From: an uncultured Eubacterium sp.
GTDB taxonomy: Bacteria; Bacillota; Clostridia; Lachnospirales; Lachnospiraceae
Assembly: GCA_947089855.1 (NCBI GenBank)
Contig: CAMUML010000006.1
Coordinates: forward strand, 1-64,000
DNA: 64,000 nucleotides
Direction: 5' to 3'
Each line of letters opens with the position of its first letter. Position 1 is the first letter of the stretch. The notes beneath the pieces were generated by a model. That model searched no databases. It was given only the letters and a program-made list of their open reading frames with translations, and had not been told where the DNA came from. The position numbers and the translations under genes were made by a program. This document shows positions 1-64,000 of the stretch, piece by piece.

Positions 1-90
1 GATTTATTAAAATTTATAATATATTGCAATAATTTTAATGAATTTGATAACATAGCATAGGGTAATTTACATATAGGGAATTTAAATATT

Positions 91-684
91 ATGATAATAA
101 CACAGATTATACCGCTCACCGCCAAAAAAGTGCAACTATGTTTTGATTGTGCAGAACCGCTTGTGCTATATAAAAATGAATGCCAAAGCCTTGCACTGGA
201 AGAACAGGCAGAAATCGACAACGGATTATACCAAACGATCTTTTATAATATTGTCGGAAAACGTGCTGTTAAGCGTGCCATGCACCTTCTGGAAAAAATG
301 GACCGGACCGAGTGGCAGCTGCGCAAAAAGCTGGAGGAGGGCCAGTATCCCCCACAGCTGATAGACAAAGCGGTAGAATATGTAAAATCCTACCATTATA
401 TCGACGACGAACGCTATGCCCGCACCTTTGTCCGTATCCAACAAGCATACAGGAGCACCGGCCGGATGCGGATGGACCTTTTGTCGAAAGGCATTGCACG
501 GGAAATCGTAGACCGTGCCTTGGAAGAAGAAAATGAAACACCCCAAGGCGAGCTGATCCAAAAGCTCCTTGCTAAAAAAGCATACAACAAAGAAGAGGCC
601 ACACCCCAGGAATCAAAGAAGATATACCAGTACCTGCTGCGAAAAGGGTTTCCAGGCGATGAGATCCTAAGGCATATGCGTTAA
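91..684 (+). CDS. recX: Regulatory protein RecX
   Basis: Modulator of the RecA filament, acting in the cytoplasm during recombinational repair. The 197-residue protein is within the usual family length. The three-helix RecX repeats are visible from about residue 55, with the hallmark stretch YIDDERYARTFV around residues 105-116, and a C-terminal repeat ending in LLRKGFPGDEIL. The N-terminal 50 residues are a less conserved extension, common in Firmicutes. The start at 91 has only a weak upstream purine stretch (TAGGGAA), so a slightly different start is possible. The gene stands alone ahead of rny; no recA is in the window. Assignment rests on motif and length. Confidence 0.88.
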   Translation: MIITQIIPLTAKKVQLCFDCAEPLVLYKNECQSLALEEQAEIDNGLYQTIFYNIVGKRAVKRAMHLLEKMDRTEWQLRKKLEEGQYPPQLIDKAVEYVKSYHYIDDERYARTFVRIQQAYRSTGRMRMDLLSKGIAREIVDRALEEENETPQGELIQKLLAKKAYNKEEATPQESKKIYQYLLRKGFPGDEILRHMR

Positions 685-695
685 CAAATGACATT

Positions 696-712
696 GGGCC
701 GTGAATAGTAAC
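696..712. repeat. R1 repeat, solo end
   Basis: Seventeen bases, GGGCCGTGAATAGTAAC, match the terminal inverted repeat of the R1 family found in full at seven-kilobase-scale intervals elsewhere. No second end is nearby, so this is a relic of a decayed copy. Confidence 0.6.
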
Positions 713-751
713 GATCGATGTACTGGCCGCCGGAATCATTTTGGAATACAC

Positions 752-780
752 TTGACATAATCCAATGGAAAGTATAAAAT
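752..780 (+). promoter_or_regulatory. Probable sigma-A promoter of rny
   Basis: TTGACA at 752-757 and TAAAAT at 775-780 are separated by 17 bases. The predicted leader to the rny start is about 110 bases and contains a GC-rich hairpin-like stretch (GCCTGCGGC ... GCCGCAGGC, about 812-847). Confidence 0.6.
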
Positions 781-894
781 CTAATTGTTGTTATTTATGA
801 CAGTGAACGGTAGCCTGCGGCATTTTACTGCCAGGGATAGCCGCAGGCGGGCGTTGTTATATGTACAATGAAAATTAAATAAGGAGGTGCTCCT

Positions 895-2448
895 GTGTCA
901 CCAATACCAATCATCATTGCTGTGTTAATTGCACTTGTGATTTCGGTACCAGTCACTTACGTTGCCACTTCTGCCTACCAGAAGAAGGTTGTGGAGGCGA
1001 AAATTGGTTCAGCAGATGACAAGGCTAGGTCTATTATTGATGAAGCAGTGAAGACGGCTGAGACGAAGAAACGGGAATCTTTGCTGGAAGTGAAGGAAGA
1101 ATCCATCCGCACAAAGAATGAGCTTGACCGCGAGATCAAAGAGCGGAGGGCAGAGATTCAGCGCAATGAACGCCGCATTGAGCAAAAAGAGTCCAATCTG
1201 GACAAAAAGCTCGAAGCGATTGAAAAACGCGAAGCCGGATTTGCAGAAAAAGAAGAAGAAATCAATAGACAGAAAGAAGAAGTTGCAAAGCTCAATGAGG
1301 AACGGTTACAGGAACTGGAAAGAATCTCTGGGCTTACCTCCGAACAGGCAAAAGAATATCTTTTAAAAACTGTAGAAGATGATGTAAAGCTTGACACTGC
1401 AAAAATGTTAAAAGAAATGGAAACTAGGGCAAAAGAAGAAGCAGGCAAAAAAGCACGGGAATATGTCGTTACTGCAATTCAAAAATGTGCGGCTGACCAT
1501 GTGGCTGAAACTTCAATTTCAGTTGTCCAGCTTCCGAATGATGAAATGAAAGGGCGTATTATCGGGCGTGAGGGGCGCAATATCCGCACGTTGGAAACGC
1601 TGACCGGCATAGATTTGATTATTGACGATACGCCGGAAGCGGTAATCCTTTCAGGATTTGATCCGATCCGAAGAGAAGTAGCACGTATTGCATTGGAAAA
1701 ATTGATTGTTGATGGCCGTATCCATCCAGCCCGTATTGAGGAAATGGTGGAAAAGGCACAAAAAGAAGTAGAGAACATGATCCGGGATGAAGGGGAAGCC
1801 GCTACGTTGGAAGCTGGCATACATGGGCTTCATCCGGAAATGGTACGCCTTCTTGGGCGTATGAAGTTCCGAACAAGCTATGGACAGAATGCATTGAAGC
1901 ATTCGATTGAGGTAGCGCAGCTTGCTGGCCTTTTGGCAGCAGAAATAGGGCTGGATGCCAGGACAGCAAAACGTGCAGGGTTATTACATGATATTGGAAA
2001 ATCAGTCGACCATGAAATGGAAGGCTCACATATTCAGATTGGTGTCGATATTTGTAAGAAATACAAAGAATCACCGCTTATTATTAATGCAGTAGAAGCA
2101 CATCACGGGGATGTGGAACCGCAATCTTTGATCGCATGTTTAGTACAGGCTGCCGATACCATCAGTGCGGCACGGCCGGGTGCGCGCAGGGAGACGTTAG
2201 AAGCGTATTCAAACCGCCTGCAGCAGTTAGAGGATATTACAAACAATTTTAAAGGGGTTGAGAAATCTTTTGCCATTCAAGCGGGCAGGGAGATTCGTAT
2301 TATGGTTGTGCCGGAGCAGGTAAGTGACGCGGATATGGTTATCCTTGCAAGGGACGTATCCAAGCAGATTGAAGAACACTTGCAGTATCCGGGGCAAATT
2401 AAGGTGAATGTAATTCGTGAATCAAGAGTCATAGATTACGCGAAATAA
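895..2448 (+). CDS. rny: Ribonuclease Y
   Basis: Membrane-anchored endoribonuclease that starts mRNA turnover in Firmicutes. The 517 residues fit the family (about 520). Order of parts: one N-terminal membrane helix (residues about 3-25), a long charged coiled coil (about 30-180), a KH RNA-binding domain ([10 protein letters not shown], about 222-231), and an HD phosphohydrolase domain with the metal-binding pair in LLHDIGKS (His365, Asp366). The start is a GTG preceded by a strong AAGGAGGTG. It has its own promoter and is followed at once by an intrinsic terminator, so it is probably monocistronic. Confidence 0.97.
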
Positions 2449-2459
2449 TGGAAGCAATT

Positions 2460-2500
2460 GCGCCAAAACCATTGGACATGTATGGTTTTGGCGCTTTTTT
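2460..2500 (+). terminator. Rho-independent terminator of rny
   Basis: A 12-bp perfect stem, GCGCCAAAACCA (2460-2471) with TGGTTTTGGCGC (2483-2494), is followed by six T residues. Confidence 0.93.
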
Positions 2501-2575
2501 AAATCGGAATTGACTGCCTGAAACAGCAGTGGTAATATTATGGTAGCGATGTATTTTTCAGAAAGGGACGACAAC

Positions 2576-3118
2576 ATGAAAAATGAAATTAAGCGGATTG
2601 ACCGGAAGCTGGAATTTCAAGGCACCATTCTGGATTTTTATACCGATTATATGCAGATGCCGGATGGAAGGGTAGTAAAATGGGATTTTATTGCACACCG
2701 CAAAGGGGCTGCAGCGGTTGTACCAGTCTTGGACGATGGGAAGATATTGATGGTACACCAATACCGGAATGCCCTCGACCGTATGACGATCGAAATTCCG
2801 GCGGGCGCCAGGGATGATGTGTCAGAGCATACGGAAATTTGTGCGGCAAGGGAATTGGAAGAAGAAACTGGGTACCGGTGCGGGAAGCTGGAATTTTTGA
2901 TTTCCCTAAAGTCAGCGGTTGCTTATAATAACGAATTTATTGATGTATATGTGGCGACGGGTTTACAGCCTGGCAGGCAGCATTTGGACAGGGATGAATT
3001 TATCGAACTGGAGGCAGTGCCTTTGGACAATCTTTGCAGCAGGATTTATGCAGGGGAAATACAGGATGCGAAAACGGTTGCGGCCATTTTGGCATATAAA
3101 AATAAATATGCCCCGTAG
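2576..3118 (+). CDS. NUDIX hydrolase, ADP-ribose pyrophosphatase type
   Basis: Hydrolyses nucleoside diphosphates linked to another moiety, most likely ADP-ribose to AMP and ribose 5-phosphate. The 180-residue protein has the NUDIX box near residues 80-103, with the core RELEEETGY carrying the metal-binding glutamates. The spacing between the first Gly and Glu is one residue longer than the textbook box. The start at 2576 is chosen because GAAAGGGA lies 8 bases upstream; a longer ATG at 2540 lacks a site. It lies ahead of the spoIIM-like and xerD-like genes on the same strand. The substrate is inferred from family resemblance. Confidence 0.88.
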   Translation: MKNEIKRIDRKLEFQGTILDFYTDYMQMPDGRVVKWDFIAHRKGAAAVVPVLDDGKILMVHQYRNALDRMTIEIPAGARDDVSEHTEICAARELEEETGYRCGKLEFLISLKSAVAYNNEFIDVYVATGLQPGRQHLDRDEFIELEAVPLDNLCSRIYAGEIQDAKTVAAILAYKNKYAP

Positions 3119-3163
3119 ATGTCATAAAAACAGGGGGCCTGCATAGATTAGATTAACTGGACA

Positions 3164-3799
3164 ATGAAAAAGAGACATGTAGTGAGACATAAGGCGAAGA
3201 CGATAAAACTAACAGGCTGTTCCATGCCGGGGCTGCCTTGGCGTGGATTTCTGGCAGGATGTTTTTTGCTGTTTTTCCTGGCAGGGATATTGGCGGCTAA
3301 TTGGGTAGGGCAGGAAAAGCTGCTGCAGTATGGGATGTTAAATGAGTATTATGTCGGGCAGCTGGCCTATGCGCAGCTGGATGCCGGAAATTATTTTGGC
3401 TATTTATTAAAGCAGAGGATGCGTGTATTTGGCCTATCGGCCCTGTTGGCTTATACGCGGTTTGGCGTGCCAATGTTAACGGGTGTTATCGGCTGGTATG
3501 CATTTTCGCTGGGCTATTTGTTTGTAAACGCGCTGGTCAGTATGAAGTTTCAGGGGATGGTGCTTGTCCTGCTCTCTGTATTTCCGCAAATCTTCTGTTA
3601 TGCAGCGGCCTATTATGGGCTTGGGAACATTGTATTTGTAAAAAGCGCCCAGCTTGCAGTGCCTGCGGGCGTGCCGAAAGCATGGAGGAACCCGCGCCTG
3701 TTTATGCTGCTTTCTGCCCTGATGTGTATGGTTGCCGGGATATGGCTGGAAAGCTATGTAAACCCGGTGCTGCTGACAAAATACATACGCAGCATGTAG
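3164..3799 (+). CDS. spoIIM: SpoIIM-like stage II sporulation membrane protein
   Basis: SpoIIM works with SpoIID and SpoIIP to remove septal peptidoglycan during engulfment of the forespore. This 211-residue protein has a basic cytoplasmic N-terminus (residues 1-28), then about five hydrophobic segments (about 28-46, 93-112, 115-135, 140-165 and 175-195). That matches the size and multi-span topology of SpoIIM. The position between a NUDIX hydrolase and a xerD-like gene also fits clostridial genomes. There are no catalytic motifs, so the call rests on topology, length and context. Confidence 0.75.
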   Translation: MKKRHVVRHKAKTIKLTGCSMPGLPWRGFLAGCFLLFFLAGILAANWVGQEKLLQYGMLNEYYVGQLAYAQLDAGNYFGYLLKQRMRVFGLSALLAYTRFGVPMLTGVIGWYAFSLGYLFVNALVSMKFQGMVLVLLSVFPQIFCYAAAYYGLGNIVFVKSAQLAVPAGVPKAWRNPRLFMLLSALMCMVAGIWLESYVNPVLLTKYIRSM

Positions 3800-3826
3800 A
3801 GGGCTGGTGCAGGCCCGGGGGTAAAA

Positions 3827-4750
3827 ATGGAAATGGATACAGGAAAAAAATTACCAGGACAATTGTTGGAAGAAAGCATTTCACAGTACATAGCAGCCAT
3901 TTGCAGGGAACGGGTTTCCCGTAATACGGTCGTTTCTTATGAGCGTGACCTGCGCAGGATGGCAAATTATTTTAAGGGGCAGGGGATATTGGAATGCAGC
4001 CAGGTTACGGAGACGCATTTGTGTGGGTATCTAAATGGGCTGGAATATGAAAATAAGCGCCCGGCTACGGTTGCAAGGGCGATTGCTTCTATCAAGGCTT
4101 TTTTCCGCTATCTGCAAGGGCAGGGTGCTGTTTTGGAAAATCCCGCTACACATTTAAAAGCGCCCAAAATAGAAAAAGGCAGGCCGTATATTTTGACACC
4201 TCAGGAAACTGTCCTACTGCTAAAACAGCCACAGGGGCCATCGCCGAAAGCTGTGCGTGACCGCGCCATGCTGGAGCTGATGTATGCAACCGGTATCCGG
4301 GTTAGCGAATTGGTAGCGCTTCAGGTGACGGATGTGAACATGGGGATGGAGTATTTGATTTGCCGCCAGGGAGGGCGGGAGCGTGTCGTTCCATTTGGCA
4401 CGGCTGCTGCCAAAGCACTGCAGGCGTATATGGGACAGGCAAGGCCGCAGATCGCCTGCGATGAGGCATGCGGCTGCCTGTTTACCAACATGGGCGGAAA
4501 GCAGATGAGCCGGCAGGGCGTTTATAAAATGATCAAACAATATGCGGCGGCGGCAGGTATTGCGGGGGAAATTACCCCGCATACGCTGCGGCATTCCTTT
4601 GCGGCGCATTTGGTAAATAACGGTGCAGATTTATGTGCCGTGCAGGAGATGATGGGATATGCGGATTTATCGGCTGCCCAGGTTTACGCACAGATGCGCG
4701 GCGCATCGATCCGGGAAGTGTATAAAAAAGCACATCCACGCGGAAAGTAA
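3827..4750 (+). CDS. xerD: XerD-like tyrosine recombinase with non-canonical active site
   Basis: Xer recombinases resolve chromosome dimers at dif. The 307 residues contain the N-terminal SAM-like domain (about 12-95) and the C-terminal catalytic domain. The first catalytic Arg lies in TGIRVSEL (about residue 158), HTLRHSF supplies the His and second Arg, and the nucleophilic Tyr is in QVYAQM. Two positions are unusual. The beta-hairpin Lys (GKG in E. coli XerD) reads RQGGRERVVP, and the final His of LLGH reads MMGYADLS. The gene may still act with a partner, or may have lost strand cleavage. It follows the spoIIM-like gene by 27 bases and is convergent with the DAHP synthase gene. Confidence 0.85.
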   Translation: MEMDTGKKLPGQLLEESISQYIAAICRERVSRNTVVSYERDLRRMANYFKGQGILECSQVTETHLCGYLNGLEYENKRPATVARAIASIKAFFRYLQGQGAVLENPATHLKAPKIEKGRPYILTPQETVLLLKQPQGPSPKAVRDRAMLELMYATGIRVSELVALQVTDVNMGMEYLICRQGGRERVVPFGTAAAKALQAYMGQARPQIACDEACGCLFTNMGGKQMSRQGVYKMIKQYAAAAGIAGEITPHTLRHSFAAHLVNNGADLCAVQEMMGYADLSAAQVYAQMRGASIREVYKKAHPRGK

Positions 4751-4758
4751 AAACGGCG

Positions 4759-5790
4759 TTAATGGTTCATCTCAGCGATCATATAAATTAGCTTTTCTGA
4801 ATCTTCCCATCCTAGGCACGGATCCGTAATAGACTTGCCGTATATATGGTCGCCGATATGCTGGGCGCCTTCTTCCAGGTAGCTTTCTACCATAACGCCT
4901 TTCACAAGTGTTTTGATTTCAGGGGAAACGATCCGGTTATGCATGACCTCTTGGACAATACGTACCTGTTCTTTATAAAGTTTGCTGGAATTGGAATGGT
5001 TGGCGTCAATAACGGCTGCCGGGTTTTGCAGTTCCATGCCCTTATAGCGTTCCATTAGGCGCATAATATCTTCGTAATGGTAATTTTGTACCGTATTGCC
5101 GTGTTTGCTGACCGCGCCGCGCAATATAACGTGCGTCAGCGGATTCCCGCTTGTATCCACTTCATAATTGCGGTATATAAAGTGGTGCGGATGCTGCGCC
5201 GCATATACGGAATTTAACATCACAGAAAAATCGCCGCTGGTTGGGTTTTTCATACCGGAAGCCACATCAAAACCGCTGGCGGTTAACCGGTGCTGCTGGT
5301 CTTCTACGGAACGGGCGCCAATTGCTACATAAGATAGCAGGTCATCTACGAAACTCCAGTTTTCGCAGTAAAGCATTTCATCGGCTGGGGTCAGCCCGCT
5401 TTCTTTGATTGCGCGGATATGCATCCGACGCATAGCGCCCAGCCCGGCAGCCATATCAGGGGCTTTTTCCGGGTTTGGCTGGGAAGCAATGCCCTTATAG
5501 CCTTCCCCGGTTGTGCGGGGCTTATTGGTATAAACCCTTGGGATAATAATGACCCGGTCTTTTACTTTTTCCTGCACAGTAGTCAGCCGACTGACATAAT
5601 CGCACACAGCATCTTCCCGGTCGGCAGAACATGGGCCTATGATTACAAGAAACCGGTCGTCCTTGCCCAAAATGACATCGGAAATCATCTTGTCCCGTTC
5701 TTTTTTCAATTTGGCAAGCGCATCTGGAAACGGGTACATTTCTTTCACCATTTTTGGAGTTGGAAGCGCTTTGACAAATTTAAAACTCAT
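4759..5790 (-). CDS. 3-deoxy-7-phosphoheptulonate (DAHP) synthase, class I
   Basis: First step of the shikimate pathway: condenses phosphoenolpyruvate with erythrose 4-phosphate. The 343-residue protein is typical of the AroF/AroG/AroH type. It shows VIIGPCSADRED (about 50-60), a PRVYTNKPRTTGEGYKG stretch for substrate binding (about 84-100), a SVEDQQHR segment and IDANHSNSSK near the C-terminus. The start has GAGAGG upstream on the minus strand and a good promoter 60-90 bases further. No other aromatic pathway gene or T-box leader is seen nearby, so feedback type (Phe, Tyr or Trp) cannot be told. Confidence 0.95.
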   Translation of the reverse strand: MSFKFVKALPTPKMVKEMYPFPDALAKLKKERDKMISDVILGKDDRFLVIIGPCSADREDAVCDYVSRLTTVQEKVKDRVIIIPRVYTNKPRTTGEGYKGIASQPNPEKAPDMAAGLGAMRRMHIRAIKESGLTPADEMLYCENWSFVDDLLSYVAIGARSVEDQQHRLTASGFDVASGMKNPTSGDFSVMLNSVYAAQHPHHFIYRNYEVDTSGNPLTHVILRGAVSKHGNTVQNYHYEDIMRLMERYKGMELQNPAAVIDANHSNSSKLYKEQVRIVQEVMHNRIVSPEIKTLVKGVMVESYLEEGAQHIGDHIYGKSITDPCLGWEDSEKLIYMIAEMNH

Positions 5791-5849
5791 AATGATCCTC
5801 TCCTATTCTATCGAAAATACTTCTTGGTATTTCTTTCGTTCAAGTATTT

Positions 5850-5878
5850 ATAATAGGGTAAAATATGGAATCTGTCAA
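5850..5878 (-). promoter_or_regulatory. Promoter of the DAHP synthase gene
   Basis: Read on the minus strand, TTGACA (5878-5873) and TATTAT (5855-5850) are 17 bases apart, about 60 bases upstream of the start codon. Confidence 0.7.
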
Positions 5879-5925
5879 ACCTCAATTCCGTTTCACAGTC
5901 CAGCTTGGCATTCAATGCATATTCC

Positions 5926-6069
5926 GTTACTATTCACGGATCAGGAATGCGCATAAACTGCGCATTCCGTGAGAACATGATTCAGGAGTGAGGGGCGATT
6001 TTGCGAAGCAAACTTCCAATATCGCCCCGAATGGTTACTGTGAGCGGCCCCCAGGCCGTGAATAGTAAC
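5926..6069 (+). repeat. R1 element, full copy (144 bp)
   Basis: Starts GTTACTATTCACGG and ends CCGTGAATAGTAAC. Inside are three stem-loops: GGAATGCGC/GCGCATTCC, GGGGCGAT/ATCGCCCC, and GGTTACT paired with the outer end. The flanks CATATTCC and CATGTTCC differ by one base, as expected of an 8-bp target duplication. It fills the intergenic region between the DAHP synthase and nrdG genes. Apart from the two promoters the remainder of this 420-base gap shows nothing coding. Confidence 0.9.
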
Positions 6070-6109
6070 CATGTTCCGTATTATTTTTAAATTTATTTGT
6101 CGAAATAGC

Positions 6110-6138
6110 TTGTAGAATGCAAAAGAATCAGTTATAAT
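6110..6138 (+). promoter_or_regulatory. Probable nrdG promoter
   Basis: TTGTAG (6110-6115) and TATAAT (6133-6138) with a 17-base spacer, 73 bases upstream of the nrdG start. Confidence 0.6.
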
Positions 6139-6211
6139 AGTCCTGCGTTAAAGATGCAGGAAGCCACTGCATAAGAATGACCGCTAATCTTAAAAAGAGG
6201 GGGCCAGGGCC

Positions 6212-6733
6212 ATGTATTATGGGGCAATCAAAAAAACGGACATTGCAAATGGTGCCGGTGTACGGGTGAGCCTGTTTGTGTCCGGCTGTACACACCATTG
6301 CAAAGGCTGTTTCCAGCCGGAGACGTGGGACTTCCAGTATGGCAGCCCTTATACAAAGATGGCGGAGCAGGAAATTTTGGATGCGTTGGGGCATGATTAT
6401 ATCAAAGGGCTGACGCTTTTGGGCGGGGAGCCCTTTGAACCAGAAAACCAAAGGGTGCTTGTAAAGCTGCTGTACCAGGTTAGGGGGCAGTTCCCGCATA
6501 AAGACATCTGGTGCTACACAGGATATACATATGAGGCTGACCTGTTAAAAGACAGCCGTGCCAGGTGTGAAGTGACGGACGAAATGCTGTCTATGATCGA
6601 TGTCTTGGTGGATGGGGAATACCGGGAGGCGCAAAAAAATATCAGCCTACATTTTCGGGGGTCAGAAAATCAACGTTTGATCGATTTGCCCAAAACTAGG
6701 CAGCAGAAAAAAATAATATTGTTAGAAATTTAG
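6212..6733 (+). CDS. nrdG: Anaerobic ribonucleoside-triphosphate reductase activating protein
   Basis: Radical SAM activase that installs the glycyl radical in the class III reductase NrdD. The 173-residue protein carries the cluster motif CTHHCKGC (CxxxCxxC, residues about 27-34) after VSG, and LGGEPFEPEN (about 71-80) with the SAM-binding GGE. Length is typical. The start at 6212 follows GAGGGGGCCAGGG. No nrdD is in the window, which is unusual because the two are commonly adjacent. A tRNA gene follows 45 bases downstream. Confidence 0.95.
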   Translation: MYYGAIKKTDIANGAGVRVSLFVSGCTHHCKGCFQPETWDFQYGSPYTKMAEQEILDALGHDYIKGLTLLGGEPFEPENQRVLVKLLYQVRGQFPHKDIWCYTGYTYEADLLKDSRARCEVTDEMLSMIDVLVDGEYREAQKNISLHFRGSENQRLIDLPKTRQQKKIILLEI

Positions 6734-6778
6734 GCTTTTCTTTTTCGGGAAATGGTGTTATAATAAATACCAGCTTTT

Positions 6779-6850
6779 GCAACCGTAGTCTAACGGATAG
6801 AACGCAGGACTCCGACTCCTGTAATGTGGGTTCGATTCCCGCCGGTTGCA
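6779..6850 (+). tRNA. tRNA-Arg (anticodon CCG)
   Basis: Cloverleaf drawn by eye: acceptor GCAACCG pairs with CGGTTGC, discriminator A at 6850, anticodon stem CAGGA/TCCTG around loop CTCCGAC giving anticodon CCG, T-loop GGTTCGATTCC. The 3' CCA is not encoded. A TATAAT box lies at 6759-6764. Reads the rare CGG codon. Confidence 0.93.
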
Positions 6851-6975
6851 TTTTTCTTTCTATTTTTTTTTGACTATCAGACATTCCCCGAAACCGATTA
6901 TTTTGATATTTATTTTTTAAAAGATATATTTTGAAAGATAACAATACAACCTTAAAACAGATAAGGAGGCATTCG

Positions 6976-8751
6976 ATGGCAGCCAATAATAATAACGAAG
7001 AAAACAGCACCGGCGAAAATAAAACCGGTTTTAGTATGGGCGAGTTAAAAAAAATATGTGTGAAATATAAAAAGTATATTGCAACGGGTGCGATGCTTAT
7101 ATTGCTTGCAATCGTAATTTCAACCCAGAATATAAACAATGATTCCCCGAAATCTCAAAATGACCCGTTGTTTTCCAGCAGTACAGATGGGGAAGGGCAG
7201 GGCCAGGCGGATTCAGAAGCATTTAAGGTAGATGAATATCCGGAGATTAACGGGCTGTTTGAAGAGTACTACAAATGCTTCGCAGCTGGGGATGTAGCAG
7301 GCGTTGAAAAAGTCGCTTACCCGGTTTCCGATACAGAAAAAAGCTATATTGAGCTAATGGGCAGCTACTTGGACAAGTATGAAAATATTAAATGCTATAC
7401 CAAACAGGGCGTAAAAGATGGGGAATATACGGTAGCGGTTGTTTCAGATATGAAATTTCAGGATATTGATTCTGGCGCGCCAGGCGTAGACTATTTTTAT
7501 GTCCGCAAAGATGAAAACGGCGCTTTTTATATTGATAATACATACAATAGCCAGTCCAAGCTGTCCGATAAAGAAAGCGCAGCAGATGAGAAAGTGAAGG
7601 AATGCATTGCCGCATTTGAACAGCAGCAGGACGTGATCAACCTGCAAAGGGAAGTACAGAGCAATTATGACGCAGCGCTTGCAAAAGACGAACAGCTCAA
7701 AGAGATGGTTACGAAGAATGTGCAGGATGCCGTCAGTGCATGGGTGGACAGCTTTACGCAGACAGATACAGATGATGGAAATACCCAAAACAAGGCGGAC
7801 GGTACGTCGTCCAGCGCCGATAATTTAAAGCGCACCGCTTATGCGAAGACGGATGTAAATATGCGCACAAAACGCAATGCAGACAGTGACCTGATACGTA
7901 CTTTAAAGGCCGGTACCAAAGTTACGATTTATGGCGTGAGCAAAGACGGCTGGTTTAAGGTAAAAGCAAAAGGCGATACCGGGTTTGTAAGCAAGGATTA
8001 TATTGTATCTGACCCGTCAAAGGTAGAGGGTGCAGAGGGCAGTTCCCAAAGCAATGAAAATCAAACAAAACGTACTGCCTACACGAAGGAAGAAGTAAAT
8101 CTGCGCAAAGGGCGTAGTACAGACAGCGATATTGTCAAAACACTCAAAGGTGGCCTTAAAGTTACTGTTTATGGAGAAAGCCAGTCGGGCTGGTATAAGG
8201 TAAAAGCGGGGAGCGATACCGGCTATATCCGCAAAGATTATATTGTATTTGACAAATCTAAAGTTAAGAAAACGGAGACAGGCAATACTGGCAACACATC
8301 CAGCAGCGCAAAAACACGTACCGCTTATGCAAAGACAACTGTAAACATGCGCGAAAAGCGCAGCACAAGCAGCGACGTATTGCGGGAATTAAAGCCAGGT
8401 ACAAAAGTTACGATCTATGGCACAAGCCAAAATGGATGGTTTAAGATTAAGAGCAGGGGCAAGACAGGGTTTGTTAAAAAAGAATATATCGTATCTGACA
8501 AATCTAAAGTCAAAAAAGAGGACAATTCCACTCCTGATACGACTTCTTCGCCATCTTACTATACAGAAGGGGAGCGTATTACGTTATCGGATGGAGTAAA
8601 TGTGCGCCAGGCCATGAGTGAAAGTTCAGATCTAGTCGGCACTGCGTTCCAGGGGGATACAGTTACGGTCGTTATGAGCTATGCGGAAGGATGGACAAAA
8701 GTAAACTGGAATGGCAAGACGGGATATATTAAAACAGATGTATTAAGATAA
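6976..8751 (+). CDS. Membrane-anchored protein with four bacterial SH3 repeats
   Basis: About 591 residues. A short cytoplasmic N-terminus is followed by one membrane helix (about residues 35-53), an alpha/beta region of about 150 residues of the kind seen before SH3 domains in clostridia, and four SH3b repeats. The first three repeats start RTAYAKTDVNMR, RTAYTKEEVNLR and RTAYAKTTVNMR, and the fourth starts ITLSDGVNVR. They end in TGFVSKDYIVSD-like strands and are joined by Ser/Thr/Asn linkers. Such domains bind peptidoglycan or its stem peptides, so a cell-wall role outside the membrane is inferred. The start is set at 6976 because AAGGAGG lies 7 bases upstream; an upstream in-frame ATG at 6931 has no site. 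No enzymatic domain is seen. Confidence 0.85.
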   Translation: MAANNNNEENSTGENKTGFSMGELKKICVKYKKYIATGAMLILLAIVISTQNINNDSPKSQNDPLFSSSTDGEGQGQADSEAFKVDEYPEINGLFEEYYKCFAAGDVAGVEKVAYPVSDTEKSYIELMGSYLDKYENIKCYTKQGVKDGEYTVAVVSDMKFQDIDSGAPGVDYFYVRKDENGAFYIDNTYNSQSKLSDKESAADEKVKECIAAFEQQQDVINLQREVQSNYDAALAKDEQLKEMVTKNVQDAVSAWVDSFTQTDTDDGNTQNKADGTSSSADNLKRTAYAKTDVNMRTKRNADSDLIRTLKAGTKVTIYGVSKDGWFKVKAKGDTGFVSKDYIVSDPSKVEGAEGSSQSNENQTKRTAYTKEEVNLRKGRSTDSDIVKTLKGGLKVTVYGESQSGWYKVKAGSDTGYIRKDYIVFDKSKVKKTETGNTGNTSSSAKTRTAYAKTTVNMREKRSTSSDVLRELKPGTKVTIYGTSQNGWFKIKSRGKTGFVKKEYIVSDKSKVKKEDNSTPDTTSSPSYYTEGERITLSDGVNVRQAMSESSDLVGTAFQGDTVTVVMSYAEGWTKVNWNGKTGYIKTDVLR

Positions 8752-8766
8752 GTTGAATAACAGTGC

Positions 8767-8804
8767 CAGGGTGTATTGGATGGGGATCCGTCTGATACAC
8801 CCTG
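8767..8804 (+). terminator. Stem-loop downstream of the SH3 protein gene
   Basis: CAGGGTGTAT (8767-8776) pairs perfectly with ATACACCCTG (8795-8804). It lacks a T tract, so it may work as an mRNA 3' end stabiliser with the T-rich hairpin that follows. Confidence 0.5.
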
Positions 8805-8832
8805 TAAAAAAAGCGGTTGCTGTATGGAGAAA

Positions 8833-8864
8833 GCCGGAAGTTGGCAGTACAGTTTCCGTTTTTT
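8833..8864 (+). terminator. Possible terminator of the SH3 protein gene
   Basis: A short stem CGGAA (8835-8839) with TTCCG (8854-8858) is followed by six T residues. The stem is short, so the call is moderate. Confidence 0.5.
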
Positions 8865-8973
8865 CGCGTTTTTGTTATTATTTACATCCAATGTCATTTA
8901 CTTATGAGGCTGCCGTTATGAAATATAGCTGATAAACCGCATATTTTAATATATTCTGGCTGTAAGATATATA

Positions 8974-9143
8974 TACTGCAAACCGCCAGAATGTACAGTA
9001 ATGTTAACCAAGAAAGTGCCTGGCTGGCGGTCTGCAGTCAGGATATACAGTAAATTTAACGTTACTTTTCACACCCAGACCAAGCACCCGCTGCTTGGTC
9101 TGGGTCAAAGAATGCGGCTTGCCAATTTAACTCGTGTGCAGTA
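8974..9143 (+). repeat. R2 element, enlarged copy (170 bp)
   Basis: Begins TACTGCAAACCGCCAG and ends GTGTGCAGTA, flanked on both sides by TA (8972-8973 and 9144-9145). Compared with the 98-bp copies at 33674 and 38455 it carries about 72 extra bases between two copies of AATTTAAC. The extra piece holds a 12-bp hairpin, CCAGACCAAGCA with TGCTTGGTCTGG. A short open frame across this area is not a gene. The rest of the 433-base gap has only the terminators. Confidence 0.85.
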
Positions 9144-9184
9144 TAAGCAAATGACATTGGTTTACATCAGTCAGGGAGCATAAG

Positions 9185-12216
<3,032 letters not shown>

Positions 12217-12481
12217 AGGGGTACCTCCTTTGAAAAGATTTTTTGCTATTGGGGTTTCTTATTAGTATACTATAAACGGGTTGAAGAATAAACAGAAAAA
12301 AGGGGTGGGGACGCCACCCCATCACCCGGCGTCCGCATATCTCCCTACCGCATATCTCCCTACCGCATTTTCGTTTTTTGCATAATATTTTCAATCAGAC
12401 GGTTGTGATTTCATGCTAATTCTGATAGAATAATAATAATCGAACGCGTTGAAACAGTTGAATCTTTTAGGAGGAAGTTAC

Positions 12482-12859
12482 ATGGCAGAAGATAGAAAGG
12501 TATACAGCATCAAAGAAGACAACCTCGGTGAAGTCAATATTGCGGACGAGGTAGTCACGATTATTGCGGGCCTGGCTGCCACTGAGGTAGAAGGTGTCAG
12601 TTCTATGGCTGGCAATATTACGAATGAACTTGTCAGCAGGCTTGGCAGAAAAAATCTGGCAAAAGGCGTAAAGGTAGATGTAGTTAATAATCACGTTACA
12701 GTCGAAGTAGCGATTAACATTGCATATGGATACGCGATTCCAGATATATCGGCAAAGGTGCAGGAGAAGATAAAAACAGCGATTGAAACGATGACGGGCC
12801 TTGAGGTCAATGCCGTAAATGTACGAATTGTCAGTGTTGATATGGGAAACAGCAGATAA
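12482..12859 (+). CDS. Asp23/Gls24 family envelope protein
   Basis: Member of the alkaline-shock protein family associated with the cell envelope in Firmicutes. The 125-residue protein shows the family core: an N-terminal stretch DEVVTIIAGLAATEVEGVSSM (residues about 20-40), then VKVDVVNNHVTVEVAINIAYGY and a C-terminal VNVRIVSVDM. The start at 12482 has AGGAGG 8 bases upstream, so an upstream in-frame ATG at 12449 is not used. It sits immediately before nusB, as in most clostridia, and is followed by a terminator. Exact role unknown. Confidence 0.92.
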   Translation: MAEDRKVYSIKEDNLGEVNIADEVVTIIAGLAATEVEGVSSMAGNITNELVSRLGRKNLAKGVKVDVVNNHVTVEVAINIAYGYAIPDISAKVQEKIKTAIETMTGLEVNAVNVRIVSVDMGNSR

Positions 12860-12891
12860 GGCGTTTGGGTAGCCGTTGAAACGGCTGGGTG

Positions 12892-12917
12892 GGAGTGTCA
12901 TTGCGGCACTCCTTTTT
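12892..12917 (+). terminator. Terminator between asp23-like gene and nusB
   Basis: GGAGTG (12892-12897) pairs with CACTCC (12907-12912), followed by five T residues. A smaller hairpin AGCCGTT/AACGGCT precedes it at 12871-12886. The stem is short, so some read-through into nusB is likely. Confidence 0.6.
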
Positions 12918-12966
12918 GTCTTATGCCTGTATTTAAAAGCGCCTGCCGCCTTTTGGAGAGGAAGTT

Positions 12967-13362
12967 ATGACTAGGAGAGAAATCAGGGAACAGATATTTA
13001 AAACGCTCTTTCAGATAGATTTTTATGACGAAGAGGGGATGGAAGAACAGCTGCAGCTGTTTATGGACGAGCTGGAGGAACCCAATGAAAAAAAACGGGC
13101 TTATATCGAGCAAAAGCTGCGTGAAATTTACCGGCTCCGTGTAGAGCTGGATGCGGCGATTGACGAAAAGGCAACCGGCTGGAAGACCAGGCGTATGGCA
13201 AAGGTGGATTTGGTTTTAATCCGGCTTGCGCTTTATGAAATGAAGTACGAAGCGGACATACCATCTGGCGTAGCGATCAATGAGGCGGTTGAGCTTGCAA
13301 AAATTTACAGCAGTGATGGGGCTCCGTCTTTTGTAAATGGGGTATTGGCGAAATTTGTATGA
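12967..13362 (+). CDS. nusB: Transcription antitermination factor NusB
   Basis: Binds boxA RNA with NusE and supports antitermination of rRNA operons. The 131 residues begin with the typical MTRREIREQIFKTLFQIDFY and end with VAINEAVELAKIYSSDGAPSFVNGVLAKF, the family signature. The start follows GAGAGGAAGTT. The stop overlaps the xseA start by 4 bases (ATGA), indicating translational coupling with the exonuclease VII genes. Confidence 0.95.
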   Translation: MTRREIREQIFKTLFQIDFYDEEGMEEQLQLFMDELEEPNEKKRAYIEQKLREIYRLRVELDAAIDEKATGWKTRRMAKVDLVLIRLALYEMKYEADIPSGVAINEAVELAKIYSSDGAPSFVNGVLAKFV

Positions 13363-14621
13363 ATAAGCGTGTGTTAAGTGTAGGGCAGGTAAATACGTAT
13401 ATTAAAAATATGTTTGCGCAGGATTTTATGCTTACAAAAATCAGCGTAAAAGGGGAAGTATCCAACTGCAAATACCACAATTCTGGGCATATTTATTTTT
13501 CTTTAAAAGACAGGTCAGGGACCATTGCCGTTGTGATGTTTGCAGGAAGCCGGAAAAATGGGCTGAAATTCCGTATGCAGGATGGTGATAACGTAGTTGT
13601 ATCCGGTTCCATAGAAGTATACGAACGGGATGGGCGTTACCAGCTTTATGCAAGGGAAATTGCATTGGATGGTGCAGGGGCGCTGTTTCTAAAGTTTGAA
13701 GCGCTGAAAAAAGAACTTGCTGAAATGGGTATGTTTGCGCCGCAGTATAAGCAGCCGGTTCCAAGGTTTATCCAAACGCTTGGCATTGTGACTGCGCCGA
13801 CTGGGGCAGCAATCCAGGACATCCAAAATATCAGCCGCCGTAGGAATCCATATGTGCAGCTTATCTTATATCCAGCCCAAGTGCAGGGGGATGGTGCGGC
13901 ACAGAGTATTGTTAACGGGATCCACGCATTGGAACAGCTGGGTGTAGACACCATAATCGTAGGGCGCGGAGGCGGTTCGATTGAGGATTTATGGGCGTTT
14001 AATGAGGAAATTGTGGCGCGGGCTATTTTTGAATGCCGCATACCAGTGATCTCTGCAGTTGGCCATGAGACAGATACAACAATTGCTGATTATGTAGCTG
14101 ATCTACGTGCGCCGACTCCATCCGCTGCGGCAGAGCTGGCTGTTTTTGACTATGCGCAGTGGAAAGAAGGCTTACGGATGGTACAAGTTACCTTAAATAT
14201 GCGGATGCGGGAACATATCCAGCGGGCGTACCAGCGCCTGGATCAATTGCAGATGCAGCTTGGCTATGTTAGCCCAAAAACAGCCCTAAACAACCGCAAG
14301 CAATATACGGCAGATCTGGAAGAGAAACTGCGCCAGCGCATGAAAAGCCGCCTGCAGGATGAATGGCATAAGATACAGCTTTTATCAGGGCGCCTGGAGG
14401 CAGGGTCGCCGGTAAAAAAATTAAGCCAGGGCTATACTTTTGTGATAAACAGCATGGGGCAGCCGGTTACTAAGGTTTCACAAGTGGTACCGCAGGAGAA
14501 GGTAACCATACGGGCATTGGATGGGGCTATTTATGCCAAGGTGGTAAGTACAAGCAAGTTTCCGGTGTTCCCATACGGCAGCGGCAAGCAGACGCAGGAG
14601 GCGCCTGGAATTAGGAAATAG
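13359..14621 (+). CDS. xseA: Exodeoxyribonuclease VII large subunit
   Basis: Catalytic subunit of the nuclease that digests single-stranded DNA from both ends. The 420 residues comprise an N-terminal OB-fold (about 1-105, beginning VLSVGQVNTYIKNMF) and the catalytic region with IGIVTAPTGAA-type sequence (LGIVTAPTGAAIQD, about 140-153). It also has GRGGGSIEDLWAFNEE (about 203-218) and a coiled-coil C-terminal part. The gene overlaps nusB by 4 bases and lies 10 bases before xseB, so the three form one operon. Confidence 0.96.
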   Translation: MNKRVLSVGQVNTYIKNMFAQDFMLTKISVKGEVSNCKYHNSGHIYFSLKDRSGTIAVVMFAGSRKNGLKFRMQDGDNVVVSGSIEVYERDGRYQLYAREIALDGAGALFLKFEALKKELAEMGMFAPQYKQPVPRFIQTLGIVTAPTGAAIQDIQNISRRRNPYVQLILYPAQVQGDGAAQSIVNGIHALEQLGVDTIIVGRGGGSIEDLWAFNEEIVARAIFECRIPVISAVGHETDTTIADYVADLRAPTPSAAAELAVFDYAQWKEGLRMVQVTLNMRMREHIQRAYQRLDQLQMQLGYVSPKTALNNRKQYTADLEEKLRQRMKSRLQDEWHKIQLLSGRLEAGSPVKKLSQGYTFVINSMGQPVTKVSQVVPQEKVTIRALDGAIYAKVVSTSKFPVFPYGSGKQTQEAPGIRK

Positions 14622-14631
14622 AGGTGGAATA

Positions 14632-15084
14632 ATGGGGCAATCAAAGACAGGAAGCCAGCCAGGCGCACAGTGTGGCGGGCAGCAGACGGATTATAGTATC
14701 GGGCAATCTGCAAAAGGGGATTTGCCAGTTCATGGTATGGCGCGGCCAGGACAGGAAAACCAGCTGGAACTACAGGGCGAGGAACTACAGGCGGGTGATG
14801 GCATAGTACAGTCCGGGCAAGAAAACCAGCCGAAACTGCAGGGCAGTTGGCAGACGTTTGGCAGTGGAGGGGAAGAAATGGACGGGATGCGTCTGGAAGA
14901 GGTACTGGCGCAGGTAGAAGGCTGTATTGCGCAATTGGAAAACCCGCAGGTTTCATTGGAAGATTCATTCCGCTATTATGAAGAAGGGGTAAGGAAACTG
15001 AAAATCTGCAGCGAGAAAGTAGCGCAGATTGAGCGGAAAATGCTGGTGGTCAACAGCCAGGGGGAGCTGGAAGCGTTCCAGTAA
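14632..15084 (+). CDS. xseB: Exodeoxyribonuclease VII small subunit, possibly with a long N-terminal extension
   Basis: XseB coils around XseA and is needed for nuclease activity. The last 68 residues (from Met83, position 14878) are a complete XseB of normal length: LEEVLAQVEGCIAQLENPQVSLEDSF, then YYEEGVRKLKICSEKVAQIERKM. The open frame extends 82 residues upstream as a Gln- and Gly-rich stretch with an internal repeat (GQENQLELQG and GQENQPKLQG). The ATG at 14632 has AGAGGTGG upstream, and the ATG at 14878 has GGAGGGGAA upstream, so both starts look usable. The short form is the safer functional call. Confidence 0.85.
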   Translation: MGQSKTGSQPGAQCGGQQTDYSIGQSAKGDLPVHGMARPGQENQLELQGEELQAGDGIVQSGQENQPKLQGSWQTFGSGGEEMDGMRLEEVLAQVEGCIAQLENPQVSLEDSFRYYEEGVRKLKICSEKVAQIERKMLVVNSQGELEAFQ

Positions 15085-15128
15085 AAAATACGCATATGCA
15101 AATGAAGGGTAGGCTGGGGTAAAAGCAG

Positions 15129-16049
15129 ATGGAATCAAATAAGAATAATAAAATTGAAGATAGAATAAAGAAACGTGCAGCGGAAGTTGAAACAATTATA
15201 CAGGCTTACCTCCCGCCGGAAGAGGGCCTTCAAAAACTGATTATGGAATCGATGCGCTACAGCTTGTTATCTGGAGGGAAACGGCTGCGGCCAATGCTGA
15301 TGTTGGAAACATACCGGATGTTTGGCGGGGATGGCAGGGTGGTGGAACCATTTTTGGCAGCTATGGAAATGATCCACACCTATTCCCTTGTCCACGATGA
15401 CCTTCCTGCAATGGATGACGATGACTACCGCCGCGGGCGTAAGACGACCCATGTTGTGTATGGGGAGGCGATGGGCATTTTAGCTGGGGATGCATTACTT
15501 ACGTATGCATTTGAAACAGCCGCGAAGGCATTTTTTATGGAAGGGGCGCCGCAGGGGGCAGCACGGGCCCTGCAAATCCTTGCGCAAAAAGCCGGGATCT
15601 ATGGTATGCTGGGCGGACAGGTAGTAGATGTATTAAGCGAAGATACAAAAGATTTTAAAGGGGATACAGCAAAAGAAAAACTGGATTTTATTTATCGGCT
15701 AAAAACGGGGGCATTAATAGAAGCGTCGTTGATGATTGGTGCGGTACTGGCTGGTGCGCAGGAAAAGGACGTATTGCTGCTGGAACAGGCAGGCGGCTGT
15801 ATTGGCGTTGCCTTCCAGATACAGGATGATATTTTAGATGTAACAAGTACATTAGAGGAGCTGGGCAAGCCAGTTGGTTCCGATGCAAAAAACCATAAAT
15901 TAACATACCTTTCATTGTATGGTATGGAGGCAGCACAAAAACAGGTGGAAGGCTTGACCAGCCAGGCAACCGGTTGCCTGAATTCGCTGCCAGTTGCAAA
16001 CCAGTTTTTGGCAGACCTGCTGCTATTCCTGGTCCATAGAAAAAAGTAA
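15129..16049 (+). CDS. ispA: Polyprenyl (farnesyl/geranyl) diphosphate synthase
   Basis: Condenses isopentenyl and allylic diphosphates to make C15 or C20 precursors for undecaprenol, quinones and similar compounds. The 306 residues show both Asp-rich motifs: DDLPAMDDDDYRR (about 95-107) and DDILD (about 236-240). GGKRLRP is near residue 50. Length and motifs favour the short-chain IspA type. It lies in an operon between xseB and dxs, linking it to the methylerythritol phosphate isoprenoid pathway. Confidence 0.94.
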   Translation: MESNKNNKIEDRIKKRAAEVETIIQAYLPPEEGLQKLIMESMRYSLLSGGKRLRPMLMLETYRMFGGDGRVVEPFLAAMEMIHTYSLVHDDLPAMDDDDYRRGRKTTHVVYGEAMGILAGDALLTYAFETAAKAFFMEGAPQGAARALQILAQKAGIYGMLGGQVVDVLSEDTKDFKGDTAKEKLDFIYRLKTGALIEASLMIGAVLAGAQEKDVLLLEQAGGCIGVAFQIQDDILDVTSTLEELGKPVGSDAKNHKLTYLSLYGMEAAQKQVEGLTSQATGCLNSLPVANQFLADLLLFLVHRKK

Positions 16050-16091
16050 ATGTAGGTTAAAGCATGGGCCAGTAGCGTGGAGAGGGTTTAT

Positions 16092-17960
16092 ATGGTATTG
16101 GATAAGATCAATCAGACAAATGATATAAAAAAACTGGAGAAAGAAGACATAGAAAAGCTGCCAGGGGAAATACGCCAATTTCTGATAAACAGCCTTTCAG
16201 AGACGGGGGGCCATTTGGCATCCAACCTCGGAGTGGTGGAGCTGACGATAGCGCTGCATTTGGCATTCCATCTGCCGCAGGATAAGATTATCTGGGATGT
16301 CGGGCATCAGTCTTATACGCATAAAATATTGACTGGGCGGAAAGAGGCATTTGCTACGCTGCGCCAGTTTGGGGGCTTAAGCGGGTTTCCAAAGTCAATG
16401 GAAAGCGACTGCGACTGCTTTAATACGGGGCATAGCTCCACTTCTATTTCAGCAGGGCTTGGCTATGCGGCCGCAAGGGATCTGGCAGGGGGCCAGTATA
16501 AAGTAGTTTCCGTGATCGGGGACGGTGCGCTGACTGGAGGGATGGCATTTGAAGCGCTAAATAATGCTTCTAAGCTGGAGACGAATTTTATTATCGTGCT
16601 AAATGATAACGATATGTCGATTTCACGCAATGTCGGCGGCATGTCACAGTATCTGAGCGGCATCCGTACCGCAGATGTATATCAGGATTTAAAAAACGGC
16701 GTAATGGAGTCCCTGAATAAGATCCCTGTTTATGGGGAACGGATCGTAAGCAGGATCCGTAGGACAAAAAGCGGCATCAAACAGCTTTTAATACCAGGTA
16801 TGCTGTTCGAAGATATGGGGATATTGTACTTAGGCCCAGTGGACGGACATGATGTCGATAAGATGGTTGCATTGTTTACAAAGGCATCGCGTGTGAACGG
16901 CCCAGCGCTTGTGCATGTCCTGACGCAAAAAGGCAGGGGCTATGAGCCGGCAGTACGTAATCCGGCACGTTTTCATGGGACAGAACCATTTGATATTGCG
17001 ACAGGCATTGTAAAGAAAAAGAAAAAAAAGGCTGGCTATACGGATATTTTTTCGACTGTCATGCGTAAAATGGGCGACCGTGATAAAAAGGTAGTGGCTA
17101 TAACTGCTGCAATGGAAACCGGGACAGGGTTAAAGCGGTTCCATAATATGTTCCCCGAGCGCTTCTTTGACGTCGGCATTGCGGAAGGGCATGCAGTGAC
17201 GTTTGCTGCTGGACTTGCAGCAGGTGGGTTAAAGCCGGTATTTGCCGTATATTCCTCTTTTTTGCAGCGGGCGTATGACCAGGTGCTGCATGATGTCTGC
17301 CTGCAGAACCTTCCGGTTGTTTTTGCCATTGACCGTGCAGGTATTGTAGGCAGCGATGGGGAAACACACCAAGGCATTTTTGATATTTCGTATTTAATGG
17401 CTATTCCAAATATAACATTGATGGCGCCTAAGAATAAATGGGAATTTTCGGATATGATTAAATTTGCAATAGATTTTCCGCATCCGATAGCCATCCGCTA
17501 CCCGCGTGGGGAAGCGTTTGACGGGCTGCAGGAATTCCGGGCGCCGGTTGTATTCGGGAAGGGCGAGATGCTTTATGAAGAAGGCCAGGTGATGCTGCTT
17601 GCCTATGGGAGTATGGTAAAAACAGCATTGGAAGTACGTAACCTGCTGGCGCCGGAAGGGATTGGCTGTGCCATTTTTAATATGCGTTTTGCAAAGCCCC
17701 TTGATACGCAGATGCTGGGGCGCATTGCAAGTAAATATAGGCTGCTTGTTACGTTAGAGGAAAATGTTTTGTGCGGCGGGCTTGGTCAGGCCGTATCCGG
17801 ATACTTGGATAGGGCCGGCGTAGGGGTACCGGTCCTGCATATAGCAGCCAGGGACGAGTTTATCCCTCATGGGAACGTAGAGTTGCTAAAACGCCAAGCC
17901 GGGCTGGATGCGGAAACGGTAGCAGGCAAGGTCCGGGGTTATTGCTGGGCAAACCAGTAG
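16092..17960 (+). CDS. dxs: 1-deoxy-D-xylulose-5-phosphate synthase
   Basis: First enzyme of the methylerythritol phosphate pathway: pyruvate plus glyceraldehyde 3-phosphate, thiamine diphosphate dependent. About 622 residues, full length. Visible parts are GHQSYTHKILTGR (about 74-86), the thiamine diphosphate motif GDGALTGGMAFEALNNA (about 147-163), a transketolase pyrimidine domain with VGIAEGHAVTFAAGLA, and the C-terminal transketolase domain. The start at 16092 has GAGAGGG upstream; an in-frame GTG at 16077 is less likely. It follows ispA by 42 bases in the same operon. Confidence 0.97.
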   Translation: MVLDKINQTNDIKKLEKEDIEKLPGEIRQFLINSLSETGGHLASNLGVVELTIALHLAFHLPQDKIIWDVGHQSYTHKILTGRKEAFATLRQFGGLSGFPKSMESDCDCFNTGHSSTSISAGLGYAAARDLAGGQYKVVSVIGDGALTGGMAFEALNNASKLETNFIIVLNDNDMSISRNVGGMSQYLSGIRTADVYQDLKNGVMESLNKIPVYGERIVSRIRRTKSGIKQLLIPGMLFEDMGILYLGPVDGHDVDKMVALFTKASRVNGPALVHVLTQKGRGYEPAVRNPARFHGTEPFDIATGIVKKKKKKAGYTDIFSTVMRKMGDRDKKVVAITAAMETGTGLKRFHNMFPERFFDVGIAEGHAVTFAAGLAAGGLKPVFAVYSSFLQRAYDQVLHDVCLQNLPVVFAIDRAGIVGSDGETHQGIFDISYLMAIPNITLMAPKNKWEFSDMIKFAIDFPHPIAIRYPRGEAFDGLQEFRAPVVFGKGEMLYEEGQVMLLAYGSMVKTALEVRNLLAPEGIGCAIFNMRFAKPLDTQMLGRIASKYRLLVTLEENVLCGGLGQAVSGYLDRAGVGVPVLHIAARDEFIPHGNVELLKRQAGLDAETVAGKVRGYCWANQ

Positions 17961-18018
17961 GGATGAAAAAATAAAAAGGCCCTGTATAGCGGGCTATATT
18001 GGCTAAAATGGTGAGAAA

Positions 18019-18822
18019 ATGAAAGAACGGTTAGATATTTTGCTTGTGAAACGCGGCTTGGCCCCTTCCAGGGAAAAAGCAAAGGCGTTGATCATGGAAG
18101 GGAACGTCTATGTCAAACAGCAAAAAGAGGATAAAGCAGGGGCTATGTTTGATGTGCAGGCACCAGTAGAAGTACGCGGCAAGTCCCTAAGGTATGTCAG
18201 CCGCGGCGGTTTGAAACTGGAAAAGGCGCTTAAGCAGTTTTCTTTGCAGCTCACAGGCAAGGTCTGTATGGATATTGGGGCGTCCACAGGCGGTTTTACA
18301 GACTGTATGCTGCAAAATGGCGCAAAAAAAGTGTATGCGGTGGATGTTGGCTATGGGCAGCTTGCCTGGACGCTCCGCCAGGATGCACGCGTTGTCTGCA
18401 TGGAAAAGACAAATATCCGTTATGTAACGCCGCAGGATATACCAGAACGCCTGGATTTTGCGTCGGCCGACGTCTCTTTTATCTCTTTATCGAAAGTGCT
18501 CGGGCCAGCTCAAGCTCTGCTGGAACAGGATGCAGAAATGGTCTGCCTGGTAAAGCCGCAGTTTGAGGCAGGGCGCGGGCATGTCGGCAAAAAAGGGGTG
18601 GTGCGGGACAAAGGGGTCCACCTTTCGGTCTTAAACCAAGTAGCGGACGCGGCTAAAGGGCTGGGTTTTCATGTCTTAAACCTGGATTTTTCCCCAGTGA
18701 AAGGGCCAGAAGGCAACATCGAGTATTTGATGCACATCCGTAAAGATGGGACTGGTTTACAGGAGGAAGCGGCCGATAGTGCGGCAGTTGTAGAAGCTGC
18801 CCATGCTGCATTGGATATATGA
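18019..18822 (+). CDS. tlyA: TlyA family RNA 2'-O-methyltransferase/hemolysin-like protein
   Basis: S-adenosylmethionine-dependent methyltransferase of the TlyA family, which in some bacteria modifies rRNA at the subunit interface. The 267 residues carry an N-terminal S4 domain (about 3-65, RLDILLVKRGLAPSREKAKALI) and an FtsJ-like methyltransferase fold with the SAM loop DIGASTGGFTDCML (about 91-104). KPQFEAGRGHVGKKGVVRD (about 179-197) is also typical. The stop overlaps the nadK start by 4 bases. Confidence 0.94.
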   Translation: MKERLDILLVKRGLAPSREKAKALIMEGNVYVKQQKEDKAGAMFDVQAPVEVRGKSLRYVSRGGLKLEKALKQFSLQLTGKVCMDIGASTGGFTDCMLQNGAKKVYAVDVGYGQLAWTLRQDARVVCMEKTNIRYVTPQDIPERLDFASADVSFISLSKVLGPAQALLEQDAEMVCLVKPQFEAGRGHVGKKGVVRDKGVHLSVLNQVADAAKGLGFHVLNLDFSPVKGPEGNIEYLMHIRKDGTGLQEEAADSAAVVEAAHAALDI

Positions 18823-19685
18823 AAAATTTTCTTATCATTACAAATGCTTTAAAAGACCAGGGCTTGAAGGAAACAAAAAGGCTGTGCAGCTATATTGAAC
18901 AAAAAGGCGGAAACGGCAAGTACCTGGTAAGCGTGGACGCAACGGAAGGTATCCAAAAAGTGCAGGCAGAAAATATCCCACAGGGAACGGAATGCATTTT
19001 GGTACTGGGCGGGGATGGCACGCTGATTCGGGCGGCAAGGGATACGGTTGCCAGCAGCATCCCGCTGATCGGTATTAATATGGGCACACTGGGGTATTTG
19101 TGCGAGCTGGAGGTCAGCAGTGCATGCGGTGCAGTAAATGCCATTATGCAGGGCGATTATATGATCGAGGAACGTATGATGCTGTCCGGCGAAATATGTG
19201 GGCAGGAAGGCGGGGCAGCAATAACAGCACGCTATGCATTAAATGACATTGTCATCCATCGGACAGGGGCATTGTCGCTGGTTAGCCTGATTGTCTATAT
19301 TAATGGGCAGTACCTGAACACGTTCCAATGCGACGGCATTATCTTATCTACGCCGACAGGGTCAACTGGATACAACCTTTCTGCAGGTGGGCCGATCGTA
19401 GATCCAAAAGCACGGATGATGCTGCTGACGCCGATCAATTCCCATACGCTGATGCCCAGGAGCATTGTAATCGATGCCCAGGATGAAATTGTGGTGGAAG
19501 TGGGCAGCCGCCGCGTGCAGCGTGACGAGATCGTCGAAGTCAGTTTTGATGGCGACCACGGATGTTTCCTTACGATTGGCGGAGGCATAAAAATAAGCAG
19601 GGCCAAAGAAAGCGCTAAAATATTAAAAATCAGCAAGGTAAGTTTTTTAGAAATCCTGCGGAAAAAGATGCAGACGTTCCATTAG
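18819..19685 (+). CDS. nadK: NAD kinase
   Basis: Phosphorylates NAD+ to NADP+. The 288 residues contain the signature LGGDGTLIRAARD (about 65-77), the NE/D-type segment ALNDIVIHR (about 140-148), and the Gly-rich STPTGSTGYNLSAGGPIV (about 178-195). Overlap with tlyA and closeness to argR and recN match the conserved clostridial order. The start is ATG in the ATGA overlap. Confidence 0.97.
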   Translation: MKNFLIITNALKDQGLKETKRLCSYIEQKGGNGKYLVSVDATEGIQKVQAENIPQGTECILVLGGDGTLIRAARDTVASSIPLIGINMGTLGYLCELEVSSACGAVNAIMQGDYMIEERMMLSGEICGQEGGAAITARYALNDIVIHRTGALSLVSLIVYINGQYLNTFQCDGIILSTPTGSTGYNLSAGGPIVDPKARMMLLTPINSHTLMPRSIVIDAQDEIVVEVGSRRVQRDEIVEVSFDGDHGCFLTIGGGIKISRAKESAKILKISKVSFLEILRKKMQTFH

Positions 19686-19736
19686 CGCTTCTTGGAACTG
19701 TATCCGCCTATCGATGACAAATGGAGCAATCGAGCG

Positions 19737-20186
19737 ATGAAATATACAAGGCATGCAAAAATATTGGAATTAATAAAAAAATATGATGTGGAAACACAGG
19801 AAGAGTTATCCGCATATCTTGAACAGGCAGGCTTTCCAGTGACCCAGGCGACCATCTCAAGGGATATACGCGAACTCAAGCTGACCAAAGTGCCATTAAG
19901 AAACGGGCGGCAAAAATATACAGCTGTCGACGGGGGGCCAAAAGACCTGTCAAAATATATCCGTATTTTTCAGGACGGGTTCCAGTCTATGGATATGGCG
20001 CAAAATATCCTTGTTATAAAAACGGTTTCCGGCATGGCTATGGCAGTTGCAGCCGCCCTGGATGCAATGGACTGCCATGAGATCGTAGGCAGCATTGCCG
20101 GGGATGATACAATTATGTGTGCAATCAGGACCGTGGAAGATACAAAAGCCCTGATGGAGCGCCTGCGCAGGATTATTGGCCGTTAG
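19737..20186 (+). CDS. argR: Arginine repressor ArgR
   Basis: Arginine-responsive hexameric regulator of arginine biosynthesis and catabolism. From the chosen start the protein has 149 residues: an N-terminal winged helix (about 1-70, with VTQATISRDIRELKLTKV as recognition region) and a C-terminal arginine-binding, oligomerising domain containing GSIAGDDTIM (about 117-126). The start at 19737 has GGAGCAA upstream, and the in-frame upstream codons are not conserved in the family. It lies between nadK and recN. The R3 hairpin follows directly and shares its first base with the stop codon. Confidence 0.94.
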   Translation: MKYTRHAKILELIKKYDVETQEELSAYLEQAGFPVTQATISRDIRELKLTKVPLRNGRQKYTAVDGGPKDLSKYIRIFQDGFQSMDMAQNILVIKTVSGMAMAVAAALDAMDCHEIVGSIAGDDTIMCAIRTVEDTKALMERLRRIIGR

Positions 20187-20229
20187 GAACTGTCGTGAAA
20201 TAACTTGTGTTATTTTGCGACAGTTCCTT
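20186..20229. repeat. R3 element, short copy acting as hairpin behind argR
   Basis: A 44-base near-perfect inverted repeat, AGGAACTGTCG ... CGACAGTTCCT with AAATAAC/GTTATTT inside. The same ends occur in the larger R3 copy at 38313-38571 and the decayed one at 58798-58838. It lacks a T tract but could still stop or stabilise the argR transcript. Confidence 0.75.
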
Positions 20230-20316
20230 AGAAACTGTGGAAGAAGGAAATGGCTGGTAGGAAGCAACATTTGAGAAGGGGCAAAAAAAGAAAAGCTATA
20301 AGGGGAAGAGGGATTC

Positions 20317-21990
20317 ATGTTACATAATCTTCATGTAAAAAACCTGGCGTTAATTGATGAAGCGGAAGTAGATTTTTCCAGCGGGCTAAATATTTTATCC
20401 GGGGAAACCGGCGCTGGGAAGTCCATTATTATCGGATCGATCGGGATTGCAGTCGGCGGCAAAGTTTCCAAGGATATTGTCCGCAAGGATGCGGATTACG
20501 CATTGGTGGAACTGGTATTTTCTGTGGATGATATGGTAAAAGGGAAGCTGGAAGCGATGGACATACCAATGGAAGATAGCCAGGTAATCCTGTCAAGAAG
20601 GATTTCCGGTGGCCGGCCGGTCGCGAAGGTCAATTCAGAAAGCGTATCTGCTGCAAAACTCAAAGAAGTATCGGCACTGTTGATCGATATTCATGGCCAG
20701 CATGAGCACCAGTCGCTGTTAAGCCAGAAAAACCATCTGCATATTCTGGATGCCTACGCAAAAAAAGAACTCAAAAATTTAAAAGCCAGCTTATCCGAAG
20801 CATACCGCAGCTATCAGGAGCTTAAAAACGAGTTAAAAGAGGCTTCCCTGGACACGGAACAGCGTGCAAGGGAACTGGCATTTTTACAGTACGAAGCAGA
20901 GGAAATAGAAAATGCAAATTTAACAATTGGAGAAGACGAAGAATTAGAGTCGAAATACCGGCGTTTTTCCAATGCAAAAAAAATCATGGGCAGTATCGGG
21001 CAGGTCTATCAGCTGACAGCAGAAGGTGCTTCCGACCAGACAGGGCGCGCACTGCAGGAGCTGGCAGGCATCAGCGCATACGACGAACAGGCTGCACAAC
21101 TGGAATCCCAGTTAATGGAAGTTGACAATTTACTGAATGATTTTAACCGTGAACTGGCAAGCTATATGCAGGATACCGAATTTGATGAAGGGCAGTTTTA
21201 TGAAATTGAAAAACGCCTTGATTTTATCAATGGGCTGAAGGCCAAATATGGAGGGCCAATCGAATATATTTTATCTGAATATGAAAAAAAGACAGCGCGC
21301 ATAGAAAAGCTGGGCGATTATGACGCATACTTGGAAGGGCTGCAGCAAAGGCTGTCCCAAAGCGAAGCCAAATTGGAGTCGCTATGCACTAAAGCTTCCA
21401 AAATTAGAAAAAGGCAGGCAGCCGAATTGGCAAAAAAAATTAAATCAGCATTAATTGATTTGAATTTCCTGGATGTGCAGTTTGAAATGCAGCTTACAAG
21501 GAAACAAGAATATACAGCGTCCGGATGGGATGAAGCAGAATTTCTAATTTCCACAAATCCAGGGGAACCGATCAAATCTTTGGCAAAAATTGCATCCGGT
21601 GGAGAGCTTTCGCGTATTATGCTCGCGATTAAGGCTGTGCTTGCAGACTGCGATGAAATTGGGACATTGATTTTTGATGAAATTGATACCGGCATCAGCG
21701 GCCGCACCGCCCAGATGGTATCCGAGAAGATGAATGTTATTTCGAAAGACCATCAGATCATCTGTATTACGCACCTGCCGCAGATTGCTGCAATGGCAGA
21801 CGCGCATTTCTTAATTGAAAAACAGGCAAAACAAAATCATACCGTAACGAATATCCGCAAGCTGGATGCTGCTGAAAGCGTCGCAGAGCTTGGCCGGATG
21901 CTGGGCGGTGCCAAAATTACCGACACGGTACTAAGGAGTGCAGAAGAAATGAAGGATTTGGCAGCCGCCACAAAAAATTCCCTGACTTAA
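20317..21990 (+). CDS. recN: DNA repair protein RecN
   Basis: SMC-like ATPase acting early in double-strand break repair. The 557 residues show Walker A GETGAGKSIIIGSI (about 29-42), a central coiled coil (about 150-370), the ABC signature ASGGELSRIMLA (about 427-438), and Walker B LIFDEIDTGISG (about 450-461). Length is normal. The start at 20317 follows AGGGGAAGAGGG. It precedes spoIVB as in most endospore formers. Confidence 0.97.
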   Translation: MLHNLHVKNLALIDEAEVDFSSGLNILSGETGAGKSIIIGSIGIAVGGKVSKDIVRKDADYALVELVFSVDDMVKGKLEAMDIPMEDSQVILSRRISGGRPVAKVNSESVSAAKLKEVSALLIDIHGQHEHQSLLSQKNHLHILDAYAKKELKNLKASLSEAYRSYQELKNELKEASLDTEQRARELAFLQYEAEEIENANLTIGEDEELESKYRRFSNAKKIMGSIGQVYQLTAEGASDQTGRALQELAGISAYDEQAAQLESQLMEVDNLLNDFNRELASYMQDTEFDEGQFYEIEKRLDFINGLKAKYGGPIEYILSEYEKKTARIEKLGDYDAYLEGLQQRLSQSEAKLESLCTKASKIRKRQAAELAKKIKSALIDLNFLDVQFEMQLTRKQEYTASGWDEAEFLISTNPGEPIKSLAKIASGGELSRIMLAIKAVLADCDEIGTLIFDEIDTGISGRTAQMVSEKMNVISKDHQIICITHLPQIAAMADAHFLIEKQAKQNHTVTNIRKLDAAESVAELGRMLGGAKITDTVLRSAEEMKDLAAATKNSLT

Positions 21991-22106
21991 AATAACATAG
22001 CTAGGCATACTAGTAATGTGCTGTGGAAATAACAATGGATATAGCACAAGTGTGGAATGGGGCAATCGAAAAAGATAAAGCAAAGTTTCAATACACAGGA
22101 AAAGAG

Positions 22107-23384
22107 ATGTCTAGTATGTTGCAAAAATTATGGTTTCAATTTCAAAGAAGAAGGAAAGCGGTAGGCTACACAGCGTTTGCCGTATGGTTTGTTTTTGCGT
22201 ATCTGCTTATGATGGATGCTATCCCGGATAAAATGTATGTAGAATATGGGGAAAAGCCGCAGGTTTCCTTCGGCGTCCCAGTAACCGGCACCATTGTAGA
22301 CAGTGCGCAGGTGTTTGCAAATAAGCAGCCGGACCGTAGCGGTCCGATCCATATGACGCCGAAAGCCGCAGGTCCGCAGCTTTCAAATAAGTACCAGGTC
22401 GTCTGCAGGCTGTTTGGCACTATCCCTGTTAAGCAGATTTCTGTACAGGAAGTAGACCGGCGCAGCCTAATCCCTGCCGGCACCAATATTGGCATCTATG
22501 TACACAGCAGCCAAGTCCTTATCATTGGGACAGGCGAAGTAACAGACAGTTTTGGAAACACACAGGAACCAGCCCGAAATGCCGTAAACAGTGGGGACTG
22601 TATATTAGAAGTCGATGGAGAAAAAATTGCGTCCAAAGAGCAGCTTGTAAAAAAGGTTTCGTTTTGTGAAGGCAAAAAACTAAAGTTAAAGCTGCTGCGG
22701 GACGGGAAAAAGATCGATGTATCCATAAAACCAGTACGTTCGCAGGACGGCATTTATCAAATTGGGCTATGGGTACGCGACGATATTGCAGGCGTAGGCA
22801 CGCTCACCTATGTAGCAGGGGACAAGTCATATGGTGCCTTGGGCCACGGCGTAACGGATGCAGATGTCGGCAGCCTGATCGATATAAAAGACGGCTCCAT
22901 ATATAAAACCACAATTTTAGAAGTGCGCAAAGGCAGGCGCGGCCAGCCAGGGGAAATGTCCGGTATGATCAATTATGACGAAACCTACCGCCTTGGAGAT
23001 GTAAAGGAAAACACAAATGTAGGGATTTACGGCACACTTACCCATATACCGGAGGAAATCAGCAGCGTAGCAGCCCTTCCGGTTACGTATAAAGAAGGTA
23101 TAAAAAAAGGCAAAGCCCAGATTATCAGTTCTGTGGAAGGGCAAAGGCAGTCATACGATATAGAAATAGAACAGACCAATTACCACAGCGAAGGAAATAA
23201 TAAAGGGATACAGTTCCAGGTAACCGATAAAAAGCTGCTGGAAGATACTGGGGGGATCGTGCAGGGGATGTCTGGGTCGCCGATTGTTCAAGATGGGCAT
23301 ATCATTGGTGCGGTGACGCATGTGTTTATATCGGATTCTAAGATGGGGTATGGGATTTTTATTGAAAATATGCTGGAGCATTGA
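22107..23384 (+). CDS. spoIVB: SpoIVB signalling serine protease
   Basis: Forespore protease that crosses the intermembrane space and triggers pro-sigma-K processing in the mother cell. From ATG 22107 (AGGAAAAGAG upstream) it has 425 residues, the usual size; in-frame starts at 22023 and 22035 lack clear sites. One membrane helix (about 17-35) is followed by a PDZ domain (about 140-205) and an S55 peptidase domain. The His lies in ALGHGVTDADVG and the catalytic Ser in GMSGSPIVQDG. The last 37 codons lie downstream of an apparent attachment core (23269-23293), and a divergent copy of the same 3' end lies at 24844-24957. spo0A, which normally follows, is absent from the window. Confidence 0.95.
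   Translation: MSSMLQKLWFQFQRRRKAVGYTAFAVWFVFAYLLMMDAIPDKMYVEYGEKPQVSFGVPVTGTIVDSAQVFANKQPDRSGPIHMTPKAAGPQLSNKYQVVCRLFGTIPVKQISVQEVDRRSLIPAGTNIGIYVHSSQVLIIGTGEVTDSFGNTQEPARNAVNSGDCILEVDGEKIASKEQLVKKVSFCEGKKLKLKLLRDGKKIDVSIKPVRSQDGIYQIGLWVRDDIAGVGTLTYVAGDKSYGALGHGVTDADVGSLIDIKDGSIYKTTILEVRKGRRGQPGEMSGMINYDETYRLGDVKENTNVGIYGTLTHIPEEISSVAALPVTYKEGIKKGKAQIISSVEGQRQSYDIEIEQTNYHSEGNNKGIQFQVTDKKLLEDTGGIVQGMSGSPIVQDGHIIGAVTHVFISDSKMGYGIFIENMLEH
23269..23293 (+). other. Attachment-site core within spoIVB 3' end
   Basis: The 25 bases beginning TGTCTGGGTCGCCGATTG, which encode the catalytic-Ser region SGSPIVQ, recur exactly at 25979-26003 with no gene around them. A diverged counterpart starts at 24842. 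This is the pattern left by elements that integrate into a gene and restore its reading frame. Confidence 0.65.
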
Positions 23385-23601
23385 AGGATGTGACTGATAA
23401 AACAGGAGCAGTGCTGGAATCTCAGATAATAAGGGATTGCAGTGTCTGTTCCTATTTTGTAGTCTGAAAGCAATGCGATTGCCTATGCAGGATAAAATCT
23501 CATTTATTTGAAAAAAATTGAAAAAATACTTGACTGTAAACCTTATTGATACTTTATATTTCAAGGTAAATGAAATAGATTCCCGGAATAAGGAGGGGAA
23601 T

Positions 23602-23721
23602 ATGTCTATGGAACAGCCCCGTTTGGCTATAAAAAAGGGGAAAGAAAAAATATGCGCCCGAATTGTAAAAGATGGGGAAGTAGAAATATATTGGAATTTT
23701 ATGGATGAAGTGAATGGTTGA
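23602..23721 (+). CDS. Small island protein, unknown
   Basis: A 39-residue open frame with an excellent AGGAGGGG site 6 bases ahead of the ATG. The sequence is Lys-rich at the start (LAIKKGKEKICARIV) and acidic at the end. It lies at the left end of the island inserted at spoIVB, just upstream of the JAB-domain gene. I do not recognise it; it could be a small regulator. Confidence 0.5.
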   Translation: MSMEQPRLAIKKGKEKICARIVKDGEVEIYWNFMDEVNG

Positions 23722-23795
23722 GCATGTCCTGGTTTTCAAGATGCATCAATAATGGCAGTATGGAAATCAGGACATATAATGAGGGGATTTTAAAA

Positions 23796-24394
23796 ATGGA
23801 CAGTGAAAATTTGGGACAGGCAAAAAAACGGAATGCAAAGGTATGGATTACAGAGGTTGCGATTGAAAAAGTTCCGTTTATAGAGTTTAAGGGGCTGACA
23901 AAAAAGCAGAATGAGAATATTCAAAAGCTTGCACAGGAAGTACTGCGTCTGTCAAGAGAACAGAACGAAAGTAATGAAGTTGCAATTACATGTGATCTGG
24001 CAGATGAAAACATGATGGATAATTATGGAGTTGCATTTGGAGATGAAATCAGCGTCAGTGTGAATGCAGACACTCTTTCTTTCCACATACTCATGACGGC
24101 AAGGGAGGCAACGGTAATTGTACTACATAACCATCCGTCAACCAAGACTTTTTCTGTAAATGATTTGAGATATTTATTTGTGTATGCTAAAATAAAAATG
24201 TTAGTAGTGGTATCAAATCAGGGAACCGTTCATTATATTATGAAAGAGAAAAATATGATCGAGAAGATGCTTTAAAACTGTTGAAGGAATGTGCTGCAGA
24301 AAATAACAAGAGTAATAATGCAGTTACAAATGCCTATAAAGCATCTGTATCTTTTCTGTCAAGGTGTAGTGAAGCAGGGTTATTTTATCGTTAG
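23796..24394 (+). pseudogene. JAB/RadC-type domain protein, frameshifted
   Basis: The first 159 codons (23796-24275) encode a RadC-like JAB protein with VLHNHPSTKTFSVNDL, the His-x-His ... Asp metal motif. Such proteins are common on plasmids and integrative elements. The frame stops shortly after HYIMKEKN. Stepping back one base near 24240-24255 (an A-rich stretch) opens a frame that continues for about 40 sensible codons (KYDREDALKLLKEC ... SRCSEAGLFYR) to a stop at 24394. That suggests one gene broken by a single-base indel. The start is set at 23796 by GAGGGGA 8 bases upstream. A sequencing error cannot be excluded. Confidence 0.7.
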
Positions 24395-24408
24395 AAGGAG
24401 GGGCCGCA

Positions 24409-24609
24409 ATGAAAAAGATGGAAAAATTTCAGGTATATCCTATGGATGACAATGCTGTGATTACAGATGACTTTTTTTCAATGCCTTTGATTGATGGAAG
24501 TGAGGATTATGAATATGACGAAGATGAAATGGCTAAAAGTGTGGAGAAAGCCAGGCTTGCAAGGGAGTACTGCAGGAAAATAGAAAGAGAAAAATTACTA
24601 AAGGCTTAA
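24409..24609 (+). CDS. Small acidic island protein, unknown
   Basis: A 66-residue open frame with a strong AGAAGGAGGGG site before the ATG, 14 bases after the JAB frame ends. The middle is very acidic (EDYEYDEDEM) and the C-terminus is a Lys/Arg-rich helix. No family recognised. It probably belongs to the same island operon as the JAB gene. Confidence 0.6.
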   Translation: MKKMEKFQVYPMDDNAVITDDFFSMPLIDGSEDYEYDEDEMAKSVEKARLAREYCRKIEREKLLKA

Positions 24610-24843
24610 TATATTAAATGATTTTAAATTAATTAAATGTAAGCATAATAAATTTCAAATAATGATCAAACAAAATAAAAAGTATTTTTGGAATATATTT
24701 GGTATGTGCTGAGTATATGAGTGGGTAAAGGCTTTATATAAAACGCATGAAGATTATATATTTCCGAACAAATTTCGACAGCACGCAAAGGTTTGTCGAA
24801 AAAAATACGAAAAAAATATTGTCCCTAGATTGACACATACTTG

Positions 24844-24957
24844 TCGGGGAGTCCTATAACCCCAAATGGGCATATCATTGGGGCGGTAACGCATGTGTTT
24901 ATATCGGATTCGAAGATGGGGTATGGGATCTTTATTGAAAATATGTTGGAGAATTAA
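24844..24957 (+). pseudogene. Displaced 3' end of spoIVB
   Basis: Thirty-seven codons and a stop encode [18 protein letters not shown] and continue through [19 protein letters not shown]. This is almost identical to the last 37 codons of intact spoIVB (23271-23384) but with silent and a few coding differences. It is out of context, with no upstream gene part. The best explanation is that an integrating element brought its own 3' end to spoIVB and pushed the original one here, or the reverse. Confidence 0.85.
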
Positions 24958-25148
24958 TTGAATAAAAAATAGATGGTGAAAAGCGTTTCTGTCCGGAATG
25001 GGCGGTAACGCTTTAGTAATAATTCCTAATTTTATTATAGACAATTTGAAATACTTTCTTTTATGTGCTAAAATGAATGTATTGAAAATGTCGGACATAG
25101 TTTAAAATAAAGAAAAAGGAATCATATAGATAGCAGGGAGGCTGTTTT

Positions 25149-25481
25149 ATGGACAAAATTTATGCATTAAATGAAATACAGGCGATTGTAAATCCGATTT
25201 TACAGCAGTATGGCGTGAGCCGTGCTTATCTTTTTGGTTCATATGCCCGTGGCGAGGCAACAGGGCAGAGTGATATTGACCTGAGGATTGATGGCGGAAA
25301 AATCAAAAGCATGTTTGGCCTGGGGGCTTTATATGATGAATTGACAAATGCTTTGGAAAAACCGGTAGATCTGGTAACAACAGAGAGCCTGAACCACAAT
25401 GCCAACAGAAAGAGGACGGAACGTTTTTGGAGCAGTATGAAAGAGGATGAAAGGTTAATTTATGACGAAAAAAAATATTAG
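25149..25481 (+). CDS. mntA: MNT-type nucleotidyltransferase antitoxin
   Basis: A 110-residue minimal nucleotidyltransferase with the active-site motif GSYARGEATGQSDIDLRI (about residues 29-46), containing the GS and DxD metal-binding pair. In HEPN/MNT toxin-antitoxin pairs this enzyme neutralises the toxin by adding AMP groups to it. The start has GGGAGG 8 bases upstream. The end overlaps the HEPN gene by 20 bases. It lies in the second segment of the spoIVB-linked island. Confidence 0.88.
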   Translation: MDKIYALNEIQAIVNPILQQYGVSRAYLFGSYARGEATGQSDIDLRIDGGKIKSMFGLGALYDELTNALEKPVDLVTTESLNHNANRKRTERFWSSMKEDERLIYDEKKY

Positions 25482-25866
25482 TATTTTGGAACATATGAAA
25501 ACATATTGTGAGGATATCATGAGGTCTGTTGAGCGGTTTGGAAATGAAAAAGCCGTATTTGATGCCGACAGGGATTATCGCAATTCCGTATGCATGAGCC
25601 TCCTTCAAATTGGAGAACTGACAGGACATCTGACGGAAGATTTTCGGGAAGAAACAAAAAATAAGATTTACTGGCCTGCAATTAAGGGAATGAGAAATCT
25701 ATTTGCTCATAATTATGGAGCAGTAGATGTGGAACGTGTATGGGAAACAGTTCGTTCTGATATTCCTCAGCTTTTAGATTTTTGTGAGCATAATGTTCAA
25801 AGGTACTGCTTTTTAGAGCAGGAGGAAAGAGAAAATGTAGAATCTGAACGTAATACGGATGGCTGA
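25462..25866 (+). CDS. hepT: HEPN (DUF86) toxin, HepT-like
   Basis: A 134-residue all-helical HEPN protein, predicted RNA nuclease toxin. The diagnostic RX4HXY motif is present as RNLFAHNY (about residues 79-86). Its Tyr is the residue modified by the partner nucleotidyltransferase in characterised pairs. It overlaps the antitoxin gene, and AAAGG lies upstream of its ATG. Stabilisation of the island is a plausible role. Confidence 0.88.
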   Translation: MTKKNISILEHMKTYCEDIMRSVERFGNEKAVFDADRDYRNSVCMSLLQIGELTGHLTEDFREETKNKIYWPAIKGMRNLFAHNYGAVDVERVWETVRSDIPQLLDFCEHNVQRYCFLEQEERENVESERNTDG

Positions 25867-25978
25867 AAGTGCACAGATAGAAAAAATGGGAGTTATACGA
25901 GGTGTTCCTTTGTCGTATGATAGTTAGTTTATACAGAGGTAAAAATTATGGTAAATGTTTATTTGCTTGACACTTTCG

Positions 25979-26003
25979 TGTCTGGGTCGCCGATTGTTCA
26001 AGA
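25979..26003 (+). other. Orphan copy of the spoIVB attachment core
   Basis: Exact 25-base copy of spoIVB positions 23269-23293, outside any gene. The bases before it (TTGACACTTTCGTGTC) resemble those before the displaced 3' end (TTGACACATACTTGTC, 24830-24845). This suggests that both are junctions between an element end and the spoIVB target. Confidence 0.65.
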
Positions 26004-26057
26004 ATCGCTTAATTGATACAAAGGGAAAAAGCAGAATAGCCGCAAAACCGCTGAAAT

Positions 26058-26105
26058 AAAGGCATTTAACGATATTGGATACCGTCAGATGCCTTTTCTT
26101 TTTGT
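26058..26105 (+). terminator. Probable terminator at the island's right edge
   Basis: AAAGGCAT (26058-26065) pairs with ATGCCTTT (26089-26096) with further pairing inside, followed by a T-rich stretch. The rest of the 310-base gap between hepT and the HxlR gene holds only the orphan attachment core. Confidence 0.6.
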
Positions 26106-26180
26106 GTCTGGTTTTGGAATAGTAGGAAAGGCAAAATCAAAAAGTATTTAGGTACAGAAAAAAACTTGTAATTGATGCAT

Positions 26181-26513
26181 TTATGTATTTGTCATTGTTT
26201 CTTTGTAAAATATGCCCCACGCTTCCATGGATTTGATGATAGGACGCATAGATTCTCCCAGTTCACTTAAGGCATATTCTACCCGTGGTGGTACTTCTGG
26301 ATATACAGTACGGGTTATAATTCCATCCGCTTCCATTGATCGTAGATTGTCAGTAAGGACTTTTTGACTAATTCCGTCTAAGTTTTTGTGCAATTCATTA
26401 AAACGCCATGGGCGGGCTAATAAATTTCGCAAGATGAGCAATTTCCATTTACTTCCTATCAGCGAAACCGTTGTTGCAACAGGGCAATCTGGCCCTTCTT
26501 TCTTCGATAGCAT
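26181..26513 (-). CDS. HxlR-family transcriptional regulator
   Basis: A 110-residue winged-helix regulator of the HxlR/YodB type. It begins with the typical CPVATTVSLIGSKWKLLILRNL, and RFNELHKNLDGISQKVLTDNLRSMEADG is the DNA-binding wing region. Cys9 near the N-terminus is at the position that senses redox or electrophile stress in YodB-like members. It is transcribed away from the ACGX-peptide locus. Two palindromes related to GTTAC lie in the shared intergenic region. Control of the divergent genes is inferred. Confidence 0.92.
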   Translation of the reverse strand: MLSKKEGPDCPVATTVSLIGSKWKLLILRNLLARPWRFNELHKNLDGISQKVLTDNLRSMEADGIITRTVYPEVPPRVEYALSELGESMRPIIKSMEAWGIFYKETMTNT

Positions 26514-26540
26514 ACGAAAACCTCCGTTACATTAAATATA

Positions 26541-26570
26541 AATGTTACACCTTTATTATACTGTAACATT
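26541..26570. promoter_or_regulatory. Putative HxlR operator near its own start
   Basis: AATGTTACA (26541-26549) and TGTAACATT (26562-26570) form a perfect inverted repeat 28 bases from the regulator's start codon, with TATTATACT between the arms. A further GTTACATT lies at 26526-26533. Confidence 0.55.
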
Positions 26571-26663
26571 CAATAAAACGCAAGAGATTCAAGCGTGGCC
26601 ATAAAAAATTTACAATTAATTTTTTAACGGGAGATACCGAAATATTCCAAAACTTACCAAAAA

Positions 26664-26677
26664 GTAACCTGGGTTAC
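26664..26677. promoter_or_regulatory. Putative HxlR operator before the ACGX operon
   Basis: GTAACC (26664-26669) and GGTTAC (26672-26677) form a 14-base palindrome about 100 bases upstream of the peptide gene. The half-site resembles that near the HxlR gene. A weak promoter, TTGTGG at 26692 with TAAAAT 16 bases on, follows. Confidence 0.45.
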
Positions 26678-26776
26678 AAAAAAGTGCGTACTTGTGGAGC
26701 GAAAAAAAATCCGTAAAATAATAAATACAGAGAGCAAAAATGCTCGCTGAATAAAAATCAAATGGAGGTAACAACA

Positions 26777-26998
26777 ATGGCACTTTCTAATTTATCTGGA
26801 TGGAACAAGAAAATGGAGGCTGTTCCTGCATCTGCCTGTGGTTCAGCCTGTGGTGCTGGGAGTAAGCCGGAAGAAAAACCCGCTGCATGCGGAGCTGGTG
26901 ACAAGCCTGCTGAAGCTCCTGCAGCCTGCGGTGCGGCTGATAAGCCGGAAGAGAAGCCTGCTGCCTGTGGTTCAGCTTGCGGCGCTGGCGACAAGTAA
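26777..26998 (+). CDS. ACGX-repeat peptide, predicted radical SAM-modified precursor
   Basis: A 73-residue peptide with leader MALSNLSGWNKKMEAVPAS followed by a Cys-rich repeat tail. Six ACGX motifs are present (ACGS, ACGA, ACGA, ACGA, ACGS, ACGA), separated by Lys/Pro/Glu spacers such as KPEEKPA. It contains exactly six cysteines. This matches the ACGX-repeat peptide family, which is paired with a dedicated radical SAM/SPASM protein. The start has GGAGGT 7 bases upstream. The stop overlaps the cupin start (TAATG). The product is inferred to be a ribosomally made, post-translationally modified peptide; its structure and role are unknown to me. Confidence 0.85.
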   Translation: MALSNLSGWNKKMEAVPASACGSACGAGSKPEEKPAACGAGDKPAEAPAACGAADKPEEKPAACGSACGAGDK

Positions 26999-27273
26999 TG
27001 GAAGAAAAGCAGAATGTGCTGGTGCAGGAGCTGCTGGCCGGTGAATGTCTGGGCAGCAACAGATTGTTTGCCCGCGTTACGATTTTGCCGGGTGGGGAGC
27101 TTGGCTTCCATGAACATCACGGCGAAACCGAAACATATTACATTAATTCCGGTGAGGGCGAATATGACGACAATGGCACAAAGCAGATTGTCCATGCCGG
27201 TCATACTGTTTTCCGCGATGACGGCAGCGGTCATGGTATCCGCAAATTTATTGCCCTGATCATTAAAGCCTGA
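26998..27273 (+). CDS. Cupin-domain protein of the ACGX locus
   Basis: A 91-residue single-domain cupin. Metal-binding motif 1 is GFHEHHGETETYYINSGEG (about residues 36-54), with two His and a Glu. Motif 2 is reduced to VFRDDGSGHGIRK, followed by a short end, so the C-terminal strand region appears a few residues shorter than in related cupins. The ATG overlaps the stop of the precursor gene, implying coupled translation and a linked role. It might bind a metal for peptide modification or act as a small sensor; neither is shown by the sequence. Confidence 0.8.
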   Translation: MEEKQNVLVQELLAGECLGSNRLFARVTILPGGELGFHEHHGETETYYINSGEGEYDDNGTKQIVHAGHTVFRDDGSGHGIRKFIALIIKA

Positions 27274-27283
27274 AAGCGATACA

Positions 27284-27344
27284 CCCCAAGAAAGTAACCT
27301 TGGGGCGTATTTCCGAAAGCATGGCAGCCGTTATGCTTTTGGAA
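27284..27344 (+). promoter_or_regulatory. Twin stem-loops between cupin and radical SAM genes
   Basis: CCCCAAG (27284-27290) pairs with CTTGGGG (27299-27305). TTCCGAAAGCAT (27311-27322) pairs with ATGCTTTTGGAA (27333-27344). Neither is followed by a clean T tract. Placed just before the maturase, they may lower expression or stabilise the upstream peptide message, as often needed when a precursor is made in excess of its enzyme. Confidence 0.55.
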
Positions 27345-27373
27345 ATGCGCTCCATCACAATAAGGAGGACAAA

Positions 27374-28426
27374 ATGAAACAATATTTCGCTTTTCAATGG
27401 CACATCACGGATGAATGCGACCAGCGGTGCAAACACTGTTATATTTTTTCGGGAGACACCTGTAAAAAAATAGATTCTATGAACTGGCAGCAAATGCAGG
27501 ACACTTTTTATAATTGTCTTGACTTTTGTGAGGTTTATAACCGTCTGCCATATTTCTATATCACAGGCGGCGACCCGATCCTGCACCCTGATTTTTGGAG
27601 ACTTCTGGAATTGCTTCACGAACACGGCGTACCGTTTACCATTCTCGGAAACCCTTTTCATCTAAACGATCAGGTCTGCCGTGAGCTGAAATGGTACGGC
27701 TGTGAAAAGTATCAGTTGTCAATCGACGGCCTGCGTGAAACACACGACTGGTTCCGCAAACCAGGCTCTTATGACTGTACGCTTGAAAAAATCGGTTGCA
27801 TTAACTGTGCCGGGATTCGCAGCGTTGTGATGACAACGGTTTCCAAGACAAATCGTATGGAAATTCCCGGCATTATCGACGCAGTTGTGAAAGCAGGTGT
27901 GAATGTATTTGCTTTTTCCCGTTATGTCCCCAGCGGCGGCGATCTGGACACGAGTATGACGCCGCAGGAATATCGTGGCCTGCTTGCCGTGTGCGATAAG
28001 AAATTCAAGGAATACGAAGCGGAGGGCTGTGATACTTATTTTAACAAAAAGGATCACCTCTGGACGCTGTATGAATATGAAACGGGGGAGTTCAAAATTC
28101 CGGAGGCGGCGGAGGACGGCATGATATATGGCGGCTGCAACTGCGGAAACTGCCATATTACTATTCTTCCCACAGGAGAAGTTTACGCCTGCCGCCGGGT
28201 AGCAGACAGCCGTGTGGGTAATGTCTTTACCGATCGGCTTGCCGATCTGTGGATAACGAATATGGAGTGTTACCGGGAATACAACAAATTTAGCAAATGC
28301 GCAAAATGCAAGCTGCTTGCATTCTGTCGGGGCTGCCCCGCAGTTGCAAAAGGGACAAATGGAGATTTTTATGCCGCCGACCCGCAGTGCTGGGCGGATG
28401 AGGACAGCGGCCTGTTCAGAAAGTGA
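27374..28426 (+). CDS. Radical SAM/SPASM peptide maturase, ACGX system
   Basis: A 350-residue enzyme with the radical SAM cluster motif at Cys15, Cys19 and Cys22 (CDQRCKHC). GGDP (about 57-60) is the SAM-contacting motif. A Cys-rich SPASM-type C-terminal domain follows (GGCNCGNC about 251-258, then CAKCKLLAFCRGCPA about 316-330 and a last Cys near 343), expected to hold two auxiliary [4Fe-4S] clusters. SPASM enzymes commonly form thioether bonds to Cys in peptides, which fits the six-Cys precursor two genes upstream. The start follows AAGGAGG. Pairing with the ACGX peptide is established for the family; the chemistry is inferred. Confidence 0.92.
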   Translation: MKQYFAFQWHITDECDQRCKHCYIFSGDTCKKIDSMNWQQMQDTFYNCLDFCEVYNRLPYFYITGGDPILHPDFWRLLELLHEHGVPFTILGNPFHLNDQVCRELKWYGCEKYQLSIDGLRETHDWFRKPGSYDCTLEKIGCINCAGIRSVVMTTVSKTNRMEIPGIIDAVVKAGVNVFAFSRYVPSGGDLDTSMTPQEYRGLLAVCDKKFKEYEAEGCDTYFNKKDHLWTLYEYETGEFKIPEAAEDGMIYGGCNCGNCHITILPTGEVYACRRVADSRVGNVFTDRLADLWITNMECYREYNKFSKCAKCKLLAFCRGCPAVAKGTNGDFYAADPQCWADEDSGLFRK

Positions 28427-28434
28427 GGATGTCT

Positions 28435-29394
28435 ATGATTAAGAAAATGAAAGCAGTTTTGCTTGATAAACCGACAGATGCAAAGGATGTAGCGCTTTGC
28501 GAGATTCCAATTCCTGAAAGTAAGCCCGGCTGGGTACTCGTAAAAATAAAAGCCTTCGGAATGAATCACTCCGAACAGGTTTTGCGGCTGAATGAAATCA
28601 GAGCCGGTTATATTAGGAAACCGGTTATCCCTGGCATTGAATGTGTCGGAGAGATAGCCGATCCCTCGGACAGCAATTTTACAGCCAGGCAAAAGGTAGC
28701 CGCTCTTATGGGCGGTATGGGACGCAGCTTTCACGGAAGCTATGCGGAGTATGCACTTTTACCGGCTCACCACGTATTTGCCGTGGAATCCGCACTTTCG
28801 TGGGCAGAAATGGCGGCAGTTCCCGAAACCTATTTCACGGCATGGGGTTCACTCTTCGAATGCCTTGCTCTGAAAGCAAACGATACATTATTGATTCGCG
28901 GCGCTACTTGTCCGCTTGGCTATGCCGCAATCCAGATTGCAAAAGCAGTTGGATGTACCATTGTTGCAACAACGCATAAGGAATGCAAGCTGCCGTTGCT
29001 TACAGGGGCGGATAAAGCGATTCTTGATAGAGGAAAGCTGTCTGATACGCTAAACGGCATAACAAAAGCGTTGGAACTGGTCGGTCCCAAAACCCTGCCT
29101 GATACGCTCTGCTGCGTGGAAAAAGGCGGGATTGTCTGCAGCACAGGTGTTTTAGGGGGCGCATATACACTGAACGGCTTTGATCCGATCAGGGATATTC
29201 CGAACGGCGTATATCTTACCGGTTTCTATTCCAACTATCCGACAGAAGAAACAATGCGGGATATTTTTGAATTTTTAGATAAGCACAACTTAAAGCCTGC
29301 CATCGGAGCAATCTTTGCGTTTGAACAGATTAAGGACGCTTGCATGGCTCTTGACAGCGGAAGCGTAAACGGAAAAATCGTTGTCACTCTTTAA
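28435..29394 (+). CDS. Zinc-type medium-chain dehydrogenase (quinone oxidoreductase-like)
   Basis: A 319-residue protein of the medium-chain dehydrogenase/reductase superfamily. The N-terminal GroES-like part contains GMNHSEQVLRLNEIRAGYIRKP and PVIPGIECVGEI. The C-terminal Rossmann part begins LLIRGATCPLGYAAIQIAKAVG (about 153-174) with a somewhat atypical nucleotide-binding loop. Structural zinc Cys ligands are absent, as in quinone oxidoreductases. The start is set at 28435 by GAGG upstream, 8 bases after the maturase stop. HxlR regulators often control such enzymes, fitting the divergent gene. Substrate unknown. Confidence 0.85.
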   Translation: MIKKMKAVLLDKPTDAKDVALCEIPIPESKPGWVLVKIKAFGMNHSEQVLRLNEIRAGYIRKPVIPGIECVGEIADPSDSNFTARQKVAALMGGMGRSFHGSYAEYALLPAHHVFAVESALSWAEMAAVPETYFTAWGSLFECLALKANDTLLIRGATCPLGYAAIQIAKAVGCTIVATTHKECKLPLLTGADKAILDRGKLSDTLNGITKALELVGPKTLPDTLCCVEKGGIVCSTGVLGGAYTLNGFDPIRDIPNGVYLTGFYSNYPTEETMRDIFEFLDKHNLKPAIGAIFAFEQIKDACMALDSGSVNGKIVVTL

Positions 29395-29415
29395 CAGCAG
29401 GCAGGAGAAAGAAAA

Positions 29416-29527
29416 ATGGGTATGGAACAGCTAAAACATAAAGGATATAAAACGCAATTCCATAACAGATTTCGGAAACGACTGGATGGCTCTTGTCGAC
29501 GGAAATAAGGAAAGCGGCTGCCGCTAA
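29416..29527 (+). pseudogene. Possible flavin reductase remnant
   Basis: After an ATG at 29416 the sequence can be read, with one frame change, as a short protein ending ITDFGNDWMALVDGNKESGCR and a stop. The stretch resembles the N-terminal strand of flavin reductase-like proteins (DxGxxWMLxTAG). Only this fragment is left between the dehydrogenase and the flavin/ferredoxin gene. Weakly supported. Confidence 0.25.
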
Positions 29528-29551
29528 TATAATTCAGAGAGGATGGTGTAT

Positions 29552-30172
29552 ATGGACGCAAAAACCTGTATGGAAAAATTGAAACTCGTCGGTGTATTGT
29601 CCTTTGCAACGGTTGACAGCGAAGGAAATCCGCAGATCCGCTGTATCAGCGCAATTCATTTTGACAGCGACAGCTTTTATTTCTTCACGGCAAGAGGAAA
29701 AGACTTTTGCAAAGAGCTTCTTGAAAACGGAAAGGTGCAGATACTCGCCTATACCCGCTTTAAAGAAATGATACGGCTGTCGGCAAAGGCGCTGCCCGTC
29801 CCCGGATCGGAACAGGAAGAAAAAATCAACACGATTTTTGCAGAGCAGCCCTATCTCTCAAATGTTTATCCGGGGGATACCCGCAAAATCGGGATTATTT
29901 TCGAGATAAAAGACGCCAAGATCGAATACTTCAACCTTGGCGTAAAGCCTATTTTCCGGGAAAGCTATACGCTCGGAGCCGGAACACTTTCCGAAAAGGG
30001 ATATGTCATTAACGATAACTGTATTGGGTGCGGGAAATGTCAGCGTGGCTGTCCGCAGCAGTGTATTACGCAGGGAAAGCCTTATTTGATCCAGCAGGAA
30101 CATTGCCTGCACTGCGGAAACTGTTATGAAAACTGCCCTGTCAAAGCAGTTCAGAAACGAGGCGGAAAATGA
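29552..30172 (+). CDS. FMN-binding split-barrel protein fused to a 2[4Fe-4S] ferredoxin domain
   Basis: A 206-residue protein. Residues 1-125 look like a pyridoxamine 5'-phosphate oxidase-type split barrel (VLSFATVDSEGNPQIRCISAIHFD), which normally binds FMN or F420. Residues about 148-206 are a ferredoxin with two motifs, CIGCGKCQRGCP and CLHCGNCYENCP, giving two [4Fe-4S] clusters. It probably passes electrons between a flavin and an unknown partner, perhaps the radical SAM enzyme or the dehydrogenase upstream. The start at 29552 follows AGAGAGG with 10-base spacing. The stop overlaps the macrodomain gene by 4 bases. Confidence 0.88.
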   Translation: MDAKTCMEKLKLVGVLSFATVDSEGNPQIRCISAIHFDSDSFYFFTARGKDFCKELLENGKVQILAYTRFKEMIRLSAKALPVPGSEQEEKINTIFAEQPYLSNVYPGDTRKIGIIFEIKDAKIEYFNLGVKPIFRESYTLGAGTLSEKGYVINDNCIGCGKCQRGCPQQCITQGKPYLIQQEHCLHCGNCYENCPVKAVQKRGGK

Positions 30173-30948
30173 ATCAAACAGAAAGAAGGATTTTTTTAAT
30201 CAAAGAATTGCTCTCAGAGCAGCCGAAATATGCGGATATGCAGATTCCAGCGAACGCTGATGAGCAAAAGAGGCTCCTGCGTTCGCTTTTTAATATCCGT
30301 ATGCCGGAGCCTGTATCAGAGGAATTTCTGCAAGTACAGGACGAATATTTGCAGGAGGAAACCGCACGAAAAGGGATTACGCTGCTGGAAGATCTATCGC
30401 CTGAACGGGATAACCTTTATCTTTGGCAGGGGGACATTACAACGCTGGGGTGTGACGCTATTGTCAATGCCGCAAACGCACAGCTTCTCGGCTGCTTTTG
30501 TCCCTGTCATGGGTGCATTGACAATGCTATCCATACCTTTGCGGGCGTGGGGCTTCGTCTTGCCTGTGTTGATATTATGCAGAAACAGCGGCACGAAGAA
30601 GAAACAGGACAGGCAAAGATTACACCGGCATTTAACCTGCCATGTAAATTTGTCCTGCATACGGTTGGTCCGATTGTCCGGGGGAAACCTACAGAAAGTG
30701 ACAAGGAACTGCTCGCCTCGTGTTACCGTTCCTGTCTTACGCTTGCGGAGCAGAATGAAATAAAAAGTATTGCGTTCTGCTGCATATCCACAGGCGAGTT
30801 TCATTTCCCTAACGACCGTGCGGCCGAAATTGCCATACAGGCTGTAATGGAATTTGTATCACAAAAACAAAGCGAAATGAAGGTGATATTTAATGTTTTC
30901 AAAGATTTGGACTACGAAATCTACAAAAAGCTGCTCCGAACAAATTAG
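30169..30948 (+). CDS. Zinc-containing macrodomain, protein-ADP-ribose hydrolase
   Basis: A 259-residue macrodomain protein that removes ADP-ribose from modified proteins. The first 85 residues are helical, typical of the SirTM-linked class. The macro core starts LYLWQGDITTLGCDAIVNAANAQLLGC (about 84-110). The segment GCFCPCHGCIDNAIH (about 109-123) carries the Cys/His zinc site characteristic of these enzymes. FVLHTVGPIV and CCISTGEFHFP complete the pocket. It overlaps the flavin/ferredoxin gene by 4 bases and the sirtuin gene by 56 bases. Its partner is expected to be the sirtuin that adds the modification. Confidence 0.92.
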   Translation: MNQTERRIFLIKELLSEQPKYADMQIPANADEQKRLLRSLFNIRMPEPVSEEFLQVQDEYLQEETARKGITLLEDLSPERDNLYLWQGDITTLGCDAIVNAANAQLLGCFCPCHGCIDNAIHTFAGVGLRLACVDIMQKQRHEEETGQAKITPAFNLPCKFVLHTVGPIVRGKPTESDKELLASCYRSCLTLAEQNEIKSIAFCCISTGEFHFPNDRAAEIAIQAVMEFVSQKQSEMKVIFNVFKDLDYEIYKKLLRTN

Positions 30949-31759
30949 CCGCCTGAAGGAAGCAATCCAATCTGCCGACGCCGTTGTAATCGGCGCAGGC
31001 GCAGGTCTTTCCACTTCCGCGGGTTTTGTTTATACGGGAGAGAGATTTGAGAAGTATTTTTCGGACTTTGAGGAAAAATACGGTTTTCACGATATGTATT
31101 CCGGCGGCTTTTATCCATACAAAACGCCGGAGGAGTATTGGGCATATTGGAGCCGGTATATCTATGTCAACCGCTATATGGATGCTCCGAAGCCGGTATA
31201 TCGGGAGCTTTTGGAGCTTGTAAAGGACAGGGATTACTTTATCATTACAACCAATGTGGATCACTGTTTTCCGAAGGCGGGTTTTGACAAAAAGAGGCTG
31301 TTTTATACACAGGGTGATTATGGACTGTTCCAGTGCAGCGAACCCTGTTGCGAGGAAACATTTGGAAATGAAGCTGTTATCCGTCAGATGATGGAGCAGC
31401 AGACGGATATGCGGATTGCGGCAGAATTATTGCCGGTGTGCCCGCACTGTGGCAAACCCCTCACCATGAATCTGCGTTCGGACAATAAGTTTGTGGAGGA
31501 CGAAGGATGGCATCTGGCGGCGGAGCGGTATGAGAATTTCCTGCGGACAAGGAAAAATCAGAAAATCCTGTTTTTGGAGCTTGGCGTAGGTTATAACACC
31601 CCCGGCATAGTGAAATTTTCTTTCTGGAGGATGACAGAGGGGAATCCAAAAGCAACCTATGCCTGTGTCAATTTAGGGGAAGCCAGCGCACCAACGAAAA
31701 TCAGAGAACGCTCCATCTGTATTGATGCAGATATTGGGGAGGTACTCGAACAATTATAA
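30893..31759 (+). CDS. SirTM-type sirtuin, protein ADP-ribosyltransferase
   Basis: A 288-residue class M sirtuin. The NAD-binding motif VVIGAGAGLSTSAGF (about 31-45) is followed by TTNVDHCF (about 118-125). A zinc-binding set is suggested by Cys residues in CSEPCC and CPHCGKP, and LFLELGVGYNTPGI is the C-terminal Rossmann strand. In Staphylococcus and Streptococcus, SirTM enzymes ADP-ribosylate a lipoylated GcvH-like protein encoded in the same operon. No GcvH-L or lipoate ligase gene occurs here, so the target must differ or lie elsewhere. The ATG lies inside the macrodomain gene. Confidence 0.9.
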   Translation: MFSKIWTTKSTKSCSEQISRLKEAIQSADAVVIGAGAGLSTSAGFVYTGERFEKYFSDFEEKYGFHDMYSGGFYPYKTPEEYWAYWSRYIYVNRYMDAPKPVYRELLELVKDRDYFIITTNVDHCFPKAGFDKKRLFYTQGDYGLFQCSEPCCEETFGNEAVIRQMMEQQTDMRIAAELLPVCPHCGKPLTMNLRSDNKFVEDEGWHLAAERYENFLRTRKNQKILFLELGVGYNTPGIVKFSFWRMTEGNPKATYACVNLGEASAPTKIRERSICIDADIGEVLEQL

Positions 31760-31808
31760 GACAACAGAGTCAGTTAATTTGTTCATTTGTGGGTTTAATA
31801 AAAACATT

Positions 31809-31952
31809 GTTACTATTCGCGGCCTGGGGGCCGCTCATAGTAACCTTTCGGGGCGATATTGAAAGTTTGCTCCGCAAAACCGCCCCTCACTCCTGAATTA
31901 TGTTCTCACGGAATGCGCAGTTTATGCGCATTCCTGGCCCGTGAATAGTAAC
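31809..31952 (-). repeat. R1 element, full copy
   Basis: Reads GTTACTATTCGCGG ... CCGTGAATAGTAAC over 144 bases, in the opposite orientation to the copy at 5926. Flanks AAAACATT and AGAACATC agree at six of eight positions. A second copy follows after 9 bases. Confidence 0.88.
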
Positions 31953-31961
31953 AGAACATCA

Positions 31962-32094
31962 GTTACTATTCACGGCCTGGGGGCCGCTCATAGTAACCTT
32001 TCGGGGCGATATTGAAAGTTTGCTTCGCAAAACCGCCCCTCACTCCTGAATCATGTCCTCACGGAATGCGCATTCCTGGCCCGTGAATAGTAAT
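31962..32094 (-). repeat. R1 element, second tandem copy (133 bp)
   Basis: Same orientation and nearly identical to the preceding copy, but missing 11 bases from the GGAATGCGC hairpin, and its last C is changed to T. Only 9 bases (AGAACATCA) separate the pair. The two copies account for most of the 490-base gap between the sirtuin and FliD-like genes. Confidence 0.85.
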
Positions 32095-32133
32095 AATTGT
32101 CACGAATGGTCTGCTGCAATGCTTGTTTTTGGA

Positions 32134-32162
32134 TTGCAATTTTATAATAGATGTGCTATGCT
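32134..32162 (+). promoter_or_regulatory. Possible promoter of the FliD-like gene
   Basis: TTGCAA (32134-32139) and TATGCT (32157-32162) with a 17-base spacer, about 90 bases before the start codon. Confidence 0.4.
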
Positions 32163-32250
32163 AACACTATATTAAAGGCTGTAAACAGTTAGCCATATAT
32201 CAGATGTCAGGATATGGAAGTCCATATTTTTATTCAAAGGAGTGGTGACA

Positions 32251-33408
32251 ATGAATGCAAACCAAAGTTTTTTCGGTGGAACTGGAAATAACAATTTTTT
32301 CTCAGACTATGCCAGCATTAGGAATGGCAGTTATCGTAGGCTTTTAAAAGCTTATTACGGTAGAAATAATAATTCAGGTACGGCATCATCTGGTACGCGG
32401 GCCAACACCAGCAATGTCCTTGAACAGATTCTTGCAGAGAGAAGGAATCCGAAAGTTTCCAAGCAGACCAGCGAGGCAAATTCCAAGCTGACATCAGGAA
32501 TATCGACCTTGACGAGTGCTGTTAAAACATTGCAGAATGACAAAACATATACCGCTTCGGAAGATGGCAAGACGAGCGCACAGGACAAAGTGGTTTCGGC
32601 GCTGAAAAAATACGTGACAGAATATAACGATGTTGTAAGTGCGGCGAAGCAGTCCACATTGTCAAAGACATCACATGTTGCAAGCATGATGAAAAGCACA
32701 AATGCGAATGCCGATAAACTCAAAGAAATCGGGATTACGATCAATGCAAACGGTACGCTTCAATTTATTGAGAACCAGGCAAAGAACGCAGACATCTCGA
32801 AAGTGCAGAATTTGTTTTCAAGTAAAAACAGCATGAGCTATGGTTCTACCGTCCTGTCCCGGCTTCAGTTTGCAGGCGGTACCTCTGGCACTACAGGCAG
32901 TACGGAAAAAGAAGATACCGTAACTTCTATTTCTAGTGCGGCTGCCTTTAAAGCGGACAGCAAAAAGCTTGCATCGGATGAGTTATATGAAAAGGTAAAG
33001 GATCAGAACGGCAAGGAAACATATGACATTGACAAAATTTTTTCCGCAGCGAAGAGTTTTGTAAAAAATTATAACGGTATGTTTGATGCCGCAAAGTCCA
33101 GCACGGATTCCGGCGTAGCAACAAACTTGTCGTACATTAAAGATAAAACAGAGAAAAATAAGGAAGCATTAGCGCAGTTTGGGATTAGTGTAGATGCGAA
33201 TAACAAAATGACGATTGATGAAGACACATTTAAAAAATCAGATATGTCCAATGTGCAGAAGTTTTTCAAAGACTATGGACTTTCGGTTGCCACGAATGCT
33301 TCACTCGTTGATCATTATTTAACTCCTATGTCAAAGAACGCTAATGGCTATACGCCTGCTGGGACATATAATGTGCAGGGGGCTTCCCAGTTTAACGATT
33401 TTATTTGA
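32251..33408 (+). CDS. FliD-like protein of unknown role
   Basis: A 385-residue protein with a Gly/Asn-rich N-terminus (FFGGTGNNNFFSDYASIRNGSYRR) and two related halves. Each half has a helix ending in a stretch like FVKNYNGMFDAAKSS or YVTEYNDVVSAAKQS, followed by LKEIGITINANGTLQF or LAQFGISVDANNKMTI. Those segments resemble the C-terminal repeats of the flagellar cap protein FliD. No signal peptide and no flagellar gene are near, so it may be a secreted or surface filament-type protein rather than a true cap. The start follows AAAGGAG; a terminator follows. Confidence 0.6.
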   Translation: MNANQSFFGGTGNNNFFSDYASIRNGSYRRLLKAYYGRNNNSGTASSGTRANTSNVLEQILAERRNPKVSKQTSEANSKLTSGISTLTSAVKTLQNDKTYTASEDGKTSAQDKVVSALKKYVTEYNDVVSAAKQSTLSKTSHVASMMKSTNANADKLKEIGITINANGTLQFIENQAKNADISKVQNLFSSKNSMSYGSTVLSRLQFAGGTSGTTGSTEKEDTVTSISSAAAFKADSKKLASDELYEKVKDQNGKETYDIDKIFSAAKSFVKNYNGMFDAAKSSTDSGVATNLSYIKDKTEKNKEALAQFGISVDANNKMTIDEDTFKKSDMSNVQKFFKDYGLSVATNASLVDHYLTPMSKNANGYTPAGTYNVQGASQFNDFI

Positions 33409-33453
33409 TTTGTGCGCTGAAAGCAGAAAAAGGGGCGTACAGTAATTTGATCG

Positions 33454-33502
33454 AAAGCCAATCTATTTTTATCGTAATTTGATGGAAATAGATTGGCTTT
33501 TT
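33454..33502 (+). terminator. Rho-independent terminator after the FliD-like gene
   Basis: AAAGCCAATCTATTT (33454-33468) pairs perfectly with AAATAGATTGGCTTT (33486-33500), continuing into more T residues. Confidence 0.9.
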
Positions 33503-33673
33503 GCTTTACAAGCAAAGGTAAAAAAGTTAGAATATGAAGGAAGAAGATCGTTATTTTTCCATAGGGGCTTCGAGGAATGAAAAGGAATCCCTGGATAAAA
33601 AATATGCGGGTACGGATTTTCACGGAACCGTTCACAAATCCATGAAGAATGGCTGCAAAACTATACATAAATA

Positions 33674-33771
33674 TACTGCAAACCGCCAGAATGTATAATA
33701 ATACAACTAAGAAAGTGCCTGGCTGGCGGTCTGCAGTCAGGTTATACTGTAAATTTAACTGGTGTGCAGTA
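33674..33771 (+). repeat. R2 element, full copy (98 bp)
   Basis: Begins TACTGCAAACCGCCAG and ends GGTGTGCAGTA, flanked by TA at 33672-33673 and 33772-33773. The left 16 bases pair with an internal CTGGCGGTCTGCAG. The copy at 38455-38552 is the same length. The 404-base gap around it otherwise holds only the upstream terminator. Confidence 0.9.
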
Positions 33772-33812
33772 TAAATAAGCGTTCTTAATTTTTATATGAC
33801 GGAGGGTACAAA

Positions 33813-34439
33813 ATGAGAGTTGAACCAAATGATTGGAGGCCATATGGTAAAATTATTTATCAGAAGCAAAATTTTATAGTCAAACAGGTAGCAATGCTGC
33901 CTGAGAAAGCAGCGGAGTATGACAATGCCCCTGATTATGCTTGCTGCCCGATTCAAGCTTGGCAGTATACAGATTTACATAAACTTTTTGACGATTGGCG
34001 CAAACAGTTTGCAAAGGAATCAGGGAACGGCATTTGCAAACGGATACCATGTATCTGTTATCCGGATGATATGTCCTTTCGGGCAGCTTACTTGGCCGGC
34101 TTAAAACATAGCACATTTATGAAATCCATGAATGACAACATCGACAGCGGATGGGAAAAGGCAAGGATCATTGCGCACGATGTAGTGGCGAAAGCGGCAA
34201 AATCGAAAAATCTGAAGGAGATTTGCCGGGCAATCGGTTATCCGCCGTTTATCATAGCTGCCCTTGGTAAAGCACTCCTCAAGTTTGAAGATGGAGATGC
34301 CATGCCGCTTATAGCAAAGTTTTATGAGGAACTGGCCACTGGTATCCTCTATGTGCCTGTAGAAAAGCCTGACGAACTGGCATTTAAGATTTCTGATAAG
34401 ACATGGGAAGTAATTGATTCAACTGAGTTTAATTACTGA
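33813..34439 (+). CDS. Hypothetical protein
   Basis: A 208-residue soluble protein with a good GGAGGG site 8 bases before the ATG. It has a run of Cys/Tyr/Trp residues near residues 36-50 (DYACCPIQAWQYTD) and a pair of Cys near CKRIPCICYPDD. The rest is an all-alpha second half with LKEICRAIGYPPFIIAALGKALLKFEDGD. No signal or membrane segment. I do not recognise a family. It stands alone after an R2 copy. The following 325 bases to the next gene contain nothing I can name. Confidence 0.65.
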   Translation: MRVEPNDWRPYGKIIYQKQNFIVKQVAMLPEKAAEYDNAPDYACCPIQAWQYTDLHKLFDDWRKQFAKESGNGICKRIPCICYPDDMSFRAAYLAGLKHSTFMKSMNDNIDSGWEKARIIAHDVVAKAAKSKNLKEICRAIGYPPFIIAALGKALLKFEDGDAMPLIAKFYEELATGILYVPVEKPDELAFKISDKTWEVIDSTEFNY

Positions 34440-34764
34440 TAAACCAAGCAGCGGCTATTGGGGAGCGAAGCAGCCTTAATTTGGCCGCAGCTGCAGGCCA
34501 ATGCGGATACAGTGGACCAGCGGCAAAAAATTATACTACAAATTCAATGACAGGAGTTGAATTTTCAATTAGAATGATATAAATATCAATTAGAAAAAAA
34601 TAGCAAGGCAGTGTAGAAATCAGGCATATCAATTTGCCCTGGGAGGATGCGGGGCTGTTGCTGTCAGCTGGTATCGGAGTGGCTATGCAAGGAATGCTAA
34701 AATAGGTTCCAAGGGATATAGCCTGATGATATTACATAGGTAGAAATGGCAGGTGTATCATAAG

Positions 34765-35082
34765 ATGTTCCCTACAATTGATAAAAGGTTAACAGGAATC
34801 CACTTACGAAAAATTATGGATCAGCATGGTATAACGGTAAAAAATGTGCAGGAGTACCTTGGACTTGGCAGTGTACAGAGTGTTTACCATTGGTTAAATG
34901 GAGTTAGCATTCCGTCAGTTGATAACCTGTATGCTTTGAGTGAATTGTTCCAGTTGCCTATAGATGATCTGGTATGTGGAAACAGGCCGGCAGTTTCAAT
35001 GGATTTTCCACAGAAAATGGATCAAAATTATTGTCAACGCATGAAAATATATTATTTAGTATATGTGAAAAATGTATTATAG
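34765..35082 (+). CDS. XRE-type helix-turn-helix regulator
   Basis: A roughly 105-residue protein with a Cro/C1-type HTH: LRKIMDQHGITVKNVQEYLGLGSVQSVYHWLNGVSIPSVDNLYALSELFQLPIDDLV (about residues 15-71 overall). The start is uncertain between an ATG at 34765 and an in-frame GTG at 34753. The C-terminal 30 residues look non-conserved. It may regulate itself or the GrpB-like gene 53 bases downstream. Confidence 0.8.
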   Translation: MFPTIDKRLTGIHLRKIMDQHGITVKNVQEYLGLGSVQSVYHWLNGVSIPSVDNLYALSELFQLPIDDLVCGNRPAVSMDFPQKMDQNYCQRMKIYYLVYVKNVL

Positions 35083-35135
35083 AAATTGCCGTTTCACTGG
35101 ATGGGGCTCCGGTTTTACTTATTGAGGTGGCTGTT

Positions 35136-35714
35136 ATGGAAGGGAACTGTTTGTCAGAAATGACATTGGAACAACTATGGGAATTATTTCCGATTTTTCT
35201 GACTGGGCATAAAAATGCATGGAAAGATGATTATGATAGAATGGAAGCGGTACTGCAAACGGCGCTATCCACATATCCGGTACATCGCATCAGCCATATC
35301 GGCAGTACAGCGATAGATGGGATATGGGCAAAACCGATTATTGATATTCTTGTGGAAATAGATCCGGATGCCAATATGTCAACGGCTGCAAAAGCAATAG
35401 AGGGCCTAGGGTTTCTTCGCATGTCATCTGATACAAATAGAATATCTTTTAATTATGGATATACGGCCGATGGATTTGCGGAAAAGGTTTATCATCTTCA
35501 CCTTCGGTATACTGGGGACAACTGTGAACTGTATTTTCGTGATTATATGAATAGCCATCCGGATATTGCGGAAGAATACGAGAAGTTGAAGCTCCAGCTG
35601 TGGAAAAAGTATGTAAATAACAGGGATGCCTATACGGATGCTAAGGCCGGTTTTGTAGAAAAATACACAGCTTTGGCAAAAAAAGAGTATGGAAAGCGGT
35701 ATATAAATAATTAA
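35136..35714 (+). CDS. GrpB/UPF0157 family protein, nucleotidyltransferase fold
   Basis: A 192-residue member of the GrpB family, which has a nucleotidyltransferase-like fold. Visible are HRISHIGSTAIDGIWAKPIIDILVEI (GS followed by a Asp-x-x-hydrophobic strand) and the family end HPDIAEEYEKLKLQLWKKYVNNRDAYTDAKAGFV. The start at 35136 has GAGGTGG upstream; longer frames starting at 34974 overlap the XRE gene and lack a site. Biochemical role unknown. Confidence 0.88.
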   Translation: MEGNCLSEMTLEQLWELFPIFLTGHKNAWKDDYDRMEAVLQTALSTYPVHRISHIGSTAIDGIWAKPIIDILVEIDPDANMSTAAKAIEGLGFLRMSSDTNRISFNYGYTADGFAEKVYHLHLRYTGDNCELYFRDYMNSHPDIAEEYEKLKLQLWKKYVNNRDAYTDAKAGFVEKYTALAKKEYGKRYINN

Positions 35715-35833
35715 GAAAAATGTAGGTTATTAACAAAATTTTACTTGTAAATTCGTTAAAAATTCCAGTATTTAAAGGCAGCATTCTGCGTTATAATGGG
35801 TGCATCATACTAATTTAAGGAGGTAATTTTATT

Positions 35834-36328
35834 ATGAAGCGTCTTACACGCAGTATGCTGGCTATTTTGCTTGCTGGCGTAGTTTCTTTTGCACCTGTAG
35901 CTTCCGTGTCAGACCAATCCCCAATAGCTACTGTTTCGGCCCATTCGGGGCGGACGGATAGCAACGGCGGACATCGCGATAATCGGAATGTAAGCGGCCT
36001 TGGCAGCTACCATTACCATTGCGGCGGGTATCCGCCACATTTACATGAAAATGGCGTATGCCCATATGCATCTGGGGCAAGCAGTTCCAGTAGCACAGAT
36101 GCTGTTGATGGAACTGCAGGCAGTTCGTCACAATCGAGTGCAGTAAGTAAGAATAAGATTAAAAAAGTGCAGAAACGGTTAAATAAACTGGGTTATCATT
36201 GCGGGACGCCGGATGGGGTTATGGGATCTAAGACAAAAAAGGCACTGAAAAGATTTCAAAAGGACAGTGGTTTAACGGTGGACGGCATTATCGGTAAAAA
36301 TACGTTGAGGGCTTTGAAGCTGTCCTAA
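35834..36328 (+). CDS. Secreted YHYH-motif protein with peptidoglycan-binding domain
   Basis: A 164-residue exported protein. A signal peptide (residues 1-38, ending around TVSAHS) is followed by a His-rich YHYH-type segment (HSGRTDSNGGHRDN ... GSYHYHCGGYPPHLHENG, about 38-74). A Ser-rich linker follows, then a C-terminal PG_binding_1 domain (about 108-164, KVQKRLNKLGYHCG and GIIGKNTLRALK). It probably binds the cell wall outside the membrane; the His/Cys segment could bind metal. RBS AAGGAGG. Stands alone, with TATAAT 30 bases upstream of that site and a terminator downstream. Confidence 0.88.
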   Translation: MKRLTRSMLAILLAGVVSFAPVASVSDQSPIATVSAHSGRTDSNGGHRDNRNVSGLGSYHYHCGGYPPHLHENGVCPYASGASSSSSTDAVDGTAGSSSQSSAVSKNKIKKVQKRLNKLGYHCGTPDGVMGSKTKKALKRFQKDSGLTVDGIIGKNTLRALKLS

Positions 36329-36387
36329 ATGGAAAAATGGTTTTGCACCACTGATTTAAATGTGAAAATAGTCTGATTGAACGTTTG

Positions 36388-36412
36388 GCCCTGCCGGAAG
36401 GCGGGGCTTTGT
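36388..36412 (+). terminator. Terminator after the YHYH protein gene
   Basis: GCCCTGCC (36388-36395) pairs with GGCGGGGC (36400-36407) with one G-T pair, followed by TTTG. The R1 fragment starts immediately after. Confidence 0.65.
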
Positions 36413-36445
36413 TACTATTCACGGCCTGGGGGCCGCTCATAGTAA
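36411..36445 (-). repeat. R1 fragment, one terminal hairpin only
   Basis: GTTACTATTCACGGCC ... GGCCGCTCATAGTAA matches the first 35 bases of reverse-oriented R1 copies. The remaining 110 bases are missing. As it stands it is a self-complementary hairpin. Confidence 0.8.
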
Positions 36446-36464
36446 GAATGATTTTTCAAATGGT

Positions 36465-36493
36465 TTGAGATATTTTTTTATTTATGCTAGAAT
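36465..36493 (+). promoter_or_regulatory. Probable promoter of the PHP gene
   Basis: TTGAGA (36465-36470) and TAGAAT (36488-36493) with a 17-base spacer, about 80 bases before the start. Confidence 0.55.
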
Positions 36494-36574
36494 ATAAAAA
36501 AGAATATGTTTGGCCATTCTACATAGTTGTCCAATTTGTATTTATTTTTTCTAAGCAGGCTAAAGGGGGTTAAA

Positions 36575-37240
36575 ATGAAAATAGAAATGCACGTCCACAC
36601 CAGCGAAGGAAGCCCCTGCGCACAGGTAGATGCAGAAAGTATGGTACAGGCATACCAAAAAGCTGGTTATGACGCAATCGTAGTCACAAACCATTATGAC
36701 CATGAGTTGTTAAAAGGTTTTGGGGAAACAGACAGCGAACAAATAGAACGATATTTGTTAGGTTACAGGAAAGCAAAAGCAGTGGAAGAAAAATATGGCA
36801 TACAAGTGATGCTGGGGATTGAGATCGGTTTGGTGCCAAATGCCGAAGAATATTTAATTTATGGGATTGACGAAGCATTCCTGTTTCAGTATCCGGGGCT
36901 ATGTTTTCGGAAGCAGGAAGAAATCTATAAGCTATGCCATTCGTATGGCGCCGCATTTTTCCAGGCCCATCCATTCCGGGAACCGTGCCGGCCGCAAAAT
37001 CCTGCATTTATGGACGGCGTAGAATATAATCAACGGCCAAACAGCGGCAACCATAACGAAAAGTTAACAATCTGGCTACAAGGCCATCCGGATTTGAAAC
37101 AGATCTCCGGCAGCGATAGCCATACATTGGGCCAGGTAGGGTTTGGCGGGATTGAAATTAGCCAGCCGGTGCATGATGTAAAAGAACTGGCGGCAATCAT
37201 AACGTGTACACAGGTGAAACTGATCCAGAACGGTCCCTAA
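36575..37240 (+). CDS. PHP-domain phosphoesterase
   Basis: A 221-residue metal-dependent phosphoesterase of the PHP family. HVHTSEGSPCA (residues 7-17) is motif I, VVTNHYDHE (about 36-44) motif II, an EIG Glu near 88 and a C-terminal SGSDSHTLGQVG motif with the last metal ligands. Substrates in the family range from histidinol phosphate to short nucleotides and are not predictable here. The start at 36575 follows AAAGGGGG; an upstream frame lacks a site. Stands alone, convergent with the ECF gene. Confidence 0.9.
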   Translation: MKIEMHVHTSEGSPCAQVDAESMVQAYQKAGYDAIVVTNHYDHELLKGFGETDSEQIERYLLGYRKAKAVEEKYGIQVMLGIEIGLVPNAEEYLIYGIDEAFLFQYPGLCFRKQEEIYKLCHSYGAAFFQAHPFREPCRPQNPAFMDGVEYNQRPNSGNHNEKLTIWLQGHPDLKQISGSDSHTLGQVGFGGIEISQPVHDVKELAAIITCTQVKLIQNGP

Positions 37241-37260
37241 AAAATTTGTGGAAGAAAGCC

Positions 37261-37779
37261 TTAGCTTTTTTCAATGCTTCTTTCGGCCAGCCTGATCGCA
37301 GAAATAACCGGTACGATCAGTAGCCCGCAGAAGAAATTGCTGACGCCATGTACAAAGTCCCAGGGCAGCCCGGCAATGATCCAGGCAACCATCCCTTGGA
37401 AACTGAGCCCAAATAAGATGGCCTGTGCTGGGGCATAGAGTGTCCCATATAGGAAACCGTGTATGGCGCAGACAGCCATATATATAATGGGTGCGAGTTT
37501 TTTTGGCATTTTTTTTGGCAAAAGCATCACTGCCCCCCATAGGACGGCCCATACATATAAATAAGGGATCCACCAGAATGCGAAGCCGCTGAACGCTCCG
37601 GTTAGCAATACAAACGTATAAATGGGGTATAATGCTTTTTTTCGGTAGACTACGGTAAATGCAATCGTAAATACGCCGAGCAGGTGGATATTTGGTACAA
37701 ACTCCATAATAACCTTAGAGGCATACATGACGACCCCAAGCATGGAAAAGACGGTGAGTTCTTTGGTTGTCAGTTTCAA
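37261..37779 (-). CDS. ECF transporter substrate-binding (S) component, probable corrinoid uptake
   Basis: A 172-residue integral membrane protein with about five to six hydrophobic segments and a basic N-terminus (MKLTTKELTVFSMLGVVMYASK), as in ECF S components. The start overlaps the stop of the DUF4430 lipoprotein gene by 4 bases. Both lie downstream of a cobalamin riboswitch, which points to cobalamin or a precursor as substrate. The shared energising module (EcfA, EcfA', EcfT) is not in the window. Substrate is inferred from the riboswitch and is not visible in the protein. Confidence 0.8.
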   Translation of the reverse strand: MKLTTKELTVFSMLGVVMYASKVIMEFVPNIHLLGVFTIAFTVVYRKKALYPIYTFVLLTGAFSGFAFWWIPYLYVWAVLWGAVMLLPKKMPKKLAPIIYMAVCAIHGFLYGTLYAPAQAILFGLSFQGMVAWIIAGLPWDFVHGVSNFFCGLLIVPVISAIRLAERSIEKS

Positions 37780-38225
37780 GCTTTTTCAACCTTAAAGGAA
37801 TAGTGGGAGCCTTCGGTAATTTCAGTGGAATCTACCCCGGTCTGTGCATATTCATCGTCGATATAAAACGCCCAATAGACACCGTCTTTATCGTAGTCTG
37901 CTGTAATGCCATTGACTGTTTTTACCAGGAGGCCGTACTCGCTTTCTTCCCCTTCGATCAGATCAAGTTCCTGTAACGCTTCCCCTACGGTTTCTTTGTC
38001 GGTGTGGATTTCGAATTCGGTTTCGCTTCCATCCTGGGCTACTACCGTAAAGGTAAATTGGGTACTGCCTTCCCCAAGTACGCCGCTTTCTTTTCCGGAG
38101 GCAGCCTCTTGGCCGCTGCCGGAACTGTTTTTGCCATTACAGCCTGTTGTAAGAAACGCCATAGCCACAATAAGCGTGATACAAAGTATGAATGACGGTA
38201 TTTTTTTTCTGCAATACGTGTTCAT
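37776..38225 (-). CDS. DUF4430 lipoprotein, probable corrinoid-binding
   Basis: A 149-residue lipoprotein: signal peptide with lipobox LTTGC (Cys29), a Gly/Ser linker, then a DUF4430 domain (about 55-147) with FTVVAQDGSETEFEIHTD and WAFYIDDEYAQTGVDS. DUF4430 resembles the C-terminal lobe of transcobalamin-type B12 binders. Gene start has AAAGGAG upstream. Its leader contains a cobalamin riboswitch, but nested repeats (38313-38571) now lie between the aptamer and the gene. Confidence 0.88.
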   Translation of the reverse strand: MNTYCRKKIPSFILCITLIVAMAFLTTGCNGKNSSGSGQEAASGKESGVLGEGSTQFTFTVVAQDGSETEFEIHTDKETVGEALQELDLIEGEESEYGLLVKTVNGITADYDKDGVYWAFYIDDEYAQTGVDSTEITEGSHYSFKVEKA

Positions 38226-38312
38226 ATTTTATGCTCCTTTGTTTTTGATTTCCTGTGCCTGTTTTTTCACGCTGGCACTCGCAGCTTCTATAGGGATGCT
38301 TATGCATACCTA

Positions 38313-38571
38313 AGGAACTGTCTCAAAATAACTTACCGTATCCCTTGTCTTTTTCTCCGATAGCACCACTGAAAAATCAGTTACATAACCCGCTATGCGC
38401 CTGATTTTTCAGTGGCACTCTCGAAGAAAAATCCTGCGGACTATCGGTAAGTTATACTGCACACCAGTTAAATTTACAGTATAACCTGACTGCAGACCGC
38501 CAGCCAGGCACTTTCTTAGTTATATTACTGTACAATCTGGCGGTTTGCAGTATATTTCGGGACAGTTCCTA
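38313..38571. repeat. R3 element, long copy, interrupted by R2
   Basis: Ends AGGAACTGTC (38313) and GACAGTTCCT (38571) are inverted repeats. Inside, CTTACCG pairs with CGGTAAG, and CCACTGAAAAATCAG pairs perfectly with CTGATTTTTCAGTGG. An R2 element (38455-38552) splits the right side. Without it the element would be 159 bases long. Confidence 0.85.
38455..38552 (-). repeat. R2 element nested in R3 (98 bp)
   Basis: Begins TACTGCACACCAG and ends CTGGCGGTTTGCAGTA, the reverse of the copy at 33674. It is flanked by TA (38453-38454 and 38553-38554). Removing it and one TA restores the R3 end as AAGTTATTTCGGGACAG, matching the R3 left end. This is direct evidence of insertion with a TA duplication. 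Confidence 0.93.
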
Positions 38572-38589
38572 ATTAGCAACACAGGATTA

Positions 38590-38812
38590 TGGCGGCCTGG
38601 GTTTTCCGGCTTGGCATCTGCCGCCCGGCCTTCTCAGGGCAGGTATTGCCCCAATGGCGTTTTCCGGATTGTGGCTTCCGGTTAGGGTAGCAGTTCCGTA
38701 CTGAATGAAAAAAATAATGATGGATACAGTACGGTTATATTTGTTTCCATGCCTTACGGCGACGGGCTCGCACAGGTGTTGCACCTGTTTCCCTGGGCAG
38801 CCAGACAGTTTA
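38590..38812 (-). promoter_or_regulatory. Cobalamin riboswitch aptamer
   Basis: On the minus strand the conserved core reads GGGAAACAGGTGCAACACC, then GCGAGCCCGTCGCCGTAA, then GCCACAATCCGGAAAACGCC. The B12 box reads AAGCCGGAAAACCCAGGCC at the end. The order and spacing fit the cobalamin (RF00174) consensus. It should repress the DUF4430 and ECF genes when B12 is plentiful. The expression platform would lie at 38570-38590 or beyond, where the R3 element begins. A long branch (38640-38740) holds the variable stem GTACTG/CAGTAC. Confidence 0.85.
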
Positions 38813-38891
38813 TTTTAATATGTTATGGGCATACAGTCAATAGGGGTTTTTGATGCACGATGCAGTTTAATCATGAAGGAGTACCCAATTT

Positions 38892-39809
38892 ATGGAAAGG
38901 TTATTCACATTACAGGTTACTATTTTTTTGCTTGTTGCAGCCGGATTTGGGCTGAAAAGGGCGCGTATGGTTGGGCCGCAGGGCCAAAAGAATCTTACTG
39001 ATATAGTTATTTATGTTGTTTTGCCCTGCAATATTGTAAAAGCGTTTCAGTCGGGTGCTTCCAATGAGGGCGTTTCTGCTTATCTGGGGATTTTTTTGCT
39101 GTCCCTTTTTATACAGGCAATGTGTGTTTTATATGGCAAGGTGGTTTTTCGCAAGGAGCCGGAAGGGAGGAGGAAATGCCTGGAATACGGGACGATCTGT
39201 TCCAATGCCGGTTTTTTGGGGAACCCGGTTGCCGAAGGGGTGTATGGGGCGCAGGGGCTAGTCCTGGCCAGCATTTATTTAATCCCGCAGCGGATTATGA
39301 TGTGGTCGTTTGGCATTGCCATTTTTACGGATACGAAGGATTTTAAAAAGACCTTAGCCAAGGTGGCGACCCACCCTTGCATCCTTGCTTGTATTTTGGG
39401 GATTTTTCTGATGTTTACGGGGGTGCCGCTCCCGGCTGCTTTGGAGGGGACGGTTACGGCGTTAGGAAATTGCAACACGGCAATGTCTATGATGGTCATT
39501 GGAATGATATTAGAGGAAATTGAACGCAAAGATTTTTGGAACTGGGCAATTGCCAAATATACGCTGCACCGGCTGGTCATTATTCCTGGGATTGTTTATC
39601 TGGTATGCTTGTTTTTGCCGGTCAGTGAAATGGTTTTTGGATCCAGCGTGCTTTTGGCAGCGATGCCTGCGGGGGCAACGACCAGTATACTTGCAGAGAA
39701 ATATGGGATGGAGCCGGAATTTGCTACAAAAATGGTTATATTTTCTACGCTGCTGTCATTGCCTACGGTTTGTTTATGGGGAATGGCAATTTCCTGGCGT
39801 TTCCATTGA
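38892..39809 (+). CDS. AEC (auxin efflux carrier) family transporter
   Basis: A 305-residue membrane protein with about ten hydrophobic segments in two halves. Family-typical stretches are VLPCNIVKAFQSG (about 38-50), CSNAGFLGNPVAEGVYG (about 101-117) and MSMMVIGMILEEIERKDFW in the second half. AEC members export or exchange small organic acids and related compounds; the substrate cannot be told. The start follows GAAGGAGT. Divergent from the B12-regulated genes, with no partner gene in the same direction. Confidence 0.92.
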   Translation: MERLFTLQVTIFLLVAAGFGLKRARMVGPQGQKNLTDIVIYVVLPCNIVKAFQSGASNEGVSAYLGIFLLSLFIQAMCVLYGKVVFRKEPEGRRKCLEYGTICSNAGFLGNPVAEGVYGAQGLVLASIYLIPQRIMMWSFGIAIFTDTKDFKKTLAKVATHPCILACILGIFLMFTGVPLPAALEGTVTALGNCNTAMSMMVIGMILEEIERKDFWNWAIAKYTLHRLVIIPGIVYLVCLFLPVSEMVFGSSVLLAAMPAGATTSILAEKYGMEPEFATKMVIFSTLLSLPTVCLWGMAISWRFH

Positions 39810-39927
39810 GGTTTGGGGCAGGCCACAATGTAAGACCCTATCTGAACGGTTACGCTTAAGTAAATGACATTGTGATCTGAACGGTTACAATGTTTTGAAA
39901 AATTTCCATATAATATAAAAAATGTCA

Positions 39928-39956
39928 TTGATTACTGTGGCGGGTAATGGTATAAT
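39928..39956 (+). promoter_or_regulatory. Promoter of the chemoreceptor gene
   Basis: TTGATT (39928-39933) and TATAAT (39951-39956) are 17 bases apart, about 50 bases before the start. No sigma-28 type motility promoter is visible. A repeated ATCTGAACGGTTAC-like stretch (39840-39890) lies upstream. Confidence 0.65.
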
Positions 39957-40008
39957 TGCCACATTGCACAGATATTAATAATAAAACTTATCGTTAAGGG
40001 GAACCATT

Positions 40009-41883
40009 ATGAAGAAAATATTTACTAGAAGCCTTTGCCTGTGTATGGCTATTGCATTGATTATCAATATTGCAGTAGTGGTATGTATCCAGATATTTGT
40101 TTCACAGCGGAATAAGAATGCAGACAGTTATGAAAGCCTGGCATCTGTAAAAGAACGGATTGCACAAAATGCAGAAAATATCGCAGAATTAACGGAGACG
40201 GTGGGGGAGAATAACCTGGCGAAAACGAGGGCTTTTGCGGATATGCTGGCGTCAGACAGCAGTATTTTGGAGGATAATGAAAAGTTAAAAGAGATTGAAG
40301 AGCGGCTTATGGTCAATGAGCTGCATGTGATAGATGAAAAAGGGATCATTATACAGAGCAATATTAGCGATTACATAGGGTTTGATATGAACAGCGGGGA
40401 GCAATCGGCTGCTTTTATGCCGATCGTCGACGATCCGTCTTTGGAAATTGTACAGGAGCCGCAGGTAAATGCATCCAAAGGCATTGTAATGCAGTATATC
40501 GGGGTTGCCAGAAAAGATGCGCCAGGGCTTGTGCAGGTCGGCATCCGTCCGGAAGTACTGGAAAATATGCTTGCAGGGACGCAGATCGATGTTGTATTAA
40601 AAGGGATAGAATTTGGGGAAGACGGATATATTTATGCAGTAGATACTGCAACTGGCGAGGTTTTGGCGCACCCGGACGAAAAAATGGTTGGGGTTTCGGC
40701 ACAGGAAGCCGGCATACCGCTGAAAACCGGGAAAGGTGCTGCAAACATAAACGGTGTCAGCGGGCGGTATGTTGCCGAGGAATGTGAGGGCATGTATATC
40801 GGCACCTTCCTGCCATCGTCAGAATATTACCTGTCCCAAGCTGGGCAGACGGTTATAATGGTTTTAAGTATCTGCCTGGTCTTTCTTGTGCTTTTATATG
40901 TGATTAATAGAATGCTTGACCAGAAAATTGTCCGTGGTATACAAAATATTATGGAGTCGGTAAAGAAAATATCCGAAGGCGATTTTGGGATTACAGTAGA
41001 CGAGCAGGGGACGCCGGAATTTTCTATGTTGAGCAGCAGCGTCAATAAAATGGTAGAATCCATATGCCAAAATATTAAGGAAAATGAAGCGTTGATCGTC
41101 AGGCAGAAAGAAGATATGGCGAATAACCTGAACCTGATAAAAAATATCAAGACGGTCTGCTCCAATCTTGACGGTGTGTCGCAGGAAACATTGACGACGG
41201 CCGACGCCATTCAAAACGGTACCAACGAGCAGGAGCAGGCGGTTAAAAATCTGGGCCAGGTTATGGATAACCTTGTGCACGAGCTGAATATGAGCGCTGG
41301 TGTATCCCAAAATGCAGCAGCGGCAGCATTGGCAGCGGCACAAAAAATTGAAGCGACCGGGATGCAGATGGAAACACTGGAGGCAGCGATTGAGAGGATC
41401 AGCGATATGTCAGCTGAAATCGAAGAGATTATCGGGGAAATCAATTCCATTGCCCAGCAGACCAATATGCTTTCTTTAAACGCTTCCATCGAAGCCGCCA
41501 GGGTAGGCGAATCCGGCAAGGGGTTTGCCGTGGTAGCTACGCAGGTAGGCGACCTTGCAGCGCGCAGCGCCCAGGCTGCTAGGCAGACAAGCGAGCTGAT
41601 TATGAATTCTATCCATGCAGTAGAGGAAGGCCGCCTGATAACGAAAAAAACGGCGGAGGAATTTGCGTCTGTAGTTGCAGAAATGGAAGAAACAAGCAGC
41701 AGTGTAAAACAAATTACAAGTATGGTAAAACAAAATGTAGATACCGTAACCAAGGCTGTTGAAGGGTTGGATGCTATTACTAATGTTGTGGAAAAGAACG
41801 TCCAGATTTCTCAAAACAGCAAAGCGGTTTCAGAACATATGGCGGATGAGGCAGGCAAGCTCCTGGAATTAGTGGAAAATTGA
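40009..41883 (+). CDS. Methyl-accepting chemotaxis protein
   Basis: A 624-residue chemoreceptor. An N-terminal membrane helix (about 9-29), a periplasmic-type Cache-like sensor region (about 35-275, with [13 protein letters not shown] and [21 protein letters not shown]), a second helix (about 280-303), a HAMP domain (about 303-355) and a cytoplasmic signalling domain. The highly conserved hairpin tip reads [34 protein letters not shown] (in part). No che genes lie nearby, so the signalling partners are elsewhere. The ligand is unknown; dCache-type sensors often bind amino acids or other small molecules. Confidence 0.95.
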
Positions 41884-41901
41884 TATTGGAGGTTGTGTGG
41901 G

Positions 41902-41948
41902 AAAAACGGATTCAGAAAACAGGGTAGATTGTTTCTGGATCCGTTTTT
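41902..41948 (+). terminator. Terminator of the chemoreceptor gene
   Basis: AAAAACGGATTCAGAAA (from 41902) pairs with TTTCTGGATCCGTTTTT (to 41948) with one mismatch, ending in a T-rich run. Confidence 0.88.
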
Positions 41949-41998
41949 CTGGAATGGGAAGCCCGAAGCATTCTGGTATAGGAGTAAGCAGCCGTCAT

Positions 41999-42142
41999 GT
42001 TACTATTCACGGGCCAGGAATGCGCATAAACTACGCATTCCGTGAGGACATGATTCAGGAGTGAGGGGCGGTTTTGCGAAGCAAACTTCCAATATCGCCC
42101 CGAATGGTTACTATGAACGGCCCCCAGGCCGTGAATAGTAAC
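41999..42142 (+). repeat. R1 element, full copy (144 bp)
   Basis: Reads GTTACTATTCACGGGCC ... GGCCGTGAATAGTAAC in the same orientation as the copy at 5926. Flanks GCCGTCAT and GCCGCCAT differ by one base, consistent with an 8-bp target duplication. Together with the terminator and a promoter it explains the 383-base gap. Confidence 0.92.
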
Positions 42143-42181
42143 GCCGCCATTACCCGGCGGCCGCACTGCCGCAAAAAAATA

Positions 42182-42210
42182 TTGACAAAACATTAAAGTT
42201 TGATGAAAAT
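42182..42210 (+). promoter_or_regulatory. Possible promoter of the beta-helix gene
   Basis: TTGACA (42182-42187) and GAAAAT (42205-42210) with a 17-base spacer, 57 bases before the start. Confidence 0.4.
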
Positions 42211-42266
42211 AGTTATTGGGTTCAATTTCCAATAGTAGAAAATTCAGAAGGGTAGAGGAGGAAATC

Positions 42267-43379
42267 ATGGCAAAAATAAAGAATTTGATGAGCGTTATAT
42301 GTTTTATGGCAGCACTGGTATTTTGGGGAACGCTGCATGTCCAGGCAGCTGTCATAGAGCCTACCGGGGATAAAGAGGGCAAACAGGATTTGCGCAATAT
42401 TTGGAGCGCGTTGGAAGAGGATGGGGAGGTGCGTTTAAAAAGCGGGGAGACGTATTATATCGTAAAGCCGATTGTGCTTCATAGCAATCAAACCATTATC
42501 GCAAACGGCGCAACGATTGTCTGCCTGCAAGGCGCTTTCCGCAGCGATGCCCCTACAAAGGTTAATTATGGTTCCATAAAAAATGTTACAGTAGATGGCG
42601 GGACGTGGAAACATGCCAGTAAAGAAGGGCTGCGTGGTTCTATGGTGATGTTTTGCCACGGGCAGAAGATCACCATAAAAAATCTGGATGTTTCCTGCCA
42701 TTATACCGGACATGCCATTGAATTAATTGCGGTCAAAGATGTGGTGGTTGACAACTGCAAAGTGAAGGCGTTAGGGGGCGGCACTACCGATTGGGATTGC
42801 CATGAGGAACAGATCCAGATTGATATTGCAGCGCCGGAAACAGCGCCTAAGGTAGCAGCAGCTGGGCAGCAGTTTGTAAAGGGCCAGACTTGTGAAAATA
42901 TTACGGTAAAAAATTGTACAGTTACGGGATCGCGGGGGATCTGCGCCAATTTTACAAAAACAAATAATGGAAAATTTTTAAATAAGTTCCATAAAAATAT
43001 TGTAATTAAAAATAACCGGATCGAAGGGTATACAGCTGAGGCACTTTCGCTGTTTAATGTGATTGGGGCGGTTGTCGAAGGCAACCAGATCGTTACCCGC
43101 CGCAGCGCGATGGATGCTTATTCAGTCGGACTGCATATTGCAATGTTTGGCAAGGCGCCGGCTGCAATGAAAAAGGCTGTTGTACAGGTTAAAAATAACG
43201 TGGTAAAAGGCGGAAGGCAGGGGCTGCTTGTCTACTCCCATGCTTCGACGAAGTTTGGAAAGGTAGTCGCACAGAAAAATAAATTTTATGCGAAAAACGG
43301 TAAGGAGGAAGCGTGCCATGCAGATACGGGTTCTGCCAGCGAGGTTATTCTTTCTGGGAATTCCAAGCATACATGGTAA
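42267..43379 (+). CDS. Secreted right-handed beta-helix protein
   Basis: A 370-residue exported protein. A signal peptide (about 1-27, ending HVQAA) is followed by a parallel beta-helix of repeating short strands such as ITIKNLDVS, VVVDNCKV, ITVKNCTV, IVIKNNRIEGY and VVEGNQIV. This is the fold of pectate lyase-like and other carbohydrate-active proteins. No catalytic triad for a known lyase is evident. The start follows GAGGAGGAAA. It lies 33 bases before a polysaccharide pyruvyl transferase gene, which suggests a role with surface or extracellular polysaccharide. Confidence 0.8.
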   Translation: MAKIKNLMSVICFMAALVFWGTLHVQAAVIEPTGDKEGKQDLRNIWSALEEDGEVRLKSGETYYIVKPIVLHSNQTIIANGATIVCLQGAFRSDAPTKVNYGSIKNVTVDGGTWKHASKEGLRGSMVMFCHGQKITIKNLDVSCHYTGHAIELIAVKDVVVDNCKVKALGGGTTDWDCHEEQIQIDIAAPETAPKVAAAGQQFVKGQTCENITVKNCTVTGSRGICANFTKTNNGKFLNKFHKNIVIKNNRIEGYTAEALSLFNVIGAVVEGNQIVTRRSAMDAYSVGLHIAMFGKAPAAMKKAVVQVKNNVVKGGRQGLLVYSHASTKFGKVVAQKNKFYAKNGKEEACHADTGSASEVILSGNSKHTW

Positions 43380-43412
43380 TGGGGTTAAAAATGCTTCGGG
43401 GCAGGAGGTTAC

Positions 43413-44465
43413 ATGAAACCAGAAAAAGAAATTCTAGTGTTTAGCAGGATGCATATTACAAATTATGGGGATCCAATCATTGGGGACTGCTGCAAATATT
43501 TGATCGAGAAAACGGCGAAAGAAGCCGGTAAAGAGGTTAGGGTAACACTGGCGGACGTTTATGAAGAAGATACGGAAGTTTTAAAAAGATGCCTGCAGGG
43601 GAAAGATGCAGTTGTATTCCCCGGCGGAGGGCTGAATTCGATTAAATTTAACCGCAGGCTGTTGGAGATATTTGAACTGATAGAACAGCAGGATGGCTTG
43701 GAAGTGTTTTTTAATGCAGTTGGGATTGACCGCATGAATCCGAAACCCAAAAATGCTACGTTGCTTACTAGGATGTTCAAAAAAAAGCAGGTACTCCAGG
43801 TTACAACCAGAGGGGATTACCAGCAGCTGCTTAAGTATATCAAAAAGCCAAAACGGTATGAGCCAAAGCTGGTCTTTGACCCTGCTATCTGGGCAGATGA
43901 AGCCTACCATATCAGAAAAAAGCCAGGTGCGAAAAAGATTGGCATCGGCGTTATCCGTCCGGAAATTTATGAGGCGAACGGAAATGAAGTTTCCATCGAG
44001 GATGTGTTTGCGATGTATATCCATATTATCCAGGAACTGGAACGCCGGGGGTTTACGTGGGAGCTTTTTACAAACGGCATGGCAAAGGATGCTTCTTTTG
44101 GGAAGGAGATCTTAGCCCGCCTTGGGTTGCCAAAGTGGCGCTATATGAAACGTAATGTAAAAAGCGGCCGCGGCCTGGTAAAACGCATTGCAGGTTACCA
44201 GGGGGTCATCGCATCCAGGCTCCATGCAAATATTCTGGCGACTTCATTGCGTATCCCGTCCGTTGGGCTGGTATGGAATGATAAAATGAACTTGTTTGCG
44301 CAGGCGATTGGACAGCAGGAGCGTTATATCAACGGGGAAAAATTGCAGGATGCACCTTACATTGTACATCAGCTGGAACAGGCCCTTCAGGATGGGTATG
44401 AAGAGCAGGCCATTTTGAAACTGAAAGAAGTGACTGTAGGTACAATTAAAAATATTTTTTTATAA
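43413..44465 (+). CDS. Polysaccharide pyruvyl transferase family protein
   Basis: A 350-residue enzyme of the pyruvyl transferase family (CsaB/WcaK-like), which transfers pyruvate from phosphoenolpyruvate to sugar residues of surface polymers. Seen are an N-terminal NYGDPIIGDCCKYLIEK motif, VVFPGGGLNSIKFNRR (about 70-85), IGIGVIRPEIYEANG in the second Rossmann half, and the C-terminal IASRLHANILATSLRIPSVGL (about 268-288), whose His is conserved. RBS GGAGGTT. It follows the beta-helix gene closely. A glycosyltransferase-like fold of the same family could also be meant. Confidence 0.88.
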   Translation: MKPEKEILVFSRMHITNYGDPIIGDCCKYLIEKTAKEAGKEVRVTLADVYEEDTEVLKRCLQGKDAVVFPGGGLNSIKFNRRLLEIFELIEQQDGLEVFFNAVGIDRMNPKPKNATLLTRMFKKKQVLQVTTRGDYQQLLKYIKKPKRYEPKLVFDPAIWADEAYHIRKKPGAKKIGIGVIRPEIYEANGNEVSIEDVFAMYIHIIQELERRGFTWELFTNGMAKDASFGKEILARLGLPKWRYMKRNVKSGRGLVKRIAGYQGVIASRLHANILATSLRIPSVGLVWNDKMNLFAQAIGQQERYINGEKLQDAPYIVHQLEQALQDGYEEQAILKLKEVTVGTIKNIFL

Positions 44466-44563
44466 AAATCATATAAATTATGGAATTAGTACTGGAATAA
44501 ATAATAAATGAATGGTATAATCAGGACATCAGATGACGGAAAGTCAGTAGGTGGGGTGATTAT

Positions 44564-44977
44564 ATGATGATAAAAAAACAACGGATCAAACAACAGGGGC
44601 ACTGGAGGGCAGCCGCAGCAAACCATACGGTGGCTCCCGCCGCAAGGCCAAAACTCAGTGAAGAAGAAATACGCAGGAAAAAGCTTATAGGTGCTATTGA
44701 GGACTTGCACAGCCGCAGGGTATCCGAAATCATACAGAAGATAAATAAAATTATGTGGGCTGTGATGTGGAGCGTCATAAGCGCCCGGTGTATTTTATCC
44801 GGTACGTTTCAGTTCTGGCTGCCATTTGCGATTATGGCTGCGCTTGGGTTTTATGTGCTGCTGTTCCTTTCGGCAGGTTCGATTGGGGACATCCAGGCTG
44901 AACTAAAGGCATTGCGCAAAGAACTGGAAGAAGAAGAAAAAGAAAATAAGGCCCATGATACGGTTAAAAATGCCTAG
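44564..44977 (+). CDS. Small membrane protein, unknown
   Basis: A 137-residue protein with a basic N-terminal half (about 1-65), two adjacent membrane helices (about 66-83 and 85-108), and an acidic coiled-coil tail rich in Glu and Lys (KALRKELEEEEKENK). RBS GGTGGGGTG. No family recognised. It lies between the pyruvyl transferase and xylB on the same strand, without obvious link to either. Confidence 0.65.
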   Translation: MMIKKQRIKQQGHWRAAAANHTVAPAARPKLSEEEIRRKKLIGAIEDLHSRRVSEIIQKINKIMWAVMWSVISARCILSGTFQFWLPFAIMAALGFYVLLFLSAGSIGDIQAELKALRKELEEEEKENKAHDTVKNA

Positions 44978-45069
44978 GATGCATCTGGAAACGCAGGCTT
45001 GCAGACGTACCGGTAGGTGGGCAGGAAGGCGGCAGGAAGCAGTGCCGTATGGCAAGAAAGGAAGGGCAT

Positions 45070-46575
45070 ATGGGGTGTTTGCTTGGGATTGATTTAGGTA
45101 CATCCAGTATCAAAGCGATGCTTTTGGATCCAGAAAACGGCGTGCTGGGTACACAGGCGCAGGCGTACCGCGTGGAAGTCTTAAAGGAAGGGTATGCACA
45201 GCAGCATCCACAGCAGTGGTGGGACGGCGCATGCAAGGTACTGGCGGCACTTAGGCGCCAGTTCCCAGCGGCGTTTGCAGATATTCAGGCTGTCGGGCTG
45301 TCGGGGCAGATGCATGGCCTGGTGATGCTGGATGCCAACGGCGCAGTGCTGCACCCGGCAATTATCTGGCTGGATTCGCGTTCCAAAGAGGAATGCCGGA
45401 TGATCCAGGAAAAAGTTGCGCAAAATGGCTGGGAAGGTGTGCTGCAAAACCAGGTATTCCCAGGGTTTGCCTTTCCTTCCCTGCTTTGGATAAAAGAGCA
45501 TAAGCCCGCTGTTTACCAAAACATCGGGTACATTATGCAGCCGAAAGATTATCTTAGGTACTGCCTAGTTGGGGCAGTAGGGGCGGAAGTAACCGATGCG
45601 TCGGCGACATTGCTGTTTGATATAAAAAATAGGCAGTGGGCATTTCCGGTTATGGAAGCGTTTGGGGTTGACAGCCGTATTGTCCCAGATTGCCATGAAT
45701 CGATGGAAGTGGCTGGGGTGGTTACCAGGCAGGCAGCCGCGCAGACTGGTTTAAAATGCGGGATCCCGGTGGTCTATGGGGCAGGCGACCAGCAGTGCCA
45801 AAGCGTCGGCAACGGCGTAGTGGCGCCAGGGCAGGCGGTCTGTAATATTGGGACAGGCGGGCAGGTTTCTGTATGTTCCAGTCAGAACCGGTTTGATGCG
45901 CAGCTGCGTACACATACGTTTTGCCATTGTTTTGGACAGGCTTATACGGTTTTTGGGGCAGTGCTTTGTGCGGGCATGGCGTTTGACTGGCTGAAAAATA
46001 ATATCCTACAGGCGGACAGTTTTGCAGATTTAAGTAAAAAAGCAGGGGGTATCCCGCCAGGCAGCGGCGGTGTATTGTTTTTGCCCTATCTGGCAGGGGA
46101 GCGCACACCGCATATGGATGCGGATGCATCGGGCTTATTTTATGGGCTGAAGCTTGCGCATGGCAGGGACCATATGGCACGGGCAGTTATGGAAGGTGTG
46201 GTTTTTGCATTGAAGGATTCTTTGAATTTAGTAGAGTCCATTACAAACGATGGGGATGGCGGCGGGATGGCAAACCTGGTGATAGCATCTGGCGGCGCAT
46301 GTGCCAGCCCAGTATGGATGCAGATGCAGGCAGATATTTTTAACCGGGAGGTACGCCCCTGCAATAGTAAAGAACAGGCATGTATGGGGGCATGTATACT
46401 GGCAGGCGTGGGGACCGGGATGTTTGGCAGTATCGGGCAGGCATGCCGCCAGCTGGTTACATATGGGGAAACTGTTTATACGCCGGACCGCCGGGTAGCG
46501 GCTTCCTATGAGGGGCAGTACCAGAAATTCCGTGCGTTGTATACCTGTGTGAAAGGGCTGTATGGGCCGGAATAG
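45070..46575 (+). CDS. xylB: Xylulokinase-like FGGY sugar kinase
   Basis: Phosphorylates D-xylulose or a related ketopentose. The 501 residues begin GIDLGTSSIKAMLLD, the phosphate 1 motif. SGQMHGLVMLD (about 78-88), IIWLDSRSKEEC and the signature YLAGERTPHMDADASGLFYGL (about 344-364) fit XylB closely. The second FGGY signature region is AMEGVVFALKDSL-like (VMEGVVFALKDSLN). The start at 45070 has GGAAGG upstream; an upstream ATG at 45049 is less likely. No xylose isomerase or transporter is adjacent. Purine nucleoside phosphorylase downstream suggests pentose salvage as a possible context. Confidence 0.93.
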   Translation: MGCLLGIDLGTSSIKAMLLDPENGVLGTQAQAYRVEVLKEGYAQQHPQQWWDGACKVLAALRRQFPAAFADIQAVGLSGQMHGLVMLDANGAVLHPAIIWLDSRSKEECRMIQEKVAQNGWEGVLQNQVFPGFAFPSLLWIKEHKPAVYQNIGYIMQPKDYLRYCLVGAVGAEVTDASATLLFDIKNRQWAFPVMEAFGVDSRIVPDCHESMEVAGVVTRQAAAQTGLKCGIPVVYGAGDQQCQSVGNGVVAPGQAVCNIGTGGQVSVCSSQNRFDAQLRTHTFCHCFGQAYTVFGAVLCAGMAFDWLKNNILQADSFADLSKKAGGIPPGSGGVLFLPYLAGERTPHMDADASGLFYGLKLAHGRDHMARAVMEGVVFALKDSLNLVESITNDGDGGGMANLVIASGGACASPVWMQMQADIFNREVRPCNSKEQACMGACILAGVGTGMFGSIGQACRQLVTYGETVYTPDRRVAASYEGQYQKFRALYTCVKGLYGPE

Positions 46576-46631
46576 CCTACTGGCAAATTTTATTGCCCGC
46601 AAGTATATATTTGGGAAGAAAGGCGGTATCT

Positions 46632-47258
46632 ATGGAGCAATTGCAGATCAGGAGCAGGCTGCGGGTATTCGCATTGGCTGTTTTGGCAGGTGTAGCAATT
46701 GGCATAGGCGGAGTTTTATATTTATCGGTGGAAGATAAGGTAGTGGGGGCGCTGCTGTTTACCGTCGGGCTGTATACCGTCTGTGTACATGGGCTAAATT
46801 TATATACTGGAAAAGTCGGTTACCTAGTAAATAAACATGCCTCGGAATGGGCCGATTATTTGATAGAGCTGCTGGTCATCTGGACAGGCAACCTGGCCGG
46901 TACATACCTTGTGGCGTATGCCGTGCTGGAGACAAGGATCTGCGGCATTTCGCATACGGCGGAAGTTTTATGCGAAGCAAAAACAGAGGACAGTATTGCC
47001 AGTTTGTTCCTGCTTGCCATATTCTGTGGCCTTTTGATGTATGCTGCGGTGGAGGGCTACCAGGCGGCCAAACATCCTGCCATCTTGTTTATGGGTGTTG
47101 CGGCCTTTATCTTATGCGGGTTTGAACATTGTATTGCAGATATGTTTTATTTTTCCCTTGCGGGCGCATGGTCTATGCATACGTTGCTATGTATTTTGGC
47201 CATTACAGCAGGGAATTCTTTGGGAGGCATGTTGATACCGCTGTGTAAAAAGATATAA
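46632..47258 (+). CDS. Formate/nitrite transporter (FNT) family channel
   Basis: A 208-residue membrane protein with six hydrophobic segments. FNT features are the glycine-rich first helix (ALAVLAGVAIGIGGVLYLSV), TGKVGYLV followed by a WTGNLAGTYLVAY helix, and CGFEHCIADMFYF near residue 170, the family signature with the pore His. The protein is short compared with FocA (about 280), lacking extended termini. Transports formate, nitrite, hydrosulfide or similar anions; substrate undetermined. Start at 46632 with GAAAGGCGG upstream. It lies between xylB and purine nucleoside phosphorylase. Confidence 0.9.
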   Translation: MEQLQIRSRLRVFALAVLAGVAIGIGGVLYLSVEDKVVGALLFTVGLYTVCVHGLNLYTGKVGYLVNKHASEWADYLIELLVIWTGNLAGTYLVAYAVLETRICGISHTAEVLCEAKTEDSIASLFLLAIFCGLLMYAAVEGYQAAKHPAILFMGVAAFILCGFEHCIADMFYFSLAGAWSMHTLLCILAITAGNSLGGMLIPLCKKI

Positions 47259-47290
47259 ATCTATTAGAAAAACGGGAGAGGTGGATGGCA

Positions 47291-48112
47291 ATGTATAAAA
47301 AGTTAATGGATTGCCTGGAGGGCATTCAAAAAAAGGTTTGTTTCCAGCCGCAGATCGGCTTGGTACTTGGATCTGGCCTTGGCGGCTTTGCGGAAAAGAT
47401 ACAGGTTGAGCAGGCCATTGCTTTTGAGCAGATAGCAGGTTTTCCGGTTTCAACCGTAGAAGGGCATAAAGGCCGGTTTGTATTTGGATATGCTGCTGGG
47501 GTTCCTGTGGTCGTGATGCAGGGGCGGGTACATTATTATGAAGGGTATCAAATGTCGGATGTTGTTTTGCCGGTGCGGCTGATGGGGCTGCTTGGGGCAA
47601 AAACGCTGATTTTAACAAATGCGGCGGGCGGTATCAATGAAACGTTCCAGCCAGGTGATTTTATGATGTTGACAGACCATATTGCTACTGGGGTACCAAG
47701 CCCGCTGATAGGGCCGAATATCGCAAAGCTGGGGGAACGGTTTCCAGATATGGGCGAGGTATACAGCAGGCGGCTGCAGGAGATAGTCCGTACAAGTGCA
47801 CGCAGCTGCGGCATTGATCTAAAAGAAGGGGTATATGCACAATTTACAGGCCCTAATTATGAAACGCCTGCAGAAATCAGGATGGCGCGTGTTTGGGGTG
47901 CGGATGCAGTTGGGATGAGTACGGCATGCGAGGCAGTGGCTGCACGCCATATGGGGCTGGAAGTGTGTGCCATCTCCTGCATTACAAACTTGGCAGCTGG
48001 GCTGTCCAAGCAGCAGCTTGACCATAAGGAAGTACAGGAAACAGCTGACCGTGTGGCAGCATCTTTTGAACGGCTGGTTACCGAAATTATTAAGAATGCG
48101 GGAAAGGCGTAG
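47291..48112 (+). CDS. punA: Purine-nucleoside phosphorylase, inosine/guanosine type
   Basis: Cleaves inosine and guanosine with phosphate to base and (deoxy)ribose 1-phosphate. The 273 residues are typical of the trimeric class. LVLGSGLGGFAEKI (about 24-37), VVMQGRVHYYEGY (about 77-89), NAAGGINETFQPGDFMMLTDHI (about 114-135) and GVYAQFTGPNYETPAEIRM (about 181-199) are all conserved. The start at 47291 gives the best spacing to GGGAGAGGTGG; ATG 47285 is only 1-3 bases away. The stop overlaps the convergent niaR gene end by 23 bases. Confidence 0.96.
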   Translation: MYKKLMDCLEGIQKKVCFQPQIGLVLGSGLGGFAEKIQVEQAIAFEQIAGFPVSTVEGHKGRFVFGYAAGVPVVVMQGRVHYYEGYQMSDVVLPVRLMGLLGAKTLILTNAAGGINETFQPGDFMMLTDHIATGVPSPLIGPNIAKLGERFPDMGEVYSRRLQEIVRTSARSCGIDLKEGVYAQFTGPNYETPAEIRMARVWGADAVGMSTACEAVAARHMGLEVCAISCITNLAAGLSKQQLDHKEVQETADRVAASFERLVTEIIKNAGKA

Positions 48113-48665
48113 GGGCAGGCCCGTTGGCATGGTTCCAAAAATCAACGGGTTCATAGTCTTGCAGCGGAGCGAGCATCCCCTTTTTTTGCAGGGCTTCCTG
48201 TACGGCATCCAGTGTCTGGCCGTCATCAGCCAGGACGGTATGGTAATGGTAGCCCCCGGTTACATTTTTCAGAAGGCTGGAACGGCCGGATTGGATGTCT
48301 GATATAAATCTGCGTATGTCGATGCGCGAACGGATATTCATATCTGCACGGACAACGCCGTATACTTTATGGTAAATAAACACATCTTCTACCCGGCCGC
48401 CCAGGTCTACAATTGAAGTCAATTCCTCTTCGGCCTCTTCATCGGAATGAAATACTTTAAAAATCCGTTTGCAGCCAGCCTGGGGCAGCAGATACCCTCG
48501 GCTAGCCGAAAAGATTTCCGTCCCATTGGCACGCAGCAGCGCAATATCCTGCACGATCACCTGGCGGCTGACTTGAAGCTCTTTTGCCAGGGTAGTGCCG
48601 GATATGGGATGTTTGCTTTGTGTTAGTATTTGAAGCAGCCGGTTTCTGCGTTCCTCTCCTTGCAT
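48090..48665 (-). CDS. niaR: NAD biosynthesis repressor NiaR (HTH plus 3H domain)
   Basis: Niacin-responsive repressor of NAD synthesis and niacin uptake genes. The 191 residues show an N-terminal winged HTH (RRNRLLQILTQSKHPISGTTLAKELQVSRQVIVQDIALLRANG, in part residues 6-48) and a C-terminal 3H domain with conserved His in VFIYHKVYGVV, and GGYHYHTVLADD. It sits downstream of nadB-nadC on the same strand and probably controls them and the divergent nadA. Its own start has GGAAAGGAC upstream. Confidence 0.93.
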   Translation of the reverse strand: MQGEERRNRLLQILTQSKHPISGTTLAKELQVSRQVIVQDIALLRANGTEIFSASRGYLLPQAGCKRIFKVFHSDEEAEEELTSIVDLGGRVEDVFIYHKVYGVVRADMNIRSRIDIRRFISDIQSGRSSLLKNVTGGYHYHTVLADDGQTLDAVQEALQKKGMLAPLQDYEPVDFWNHANGPAPTPFPHS

Positions 48666-48779
48666 TTGCTGTCTGTCCTTTCCATTGCGGCCTCTTTTGG
48701 CTGCCTGCCCATTGCGGTTCTATTGCTTTTTACCTTGCCTTTTCTTCTTCGGCCTTTTTTATTGCCAGCCGGGTATGGC

Positions 48780-49643
48780 CTATTCTTTGATGGCATGCAG
48801 GTTTTTTAACGACAGGTCCAGGATCGGGGCGGAGTGGGTCAAAGCGCCGCTGGAAATATAATCTACGCCCAGGCCGGCCAGGCCTGCAATATTTTCTTTG
48901 GTCACATTGCCGGATATTTCCACTTCAGCCCTGCCTGCGATATAGCCGATTGCTTCTTTCAGCTGGTCCTGGCCCATATTGTCAAGCATAATAATATCAG
49001 CCCCTGCTGCAACGGCTTCTTTTACCATATCCAGGGTTTCTACTTCTACTTCAATACGGCGCACGAAAGGTGCATATTCTTTTGCCATCTGGACAGCTTT
49101 TGCAACACTGCCGGCAGCCCCAATATGGTTATCTTTTAACAGGACGCCGTCGGAGAGGTTGTAGCGGTGGTTATTTCCGCCTCCAGTACGTACCGCGTAT
49201 TTTTCAAAAATGCGGTTATTTGGAGTAGTCTTGCGGGTATCCAGCAGCTTGATCTTTGTGCCGGTTAACAGCTGTGCAACACTATGCGTATAGGTTGCAA
49301 TACCGCTCATGCGCTGTAAATAGTTTAAAGCAGTCCGTTCCCCGTTTAACAGGATGCGGATGTCGCCTTTTAGTTTGGCTACGTACTGGCCAGGATGAAC
49401 AGCATCGCCATCCGATACCAGGCATTCTATGGTAGTGGTATCGTCTAAAAGTTGAAAAACACGTGCAAAAATCTGCAGGCCGCAGATAATGCCGTCCTGC
49501 TTGCAGATTAGATCGGCTTCGCCCAGGCATGGGTGCGGCATAACACTGTTTGTAGATACGTCTTCACTGGAAATATCTTCTTTTAATGCGCTTAAGATCA
49601 ATGGATCGGCATTTAATTTTAAAGTTGTTGGGTCAAACATCAT
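48780..49643 (-). CDS. nadC: Nicotinate-nucleotide pyrophosphorylase (carboxylating)
   Basis: Quinolinate phosphoribosyltransferase: makes nicotinate mononucleotide from quinolinate and PRPP, third step of de novo NAD synthesis. The 287 residues show GERTALNYLQRMSGIATYT (about 100-118), LLDTRKTTPNNRIFEKYAVRTGGG (in part, 133-156), and VEVETLDMVKEAVAAGADIIMLDN near the C-terminus. Start ATGATG follows AAAGGAAA. It lies 46 bases behind nadB. Confidence 0.97.
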   Translation of the reverse strand: MMFDPTTLKLNADPLILSALKEDISSEDVSTNSVMPHPCLGEADLICKQDGIICGLQIFARVFQLLDDTTTIECLVSDGDAVHPGQYVAKLKGDIRILLNGERTALNYLQRMSGIATYTHSVAQLLTGTKIKLLDTRKTTPNNRIFEKYAVRTGGGNNHRYNLSDGVLLKDNHIGAAGSVAKAVQMAKEYAPFVRRIEVEVETLDMVKEAVAAGADIIMLDNMGQDQLKEAIGYIAGRAEVEISGNVTKENIAGLAGLGVDYISSGALTHSAPILDLSLKNLHAIKE

Positions 49644-49689
49644 TCATTATTTCCTTTCACACATATGTAAATTATTTTTCGGTATTTTA

Positions 49690-50976
49690 TCATCTGCCCT
49701 GGCTGGCTTCTGCAATTTTGTTCAAGGTCAATGTGCGGTATTCCTGGACAAGTGCATCGTTGTCCTGGTAGGCGGAAAAATCTACCGGTACCGGAAGTTC
49801 TGCGGCAGGTATCGGGAACCGGCCCGCCATATCCTTGGCGGCCCGCTTTGCAAAAACAAGGCTTTCCAAAAGGGAGTTGCTGGCAAGGCGGTTTTTTCCG
49901 TGGACACCGTTGCAGGCAGTTTCCCCTATGGCATACAGCCGTTCCATAGAAGTAAGGCTGTTATAGCCTACTTGGATGCCACCCATAAAATAGTGCTGTG
50001 CAGGGACGACCGGGATACATTCTTTTGTTACGTCATAGCCCATTTTTGCGCAGTGCGCAACGATATTTGGAAAATGGTGCTTGAGTTCTTGTGCAGGGAT
50101 TGGCCGCAGGTCTTCCCATACAAAGGCAGTCTGGTCTTTTTCCATCTGAGCTAAGATTGCCTCGGTTAGCTGGTCGCGCGGAAGCAGCTCATTGACAAAA
50201 CGCCGCATATGTTTGTCATAGAGCTTTGCACCTTCCCCACGCACAGATTCGGAAATCAAAAACCGGCGGTCTTCTTTGTGCGGGGAATAAAAGGTAGTAG
50301 GATGGATTTGGATGTAATCCATATTTTTTAGCGCAACCCCATGCCTGCATGCAATCGCAATCGCATCGCCGGTCAAGTGGCGGAAATTAGTGGAATGCTT
50401 GTATAATCCGCCAATGCCCCCAGTCGCCAGGACCGTAACTGCTGCTGCAACTGCCTGGAGGCTTCCGTCTTGGCCACGGATGACTGCACCAAAGCAAGTA
50501 TTGCCTTGGCTGACCAGGTCAAGCAGGGCTGTATGCTCTAACAGCGTGACATTTTCCCGTGCCTGTACCTGTGACAGCAGGCGGCTTGTGATCTCGCGGC
50601 CGGTAATATCCTTATGGAACAAGATCCGGTTCCTGGAATGTGCCCCTTCCCTGGTAAATGCCAGGGATCCGTCCGGTTCGCGCTGGAAATCTACCCCATA
50701 GCCTAACAAGTCCTGGATAATCTCTGCGGATGAACGGATCATAATGTCCACAGACGTCCGGTCGTTTTCATAATGCCCAGCCTGCATGGTATCTTCAAAA
50801 TAGCTGGCATAGTCGGATTCATCTTTTAACATACAGATGCCGCCCTGTGCAAGAAAAGAGTCGCTGCTTTCAAGGTCGGACTTTGTAATGACCGTTATCT
50901 GCAATTCGCGCGGCAGCTGCAGTGCGCAATATAGGCCGCTGCATCCACTTCCGACGATTAAAATATCTGTTTTCAT
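49690..50976 (-). CDS. nadB: L-aspartate oxidase
   Basis: FAD enzyme that oxidises L-aspartate to iminoaspartate for quinolinate synthesis. From ATG 50976 it has 428 residues, slightly short because the C-terminal helical tail of some homologs is reduced. N-terminal FAD motif ILIVGSGCSGLYCAL (about 4-18), SFLAQGGICML (about 43-53), HSRNRILFHKDITGREI, and GIQVGYNSLTSMERLYAIGETACNGVHGKNRLASNSLLE (in part) near the end. An open frame extends 90 codons upstream but is not conserved. In anaerobes fumarate usually replaces oxygen as acceptor. Confidence 0.96.
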   Translation of the reverse strand: MKTDILIVGSGCSGLYCALQLPRELQITVITKSDLESSDSFLAQGGICMLKDESDYASYFEDTMQAGHYENDRTSVDIMIRSSAEIIQDLLGYGVDFQREPDGSLAFTREGAHSRNRILFHKDITGREITSRLLSQVQARENVTLLEHTALLDLVSQGNTCFGAVIRGQDGSLQAVAAAVTVLATGGIGGLYKHSTNFRHLTGDAIAIACRHGVALKNMDYIQIHPTTFYSPHKEDRRFLISESVRGEGAKLYDKHMRRFVNELLPRDQLTEAILAQMEKDQTAFVWEDLRPIPAQELKHHFPNIVAHCAKMGYDVTKECIPVVPAQHYFMGGIQVGYNSLTSMERLYAIGETACNGVHGKNRLASNSLLESLVFAKRAAKDMAGRFPIPAAELPVPVDFSAYQDNDALVQEYRTLTLNKIAEASQGR

Positions 50977-51116
50977 AAGTTTTCGTCTTTCATTTATTTG
51001 GTTCCAGGCTGCTTTTGGAAGCTGTGGTGGATTTGGCGTGGAACCATGAAGCATATTATAGCATATGTATGTGCAGGTGACAAGACATATGTGGGGGCTG
51101 TTTGCAGGGGAGGCTG

Positions 51117-51161
51117 ACGGAATGCGCAGTTTATGCGCATTCCTGGCCCGTGAATAGTAAC
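51117..51161 (-). repeat. R1 fragment (right end)
   Basis: ACGGAATGCGCAGTTTATGC through CCCGTGAATAGTAAC match the last 45 bases of reverse-oriented R1 copies. The rest of the element is missing. It lies in the divergent nadB-nadA region, between the two genes. Confidence 0.8.
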
Positions 51162-51269
51162 GTCCGAAAGTTACTATTCTGCTTTTGGAACAAAATATAG
51201 TATTGAGACACAAATAGACTGCAACATAAAAGTATACTATGTTTTCCTCAATCATTTTTAACGTTACTT

Positions 51270-51298
51270 TTGACGTCCCTCCAATATTCTGTTATAAT
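51270..51298 (+). promoter_or_regulatory. Promoter of nadA
   Basis: TTGACG (51270-51275) and TATAAT (51293-51298) with an ideal 17-base spacer, 64 bases before the nadA start. NiaR probably binds close by, but I cannot define its site. Imperfect dyads AACATAAAAGTATACTATGTT (in part, 51222-51244) lie upstream. Confidence 0.75.
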
Positions 51299-51361
51299 AA
51301 AAAAATCTATGGACAGGCAGCAATCAAACAAGTGAAACAGCCTAATAATAAGGGAGAAAAC

Positions 51362-52285
51362 ATGTTTACAACAAAAGCACTACAGGAAGAGATAATCAGA
51401 TTAAAAAAAGAAAACGACATCTGTATCCTAGCCCATGCATACCAAAGCCAGGATATATGGGAAGTAGCCGATTATGTGGGGGATTCCTATGGCTTAAGCC
51501 TGGAAGCTGCGAAGGCAGGGCAAACGTCTGTATTGATGTGCGGAGTGCGTTTTATGGCGGAAACGGTCAAGATCCTTTCGCCGGATAAAAAAGTCCTGCT
51601 TTCCCATCCGCAGGCGGGCTGCCCGATGGCGGAGCAGATGGACGTGGAAACGGTCAACCAGCTAAAGGAGTCGTATCCAGGCTATACAGTGGCGGCTTAT
51701 ATCAATACAACAGCAGAATTAAAAACGGCCTGTGATGTCTGTGTGACTTCTTCGTCTGCTGTGAAAATAATCCGTGGCCTGGAAAATAAGGATATTTTAT
51801 TTATACCGGACTGCAACCTGGGCGCATGGACGGCTAGCCAGGTACCGGAAAAAAATATTAAGCTGGTGGAAGGCGGGTGCCCGGTCCATGCGGGTATCCA
51901 GCCGGAAACGGTGGAATCTATGCGTAGGCTGTATCCAGAGGCGGAATTGCTAGTCCATCCGGAATGTCTGCCGCAGGTGGCAAGTCAGGCAGACTACGTC
52001 GGAAGTACGACAGGCATAATGGATTATGCAAAAAACAGCGGCGCGCGTGCCTTTCTTATAGGTACGGAAAACAGTATTGTGCAGCATTTGCAGTTTGCCT
52101 GTCCGGACAAGCAGTTTTATGCCCTGTCGAAAGACTGCACTTGCAATAATATGCGGCTGACTACTTTAATGGACGTTTACCATTGCGTGAAAGGGGACGG
52201 CGGGGAAGAGGTCAGGCTGCCAGCGGATGTGATGGAAAAGGCAAGGCGCTGTATCGATGCGATGTTGCAGATGGAACGCGGTTAA
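51362..52285 (+). CDS. nadA: Quinolinate synthase A
   Basis: [4Fe-4S] enzyme that condenses iminoaspartate with dihydroxyacetone phosphate to quinolinate. The 307 residues show LAHAYQSQDIWEVADYVGDSYGL (in part, about 20-42), MCGVRFMAETVKIL (first cluster Cys), CDVCVTSSSAV, FIPDCNLGAW, HPECLPQVA (second Cys) and STTGIMDYA. The third cluster Cys lies in the CTCNN segment near the C-terminus. Start 51362 follows GGGAGAAA; upstream codons of the open frame overlap the promoter. Only 24 bases separate it from the STM4015-type gene, so co-transcription is likely. Confidence 0.97.
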   Translation: MFTTKALQEEIIRLKKENDICILAHAYQSQDIWEVADYVGDSYGLSLEAAKAGQTSVLMCGVRFMAETVKILSPDKKVLLSHPQAGCPMAEQMDVETVNQLKESYPGYTVAAYINTTAELKTACDVCVTSSSAVKIIRGLENKDILFIPDCNLGAWTASQVPEKNIKLVEGGCPVHAGIQPETVESMRRLYPEAELLVHPECLPQVASQADYVGSTTGIMDYAKNSGARAFLIGTENSIVQHLQFACPDKQFYALSKDCTCNNMRLTTLMDVYHCVKGDGGEEVRLPADVMEKARRCIDAMLQMERG

Positions 52286-52309
52286 AAGTATTTTAAGGGA
52301 GGAAATCAA

Positions 52310-53176
52310 ATGGGCGAAGGGACGAAGGCCAAAAAATATGCATATGGCTATAGCGAGTATACGGAACAGGGCAAAGGCCCGGAAACAATGGTAGCGGATA
52401 TGTTGGTAGACCCGGAATTTGGGTCGCTTGCAGAGGTTTCCGTCGGGGACTGGGGTGCTTGGGAGAATAGCTGCCAGCCGATTATCGATGGGATTGTAAA
52501 AGAAGCGGAAAAGTTTGCGCATATCCGCCATTTATTTATTGGGGATATGGGGTTTGAGGAATGCGAAGTGTCATGGATTATACAGGGGGATTACAGTAAA
52601 CTGTGGGCTGCACTGCCAAATTTAAAAGAATTGACGATTAAAGGGAGTACCGATCTGGAGCTGGGCAAAGTCTGCCATGAAAATTTGGAATCGTTGACCA
52701 TTATCTGCGGCGGCCTGCCGGAAGATGTGGCCGCATCCATCCGGGATGCGAAGCTTCCGAACCTCAAAAAGCTGCTGCTTTATATTGGGGTGGAAGATTA
52801 TGGATTTGATGGGGATGCGGATACGGTAAAAGAGCTGCTGGAAAAAGCGGATTTCCCGAAACTGGAATATTTAGGTATTGTGGATAGCGAAATCCAAGAT
52901 GAGCTGGCCGAAGTGGTGCTGGCAAGCAAATTTATGGGGCAGATCCATACGCTGGACCTGTCTATGGGTACATTGACGGATAAGGGTGGTGCACTTGTTT
53001 TGGAGCAGGTTGTAAAGTGGCCGAACATTAAGAGGCTGGACCTTAGCTACCATTATATGTCAGAAGAAATGGCAAGCAAATTTGAGGAACTGCCGATTGA
53101 AGTGGATGTATCGGATGCAAATGAGCCGGACCTGTATGACGGCGAAGTCTATATGAATGCCATGTTGACGGAATAG
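52310..53176 (+). CDS. STM4015 family leucine-rich protein
   Basis: A 288-residue protein of the STM4015 type. After an N-terminal alpha/beta part it has irregular leucine-rich repeats, for instance LPNLKELTIKGS, LESLTIICGGLP, LPNLKKLLLYIG, FPKLEYLGIVDS and WPNIKRLDLSYH. LRR folds form curved binding surfaces, so it may present or recognise a substrate for the enzymes that follow. No signal or membrane segment. RBS GGGAGG. The family is uncharacterised; its role as scaffold or substrate is my inference. Start of a five-gene run. Confidence 0.88.
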   Translation: MGEGTKAKKYAYGYSEYTEQGKGPETMVADMLVDPEFGSLAEVSVGDWGAWENSCQPIIDGIVKEAEKFAHIRHLFIGDMGFEECEVSWIIQGDYSKLWAALPNLKELTIKGSTDLELGKVCHENLESLTIICGGLPEDVAASIRDAKLPNLKKLLLYIGVEDYGFDGDADTVKELLEKADFPKLEYLGIVDSEIQDELAEVVLASKFMGQIHTLDLSMGTLTDKGGALVLEQVVKWPNIKRLDLSYHYMSEEMASKFEELPIEVDVSDANEPDLYDGEVYMNAMLTE

Positions 53177-53194
53177 GGATGGAAGGGACAAGCA

Positions 53195-54256
53195 ATGGAA
53201 GCGTTCAGCGGCGCTAGGCGGGTAATGCTTTTGGGAAATCCAGGTACAAAAAGGACCGTTTATTTTATGCAGGCAGCAAAGGAGGTAGGGCTGCCTGTCT
53301 GTTTTGCTGCCTGGAATGAGTTTGGCCAATGGAAACGCCGTATGTCGACGGACACGGGCTGGGTTGTGAAAATAGACCCACCGCTATGGGAAAGCTGCCG
53401 GCTGGATGAGCTGGGTGCCCTTGCGGATGGCTATCAAAAACAGCTTGCAGAATTGTCTGGCATAGCGCAGGGCGGCCGTATCGGGTTTTTAAACCAGCCG
53501 GCAGCAATTGCCAAGTTATTGGATAAATATGTGTGTAAGGAGGAATTGCTTAAGGCGGGGCTTCCGGTGACAGAACCGCTGTATTTATTGGAGGGTGGCC
53601 GGCAGGCCTGCAATGCAGATGTGCTTTTCGAATGGATGCGCCAGCGTAGGGTGTTCCAGATATTTCTTAAGCCGGTTTATGGTTCTGGGGCTGCCGGGGT
53701 ATCGGCATTCCGCTGGCAGCCGCTATCGGGGCGGATGGTTCTGTATACTTGCGCGGTGGAACATCCGCATAGCGGTTTGGTGAATACGAAACGGCTGCGG
53801 CGGTTTGCAGAGCCGAAAACAGTAGCCCGTATGCTGGACCGCATTTTGGGGCTGGGCTGTATTTTGGAGCGGTGGCATGCGAAGGCAGAATATCAGGGGA
53901 TGCCGTATGACTTACGGGCAGTGGTGCAGGACGGGTACGTGGATTTTATGCTGGCACGGCTGTCCAAGGGGCCGATCACAAACCTGCATTTAAATAACCA
54001 TCCATTAGACATAAAAGAGCTAAATCTCCCGGCGGACGTATTAGAAAATATTACAAATATCTGTATCAAAGCGGCGGGGTGTTTTTCAGGGCTTCAAAGC
54101 GTAGGGATCGACCTTTTGCTGGAAAAGGGGAGCCAAAAGCCTTTGGTGGTTGAGATGAATGCCCAGGGCGACCTGATCTATCAGGATATATTTCAGGAAA
54201 ACCGTATTTACCGGCATCAGGCGGCGATGATGAAAAGCTGCGTTGGCCAGGTTTGA
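53195..54256 (+). CDS. STM4014 family protein with ATP-grasp fold
   Basis: A 353-residue protein. The N-terminus resembles a pre-ATP-grasp Rossmann domain (RRVMLLGNPGTKRTVYFMQAAKEVGLPV). The ATP-grasp core has IFLKPVYGSGAAGVSAF (about 158-174), a KxxxGSGxxGV-type loop, then YDLRAVVQDGYVDFMLARLS, and GIDLLLEKGSQKPLVVEMNAQGDL near residues 304-327 with the metal-binding Glu and Asn. ATP-grasp enzymes join a carboxylate to an amine or thiol, so ligation of an amino acid or peptide is expected. Starts 18 bases after the STM4015 gene. Confidence 0.88.
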   Translation: MEAFSGARRVMLLGNPGTKRTVYFMQAAKEVGLPVCFAAWNEFGQWKRRMSTDTGWVVKIDPPLWESCRLDELGALADGYQKQLAELSGIAQGGRIGFLNQPAAIAKLLDKYVCKEELLKAGLPVTEPLYLLEGGRQACNADVLFEWMRQRRVFQIFLKPVYGSGAAGVSAFRWQPLSGRMVLYTCAVEHPHSGLVNTKRLRRFAEPKTVARMLDRILGLGCILERWHAKAEYQGMPYDLRAVVQDGYVDFMLARLSKGPITNLHLNNHPLDIKELNLPADVLENITNICIKAAGCFSGLQSVGIDLLLEKGSQKPLVVEMNAQGDLIYQDIFQENRIYRHQAAMMKSCVGQV

Positions 54257-54271
54257 AAGGAAGAGGGGCAT

Positions 54272-55111
54272 ATGGAAGCAGATCAAGATAACAAGCCGGC
54301 CACGTTGCAAAAAGTGGATATGGGCAAGGTGGTAGGCAGCATGGATATTTTGTTCCTCTGCCTGGATGCCCTGCGGTATGATGCGGCAGCAGGCGAGGAA
54401 GCGTCTGGGGCTACGCCAGTGCTTAACCGCTATGGTGCATGGCAAAAATGCCAGGCACCAGGCAATTTTACCTATCCTTCCCATCATGCCATGTTTGCAG
54501 GGTTTTTGCCGTGCCGCTATGGGATCAAGAAACTGGCGGACCGGGAGCTGTTATTTTACCCGTCGGCGATTGGGCTGCGCAGGAAAGTGCCGGATGGATC
54601 CTATGCGTTTAACGGCAGTACGATTATGGAAGGGCTGGCGCGGGACGGGTATCTGACCTGGTGCGTAGGCGGTGTTTCTTTTTTTGATAACCGGTCTGAT
54701 ATGGGCAAGGTGTTTCCTGGGTATTTCCAAAGAAGCGACTGGAACCCTTCGTTTGGGTGCAGGGTAAAAGACAGTACCAAAAACCAGGTAGATTTTATCC
54801 TGGACCAGATGGGCGGCATACCGCCTGAAAAAAAGGTGTTCCTTTATTTAAATGTGGATGCAGTGCATTATCCCAATTATTTTTATTTGGAAGGCGCTGC
54901 ACACGACAGCCTGTCCAGCCATGCGGCGGCCCTGCGGTATGTGGACGGCCAGCTTGGGCGGCTTTTGGATGGCTGGAAGGGGCGGCGTAAACGTGCATTT
55001 GTGATCTGCTGCTCGGATCACGGAACTTGCTATGGGGAAGATGGCTGCTATCTGCATGGGATCAACCATCCAATGGTGGATACCGTGCCGTATAAGCATT
55101 TCTTCCTTTAA
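54272..55111 (+). CDS. STM4013/SEN3800 family alkaline phosphatase-superfamily hydrolase
   Basis: A 279-residue metal-dependent hydrolase of the alkaline phosphatase/sulfatase superfamily. The metal Asp is in LFLCLDALRYDAA (about 27-39), the probable nucleophile Thr or Ser in GNFTYPSHHAMFAG (about 68-81), and further ligands in CCSDHGTCYGEDG (about 248-260) with a following HGIxHP. It lacks a signal peptide, so it acts in the cytoplasm, unlike most sulfatases. Phosphate ester hydrolysis is the likely chemistry. RBS GGAAGAGGGG. Its stop codon overlaps an alternative STM4012 ATG. Confidence 0.9.
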   Translation: MEADQDNKPATLQKVDMGKVVGSMDILFLCLDALRYDAAAGEEASGATPVLNRYGAWQKCQAPGNFTYPSHHAMFAGFLPCRYGIKKLADRELLFYPSAIGLRRKVPDGSYAFNGSTIMEGLARDGYLTWCVGGVSFFDNRSDMGKVFPGYFQRSDWNPSFGCRVKDSTKNQVDFILDQMGGIPPEKKVFLYLNVDAVHYPNYFYLEGAAHDSLSSHAAALRYVDGQLGRLLDGWKGRRKRAFVICCSDHGTCYGEDGCYLHGINHPMVDTVPYKHFFL

Positions 55112-55173
55112 TGCAGGAATGTGGTGGCTTTGGAGCGTTAATCAAAATTTTAGGAAAAGGAAGCGAAACAGCA

Positions 55174-56583
55174 ATGAACCCATACACACAATATATGTAT
55201 AGCTATCCCCATAAAACAGCCTACCGCCCCCTGCCTGCTATTCCGTTGGCAACGTATGCCCCGTTTTTGGCAGGCACTGGGCACAGCCTGTATCTGCACC
55301 TTCCATTTTGCCAGGCAAAATGCGGTTACTGCAATTTATTTTCTGTTACCGCCCAGGGCAAAACGGCGATAGGCCGTTATCTGGATGCTTTGGAACGCCA
55401 ATGCCGGCAATATGCTAAAGTTTTGGAACCGGTGCAAACCGTATTCAGTGAATTTGCGGTAGGAGGGGGTACGCCGCTCTACCTGCCGGTGGACCAGCTG
55501 GTACGGGCGTTTTCCATAGTGCAAACGTATTTTGCATTTGCACCGGGTCTGGAATTTGCCGTGGAGACGGCGCCAAACCAGACCAGTGCAGAAAAGCTGG
55601 AGGTGTTAAAACAGGCAGGCGTTACCAGGGTAAGCATGGGCATCCAGAGTTTTTCGGACCAGGAGCTGAATGTGCTTGGGCGGGTACACCGTGCGGACGA
55701 GGCACGGGAAGCGCTTGGGCTTTTAAAAGCGTATGGGTTTGCCTGCATCAATGTGGATTTTATTTATGGAATTGCAGGCCAGACAGCAGAAAGCCTATTG
55801 GATTCCCTAAAAGAAGCGTTGGAGTATGGGCCGGACGAGATTTTTTTATATCCATTGTATGTAAGCCATGGTTCAGGTATGCAGCTGCAGGGGGCAGCGG
55901 TGGATGCGCAGGCAGCAGCCAGCCAGTACCAAAGCGCCAGCCGCTTTTTACGGGGGCAGGGCTATCGGCAGGATTCCATGCGCCGGTTTGTACGGGGGCA
56001 GGGGGTACGGGCATTTTCTGAATGCGGATTTGGCAGTTCCCTTGGCCTGGGCTGCGGTGCGCGCAGTTATCTTGGCAACCTGCATTTTTGCAGCCCATAT
56101 GCCGTAGAACAGGAAGAATGCCTGGAACAGATCGCATCCTATGGGCGGACCAGGGATTTCACGAAGATTATGCATGGGTTCCTGTTATCCGAAGAGGAAG
56201 AAAAGCGCCGTTACTTGATCCGGCATCTATTCATTTCCCCAGGTATCAGCCTGCAGCGATACAAAGCACAGTTCCAAAGCAGCGTAATGGAAGATTTCCC
56301 AGTCCTGCGCCAGTGGATGGAAGCTGGCTATGTTTGCCGGGAGCGCAGGATGGCAGCAGCACCGGGCGAAGCAGCGGCAGAGCAGCCGGTGCCGGCAGTG
56401 GAACGGGGGAAACAGGCGGGATGCCCGGAGGAGTGGCTTGTGATGTCCGCGGAAGGGTTGGCGCTTTCGGACTATTTAGGCCCGCAGCTGATTTCCGGGC
56501 AAGTGCAAAAAGCGATGGAAGAATGGGAGGTGCAGCATGGGCAGGCACACGATGGTTTACCGGGGCAGCCTGAAAAGCTGTAA
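55174..56583 (+). CDS. STM4012 family radical SAM protein
   Basis: A 469-residue radical SAM protein resembling coproporphyrinogen-type HemN. LYLHLPFCQAKCGYCNLFS contains the cluster motif CxxxCxxC (about residues 41-48). EFAVGGGTPLYL (about 92-103) and RVSMGIQSFSDQELNVLGR (about 153-171) are HemN-like SAM-binding segments. The C-terminal half has a HemN-C-like winged region and a Gly/Ala-rich linker. The start at 55174 follows GGAAAAGGAAG. An alternative ATG at 55111 overlaps the previous stop (TAATG). Not expected to be a true HemN, given the locus. Confidence 0.9.
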   Translation: MNPYTQYMYSYPHKTAYRPLPAIPLATYAPFLAGTGHSLYLHLPFCQAKCGYCNLFSVTAQGKTAIGRYLDALERQCRQYAKVLEPVQTVFSEFAVGGGTPLYLPVDQLVRAFSIVQTYFAFAPGLEFAVETAPNQTSAEKLEVLKQAGVTRVSMGIQSFSDQELNVLGRVHRADEAREALGLLKAYGFACINVDFIYGIAGQTAESLLDSLKEALEYGPDEIFLYPLYVSHGSGMQLQGAAVDAQAAASQYQSASRFLRGQGYRQDSMRRFVRGQGVRAFSECGFGSSLGLGCGARSYLGNLHFCSPYAVEQEECLEQIASYGRTRDFTKIMHGFLLSEEEEKRRYLIRHLFISPGISLQRYKAQFQSSVMEDFPVLRQWMEAGYVCRERRMAAAPGEAAAEQPVPAVERGKQAGCPEEWLVMSAEGLALSDYLGPQLISGQVQKAMEEWEVQHGQAHDGLPGQPEKL

Positions 56584-58054
56584 CTACGCCTGTTCTTATT
56601 GCCCTTTTTCCAAACGCCGCATGTCGGCGCAGGAACTGGATGCGGATAGGGGGCATTGGATGCAGTTTATCCGGTCGTTTGTCAAGCAAAAACGGCAGTA
56701 TGCCAAAAACTGGGGGATCCGCGCGCTGCTTGTCGCGCCTTATGGGGAAGCGCTGGTCCATCCGTGGTACTGGGAGGGGCTGGCACTGGCTAGTTCCCTG
56801 GACGGGATGGATGCGGTAGGTGCGCAGACAAACCTGGGGTTTGCGGTAAAGCAAATGGCTGGCAGGTTTGCGGATGCAGGCGGGGTGTTTGAAAAGCTAA
56901 AACTCGTCGCGGCGTTTCATCCGCAAATGGCTACGGTCCAGGAATTTTCACAACGAGTCCGCCAGCTTCAGGAACTGGGGGTTACCGTAAGTGCAGGGGC
57001 AGTCGGGGCCCCTGAAAATATAGGGCTGGTCCGCCAGCTTCAAAAAGCGCTTCCTGAAGGGGTACATCTTTGGATCAATAAAATGGACGGGCTGCGGCGT
57101 GCCTATACTGAGGATGAAAAAAAAGCCTTTGCGGAAATTGACCCGTATGTGTTCCGGGAATGGATGCCGCCAGCCGCGGATGTTTCAAAGTGCCAGGGGC
57201 GGATTTTTGTAGAAGCAGACGGGCGGCTGCGTACCTGCCCGCTAGGCCCCGTGCTGGGGCAGGGCTGGCAGGATATTTGCAGGGAATCGCAAAACCGCAG
57301 GCCGCCAGGCGTTCCGCAGCCGGTATGCCGCCGCAGCGTTTGCACGTGCCATCTGGCATATAGTGGGCGGGATGATTTTATGAACCAGGTGCTGTTTGGA
57401 CCTTACCCGCTCTTCCGCATCCCCAGGAAACCGCGGGCTGCTTTTTTTGATATTGCAGGGACGCTTGTTCCAAAGCCAGGTTCTGGAAAAGCTGGAAAGG
57501 TACCGGTTCCAGTGCTGGAAGGGCTAAACGTACTGTCCTTAGAAAAAACGGCCTTGTTTTTTGCAACGACAATGCCATATCCGACGGCTATGGCTTGCTG
57601 TGCCAGTGTCCGTAAGATGTTCCGTGGCGGGGTTTTTGCAGCAGGGGCGCATCTTGTTTTCAATTACCCGGATGGAAGCAGGAAAGAACACTATTATTAC
57701 TTAGATGAAAGCTGCCGGCAGTATCTGGAAGGGGTAAAGGGCGTTTACCGGTTCCGCATCCTTGACTACCAACACGGTGGGCGCAGTTATAAGCTGACGT
57801 TGCTGCGTACTAGCAAAAGGCCGTGGAGCCTGCAGGAAGCCCATACCGTATTTCAGTCTTTGCCAGTATCTTGCCAGGGGCATCTGCGTTATTTTGTGGA
57901 AGGGAACTGTATGCAGATCGTAGCCGCACAGGCAGATAAAGCGGCTGGGGTAAAAATGCTGTGCAGCTGGCTTGGGGTACCGCTTGCCGAGGCTGTTGCC
58001 GCTGGGGATTCGGCAGAAGATGCGGGGATGCTGGCGTTATGCGGCGTTTCATAG
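56537..58054 (+). CDS. STM4011 family radical SAM protein fused to a HAD-like domain
   Basis: A 505-residue two-domain protein. Residues about 1-285 are radical SAM: SCNYACSYCPF has the CxxxCxxC motif (about 14-21), and a Cys-rich end (CPLGP ... CRRSVCTCHL, about 235-275) may bind an auxiliary cluster. Residues about 300-505 are a HAD-type hydrolase: AAFFDIAGTL (about 305-314) is motif I with the nucleophilic Asp but Ala for the second Asp, and AVAAGDSAEDAGML is motif IV. The frame stops only five residues later, 40 bases before an R1 repeat, so the HAD C-terminus looks cut short. RBS GGGAGG; overlaps the STM4012 gene by 47 bases. Confidence 0.88.
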   Translation: MGRHTMVYRGSLKSCNYACSYCPFSKRRMSAQELDADRGHWMQFIRSFVKQKRQYAKNWGIRALLVAPYGEALVHPWYWEGLALASSLDGMDAVGAQTNLGFAVKQMAGRFADAGGVFEKLKLVAAFHPQMATVQEFSQRVRQLQELGVTVSAGAVGAPENIGLVRQLQKALPEGVHLWINKMDGLRRAYTEDEKKAFAEIDPYVFREWMPPAADVSKCQGRIFVEADGRLRTCPLGPVLGQGWQDICRESQNRRPPGVPQPVCRRSVCTCHLAYSGRDDFMNQVLFGPYPLFRIPRKPRAAFFDIAGTLVPKPGSGKAGKVPVPVLEGLNVLSLEKTALFFATTMPYPTAMACCASVRKMFRGGVFAAGAHLVFNYPDGSRKEHYYYLDESCRQYLEGVKGVYRFRILDYQHGGRSYKLTLLRTSKRPWSLQEAHTVFQSLPVSCQGHLRYFVEGNCMQIVAAQADKAAGVKMLCSWLGVPLAEAVAAGDSAEDAGMLALCGVS

Positions 58055-58094
58055 TATAAGGAATGGCTGGATACGTAACCGTCCTTCATTTCAT

Positions 58095-58238
58095 GTTACT
58101 ATTCACGGCCTGGGGGCCGTTCTTAGTAACCATTCGGGGCGATATTGGAAGTTTGCTTCGCAAAACCGCCCCTCACTCCTGCATCATGTTCTCACGGAAT
58201 GCGCAGTTTATGCGCATTCCTGGCCCGTGAATAGTAAC
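58095..58238 (-). repeat. R1 element, full copy with exact target duplication
   Basis: GTTACTATTCACGGCC ... CCCGTGAATAGTAAC, 144 bases, flanked on both sides by CATTTCAT (58087-58094 and 58239-58246). This identical 8-bp duplication shows R1 moves by transposition. It lies just behind the truncated HAD end of the STM4011 gene. The 360-base gap also holds the promoter below. Confidence 0.95.
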
Positions 58239-58276
58239 CATTTCATGCAGATTTTTGGCATCTTATGCAGGAAGTG

Positions 58277-58306
58277 TTGACAAACAATAGGATATTTTTG
58301 CATAAT
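58277..58306 (+). promoter_or_regulatory. Promoter of the STAS gene
   Basis: TTGACA (58277-58282) and CATAAT (58301-58306) with an 18-base spacer, about 110 bases before the start. Confidence 0.6.
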
Positions 58307-58413
58307 AAAAGCAAAATATTGCATTGGCGGTAATGCATGATATGCGGTGATAAGGGACGGACTGGCATTCATATTGAGCGGATCCCGTAAAAAACTCAGG
58401 AGGTTGAAGGTTT

Positions 58414-58716
58414 ATGAATATTACAAAAACAAAAACAGGCAGCAGCCTAACGATAGCATTGGAAGGAAGGCTGGATACGACGACTGCGCCGGAGTTGGAA
58501 AAACTTCTGTCCGGGGAGATTGGCGGTGTAGAAGAGCTGGTAATCGATATGTCTGCACTGGACTATTTATCATCGGCAGGGCTGCGTGTACTGCTTGGTG
58601 CGCAAAAAACCATGAATAAACAAGGCAGTATGAAAGTTGTCCATGTCAATGAGACTATTATGGAGATATTTGAAGTAACCGGTTTTTCAGAAATACTAAC
58701 GATTGAGGCAGAATAA
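58414..58716 (+). CDS. STAS-domain anti-sigma factor antagonist
   Basis: A 100-residue single STAS domain like SpoIIAA or RsbV. TIALEGRLDTTTAPELEKLL (about 13-32) and LVIDMSALDYLSSAGLRVLLG (about 48-68) are the family core. The Ser of YLSSAGLR is the usual phosphorylation site that switches binding to an anti-sigma kinase. No partner kinase or sigma factor is adjacent, so the pathway is unknown. RBS AGGAGG. Own promoter upstream. Confidence 0.93.
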   Translation: MNITKTKTGSSLTIALEGRLDTTTAPELEKLLSGEIGGVEELVIDMSALDYLSSAGLRVLLGAQKTMNKQGSMKVVHVNETIMEIFEVTGFSEILTIEAE

Positions 58717-58797
58717 GTTGAAAAGCTGTGGAAACCAAGCGGTTATGCTTGATGGTTTACGGGTGGCGGGAATTTGTAAGGGGTTTGGACGGCATTT

Positions 58798-58838
58798 AGG
58801 GACTGTCTCGAAATAACTTACTTTGCGGTAGTTCCTTA
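58798..58838. repeat. R3 element, decayed short copy
   Basis: AGGGACTGTCTCGAAATAAC and the partner GTAGTTCCTTA match R3 ends with several changes. Around it the 360-base gap between the STAS gene and the ATPase fragment holds no gene; a weak hairpin with GGCAACC lies near 58891. Confidence 0.55.
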
Positions 58839-59076
58839 GCTGTGGGTAGAAACTCATGGCTAAGGGCGGCTATTGCTGTCGCCATATTCGGGCAACCACG
58901 TATGGGCGGTTGTCTTTTCTTTGTATCTATGATATAGCGTGTCTTGAATTTGTTAGCAAAAGTCTTTTTTCTGTCAGCTAGTCTTTGTATTATGAAATTT
59001 TATAGTAAGATAAACATATACTGATTTATATGATAAAATATCTTTCATACATCCAGTGTAAAATCAACAATGAAAA

Positions 59077-59412
59077 ATGAGCTGCAAACGGAATAGAGTT
59101 ATTTTCATTGATGAGATTGATAGAAGTTTTCATACGAAATTAACAAAAAGGTATTTGAAATTATTTTATGAATTAACACAAAATAATACATGCCAAATAA
59201 TTGCAACTACCCATGATTCTAATTTACTGGATTTGGATTTGGTACGGCAAGACGAAATTTGGTTTGTAGAACGACAGGATAATCAAAGTTCATGTATTTT
59301 TTCTTTGAATAAGCTCAAAGAAAGATATGATAAACGTATTGATAAAGAATATTTATCAGGACGATATGGTGCAATTCCAGTATTTGATAATGAACTTTTG
59401 GAGGATATATAA
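59077..59412 (+). pseudogene. C-terminal fragment of a RloA-like AAA ATPase
   Basis: The 111-codon frame encodes only the end of an AAA_15-type ATPase: VIFIDEIDRSFH (Walker B), QIIATTHDSNLLDL (His switch) and a C-terminal LKERYDKRIDKEYLSGRYGAIPVF. The first 250-300 residues including Walker A are missing, and the frame has no proper start. Such ATPases pair with RloB in abortive-infection-like defence loci, and the RloB-like start lies directly behind. Broken remnant. Confidence 0.75.
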
Positions 59413-59540
59413 TGGTTAACCGGTATAGATTGGCATCAACTATATATGATCGGGAAAAAGAAGAAGACAAGGTTGCACTAGAAAAAGTTATTTTTTTGTC
59501 CGTAGAAGGAAATATTTCAGAAAAAGAGTATTGTGTAAAA
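59412..59540 (+). pseudogene. N-terminal fragment of a RloB-like protein
   Basis: Following GGAGGATATA and overlapping the previous stop by one base, an ATG opens a frame with VIFLSVEGNISEKEYC, the start of RloB-type (TOPRIM-like) proteins. The likeness ends near position 59540, after about 43 codons. The frame then runs on through sequence belonging to an opposite-strand element gene. A deletion or insertion fused the two. Confidence 0.6.
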
Positions 59541-59541
59541 A

Positions 59542-59676
59542 TCATTTTTCATCTTTCTTTACTGCATACGTTTCAAAGAAATATTCCAAGAATCTGTTTT
59601 TGTCAATCCTCACCAGCCGTCCATATTTATATACGGCTCCGGCTTCCTCGGCAATCTGCCGCACCTTTCCTTTCAT
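59542..59676 (-). pseudogene. Excisionase-like (DUF6462-type) fragment
   Basis: A 44-codon frame on the minus strand, MKGKVRQIAEEAGAVYKYGR and then LVRIDKNRFLEYFFETYAV, resembles the short HTH proteins that serve as excisionases in Gram-positive integrative elements. Upstream on the same strand (59677-59850) a second frame without recognisable domain is out of phase, so the full gene is probably broken. The rest of the gap to hicA holds only its operator. Confidence 0.5.
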
Positions 59677-59885
59677 TGTCCGCCAGCAGTATGCCCCAAG
59701 TATTATTTTTGTAAAGCCTTATTAACGGCTCTTTCTCCGGCACGTCCGTCGGACAAACAACTTTTGACATTTTCTTTACAGGCTTGCCGTCCAAAACATT
59801 CCTCATACGCTCGAAACGGTCTGCAAATTCCTCAATAAAGTTTTAACGCCCTGTCCTTTTTATTATAATTTTACACTTATTTTTA

Positions 59886-59914
59886 TAATACGTATTAACA
59901 TTATACGTATTATA
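59886..59914. promoter_or_regulatory. Tandem palindromic operator before hicA
   Basis: TAATACGTATTA (59886-59897) is a perfect palindrome, and TTATACGTATTATA (59901-59914) is a near one, with centres 15 bases apart. A promoter with TTTACA and TATTAA overlaps the first. HicB-type antitoxins commonly repress their own operon through such sites. Confidence 0.55.
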
Positions 59915-59946
59915 TGCTATTATAATAATGCAAGGAGGAAAACAAA

Positions 59947-60135
59947 ATGCCAATGAAACCAAGGGAGATGGAAAAGCTAATCCTTGCAGACGGGTGGATG
60001 TTTAAAAACCAAGAAGGTTCTCATAAAAATTACATACATCCGACTAAACCGGGAAAAGTCACAATACCGTTTCACACAAAAGACCTTCCCAAAGGTACAG
60101 AAAATTCCATCAAAAAACAGGCGGGGCTTAAATAG
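59947..60135 (+). CDS. hicA: HicA mRNA interferase toxin
   Basis: A 62-residue double-stranded RNA-binding-fold toxin that cleaves mRNA. PREMEKLILADGWMFKNQEGSHKNYIHP contains the catalytic His in GSHKNYIHP (about residue 25-33), and VTIPFHTKDLPKGTENSIKKQAGL is the usual end. RBS AAGGAGGA. Followed 42 bases later by its antitoxin gene. Confidence 0.94.
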   Translation: MPMKPREMEKLILADGWMFKNQEGSHKNYIHPTKPGKVTIPFHTKDLPKGTENSIKKQAGLK

Positions 60136-60177
60136 CCCCACTGCCTGCCCCTTTAATAATAATAGGAGGTGTGTTAA

Positions 60178-60606
60178 ATGTTATCAATGTATCCAGCCTG
60201 TTTCTTTCATGAGGAAAACGGCTATTCTGTAGTGTTCCCTGATCTTAACTGGTTATCTACATGCGGAGATACCTTTGAAGAATCCATGGAAATGGCTGTT
60301 GAATGTTTAGCGGGCTATCTTCATACTTGCCAAATGGATGGAGATAATATACCAAAACCGTCAAAATTAACAGATATTGACCCGCAAGCTGTCGCAAAAG
60401 AACTTGACCCAGATGCGCCTATGTGCGAATGTCTTGTCAACATGGTTTCTGTAGATGTGGCTTCATATGCAAAGGAACATTTTGAGAAATCAGTCAAAAA
60501 AACACTTACAATCCCGGCATGGCTTAATAACGCCGCTTTGGAAAAAGGTATCAACTTTTCACAAGTTTTACAGGACGCATTAAAAGCACAGTTGCACTTA
60601 GGATAG
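60178..60606 (+). CDS. hicB: HicB antitoxin
   Basis: A 142-residue antitoxin. The N-terminal HicB domain (about 1-65, YPACFFHEENGYSVVFPDL and GDTFEESMEMAVECLAGYL) blocks HicA. A C-terminal ribbon-helix-helix-like part (about 108-142, KTLTIPAWLNNAALEKGINFSQVLQDAL) binds DNA. RBS GGAGGTG. A terminator follows, so hicAB is a self-contained unit in a region of mobile-element remnants. Confidence 0.93.
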   Translation: MLSMYPACFFHEENGYSVVFPDLNWLSTCGDTFEESMEMAVECLAGYLHTCQMDGDNIPKPSKLTDIDPQAVAKELDPDAPMCECLVNMVSVDVASYAKEHFEKSVKKTLTIPAWLNNAALEKGINFSQVLQDALKAQLHLG

Positions 60607-60655
60607 GCTTTCCCTGTTGAAGCAATGGAAGTGATTCAAATAGTCATGCTCTGAT

Positions 60656-60690
60656 AACCGCTGTGGTTCATTTGGTCTACAGCGGTTTTT
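60656..60690 (+). terminator. Terminator of hicAB
   Basis: AACCGCTGT (60656-60664) pairs with ACAGCGGTT (60679-60687), continuing into T residues. Confidence 0.88.
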
Positions 60691-60717
60691 CTTTCCAAAA
60701 AGTGCCGCCCTAGCCGC

Positions 60718-62085
60718 CTATTTTCCGCCTGTACCGCTTTCCATGATATTTTCCCCGTCTTTTGGTCTGTGTCCGTTTCTGTACTCCATCTTCCGGTTCA
60801 TCATAATAGAAGCAAAAAGCATCCCGTCCCGCCATTCAAACCGGGCATCCCCGTGATACCGCTTTGCGGCTGCACGCACGGATTCTATGCCCAATCCAGA
60901 TTTATGTTGGTTCTTAAAATCATCCGGTCCATGTTCAAACGGCGGCTTTGCGCAAGTATAGTCTACCGTTAACATTAATGTACTGTCGCCAAGCTGTTTC
61001 GCGTTTACCTGGACCAACCGGCGGTTTTCCAATGATAAGCAGGCATCCAGGGCGGTTTCCAGCAAGTTCCCAAGGATTGCACACAAATCCGGTTCCGGGA
61101 TGATACAGGGTTCCTTAATCGGAAACGTAATATCCATTTTAATCTGCTGGCGGCTTGCTTTTTGGGCATAATAGGCTAAGATTGCGTTTACCGCAGGGTT
61201 GCTGCAAAACTGGCAGTATGGGGATTGCGGCATAGATTCCGTATATTTTTGGATATAGGCGCTCAATGCGTCATAATCGCCGTTTTGGGAATAGCTTTGC
61301 AGGGCTTTCCAATGGTAACGCATATCGTGGCGGGCACGCCTGGTTTCTTCGACCTGTGCCTGGATAAATGCATATTGTTCTGATTGTGCCTGCAGCAGAA
61401 ATTCCATGCTGCGGCTGCGTTCTTCGGCAATGGCCTGGTTTTGCATCTGCCGGATGGAACGGATCAGGAAATGGTATATAAGCAGTATGCATATCATGAG
61501 CAGGGTACGTGCCAGAAGCGAAAGGAAACTGCCGTTTTCCAGCGGAAAAGTAAAAAGGAAAACGGTCAGGGTGTTGAAAAAGGGCAGAAGCCACAGAGTT
61601 TTCCAAAAGCCTGGGGCATCTGTTTGAAATACAAGCTGGGCAGTACTGTTGATATAATGTACCATAATAGGCATAGTAGCAAAAAAAAGGAGCAGGACAC
61701 CGGTACCGGCCTCCCAGCCACATGGGGGCAGGTGCAGGAGAGAAACCGCCACGAAGGAAACGGCGCCTCTTACAAACATAACATAAGCGGCCGTAAAAAT
61801 ATAAAGGAATGCAATTTTGCCTGGTTCCATCTTTACAAGGCAAAAAAATAGGGTGCCGAACAGGGGCACGAAGATAAGCTGTGCATATCTGGCAGAAGCG
61901 CTTGCATAGTAGAGCAGAAAATAGATGTATGTAAAAACCAGTTGTTCTGCCAATAGGGTGAAAAGTGTTGCTTTTTTAGAAAAACGCAGATAATCCCAAA
62001 AAGGGATATAGGCGAATAGGTGGAATGGGAGTGTACTGGCTACCATATAAAAAACAAATGCTGTTTGGCTGGATGGTACTTGCAT
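60718..62085 (-). CDS. Agr-type (GHKL) membrane sensor histidine kinase
   Basis: A roughly 455-residue kinase like AgrC. Six or more membrane helices fill residues about 8-205. The dimerisation helix has the phosphoacceptor in RHDMRYHWKALQSY (about 265), and the GHKL ATPase domain has NLLETALDAC (N box) and SGLGIESVRAAA (G box). Such kinases usually sense secreted peptides. Start placed at 62085, where the membrane part begins; the longer open frame runs into the regulator gene. The ribosome site is weak, and it lies 69 bases behind the regulator gene, so one operon. Confidence 0.9.
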   Translation of the reverse strand: MQVPSSQTAFVFYMVASTLPFHLFAYIPFWDYLRFSKKATLFTLLAEQLVFTYIYFLLYYASASARYAQLIFVPLFGTLFFCLVKMEPGKIAFLYIFTAAYVMFVRGAVSFVAVSLLHLPPCGWEAGTGVLLLFFATMPIMVHYINSTAQLVFQTDAPGFWKTLWLLPFFNTLTVFLFTFPLENGSFLSLLARTLLMICILLIYHFLIRSIRQMQNQAIAEERSRSMEFLLQAQSEQYAFIQAQVEETRRARHDMRYHWKALQSYSQNGDYDALSAYIQKYTESMPQSPYCQFCSNPAVNAILAYYAQKASRQQIKMDITFPIKEPCIIPEPDLCAILGNLLETALDACLSLENRRLVQVNAKQLGDSTLMLTVDYTCAKPPFEHGPDDFKNQHKSGLGIESVRAAAKRYHGDARFEWRDGMLFASIMMNRKMEYRNGHRPKDGENIMESGTGGK

Positions 62086-62153
62086 GGCTGTTCCGTTACG
62101 CTTAAAAAGCTGCCTTTCCTTATTTATTGGTACTTGTGTGTACGGGACGCTTG

Positions 62154-62897
62154 TTAATCTGCATAGGCGGCCTGCCCACGGATATTCTGGTAGGAATAGT
62201 CGAGGAATTTTTCCCTTACGTCCCGGTATTTTAACCGGCTGATTGGCAGCAGGCTGCCGTCTTTGAGTTTCAAACAATTTTCTTGAATTTTTTCTACAAA
62301 TTCCAGGTTGACGAGGATGCCTTTCATACAATCGCAAAAATACGGGTATGAAAGCAGCATGCCGGCAAATTCATTTTGGCGCATACGGACGTACTGTTCT
62401 TCGCCATTTTTTAAATGGACGCAGATCTGCCGGTTTATGTATTCGGTCCATGTGACCTGGTGCAGCAGCAGCTTTTGATCCCCATATTTTCCGGGAACCG
62501 TAAAAAACTGGCCTTGTTCTATAAATTCCGCACCGCAGCGGGCAAGGGCCTGTGATAATTTTTGATAGTTATATGGTTTGAGCAGATACCAGGAGGAATC
62601 TACATCGTAACTGTCGATCGCATATTCCTTGGTAGACGTAATAAAGACCAGGCGGCATTCACTGTCTGCTTTCCGGATGCGGCGGGCCGTTTCCATGCCG
62701 TCGATCCCGTCCATAAAGATGTCCAAGAAAATAATGTCATAGCTTCCTTTTGAAAAATGGCTTAAAAGCCCTTCGCCGCTTTCGTATATGTCAGGCAGTG
62801 GGACTAGCGGGATATTGTGCTCGTCTGCCCATCTGGATATGTCAGTGGCCAGGCAGCGGCTGTCAGCGGCCTGGTCTTCTGCAATAGCTATCCGCAT
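62154..62897 (-). CDS. LytTR-type response regulator (AgrA-like)
   Basis: A 247-residue regulator. The receiver domain (about 1-125) shows acidic residues in IAEDQAADS and the phosphorylated Asp in IIFLDIFMDGIDGMETA (about residue 58). The LytTR DNA-binding domain (about 145-240) includes YINRQICVHLKNGEEQYVRM and KILVNLEFVEKI-like (KGILVNLEFVEKI). It probably binds direct repeats upstream of target genes, perhaps the divergent gene at 63429. Partner kinase follows. Confidence 0.94.
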   Translation of the reverse strand: MRIAIAEDQAADSRCLATDISRWADEHNIPLVPLPDIYESGEGLLSHFSKGSYDIIFLDIFMDGIDGMETARRIRKADSECRLVFITSTKEYAIDSYDVDSSWYLLKPYNYQKLSQALARCGAEFIEQGQFFTVPGKYGDQKLLLHQVTWTEYINRQICVHLKNGEEQYVRMRQNEFAGMLLSYPYFCDCMKGILVNLEFVEKIQENCLKLKDGSLLPISRLKYRDVREKFLDYSYQNIRGQAAYAD

Positions 62898-63126
62898 AGT
62901 GATGCATCTCCTAATGCCAGGGCCTGCCAGGATCCAGGATACCGTTCAGTTGTCCTGCCAGGGCCTGTGTGTATTCTTTATTATAGTTTACTAGAGGCCA
63001 GAATATGAATAAAAGGGAGGTTCCCCTTTCAACTATTGAGTATTATAGCATATTTTCGGATGATTGGTACATCTTATTTCATTTTTTTGCATCTTGTGCA
63101 AATGCGGCTATCCTGGAATCTGGATG

Positions 63127-63135
63127 TGCTATACT
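63127..63135 (+). promoter_or_regulatory. Extended -10 promoter before the structured leader
   Basis: TGCTATACT matches an extended -10 element. Transcription would start near 63142, right before the large palindrome, giving a leader of about 285 bases to the next start codon. A clear -35 is absent, as expected for an activator-dependent promoter. Confidence 0.45.
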
Positions 63136-63145
63136 AAAATATCAG

Positions 63146-63272
63146 CTATATATCTGGCATTATACTCACGAGCGGTAAAATTTTCCATATATATTTCGGT
63201 TTTGACGCTCGTGAGTCGGTGTTGTTGGTAAATTTTACGGCTCGCCAGTATAACTAATTGTCAGATATATAG
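63146..63272 (+). promoter_or_regulatory. Large nested palindrome in the leader of the last gene
   Basis: Outer arms CTATATATCTGGCA (63146-63159) and TGTCAGATATATAG (63259-63272). Inner arms TTATACTCACGAGC... (63160-63183) and ...GCTCGCCAGTATAA (63230-63253) match at 21 of 24 positions. ACTCACGAGC (63164-63173) can instead pair with GCTCGTGAGT (63207-63216). Two mutually exclusive folds are therefore possible. Smaller hairpins follow (AGATGG ... CCATCT near 63337-63361). Confidence 0.6.
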
Positions 63273-63428
63273 TCCCTCCGGGGGATGTGCACCCGCACGA
63301 AAATGTAGATGCCGCAAAGCGGCCGTGCCCGGCGCAGATGGCGATAATTAATCACCATCTATATAGTTGAATTCCGAAGATAAAAGCATCAGCAAAGCTG
63401 AAAATAAAAGGCCAAAGGAGGTATCTTA

Positions 63429-64000
63429 ATGGAGAAGCGGCAGGCAGTAGAATATTTTAGGGGATGGATACAAAATACGGAGGCGGAAAGTATGCCGTAT
63501 CCGGACTGGGATAGCGGATCTATGCAGGAGGCAGCGCAGCCTTATAAAACCATACATAAGCGTATCGGGCAAAAACAACCGGCGGATGCGGTATCCAGCG
63601 GGGCAACCGGCGGTAGGCAGGAGCTGCTGCTTTGGCTGGCGTCATTGCTGCTGTTAGCAAAATATGCAGGCGCATCCGAAACGCTGGCAGCAGTAGTTGC
63701 CGATGGCAGGAAGTTCCCGCTGTATTTGAGTTTTCAAAATGGGGAGGATGTGCCGGCCTGCCTGGAAGCGCTGAAAAAGCAGCTGGACGGTGCAAAGGAT
63801 GCCGGGGCGTTTTCCTATGAGGAAATCTGCGCAGAACTGGAACTGCCGCAATTAGCAGTGGTTACGCAGGAGCCGGAGGTTTTGGAGGCTTTGGCGGCGG
63901 AAGGGGGAAAGCTTTGCATCTGCCCGGTATCCGGCGCGGAAGGTATTACAGTATCGGTCCGGTACCACTGTGCAAGCTACCGGGAAGCAACGATGCGGCA
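63429..64000 (+). CDS. Start of a large protein, possibly NRPS-like (partial)
   Basis: An ATG with AAAGGAGG 8 bases upstream opens a frame that runs off the window after 190 codons. The visible part is soluble. It includes GGRQELLLWLASLLLLAKYAG, LYLSFQNGEDVPACLEALKKQLD, and ITVSVRYHCASYREATMR at the edge. The last segment looks like the end of a condensation-type domain just before an adenylation domain in non-ribosomal peptide synthetases. That is a guess from pattern only; the decisive domains would lie beyond position 64000. Divergent from the Agr-like regulator. Confidence 0.45.
   Translation, partial: MEKRQAVEYFRGWIQNTEAESMPYPDWDSGSMQEAAQPYKTIHKRIGQKQPADAVSSGATGGRQELLLWLASLLLLAKYAGASETLAAVVADGRKFPLYLSFQNGEDVPACLEALKKQLDGAKDAGAFSYEEICAELELPQLAVVTQEPEVLEALAAEGGKLCICPVSGAEGITVSVRYHCASYREATMR

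Follow-up and report, generated by a model that had tools for sequence, protein, structure and literature searches.

We tentatively propose, at somewhat less than an even chance, a new class of carrier-protein biosynthesis in which STM4015 would be charged at its C-terminal glutamate by the RimK/LysX-like enzyme STM4014, while a pair of radical SAM enzymes, together with phosphatase-type hydrolases, would build a metabolite or cofactor, in bacteria from Lachnospiraceae of the gut and Salmonella through to Streptomyces and Deinococcus. At the level of sequence, what is new here is the strict terminal glutamate of STM4015, encoded beside a ligase family with terminal-glutamate relatives. The genes lie on the plus strand at 52310..58054 of the window, by which we mean the whole 64,000-nucleotide stretch analyzed, from an uncultured Eubacterium sp. 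An earlier note had read this region as five families in compact same-strand order. Using open reading frames and NCBIfam profile matches, with the curated cut-offs as the threshold for membership, we find all five proteins above cut-off and adjoining, in the order STM4015, STM4014, STM4013, STM4012, STM4011:

52310..53176, plus strand: STM4015 family, acidic leucine-rich protein, proposed carrier or substrate (NF038076, 320 bits against a cut-off of 275)
53150..53173, plus strand: C-terminal tail of STM4015, YMNAMLTE, whose last codon (53171-53173, GAA) encodes the invariant glutamate
53195..54256, plus strand: STM4014 family, ATP-grasp ligase, proposed loader of the glutamate (NF038074, 315 bits against 175)
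54272..55111, plus strand: STM4013 family, alkaline-phosphatase-superfamily hydrolase (NF038075, 365 bits against 250; Pfam Sulfatase)
55174..56583, plus strand: STM4012 family, HemN-like radical SAM protein (NF006067, 492 bits against 380)
56537..57424, plus strand: STM4011 family, radical SAM part (NF038073, 243 bits against 200, residues 5-296)
57437..58054, plus strand: HAD-IIB hydrolase-like domain fused to STM4011 (profile matches)

These NCBIfam families are named and co-located but carry no assigned function, and in the sources available in part under the locus and family names we likewise found no assigned product, as the earlier note had said. For STM4012, a start at 55174 instead of 55111 is more likely, because the longer ORF matches the family only from residue 24 onward. 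The window's STM4011 differs from its family in being a fusion, a 505-aa ORF whose C-terminal part is a HAD-IIB hydrolase domain, which the earlier note had not mentioned; in a Salmonella record a HAD hydrolase-like domain is encoded by a separate sixth gene. As motif I of the window's domain reads DIAGT, the domain may be inactive; the tally for this motif was 36 Asp, 11 Glu and 1 Ala.

If the five genes act together, as the earlier note claimed, then they should be found together, and it had named homologs that do not co-occur as evidence to the contrary. Profile searches of 98 related genomes placed STM4015, STM4014 and STM4013 above cut-off in the same 13, with STM4012 and STM4011 above cut-off in 12 of these. 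This common pattern of presence and absence persists where the genes are spread over two or three loci. The cluster is split in five of the 13 relatives, yet STM4015 and STM4014 still adjoin in these five, and STM4012 and STM4011 remain paired where clusters are broken up. That five unrelated genes merely travel together by chance is hardly credible: every member does fall in a broad superfamily, but the shared pattern, kept when the genes are dispersed, contradicts such a reading and argues for joint action.

We then consider order and transfer. Among 80 other complete loci, not counting the window's own two copies, 69 keep the exact order STM4015-STM4014-STM4013-STM4012-STM4011, and the remainder mostly have tandem or split genes. 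The loci drawn from the sequence-pattern search are the 80 best out of 582 confirmed, a sample therefore biased to the window's relatives; the search pattern does not touch the STM4015 tail, and phylum-level sampling covered the window's own phylum. Annotated records from Salmonella, Paenibacillus, Deinococcus (three records), Methylobacterium and Streptomyces show this order too, so the earlier statement holds that Salmonella shares the set and that its genes move together. The cluster has been transferred horizontally. STM4014 does not always adjoin STM4015: in genome G328, STM4014, STM4015 and STM4011 lie on three contigs, and at locus L091 STM4014 is absent but present on another stretch of the genome, a second contig, beside a further STM4015-like sequence. 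A Bacteroides plasmid (L016) appears decayed, since its STM4013 is a short piece and STM4012 is missing, and apparently orphan STM4015 genes occur on three further plasmids (L022, L106, L107), as judged from the plasmid sequences.

A constant sixth companion of at least 70 aa was sought and rejected. The earlier note had suggested looking for a small ORF that always accompanies the cluster, and our neighbor survey, which covered ORFs of this size range, found no gene that constantly accompanies the set. Neighbor families occur in a minority of loci only, the commonest in 20, 13, 11 and 11; by eye, these resemble ABC transporters, signaling proteins, MATE exporters and LysR-type regulators. At the Deinococcus (three), Methylobacterium and Streptomyces loci, the cluster is accompanied by DUF6745 and a protein of about 100 aa. 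A link to NAD synthesis was considered as well, as nadA lies 24 bp upstream of the window's cluster; among the scanned loci, however, no nadA appears outside the two copies of the window's own genome, and the association is thus not conserved. An Rfam search at gathering thresholds gave no matches in 46000-62000, setting aside an RNA element. An anti-phage defense system was rejected too, with four of the five proteins unmatched by PADLOC models and no convincing match overall (STM4012 matches candidate model PDC-M51A only weakly, 21.5 bits, E 2.1e-5).

The last residue of STM4015 is glutamate in all 114 distinct ORFs, none of which runs off a contig end, and the same holds for all 24 representatives that share less than 60% identity. 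As background, 57 of 766 neighboring ORFs end in glutamate, these being mechanical ORFs of at least 150 aa, not annotated genes. The residue is encoded by mixed synonymous codons followed by mixed stop codons, and the last residues of the STM4014, STM4013, STM4012 and STM4011 families vary. Across the 13 genomes of the genus, 10 contain the tail pattern a single time each, at STM4015 only (control, 1). The protein is also very acidic (median pI 4.34), whereas STM4014 and STM4011 are mostly basic (8.43 and 8.51); STM4013 and STM4012 are close to neutral instead of basic. Tandem full-length copies of STM4015 exist at seven loci, and of the other four genes at none. The invariant C-terminal glutamate suggests that STM4015 acts as a carrier or substrate, and thereby sharpens the earlier suggestion of a peptide or cofactor pathway in which this protein was scaffold or substrate.

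STM4015, about 290 residues long, is a folded protein rich in leucine, with relatives that include the solved structure 2RA8 (Bacteroides fragilis Q64V53, E 2.6e-103), for which we found no descriptive paper in the literature. The aligned part of 2RA8 ends in YPMITE at residue 354, like STM4015 tails. Unlike STM4015 ORFs, its chain of 362 residues continues for eight beyond this glutamate, and these are probably an affinity tag.

The tail could also be read as the core of a RiPP-like product. Here, a stretch of four to eight residues at the very end of STM4015 would be modified in place by both radical SAM enzymes, joined or capped by the ATP-grasp enzyme, and cleaved off as a small product or cofactor, with mycofactocin and PQQ as comparison systems. 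We consider this unlikely. The tail is indeed conserved over about eight residues among the 24 representatives, beyond the last one, but invariance is limited to the glutamate, and position -2 lacks a hydroxyl in nine of 114 (Gly in seven, Ala in two). STM4011 has additional conserved cysteines that are SPASM-like in alignment, 6 of 24 members match SPASM, and RiPP loci combine ATP-grasp and SPASM enzymes, according to a published account (PMC8939145). Graspetides, a further comparison system, are recognized by a short precursor next to an ATP-grasp gene and by a lactone or lactam link that the ATP-grasp enzyme makes. Here no companion ORF of at least 70 aa, the range surveyed, recurs, and a precursor might be shorter than that. 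STM4015 itself is a folded protein instead of a short precursor. No peptidase for release was recognized among the cluster genes.

Which reactions might STM4014 catalyze? The named models that its members match, at low scores, include RimK (33 of 40), MptN (32 of 40), CofF (13 of 40) and LysX (10 of 40), all ligases linking amines to terminal glutamates. The window's STM4014 is far below the RimK family cut-off (29.3 bits against 143.4), and among PDB sequences D-Ala-D-Ala ligases and a pyruvate carboxylase domain outrank RimK and LysX. STM4014 might instead join small molecules in solution, with the STM4015 tail as a mere recognition peptide gathering enzymes on a leucine-rich scaffold. C-terminal carboxylates are frequent docking signals and protein binding is frequent among leucine-rich proteins, but docking by itself gives no account of a strictly invariant glutamate beside a ligase with terminal-glutamate relatives, and we judge it improbable. 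RimK suggests yet another function, in which STM4014 puts at least one glutamate on STM4015 as regulation and the radical SAM enzymes use another substrate. The prevalence of RimK-type models among the secondary matches favors such tailing, as does RimK itself, an ATP-grasp ligase that works on the C-terminal glutamate of ribosomal protein S6 and extends it by up to fifteen glutamates, as stated in PMC4431377. Nevertheless, tailing seems very improbable: the radical SAM genes and STM4013 follow the presence and absence of STM4015 and STM4014, so that one joint pathway is simpler. S6 is not a carrier and involves no radical SAM enzymes, unlike the proposed STM4015 pathway.

We give an even chance to a carrier pathway working like the amino-group carrier (LysW) systems, but on leucine-rich STM4015. 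LysW and ArgW, with their ligases LysX and ArgX, likewise pair an acidic carrier ending in glutamate with an adjacent ATP-grasp ligase (PMC10433800, PMC9303977), and such carriers meet their enzymes by acidic-basic contacts (PMC9303977). STM4015 shares their terminal glutamate in 114 of 114, but lacks their EDWGE end (0 of 114), and the GSWGR motif of LysX/ArgX is found in none of 101 STM4014 sequences. LysW is a small globular zinc-binding protein with cysteines, whereas STM4015 has a leucine-rich fold and no invariant or nearly invariant cysteine in a 42-row alignment; LysW systems use a kinase, reductase and aminotransferase where the STM cluster has radical SAM enzymes. In pearlin pathways, the building block is made while amide-linked to the C terminus of a PEARL carrier peptide, once with a radical SAM enzyme (PMC9303977). 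Loading there is by a PEARL enzyme using aminoacyl-tRNA on a small peptide, in contrast to an ATP-grasp enzyme and a folded protein here.

Counting for the carrier pathway are the terminal glutamate, tail pattern, adjacency of STM4015 and STM4014 in split clusters, STM4015-only tandem copies, pI contrast and RimK-type matches, a weak family affinity, on an observed base that also includes the common presence and absence and the horizontal transfer. Counting against it are the missing GSWGR and EDWGE, RimK-type scores far under cut-off, the PDB ranking, near-neutral STM4013 and STM4012, the lack of a recognized peptidase, and the loci where STM4014 does not adjoin STM4015.

The loading, chemistry and product of this pathway we infer as follows. 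STM4014 would activate the carboxylate of the C-terminal glutamate of STM4015 with ATP and couple it to an amine on a small building block, which is probably an amino acid. Radical chemistry by STM4012 and STM4011 would then change the tethered building block; PDB sequence matches of STM4012 are HemN (1olt) and the methyltransferase NocN. In the last and weakest step, STM4013, with the HAD domain where present, might take off a phosphate or aid product release. STM4011 as a sulfatase maturase for STM4013 was considered and rejected, given the threonine at the STM4013 nucleophile position in all 15 aligned rows.

If the carrier model is true, a folded leucine-rich protein would join the known kinds of covalent biosynthetic carriers, and a covalent carrier would be tied to radical SAM chemistry. 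It would also lead to a metabolite common to gut anaerobes and soil bacteria.

Each of the five ORFs of the cluster lies on the forward strand and exceeds the curated NCBIfam cut-off of its own STM family, bearing out the earlier note's description of a five-family, same-strand cluster:

52310-53176, + strand: STM4015, leucine-rich protein
53195-54256, + strand: STM4014, ATP-grasp protein
54272-55111, + strand: STM4013, phosphatase superfamily
55111 (more likely 55174) to 56583, + strand: STM4012, radical SAM protein
56537-58054, + strand: STM4011, radical SAM protein, with a HAD-IIB domain

Upstream, a gap of 24 bp separates STM4015 from the end of nadA (named by profile match), one of the NAD synthesis genes at 48090-52285 of the window; nadB-like and nadC-like genes near it were identified by eye, as was a regulator, probably of NiaR type, on the opposite strand. 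No NAD synthesis genes were seen adjoining the cluster in the other loci scanned. Directly after STM4011 lies a copy (58095-58238) of a 144-bp dispersed element whose boundaries are formed by the inverted motif CGTGAATAGTAAC, with further window copies at 41999-42142 and 5926-6069; the window's own genome holds at least 41 matches, 40 near full length (40 of 186 candidates scored).

The earlier note held that the five genes must act together, and named mapping across genomes as a check. When all five families were searched in the same 98 genomes, STM4015, STM4014 and STM4013 exceeded their cut-offs in an identical 13, and STM4012 and STM4011 each did so in 12 of these. The thirteenth STM4012 match (genome G004) scored 377 against a cut-off of 380; the exception for STM4011 is G001, whose STM4012 match already ends early, probably at a contig boundary. 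In the remaining 85 genomes no family exceeded its cut-off, with weaker superfamily matches in some. Five of the 13 cluster genomes have the genes split over two or three places: STM4015-STM4014 and STM4013-STM4012-STM4011 in three (G003, G005, G007), STM4015-STM4014-STM4013 and STM4012-STM4011 in G010, and STM4015-STM4014, STM4013 and STM4012-STM4011 on one 6.3-Mb contig in G004. Among 398 genomes sampled from the window's phylum, eight carry STM4014 (the window's own counted), and STM4015 adjoins it in seven; in the eighth, G328, STM4014, STM4015 and STM4011 lie on three contigs. Because the set is kept even when scattered, function, beyond shared transfer alone, holds it together, and the claim of joint action stands.

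On a Bacteroides finegoldii plasmid (locus L016), STM4013 is a short piece only, STM4012 is absent and STM4015 carries an N-terminal WGR domain. In Deinococcus, Methylobacterium and Streptomyces records (L018, L019, L020, L104, L105), the cluster is adjoined by a DUF6745 protein and by a conserved ~100-aa protein with the motif GEVTGHSH...QREY.P; L021 also has a DUF6745-like protein.

Horizontal transfer of the cluster, which had been proposed to move as a unit, is supported by a tree of joined proteins from 23 loci: a single grouping of the 16 Bacillota rows, specified in the script ahead of tree building, was rejected (p-AU 1.9e-6). Salmonella and a contig that we call Bacteroides-like branch among Clostridia, and Paenibacillaceae branch with Deinococcus, Methylobacterium and actinomycetes; the fine branching is not trustworthy, since 14 of the 23 rows were flagged for unlike amino-acid composition.

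All 114 distinct STM4015 ORFs found end in Glu, none of them truncated by a contig end, and the preceding residue is Thr in 100, Gly in 7, Ser in 5 and Ala in 2. Glu also ends all 24 representatives below 60% identity, the additional STM4015 of G328 (tail GPMFTE) and the aligned part of the solved B. fragilis protein (PMITE). Glu fills 100% of the last column of the 113-row profile alignment, and past column 241 of 308 this column alone reaches 98%. The commonest last residue accounts for 14/99 STM4014, 47/89 STM4013, 22/87 STM4012 and 11/86 STM4011 proteins, and the background of Glu-terminal neighbouring ORFs is 57/766. STM4015 ends use a mixture of synonymous Glu codons and of all three stops; selection there, as read from the sequences, therefore acts at the protein level. 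Among the main rivals to the carrier reading given below, the tail might form a RiPP-like core, which we consider doubtful, or serve as a docking peptide, which is unlikely.

A general tag is ruled out: the DNA pattern [A/P]MLTE-stop is confined to STM4015, with 10 matches, one per genome in 10 of the 13 genomes of the window's genus, all at that gene, and one match in the reversed control. Of the genomes without it, two (G008, G011) lack STM4015 altogether, and the G006 tail reads PLLTE. At L093 (8405-10819), an 805-aa ORF has a long N-terminal extension before its STM4015 domain and the tail MMTE; L093 and L073, a complete cluster, come from the MAG series JAAVZU.

STM4015 is acidic, with a median pI of 4.34 (range 4.05-5.20, 107 proteins). 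The medians of the mostly basic STM4014 and STM4011 are 8.43 and 8.51, and those of the near-neutral STM4013 and STM4012 are 6.45 and 6.52. Tandem full-length copies occur in seven loci for STM4015 and in none for the other four families. LysW-type carriers are described as linking an amine through the gamma-carboxylate of their C-terminal Glu and as engaging their enzymes through acidic-basic contacts (PMC10433800, PMC9303977). Unlike them, the window's cluster type fails the defining motifs (EDWGE in the carrier, GSWGR in the ligase) and is therefore not classed as LysW; by analogy, it probably works like these systems without belonging to them.

At E up to 0.01, STM4014 members matched models of RimK (33/40), MptN (32/40), CofF (13/40) and LysX (10/40), and the window's protein scores far under the cut-offs of RimK-type models. 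The PDB sequence matches are all weak: RimK (E 0.02) and LysX (0.04) come behind D-Ala-D-Ala ligases (0.003) and also behind a domain of pyruvate carboxylase. RimK-like glutamate tailing of STM4015 is, in our estimate, very unlikely. The STM4013 alignment retains conserved metal and Thr positions, which we take to be those of its superfamily. CxxxCxxC is kept in 88/88 STM4012 and 87/87 STM4011 proteins, the latter with additional invariant cysteines.

By profile matches, the HAD-IIB hydrolase domain continues the fifth ORF beyond its STM4011 part. A Salmonella plasmid record has the six activities as six consecutive genes, the HAD hydrolase being its own gene, with which the Salmonella label STM4010 'putative hydrolase' agrees (PMC4632510). 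Of 80 other five-family loci, 55 have the domain fused and 2 have it apart from STM4011, one of these as a weak match of 32 bits; no such domain was found in the remaining 23. A motif search picked up 48 fused domains, of which 36 have Asp at the third position of motif I, 11 have Glu and one, the window's own, has Ala; because its motif reads DIAGT, with Ala for the usual Asp/Glu, this domain may not be an active phosphatase.

All five families are already named in NCBIfam. Under locus and family names, the accessible literature text holds passing mentions only, and among the matches listed for leucine-rich, radical SAM, ATP-grasp or carrier the system is absent; subscription journals lie mostly outside this scope, and an earlier description is possible.

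The simplest account using all observations is a carrier pathway centred on the C-terminal Glu of STM4015, to which we give an even chance. STM4014 would load this Glu, the radical SAM pair STM4012 and STM4011 would alter the load, and the hydrolases would finish or release it.
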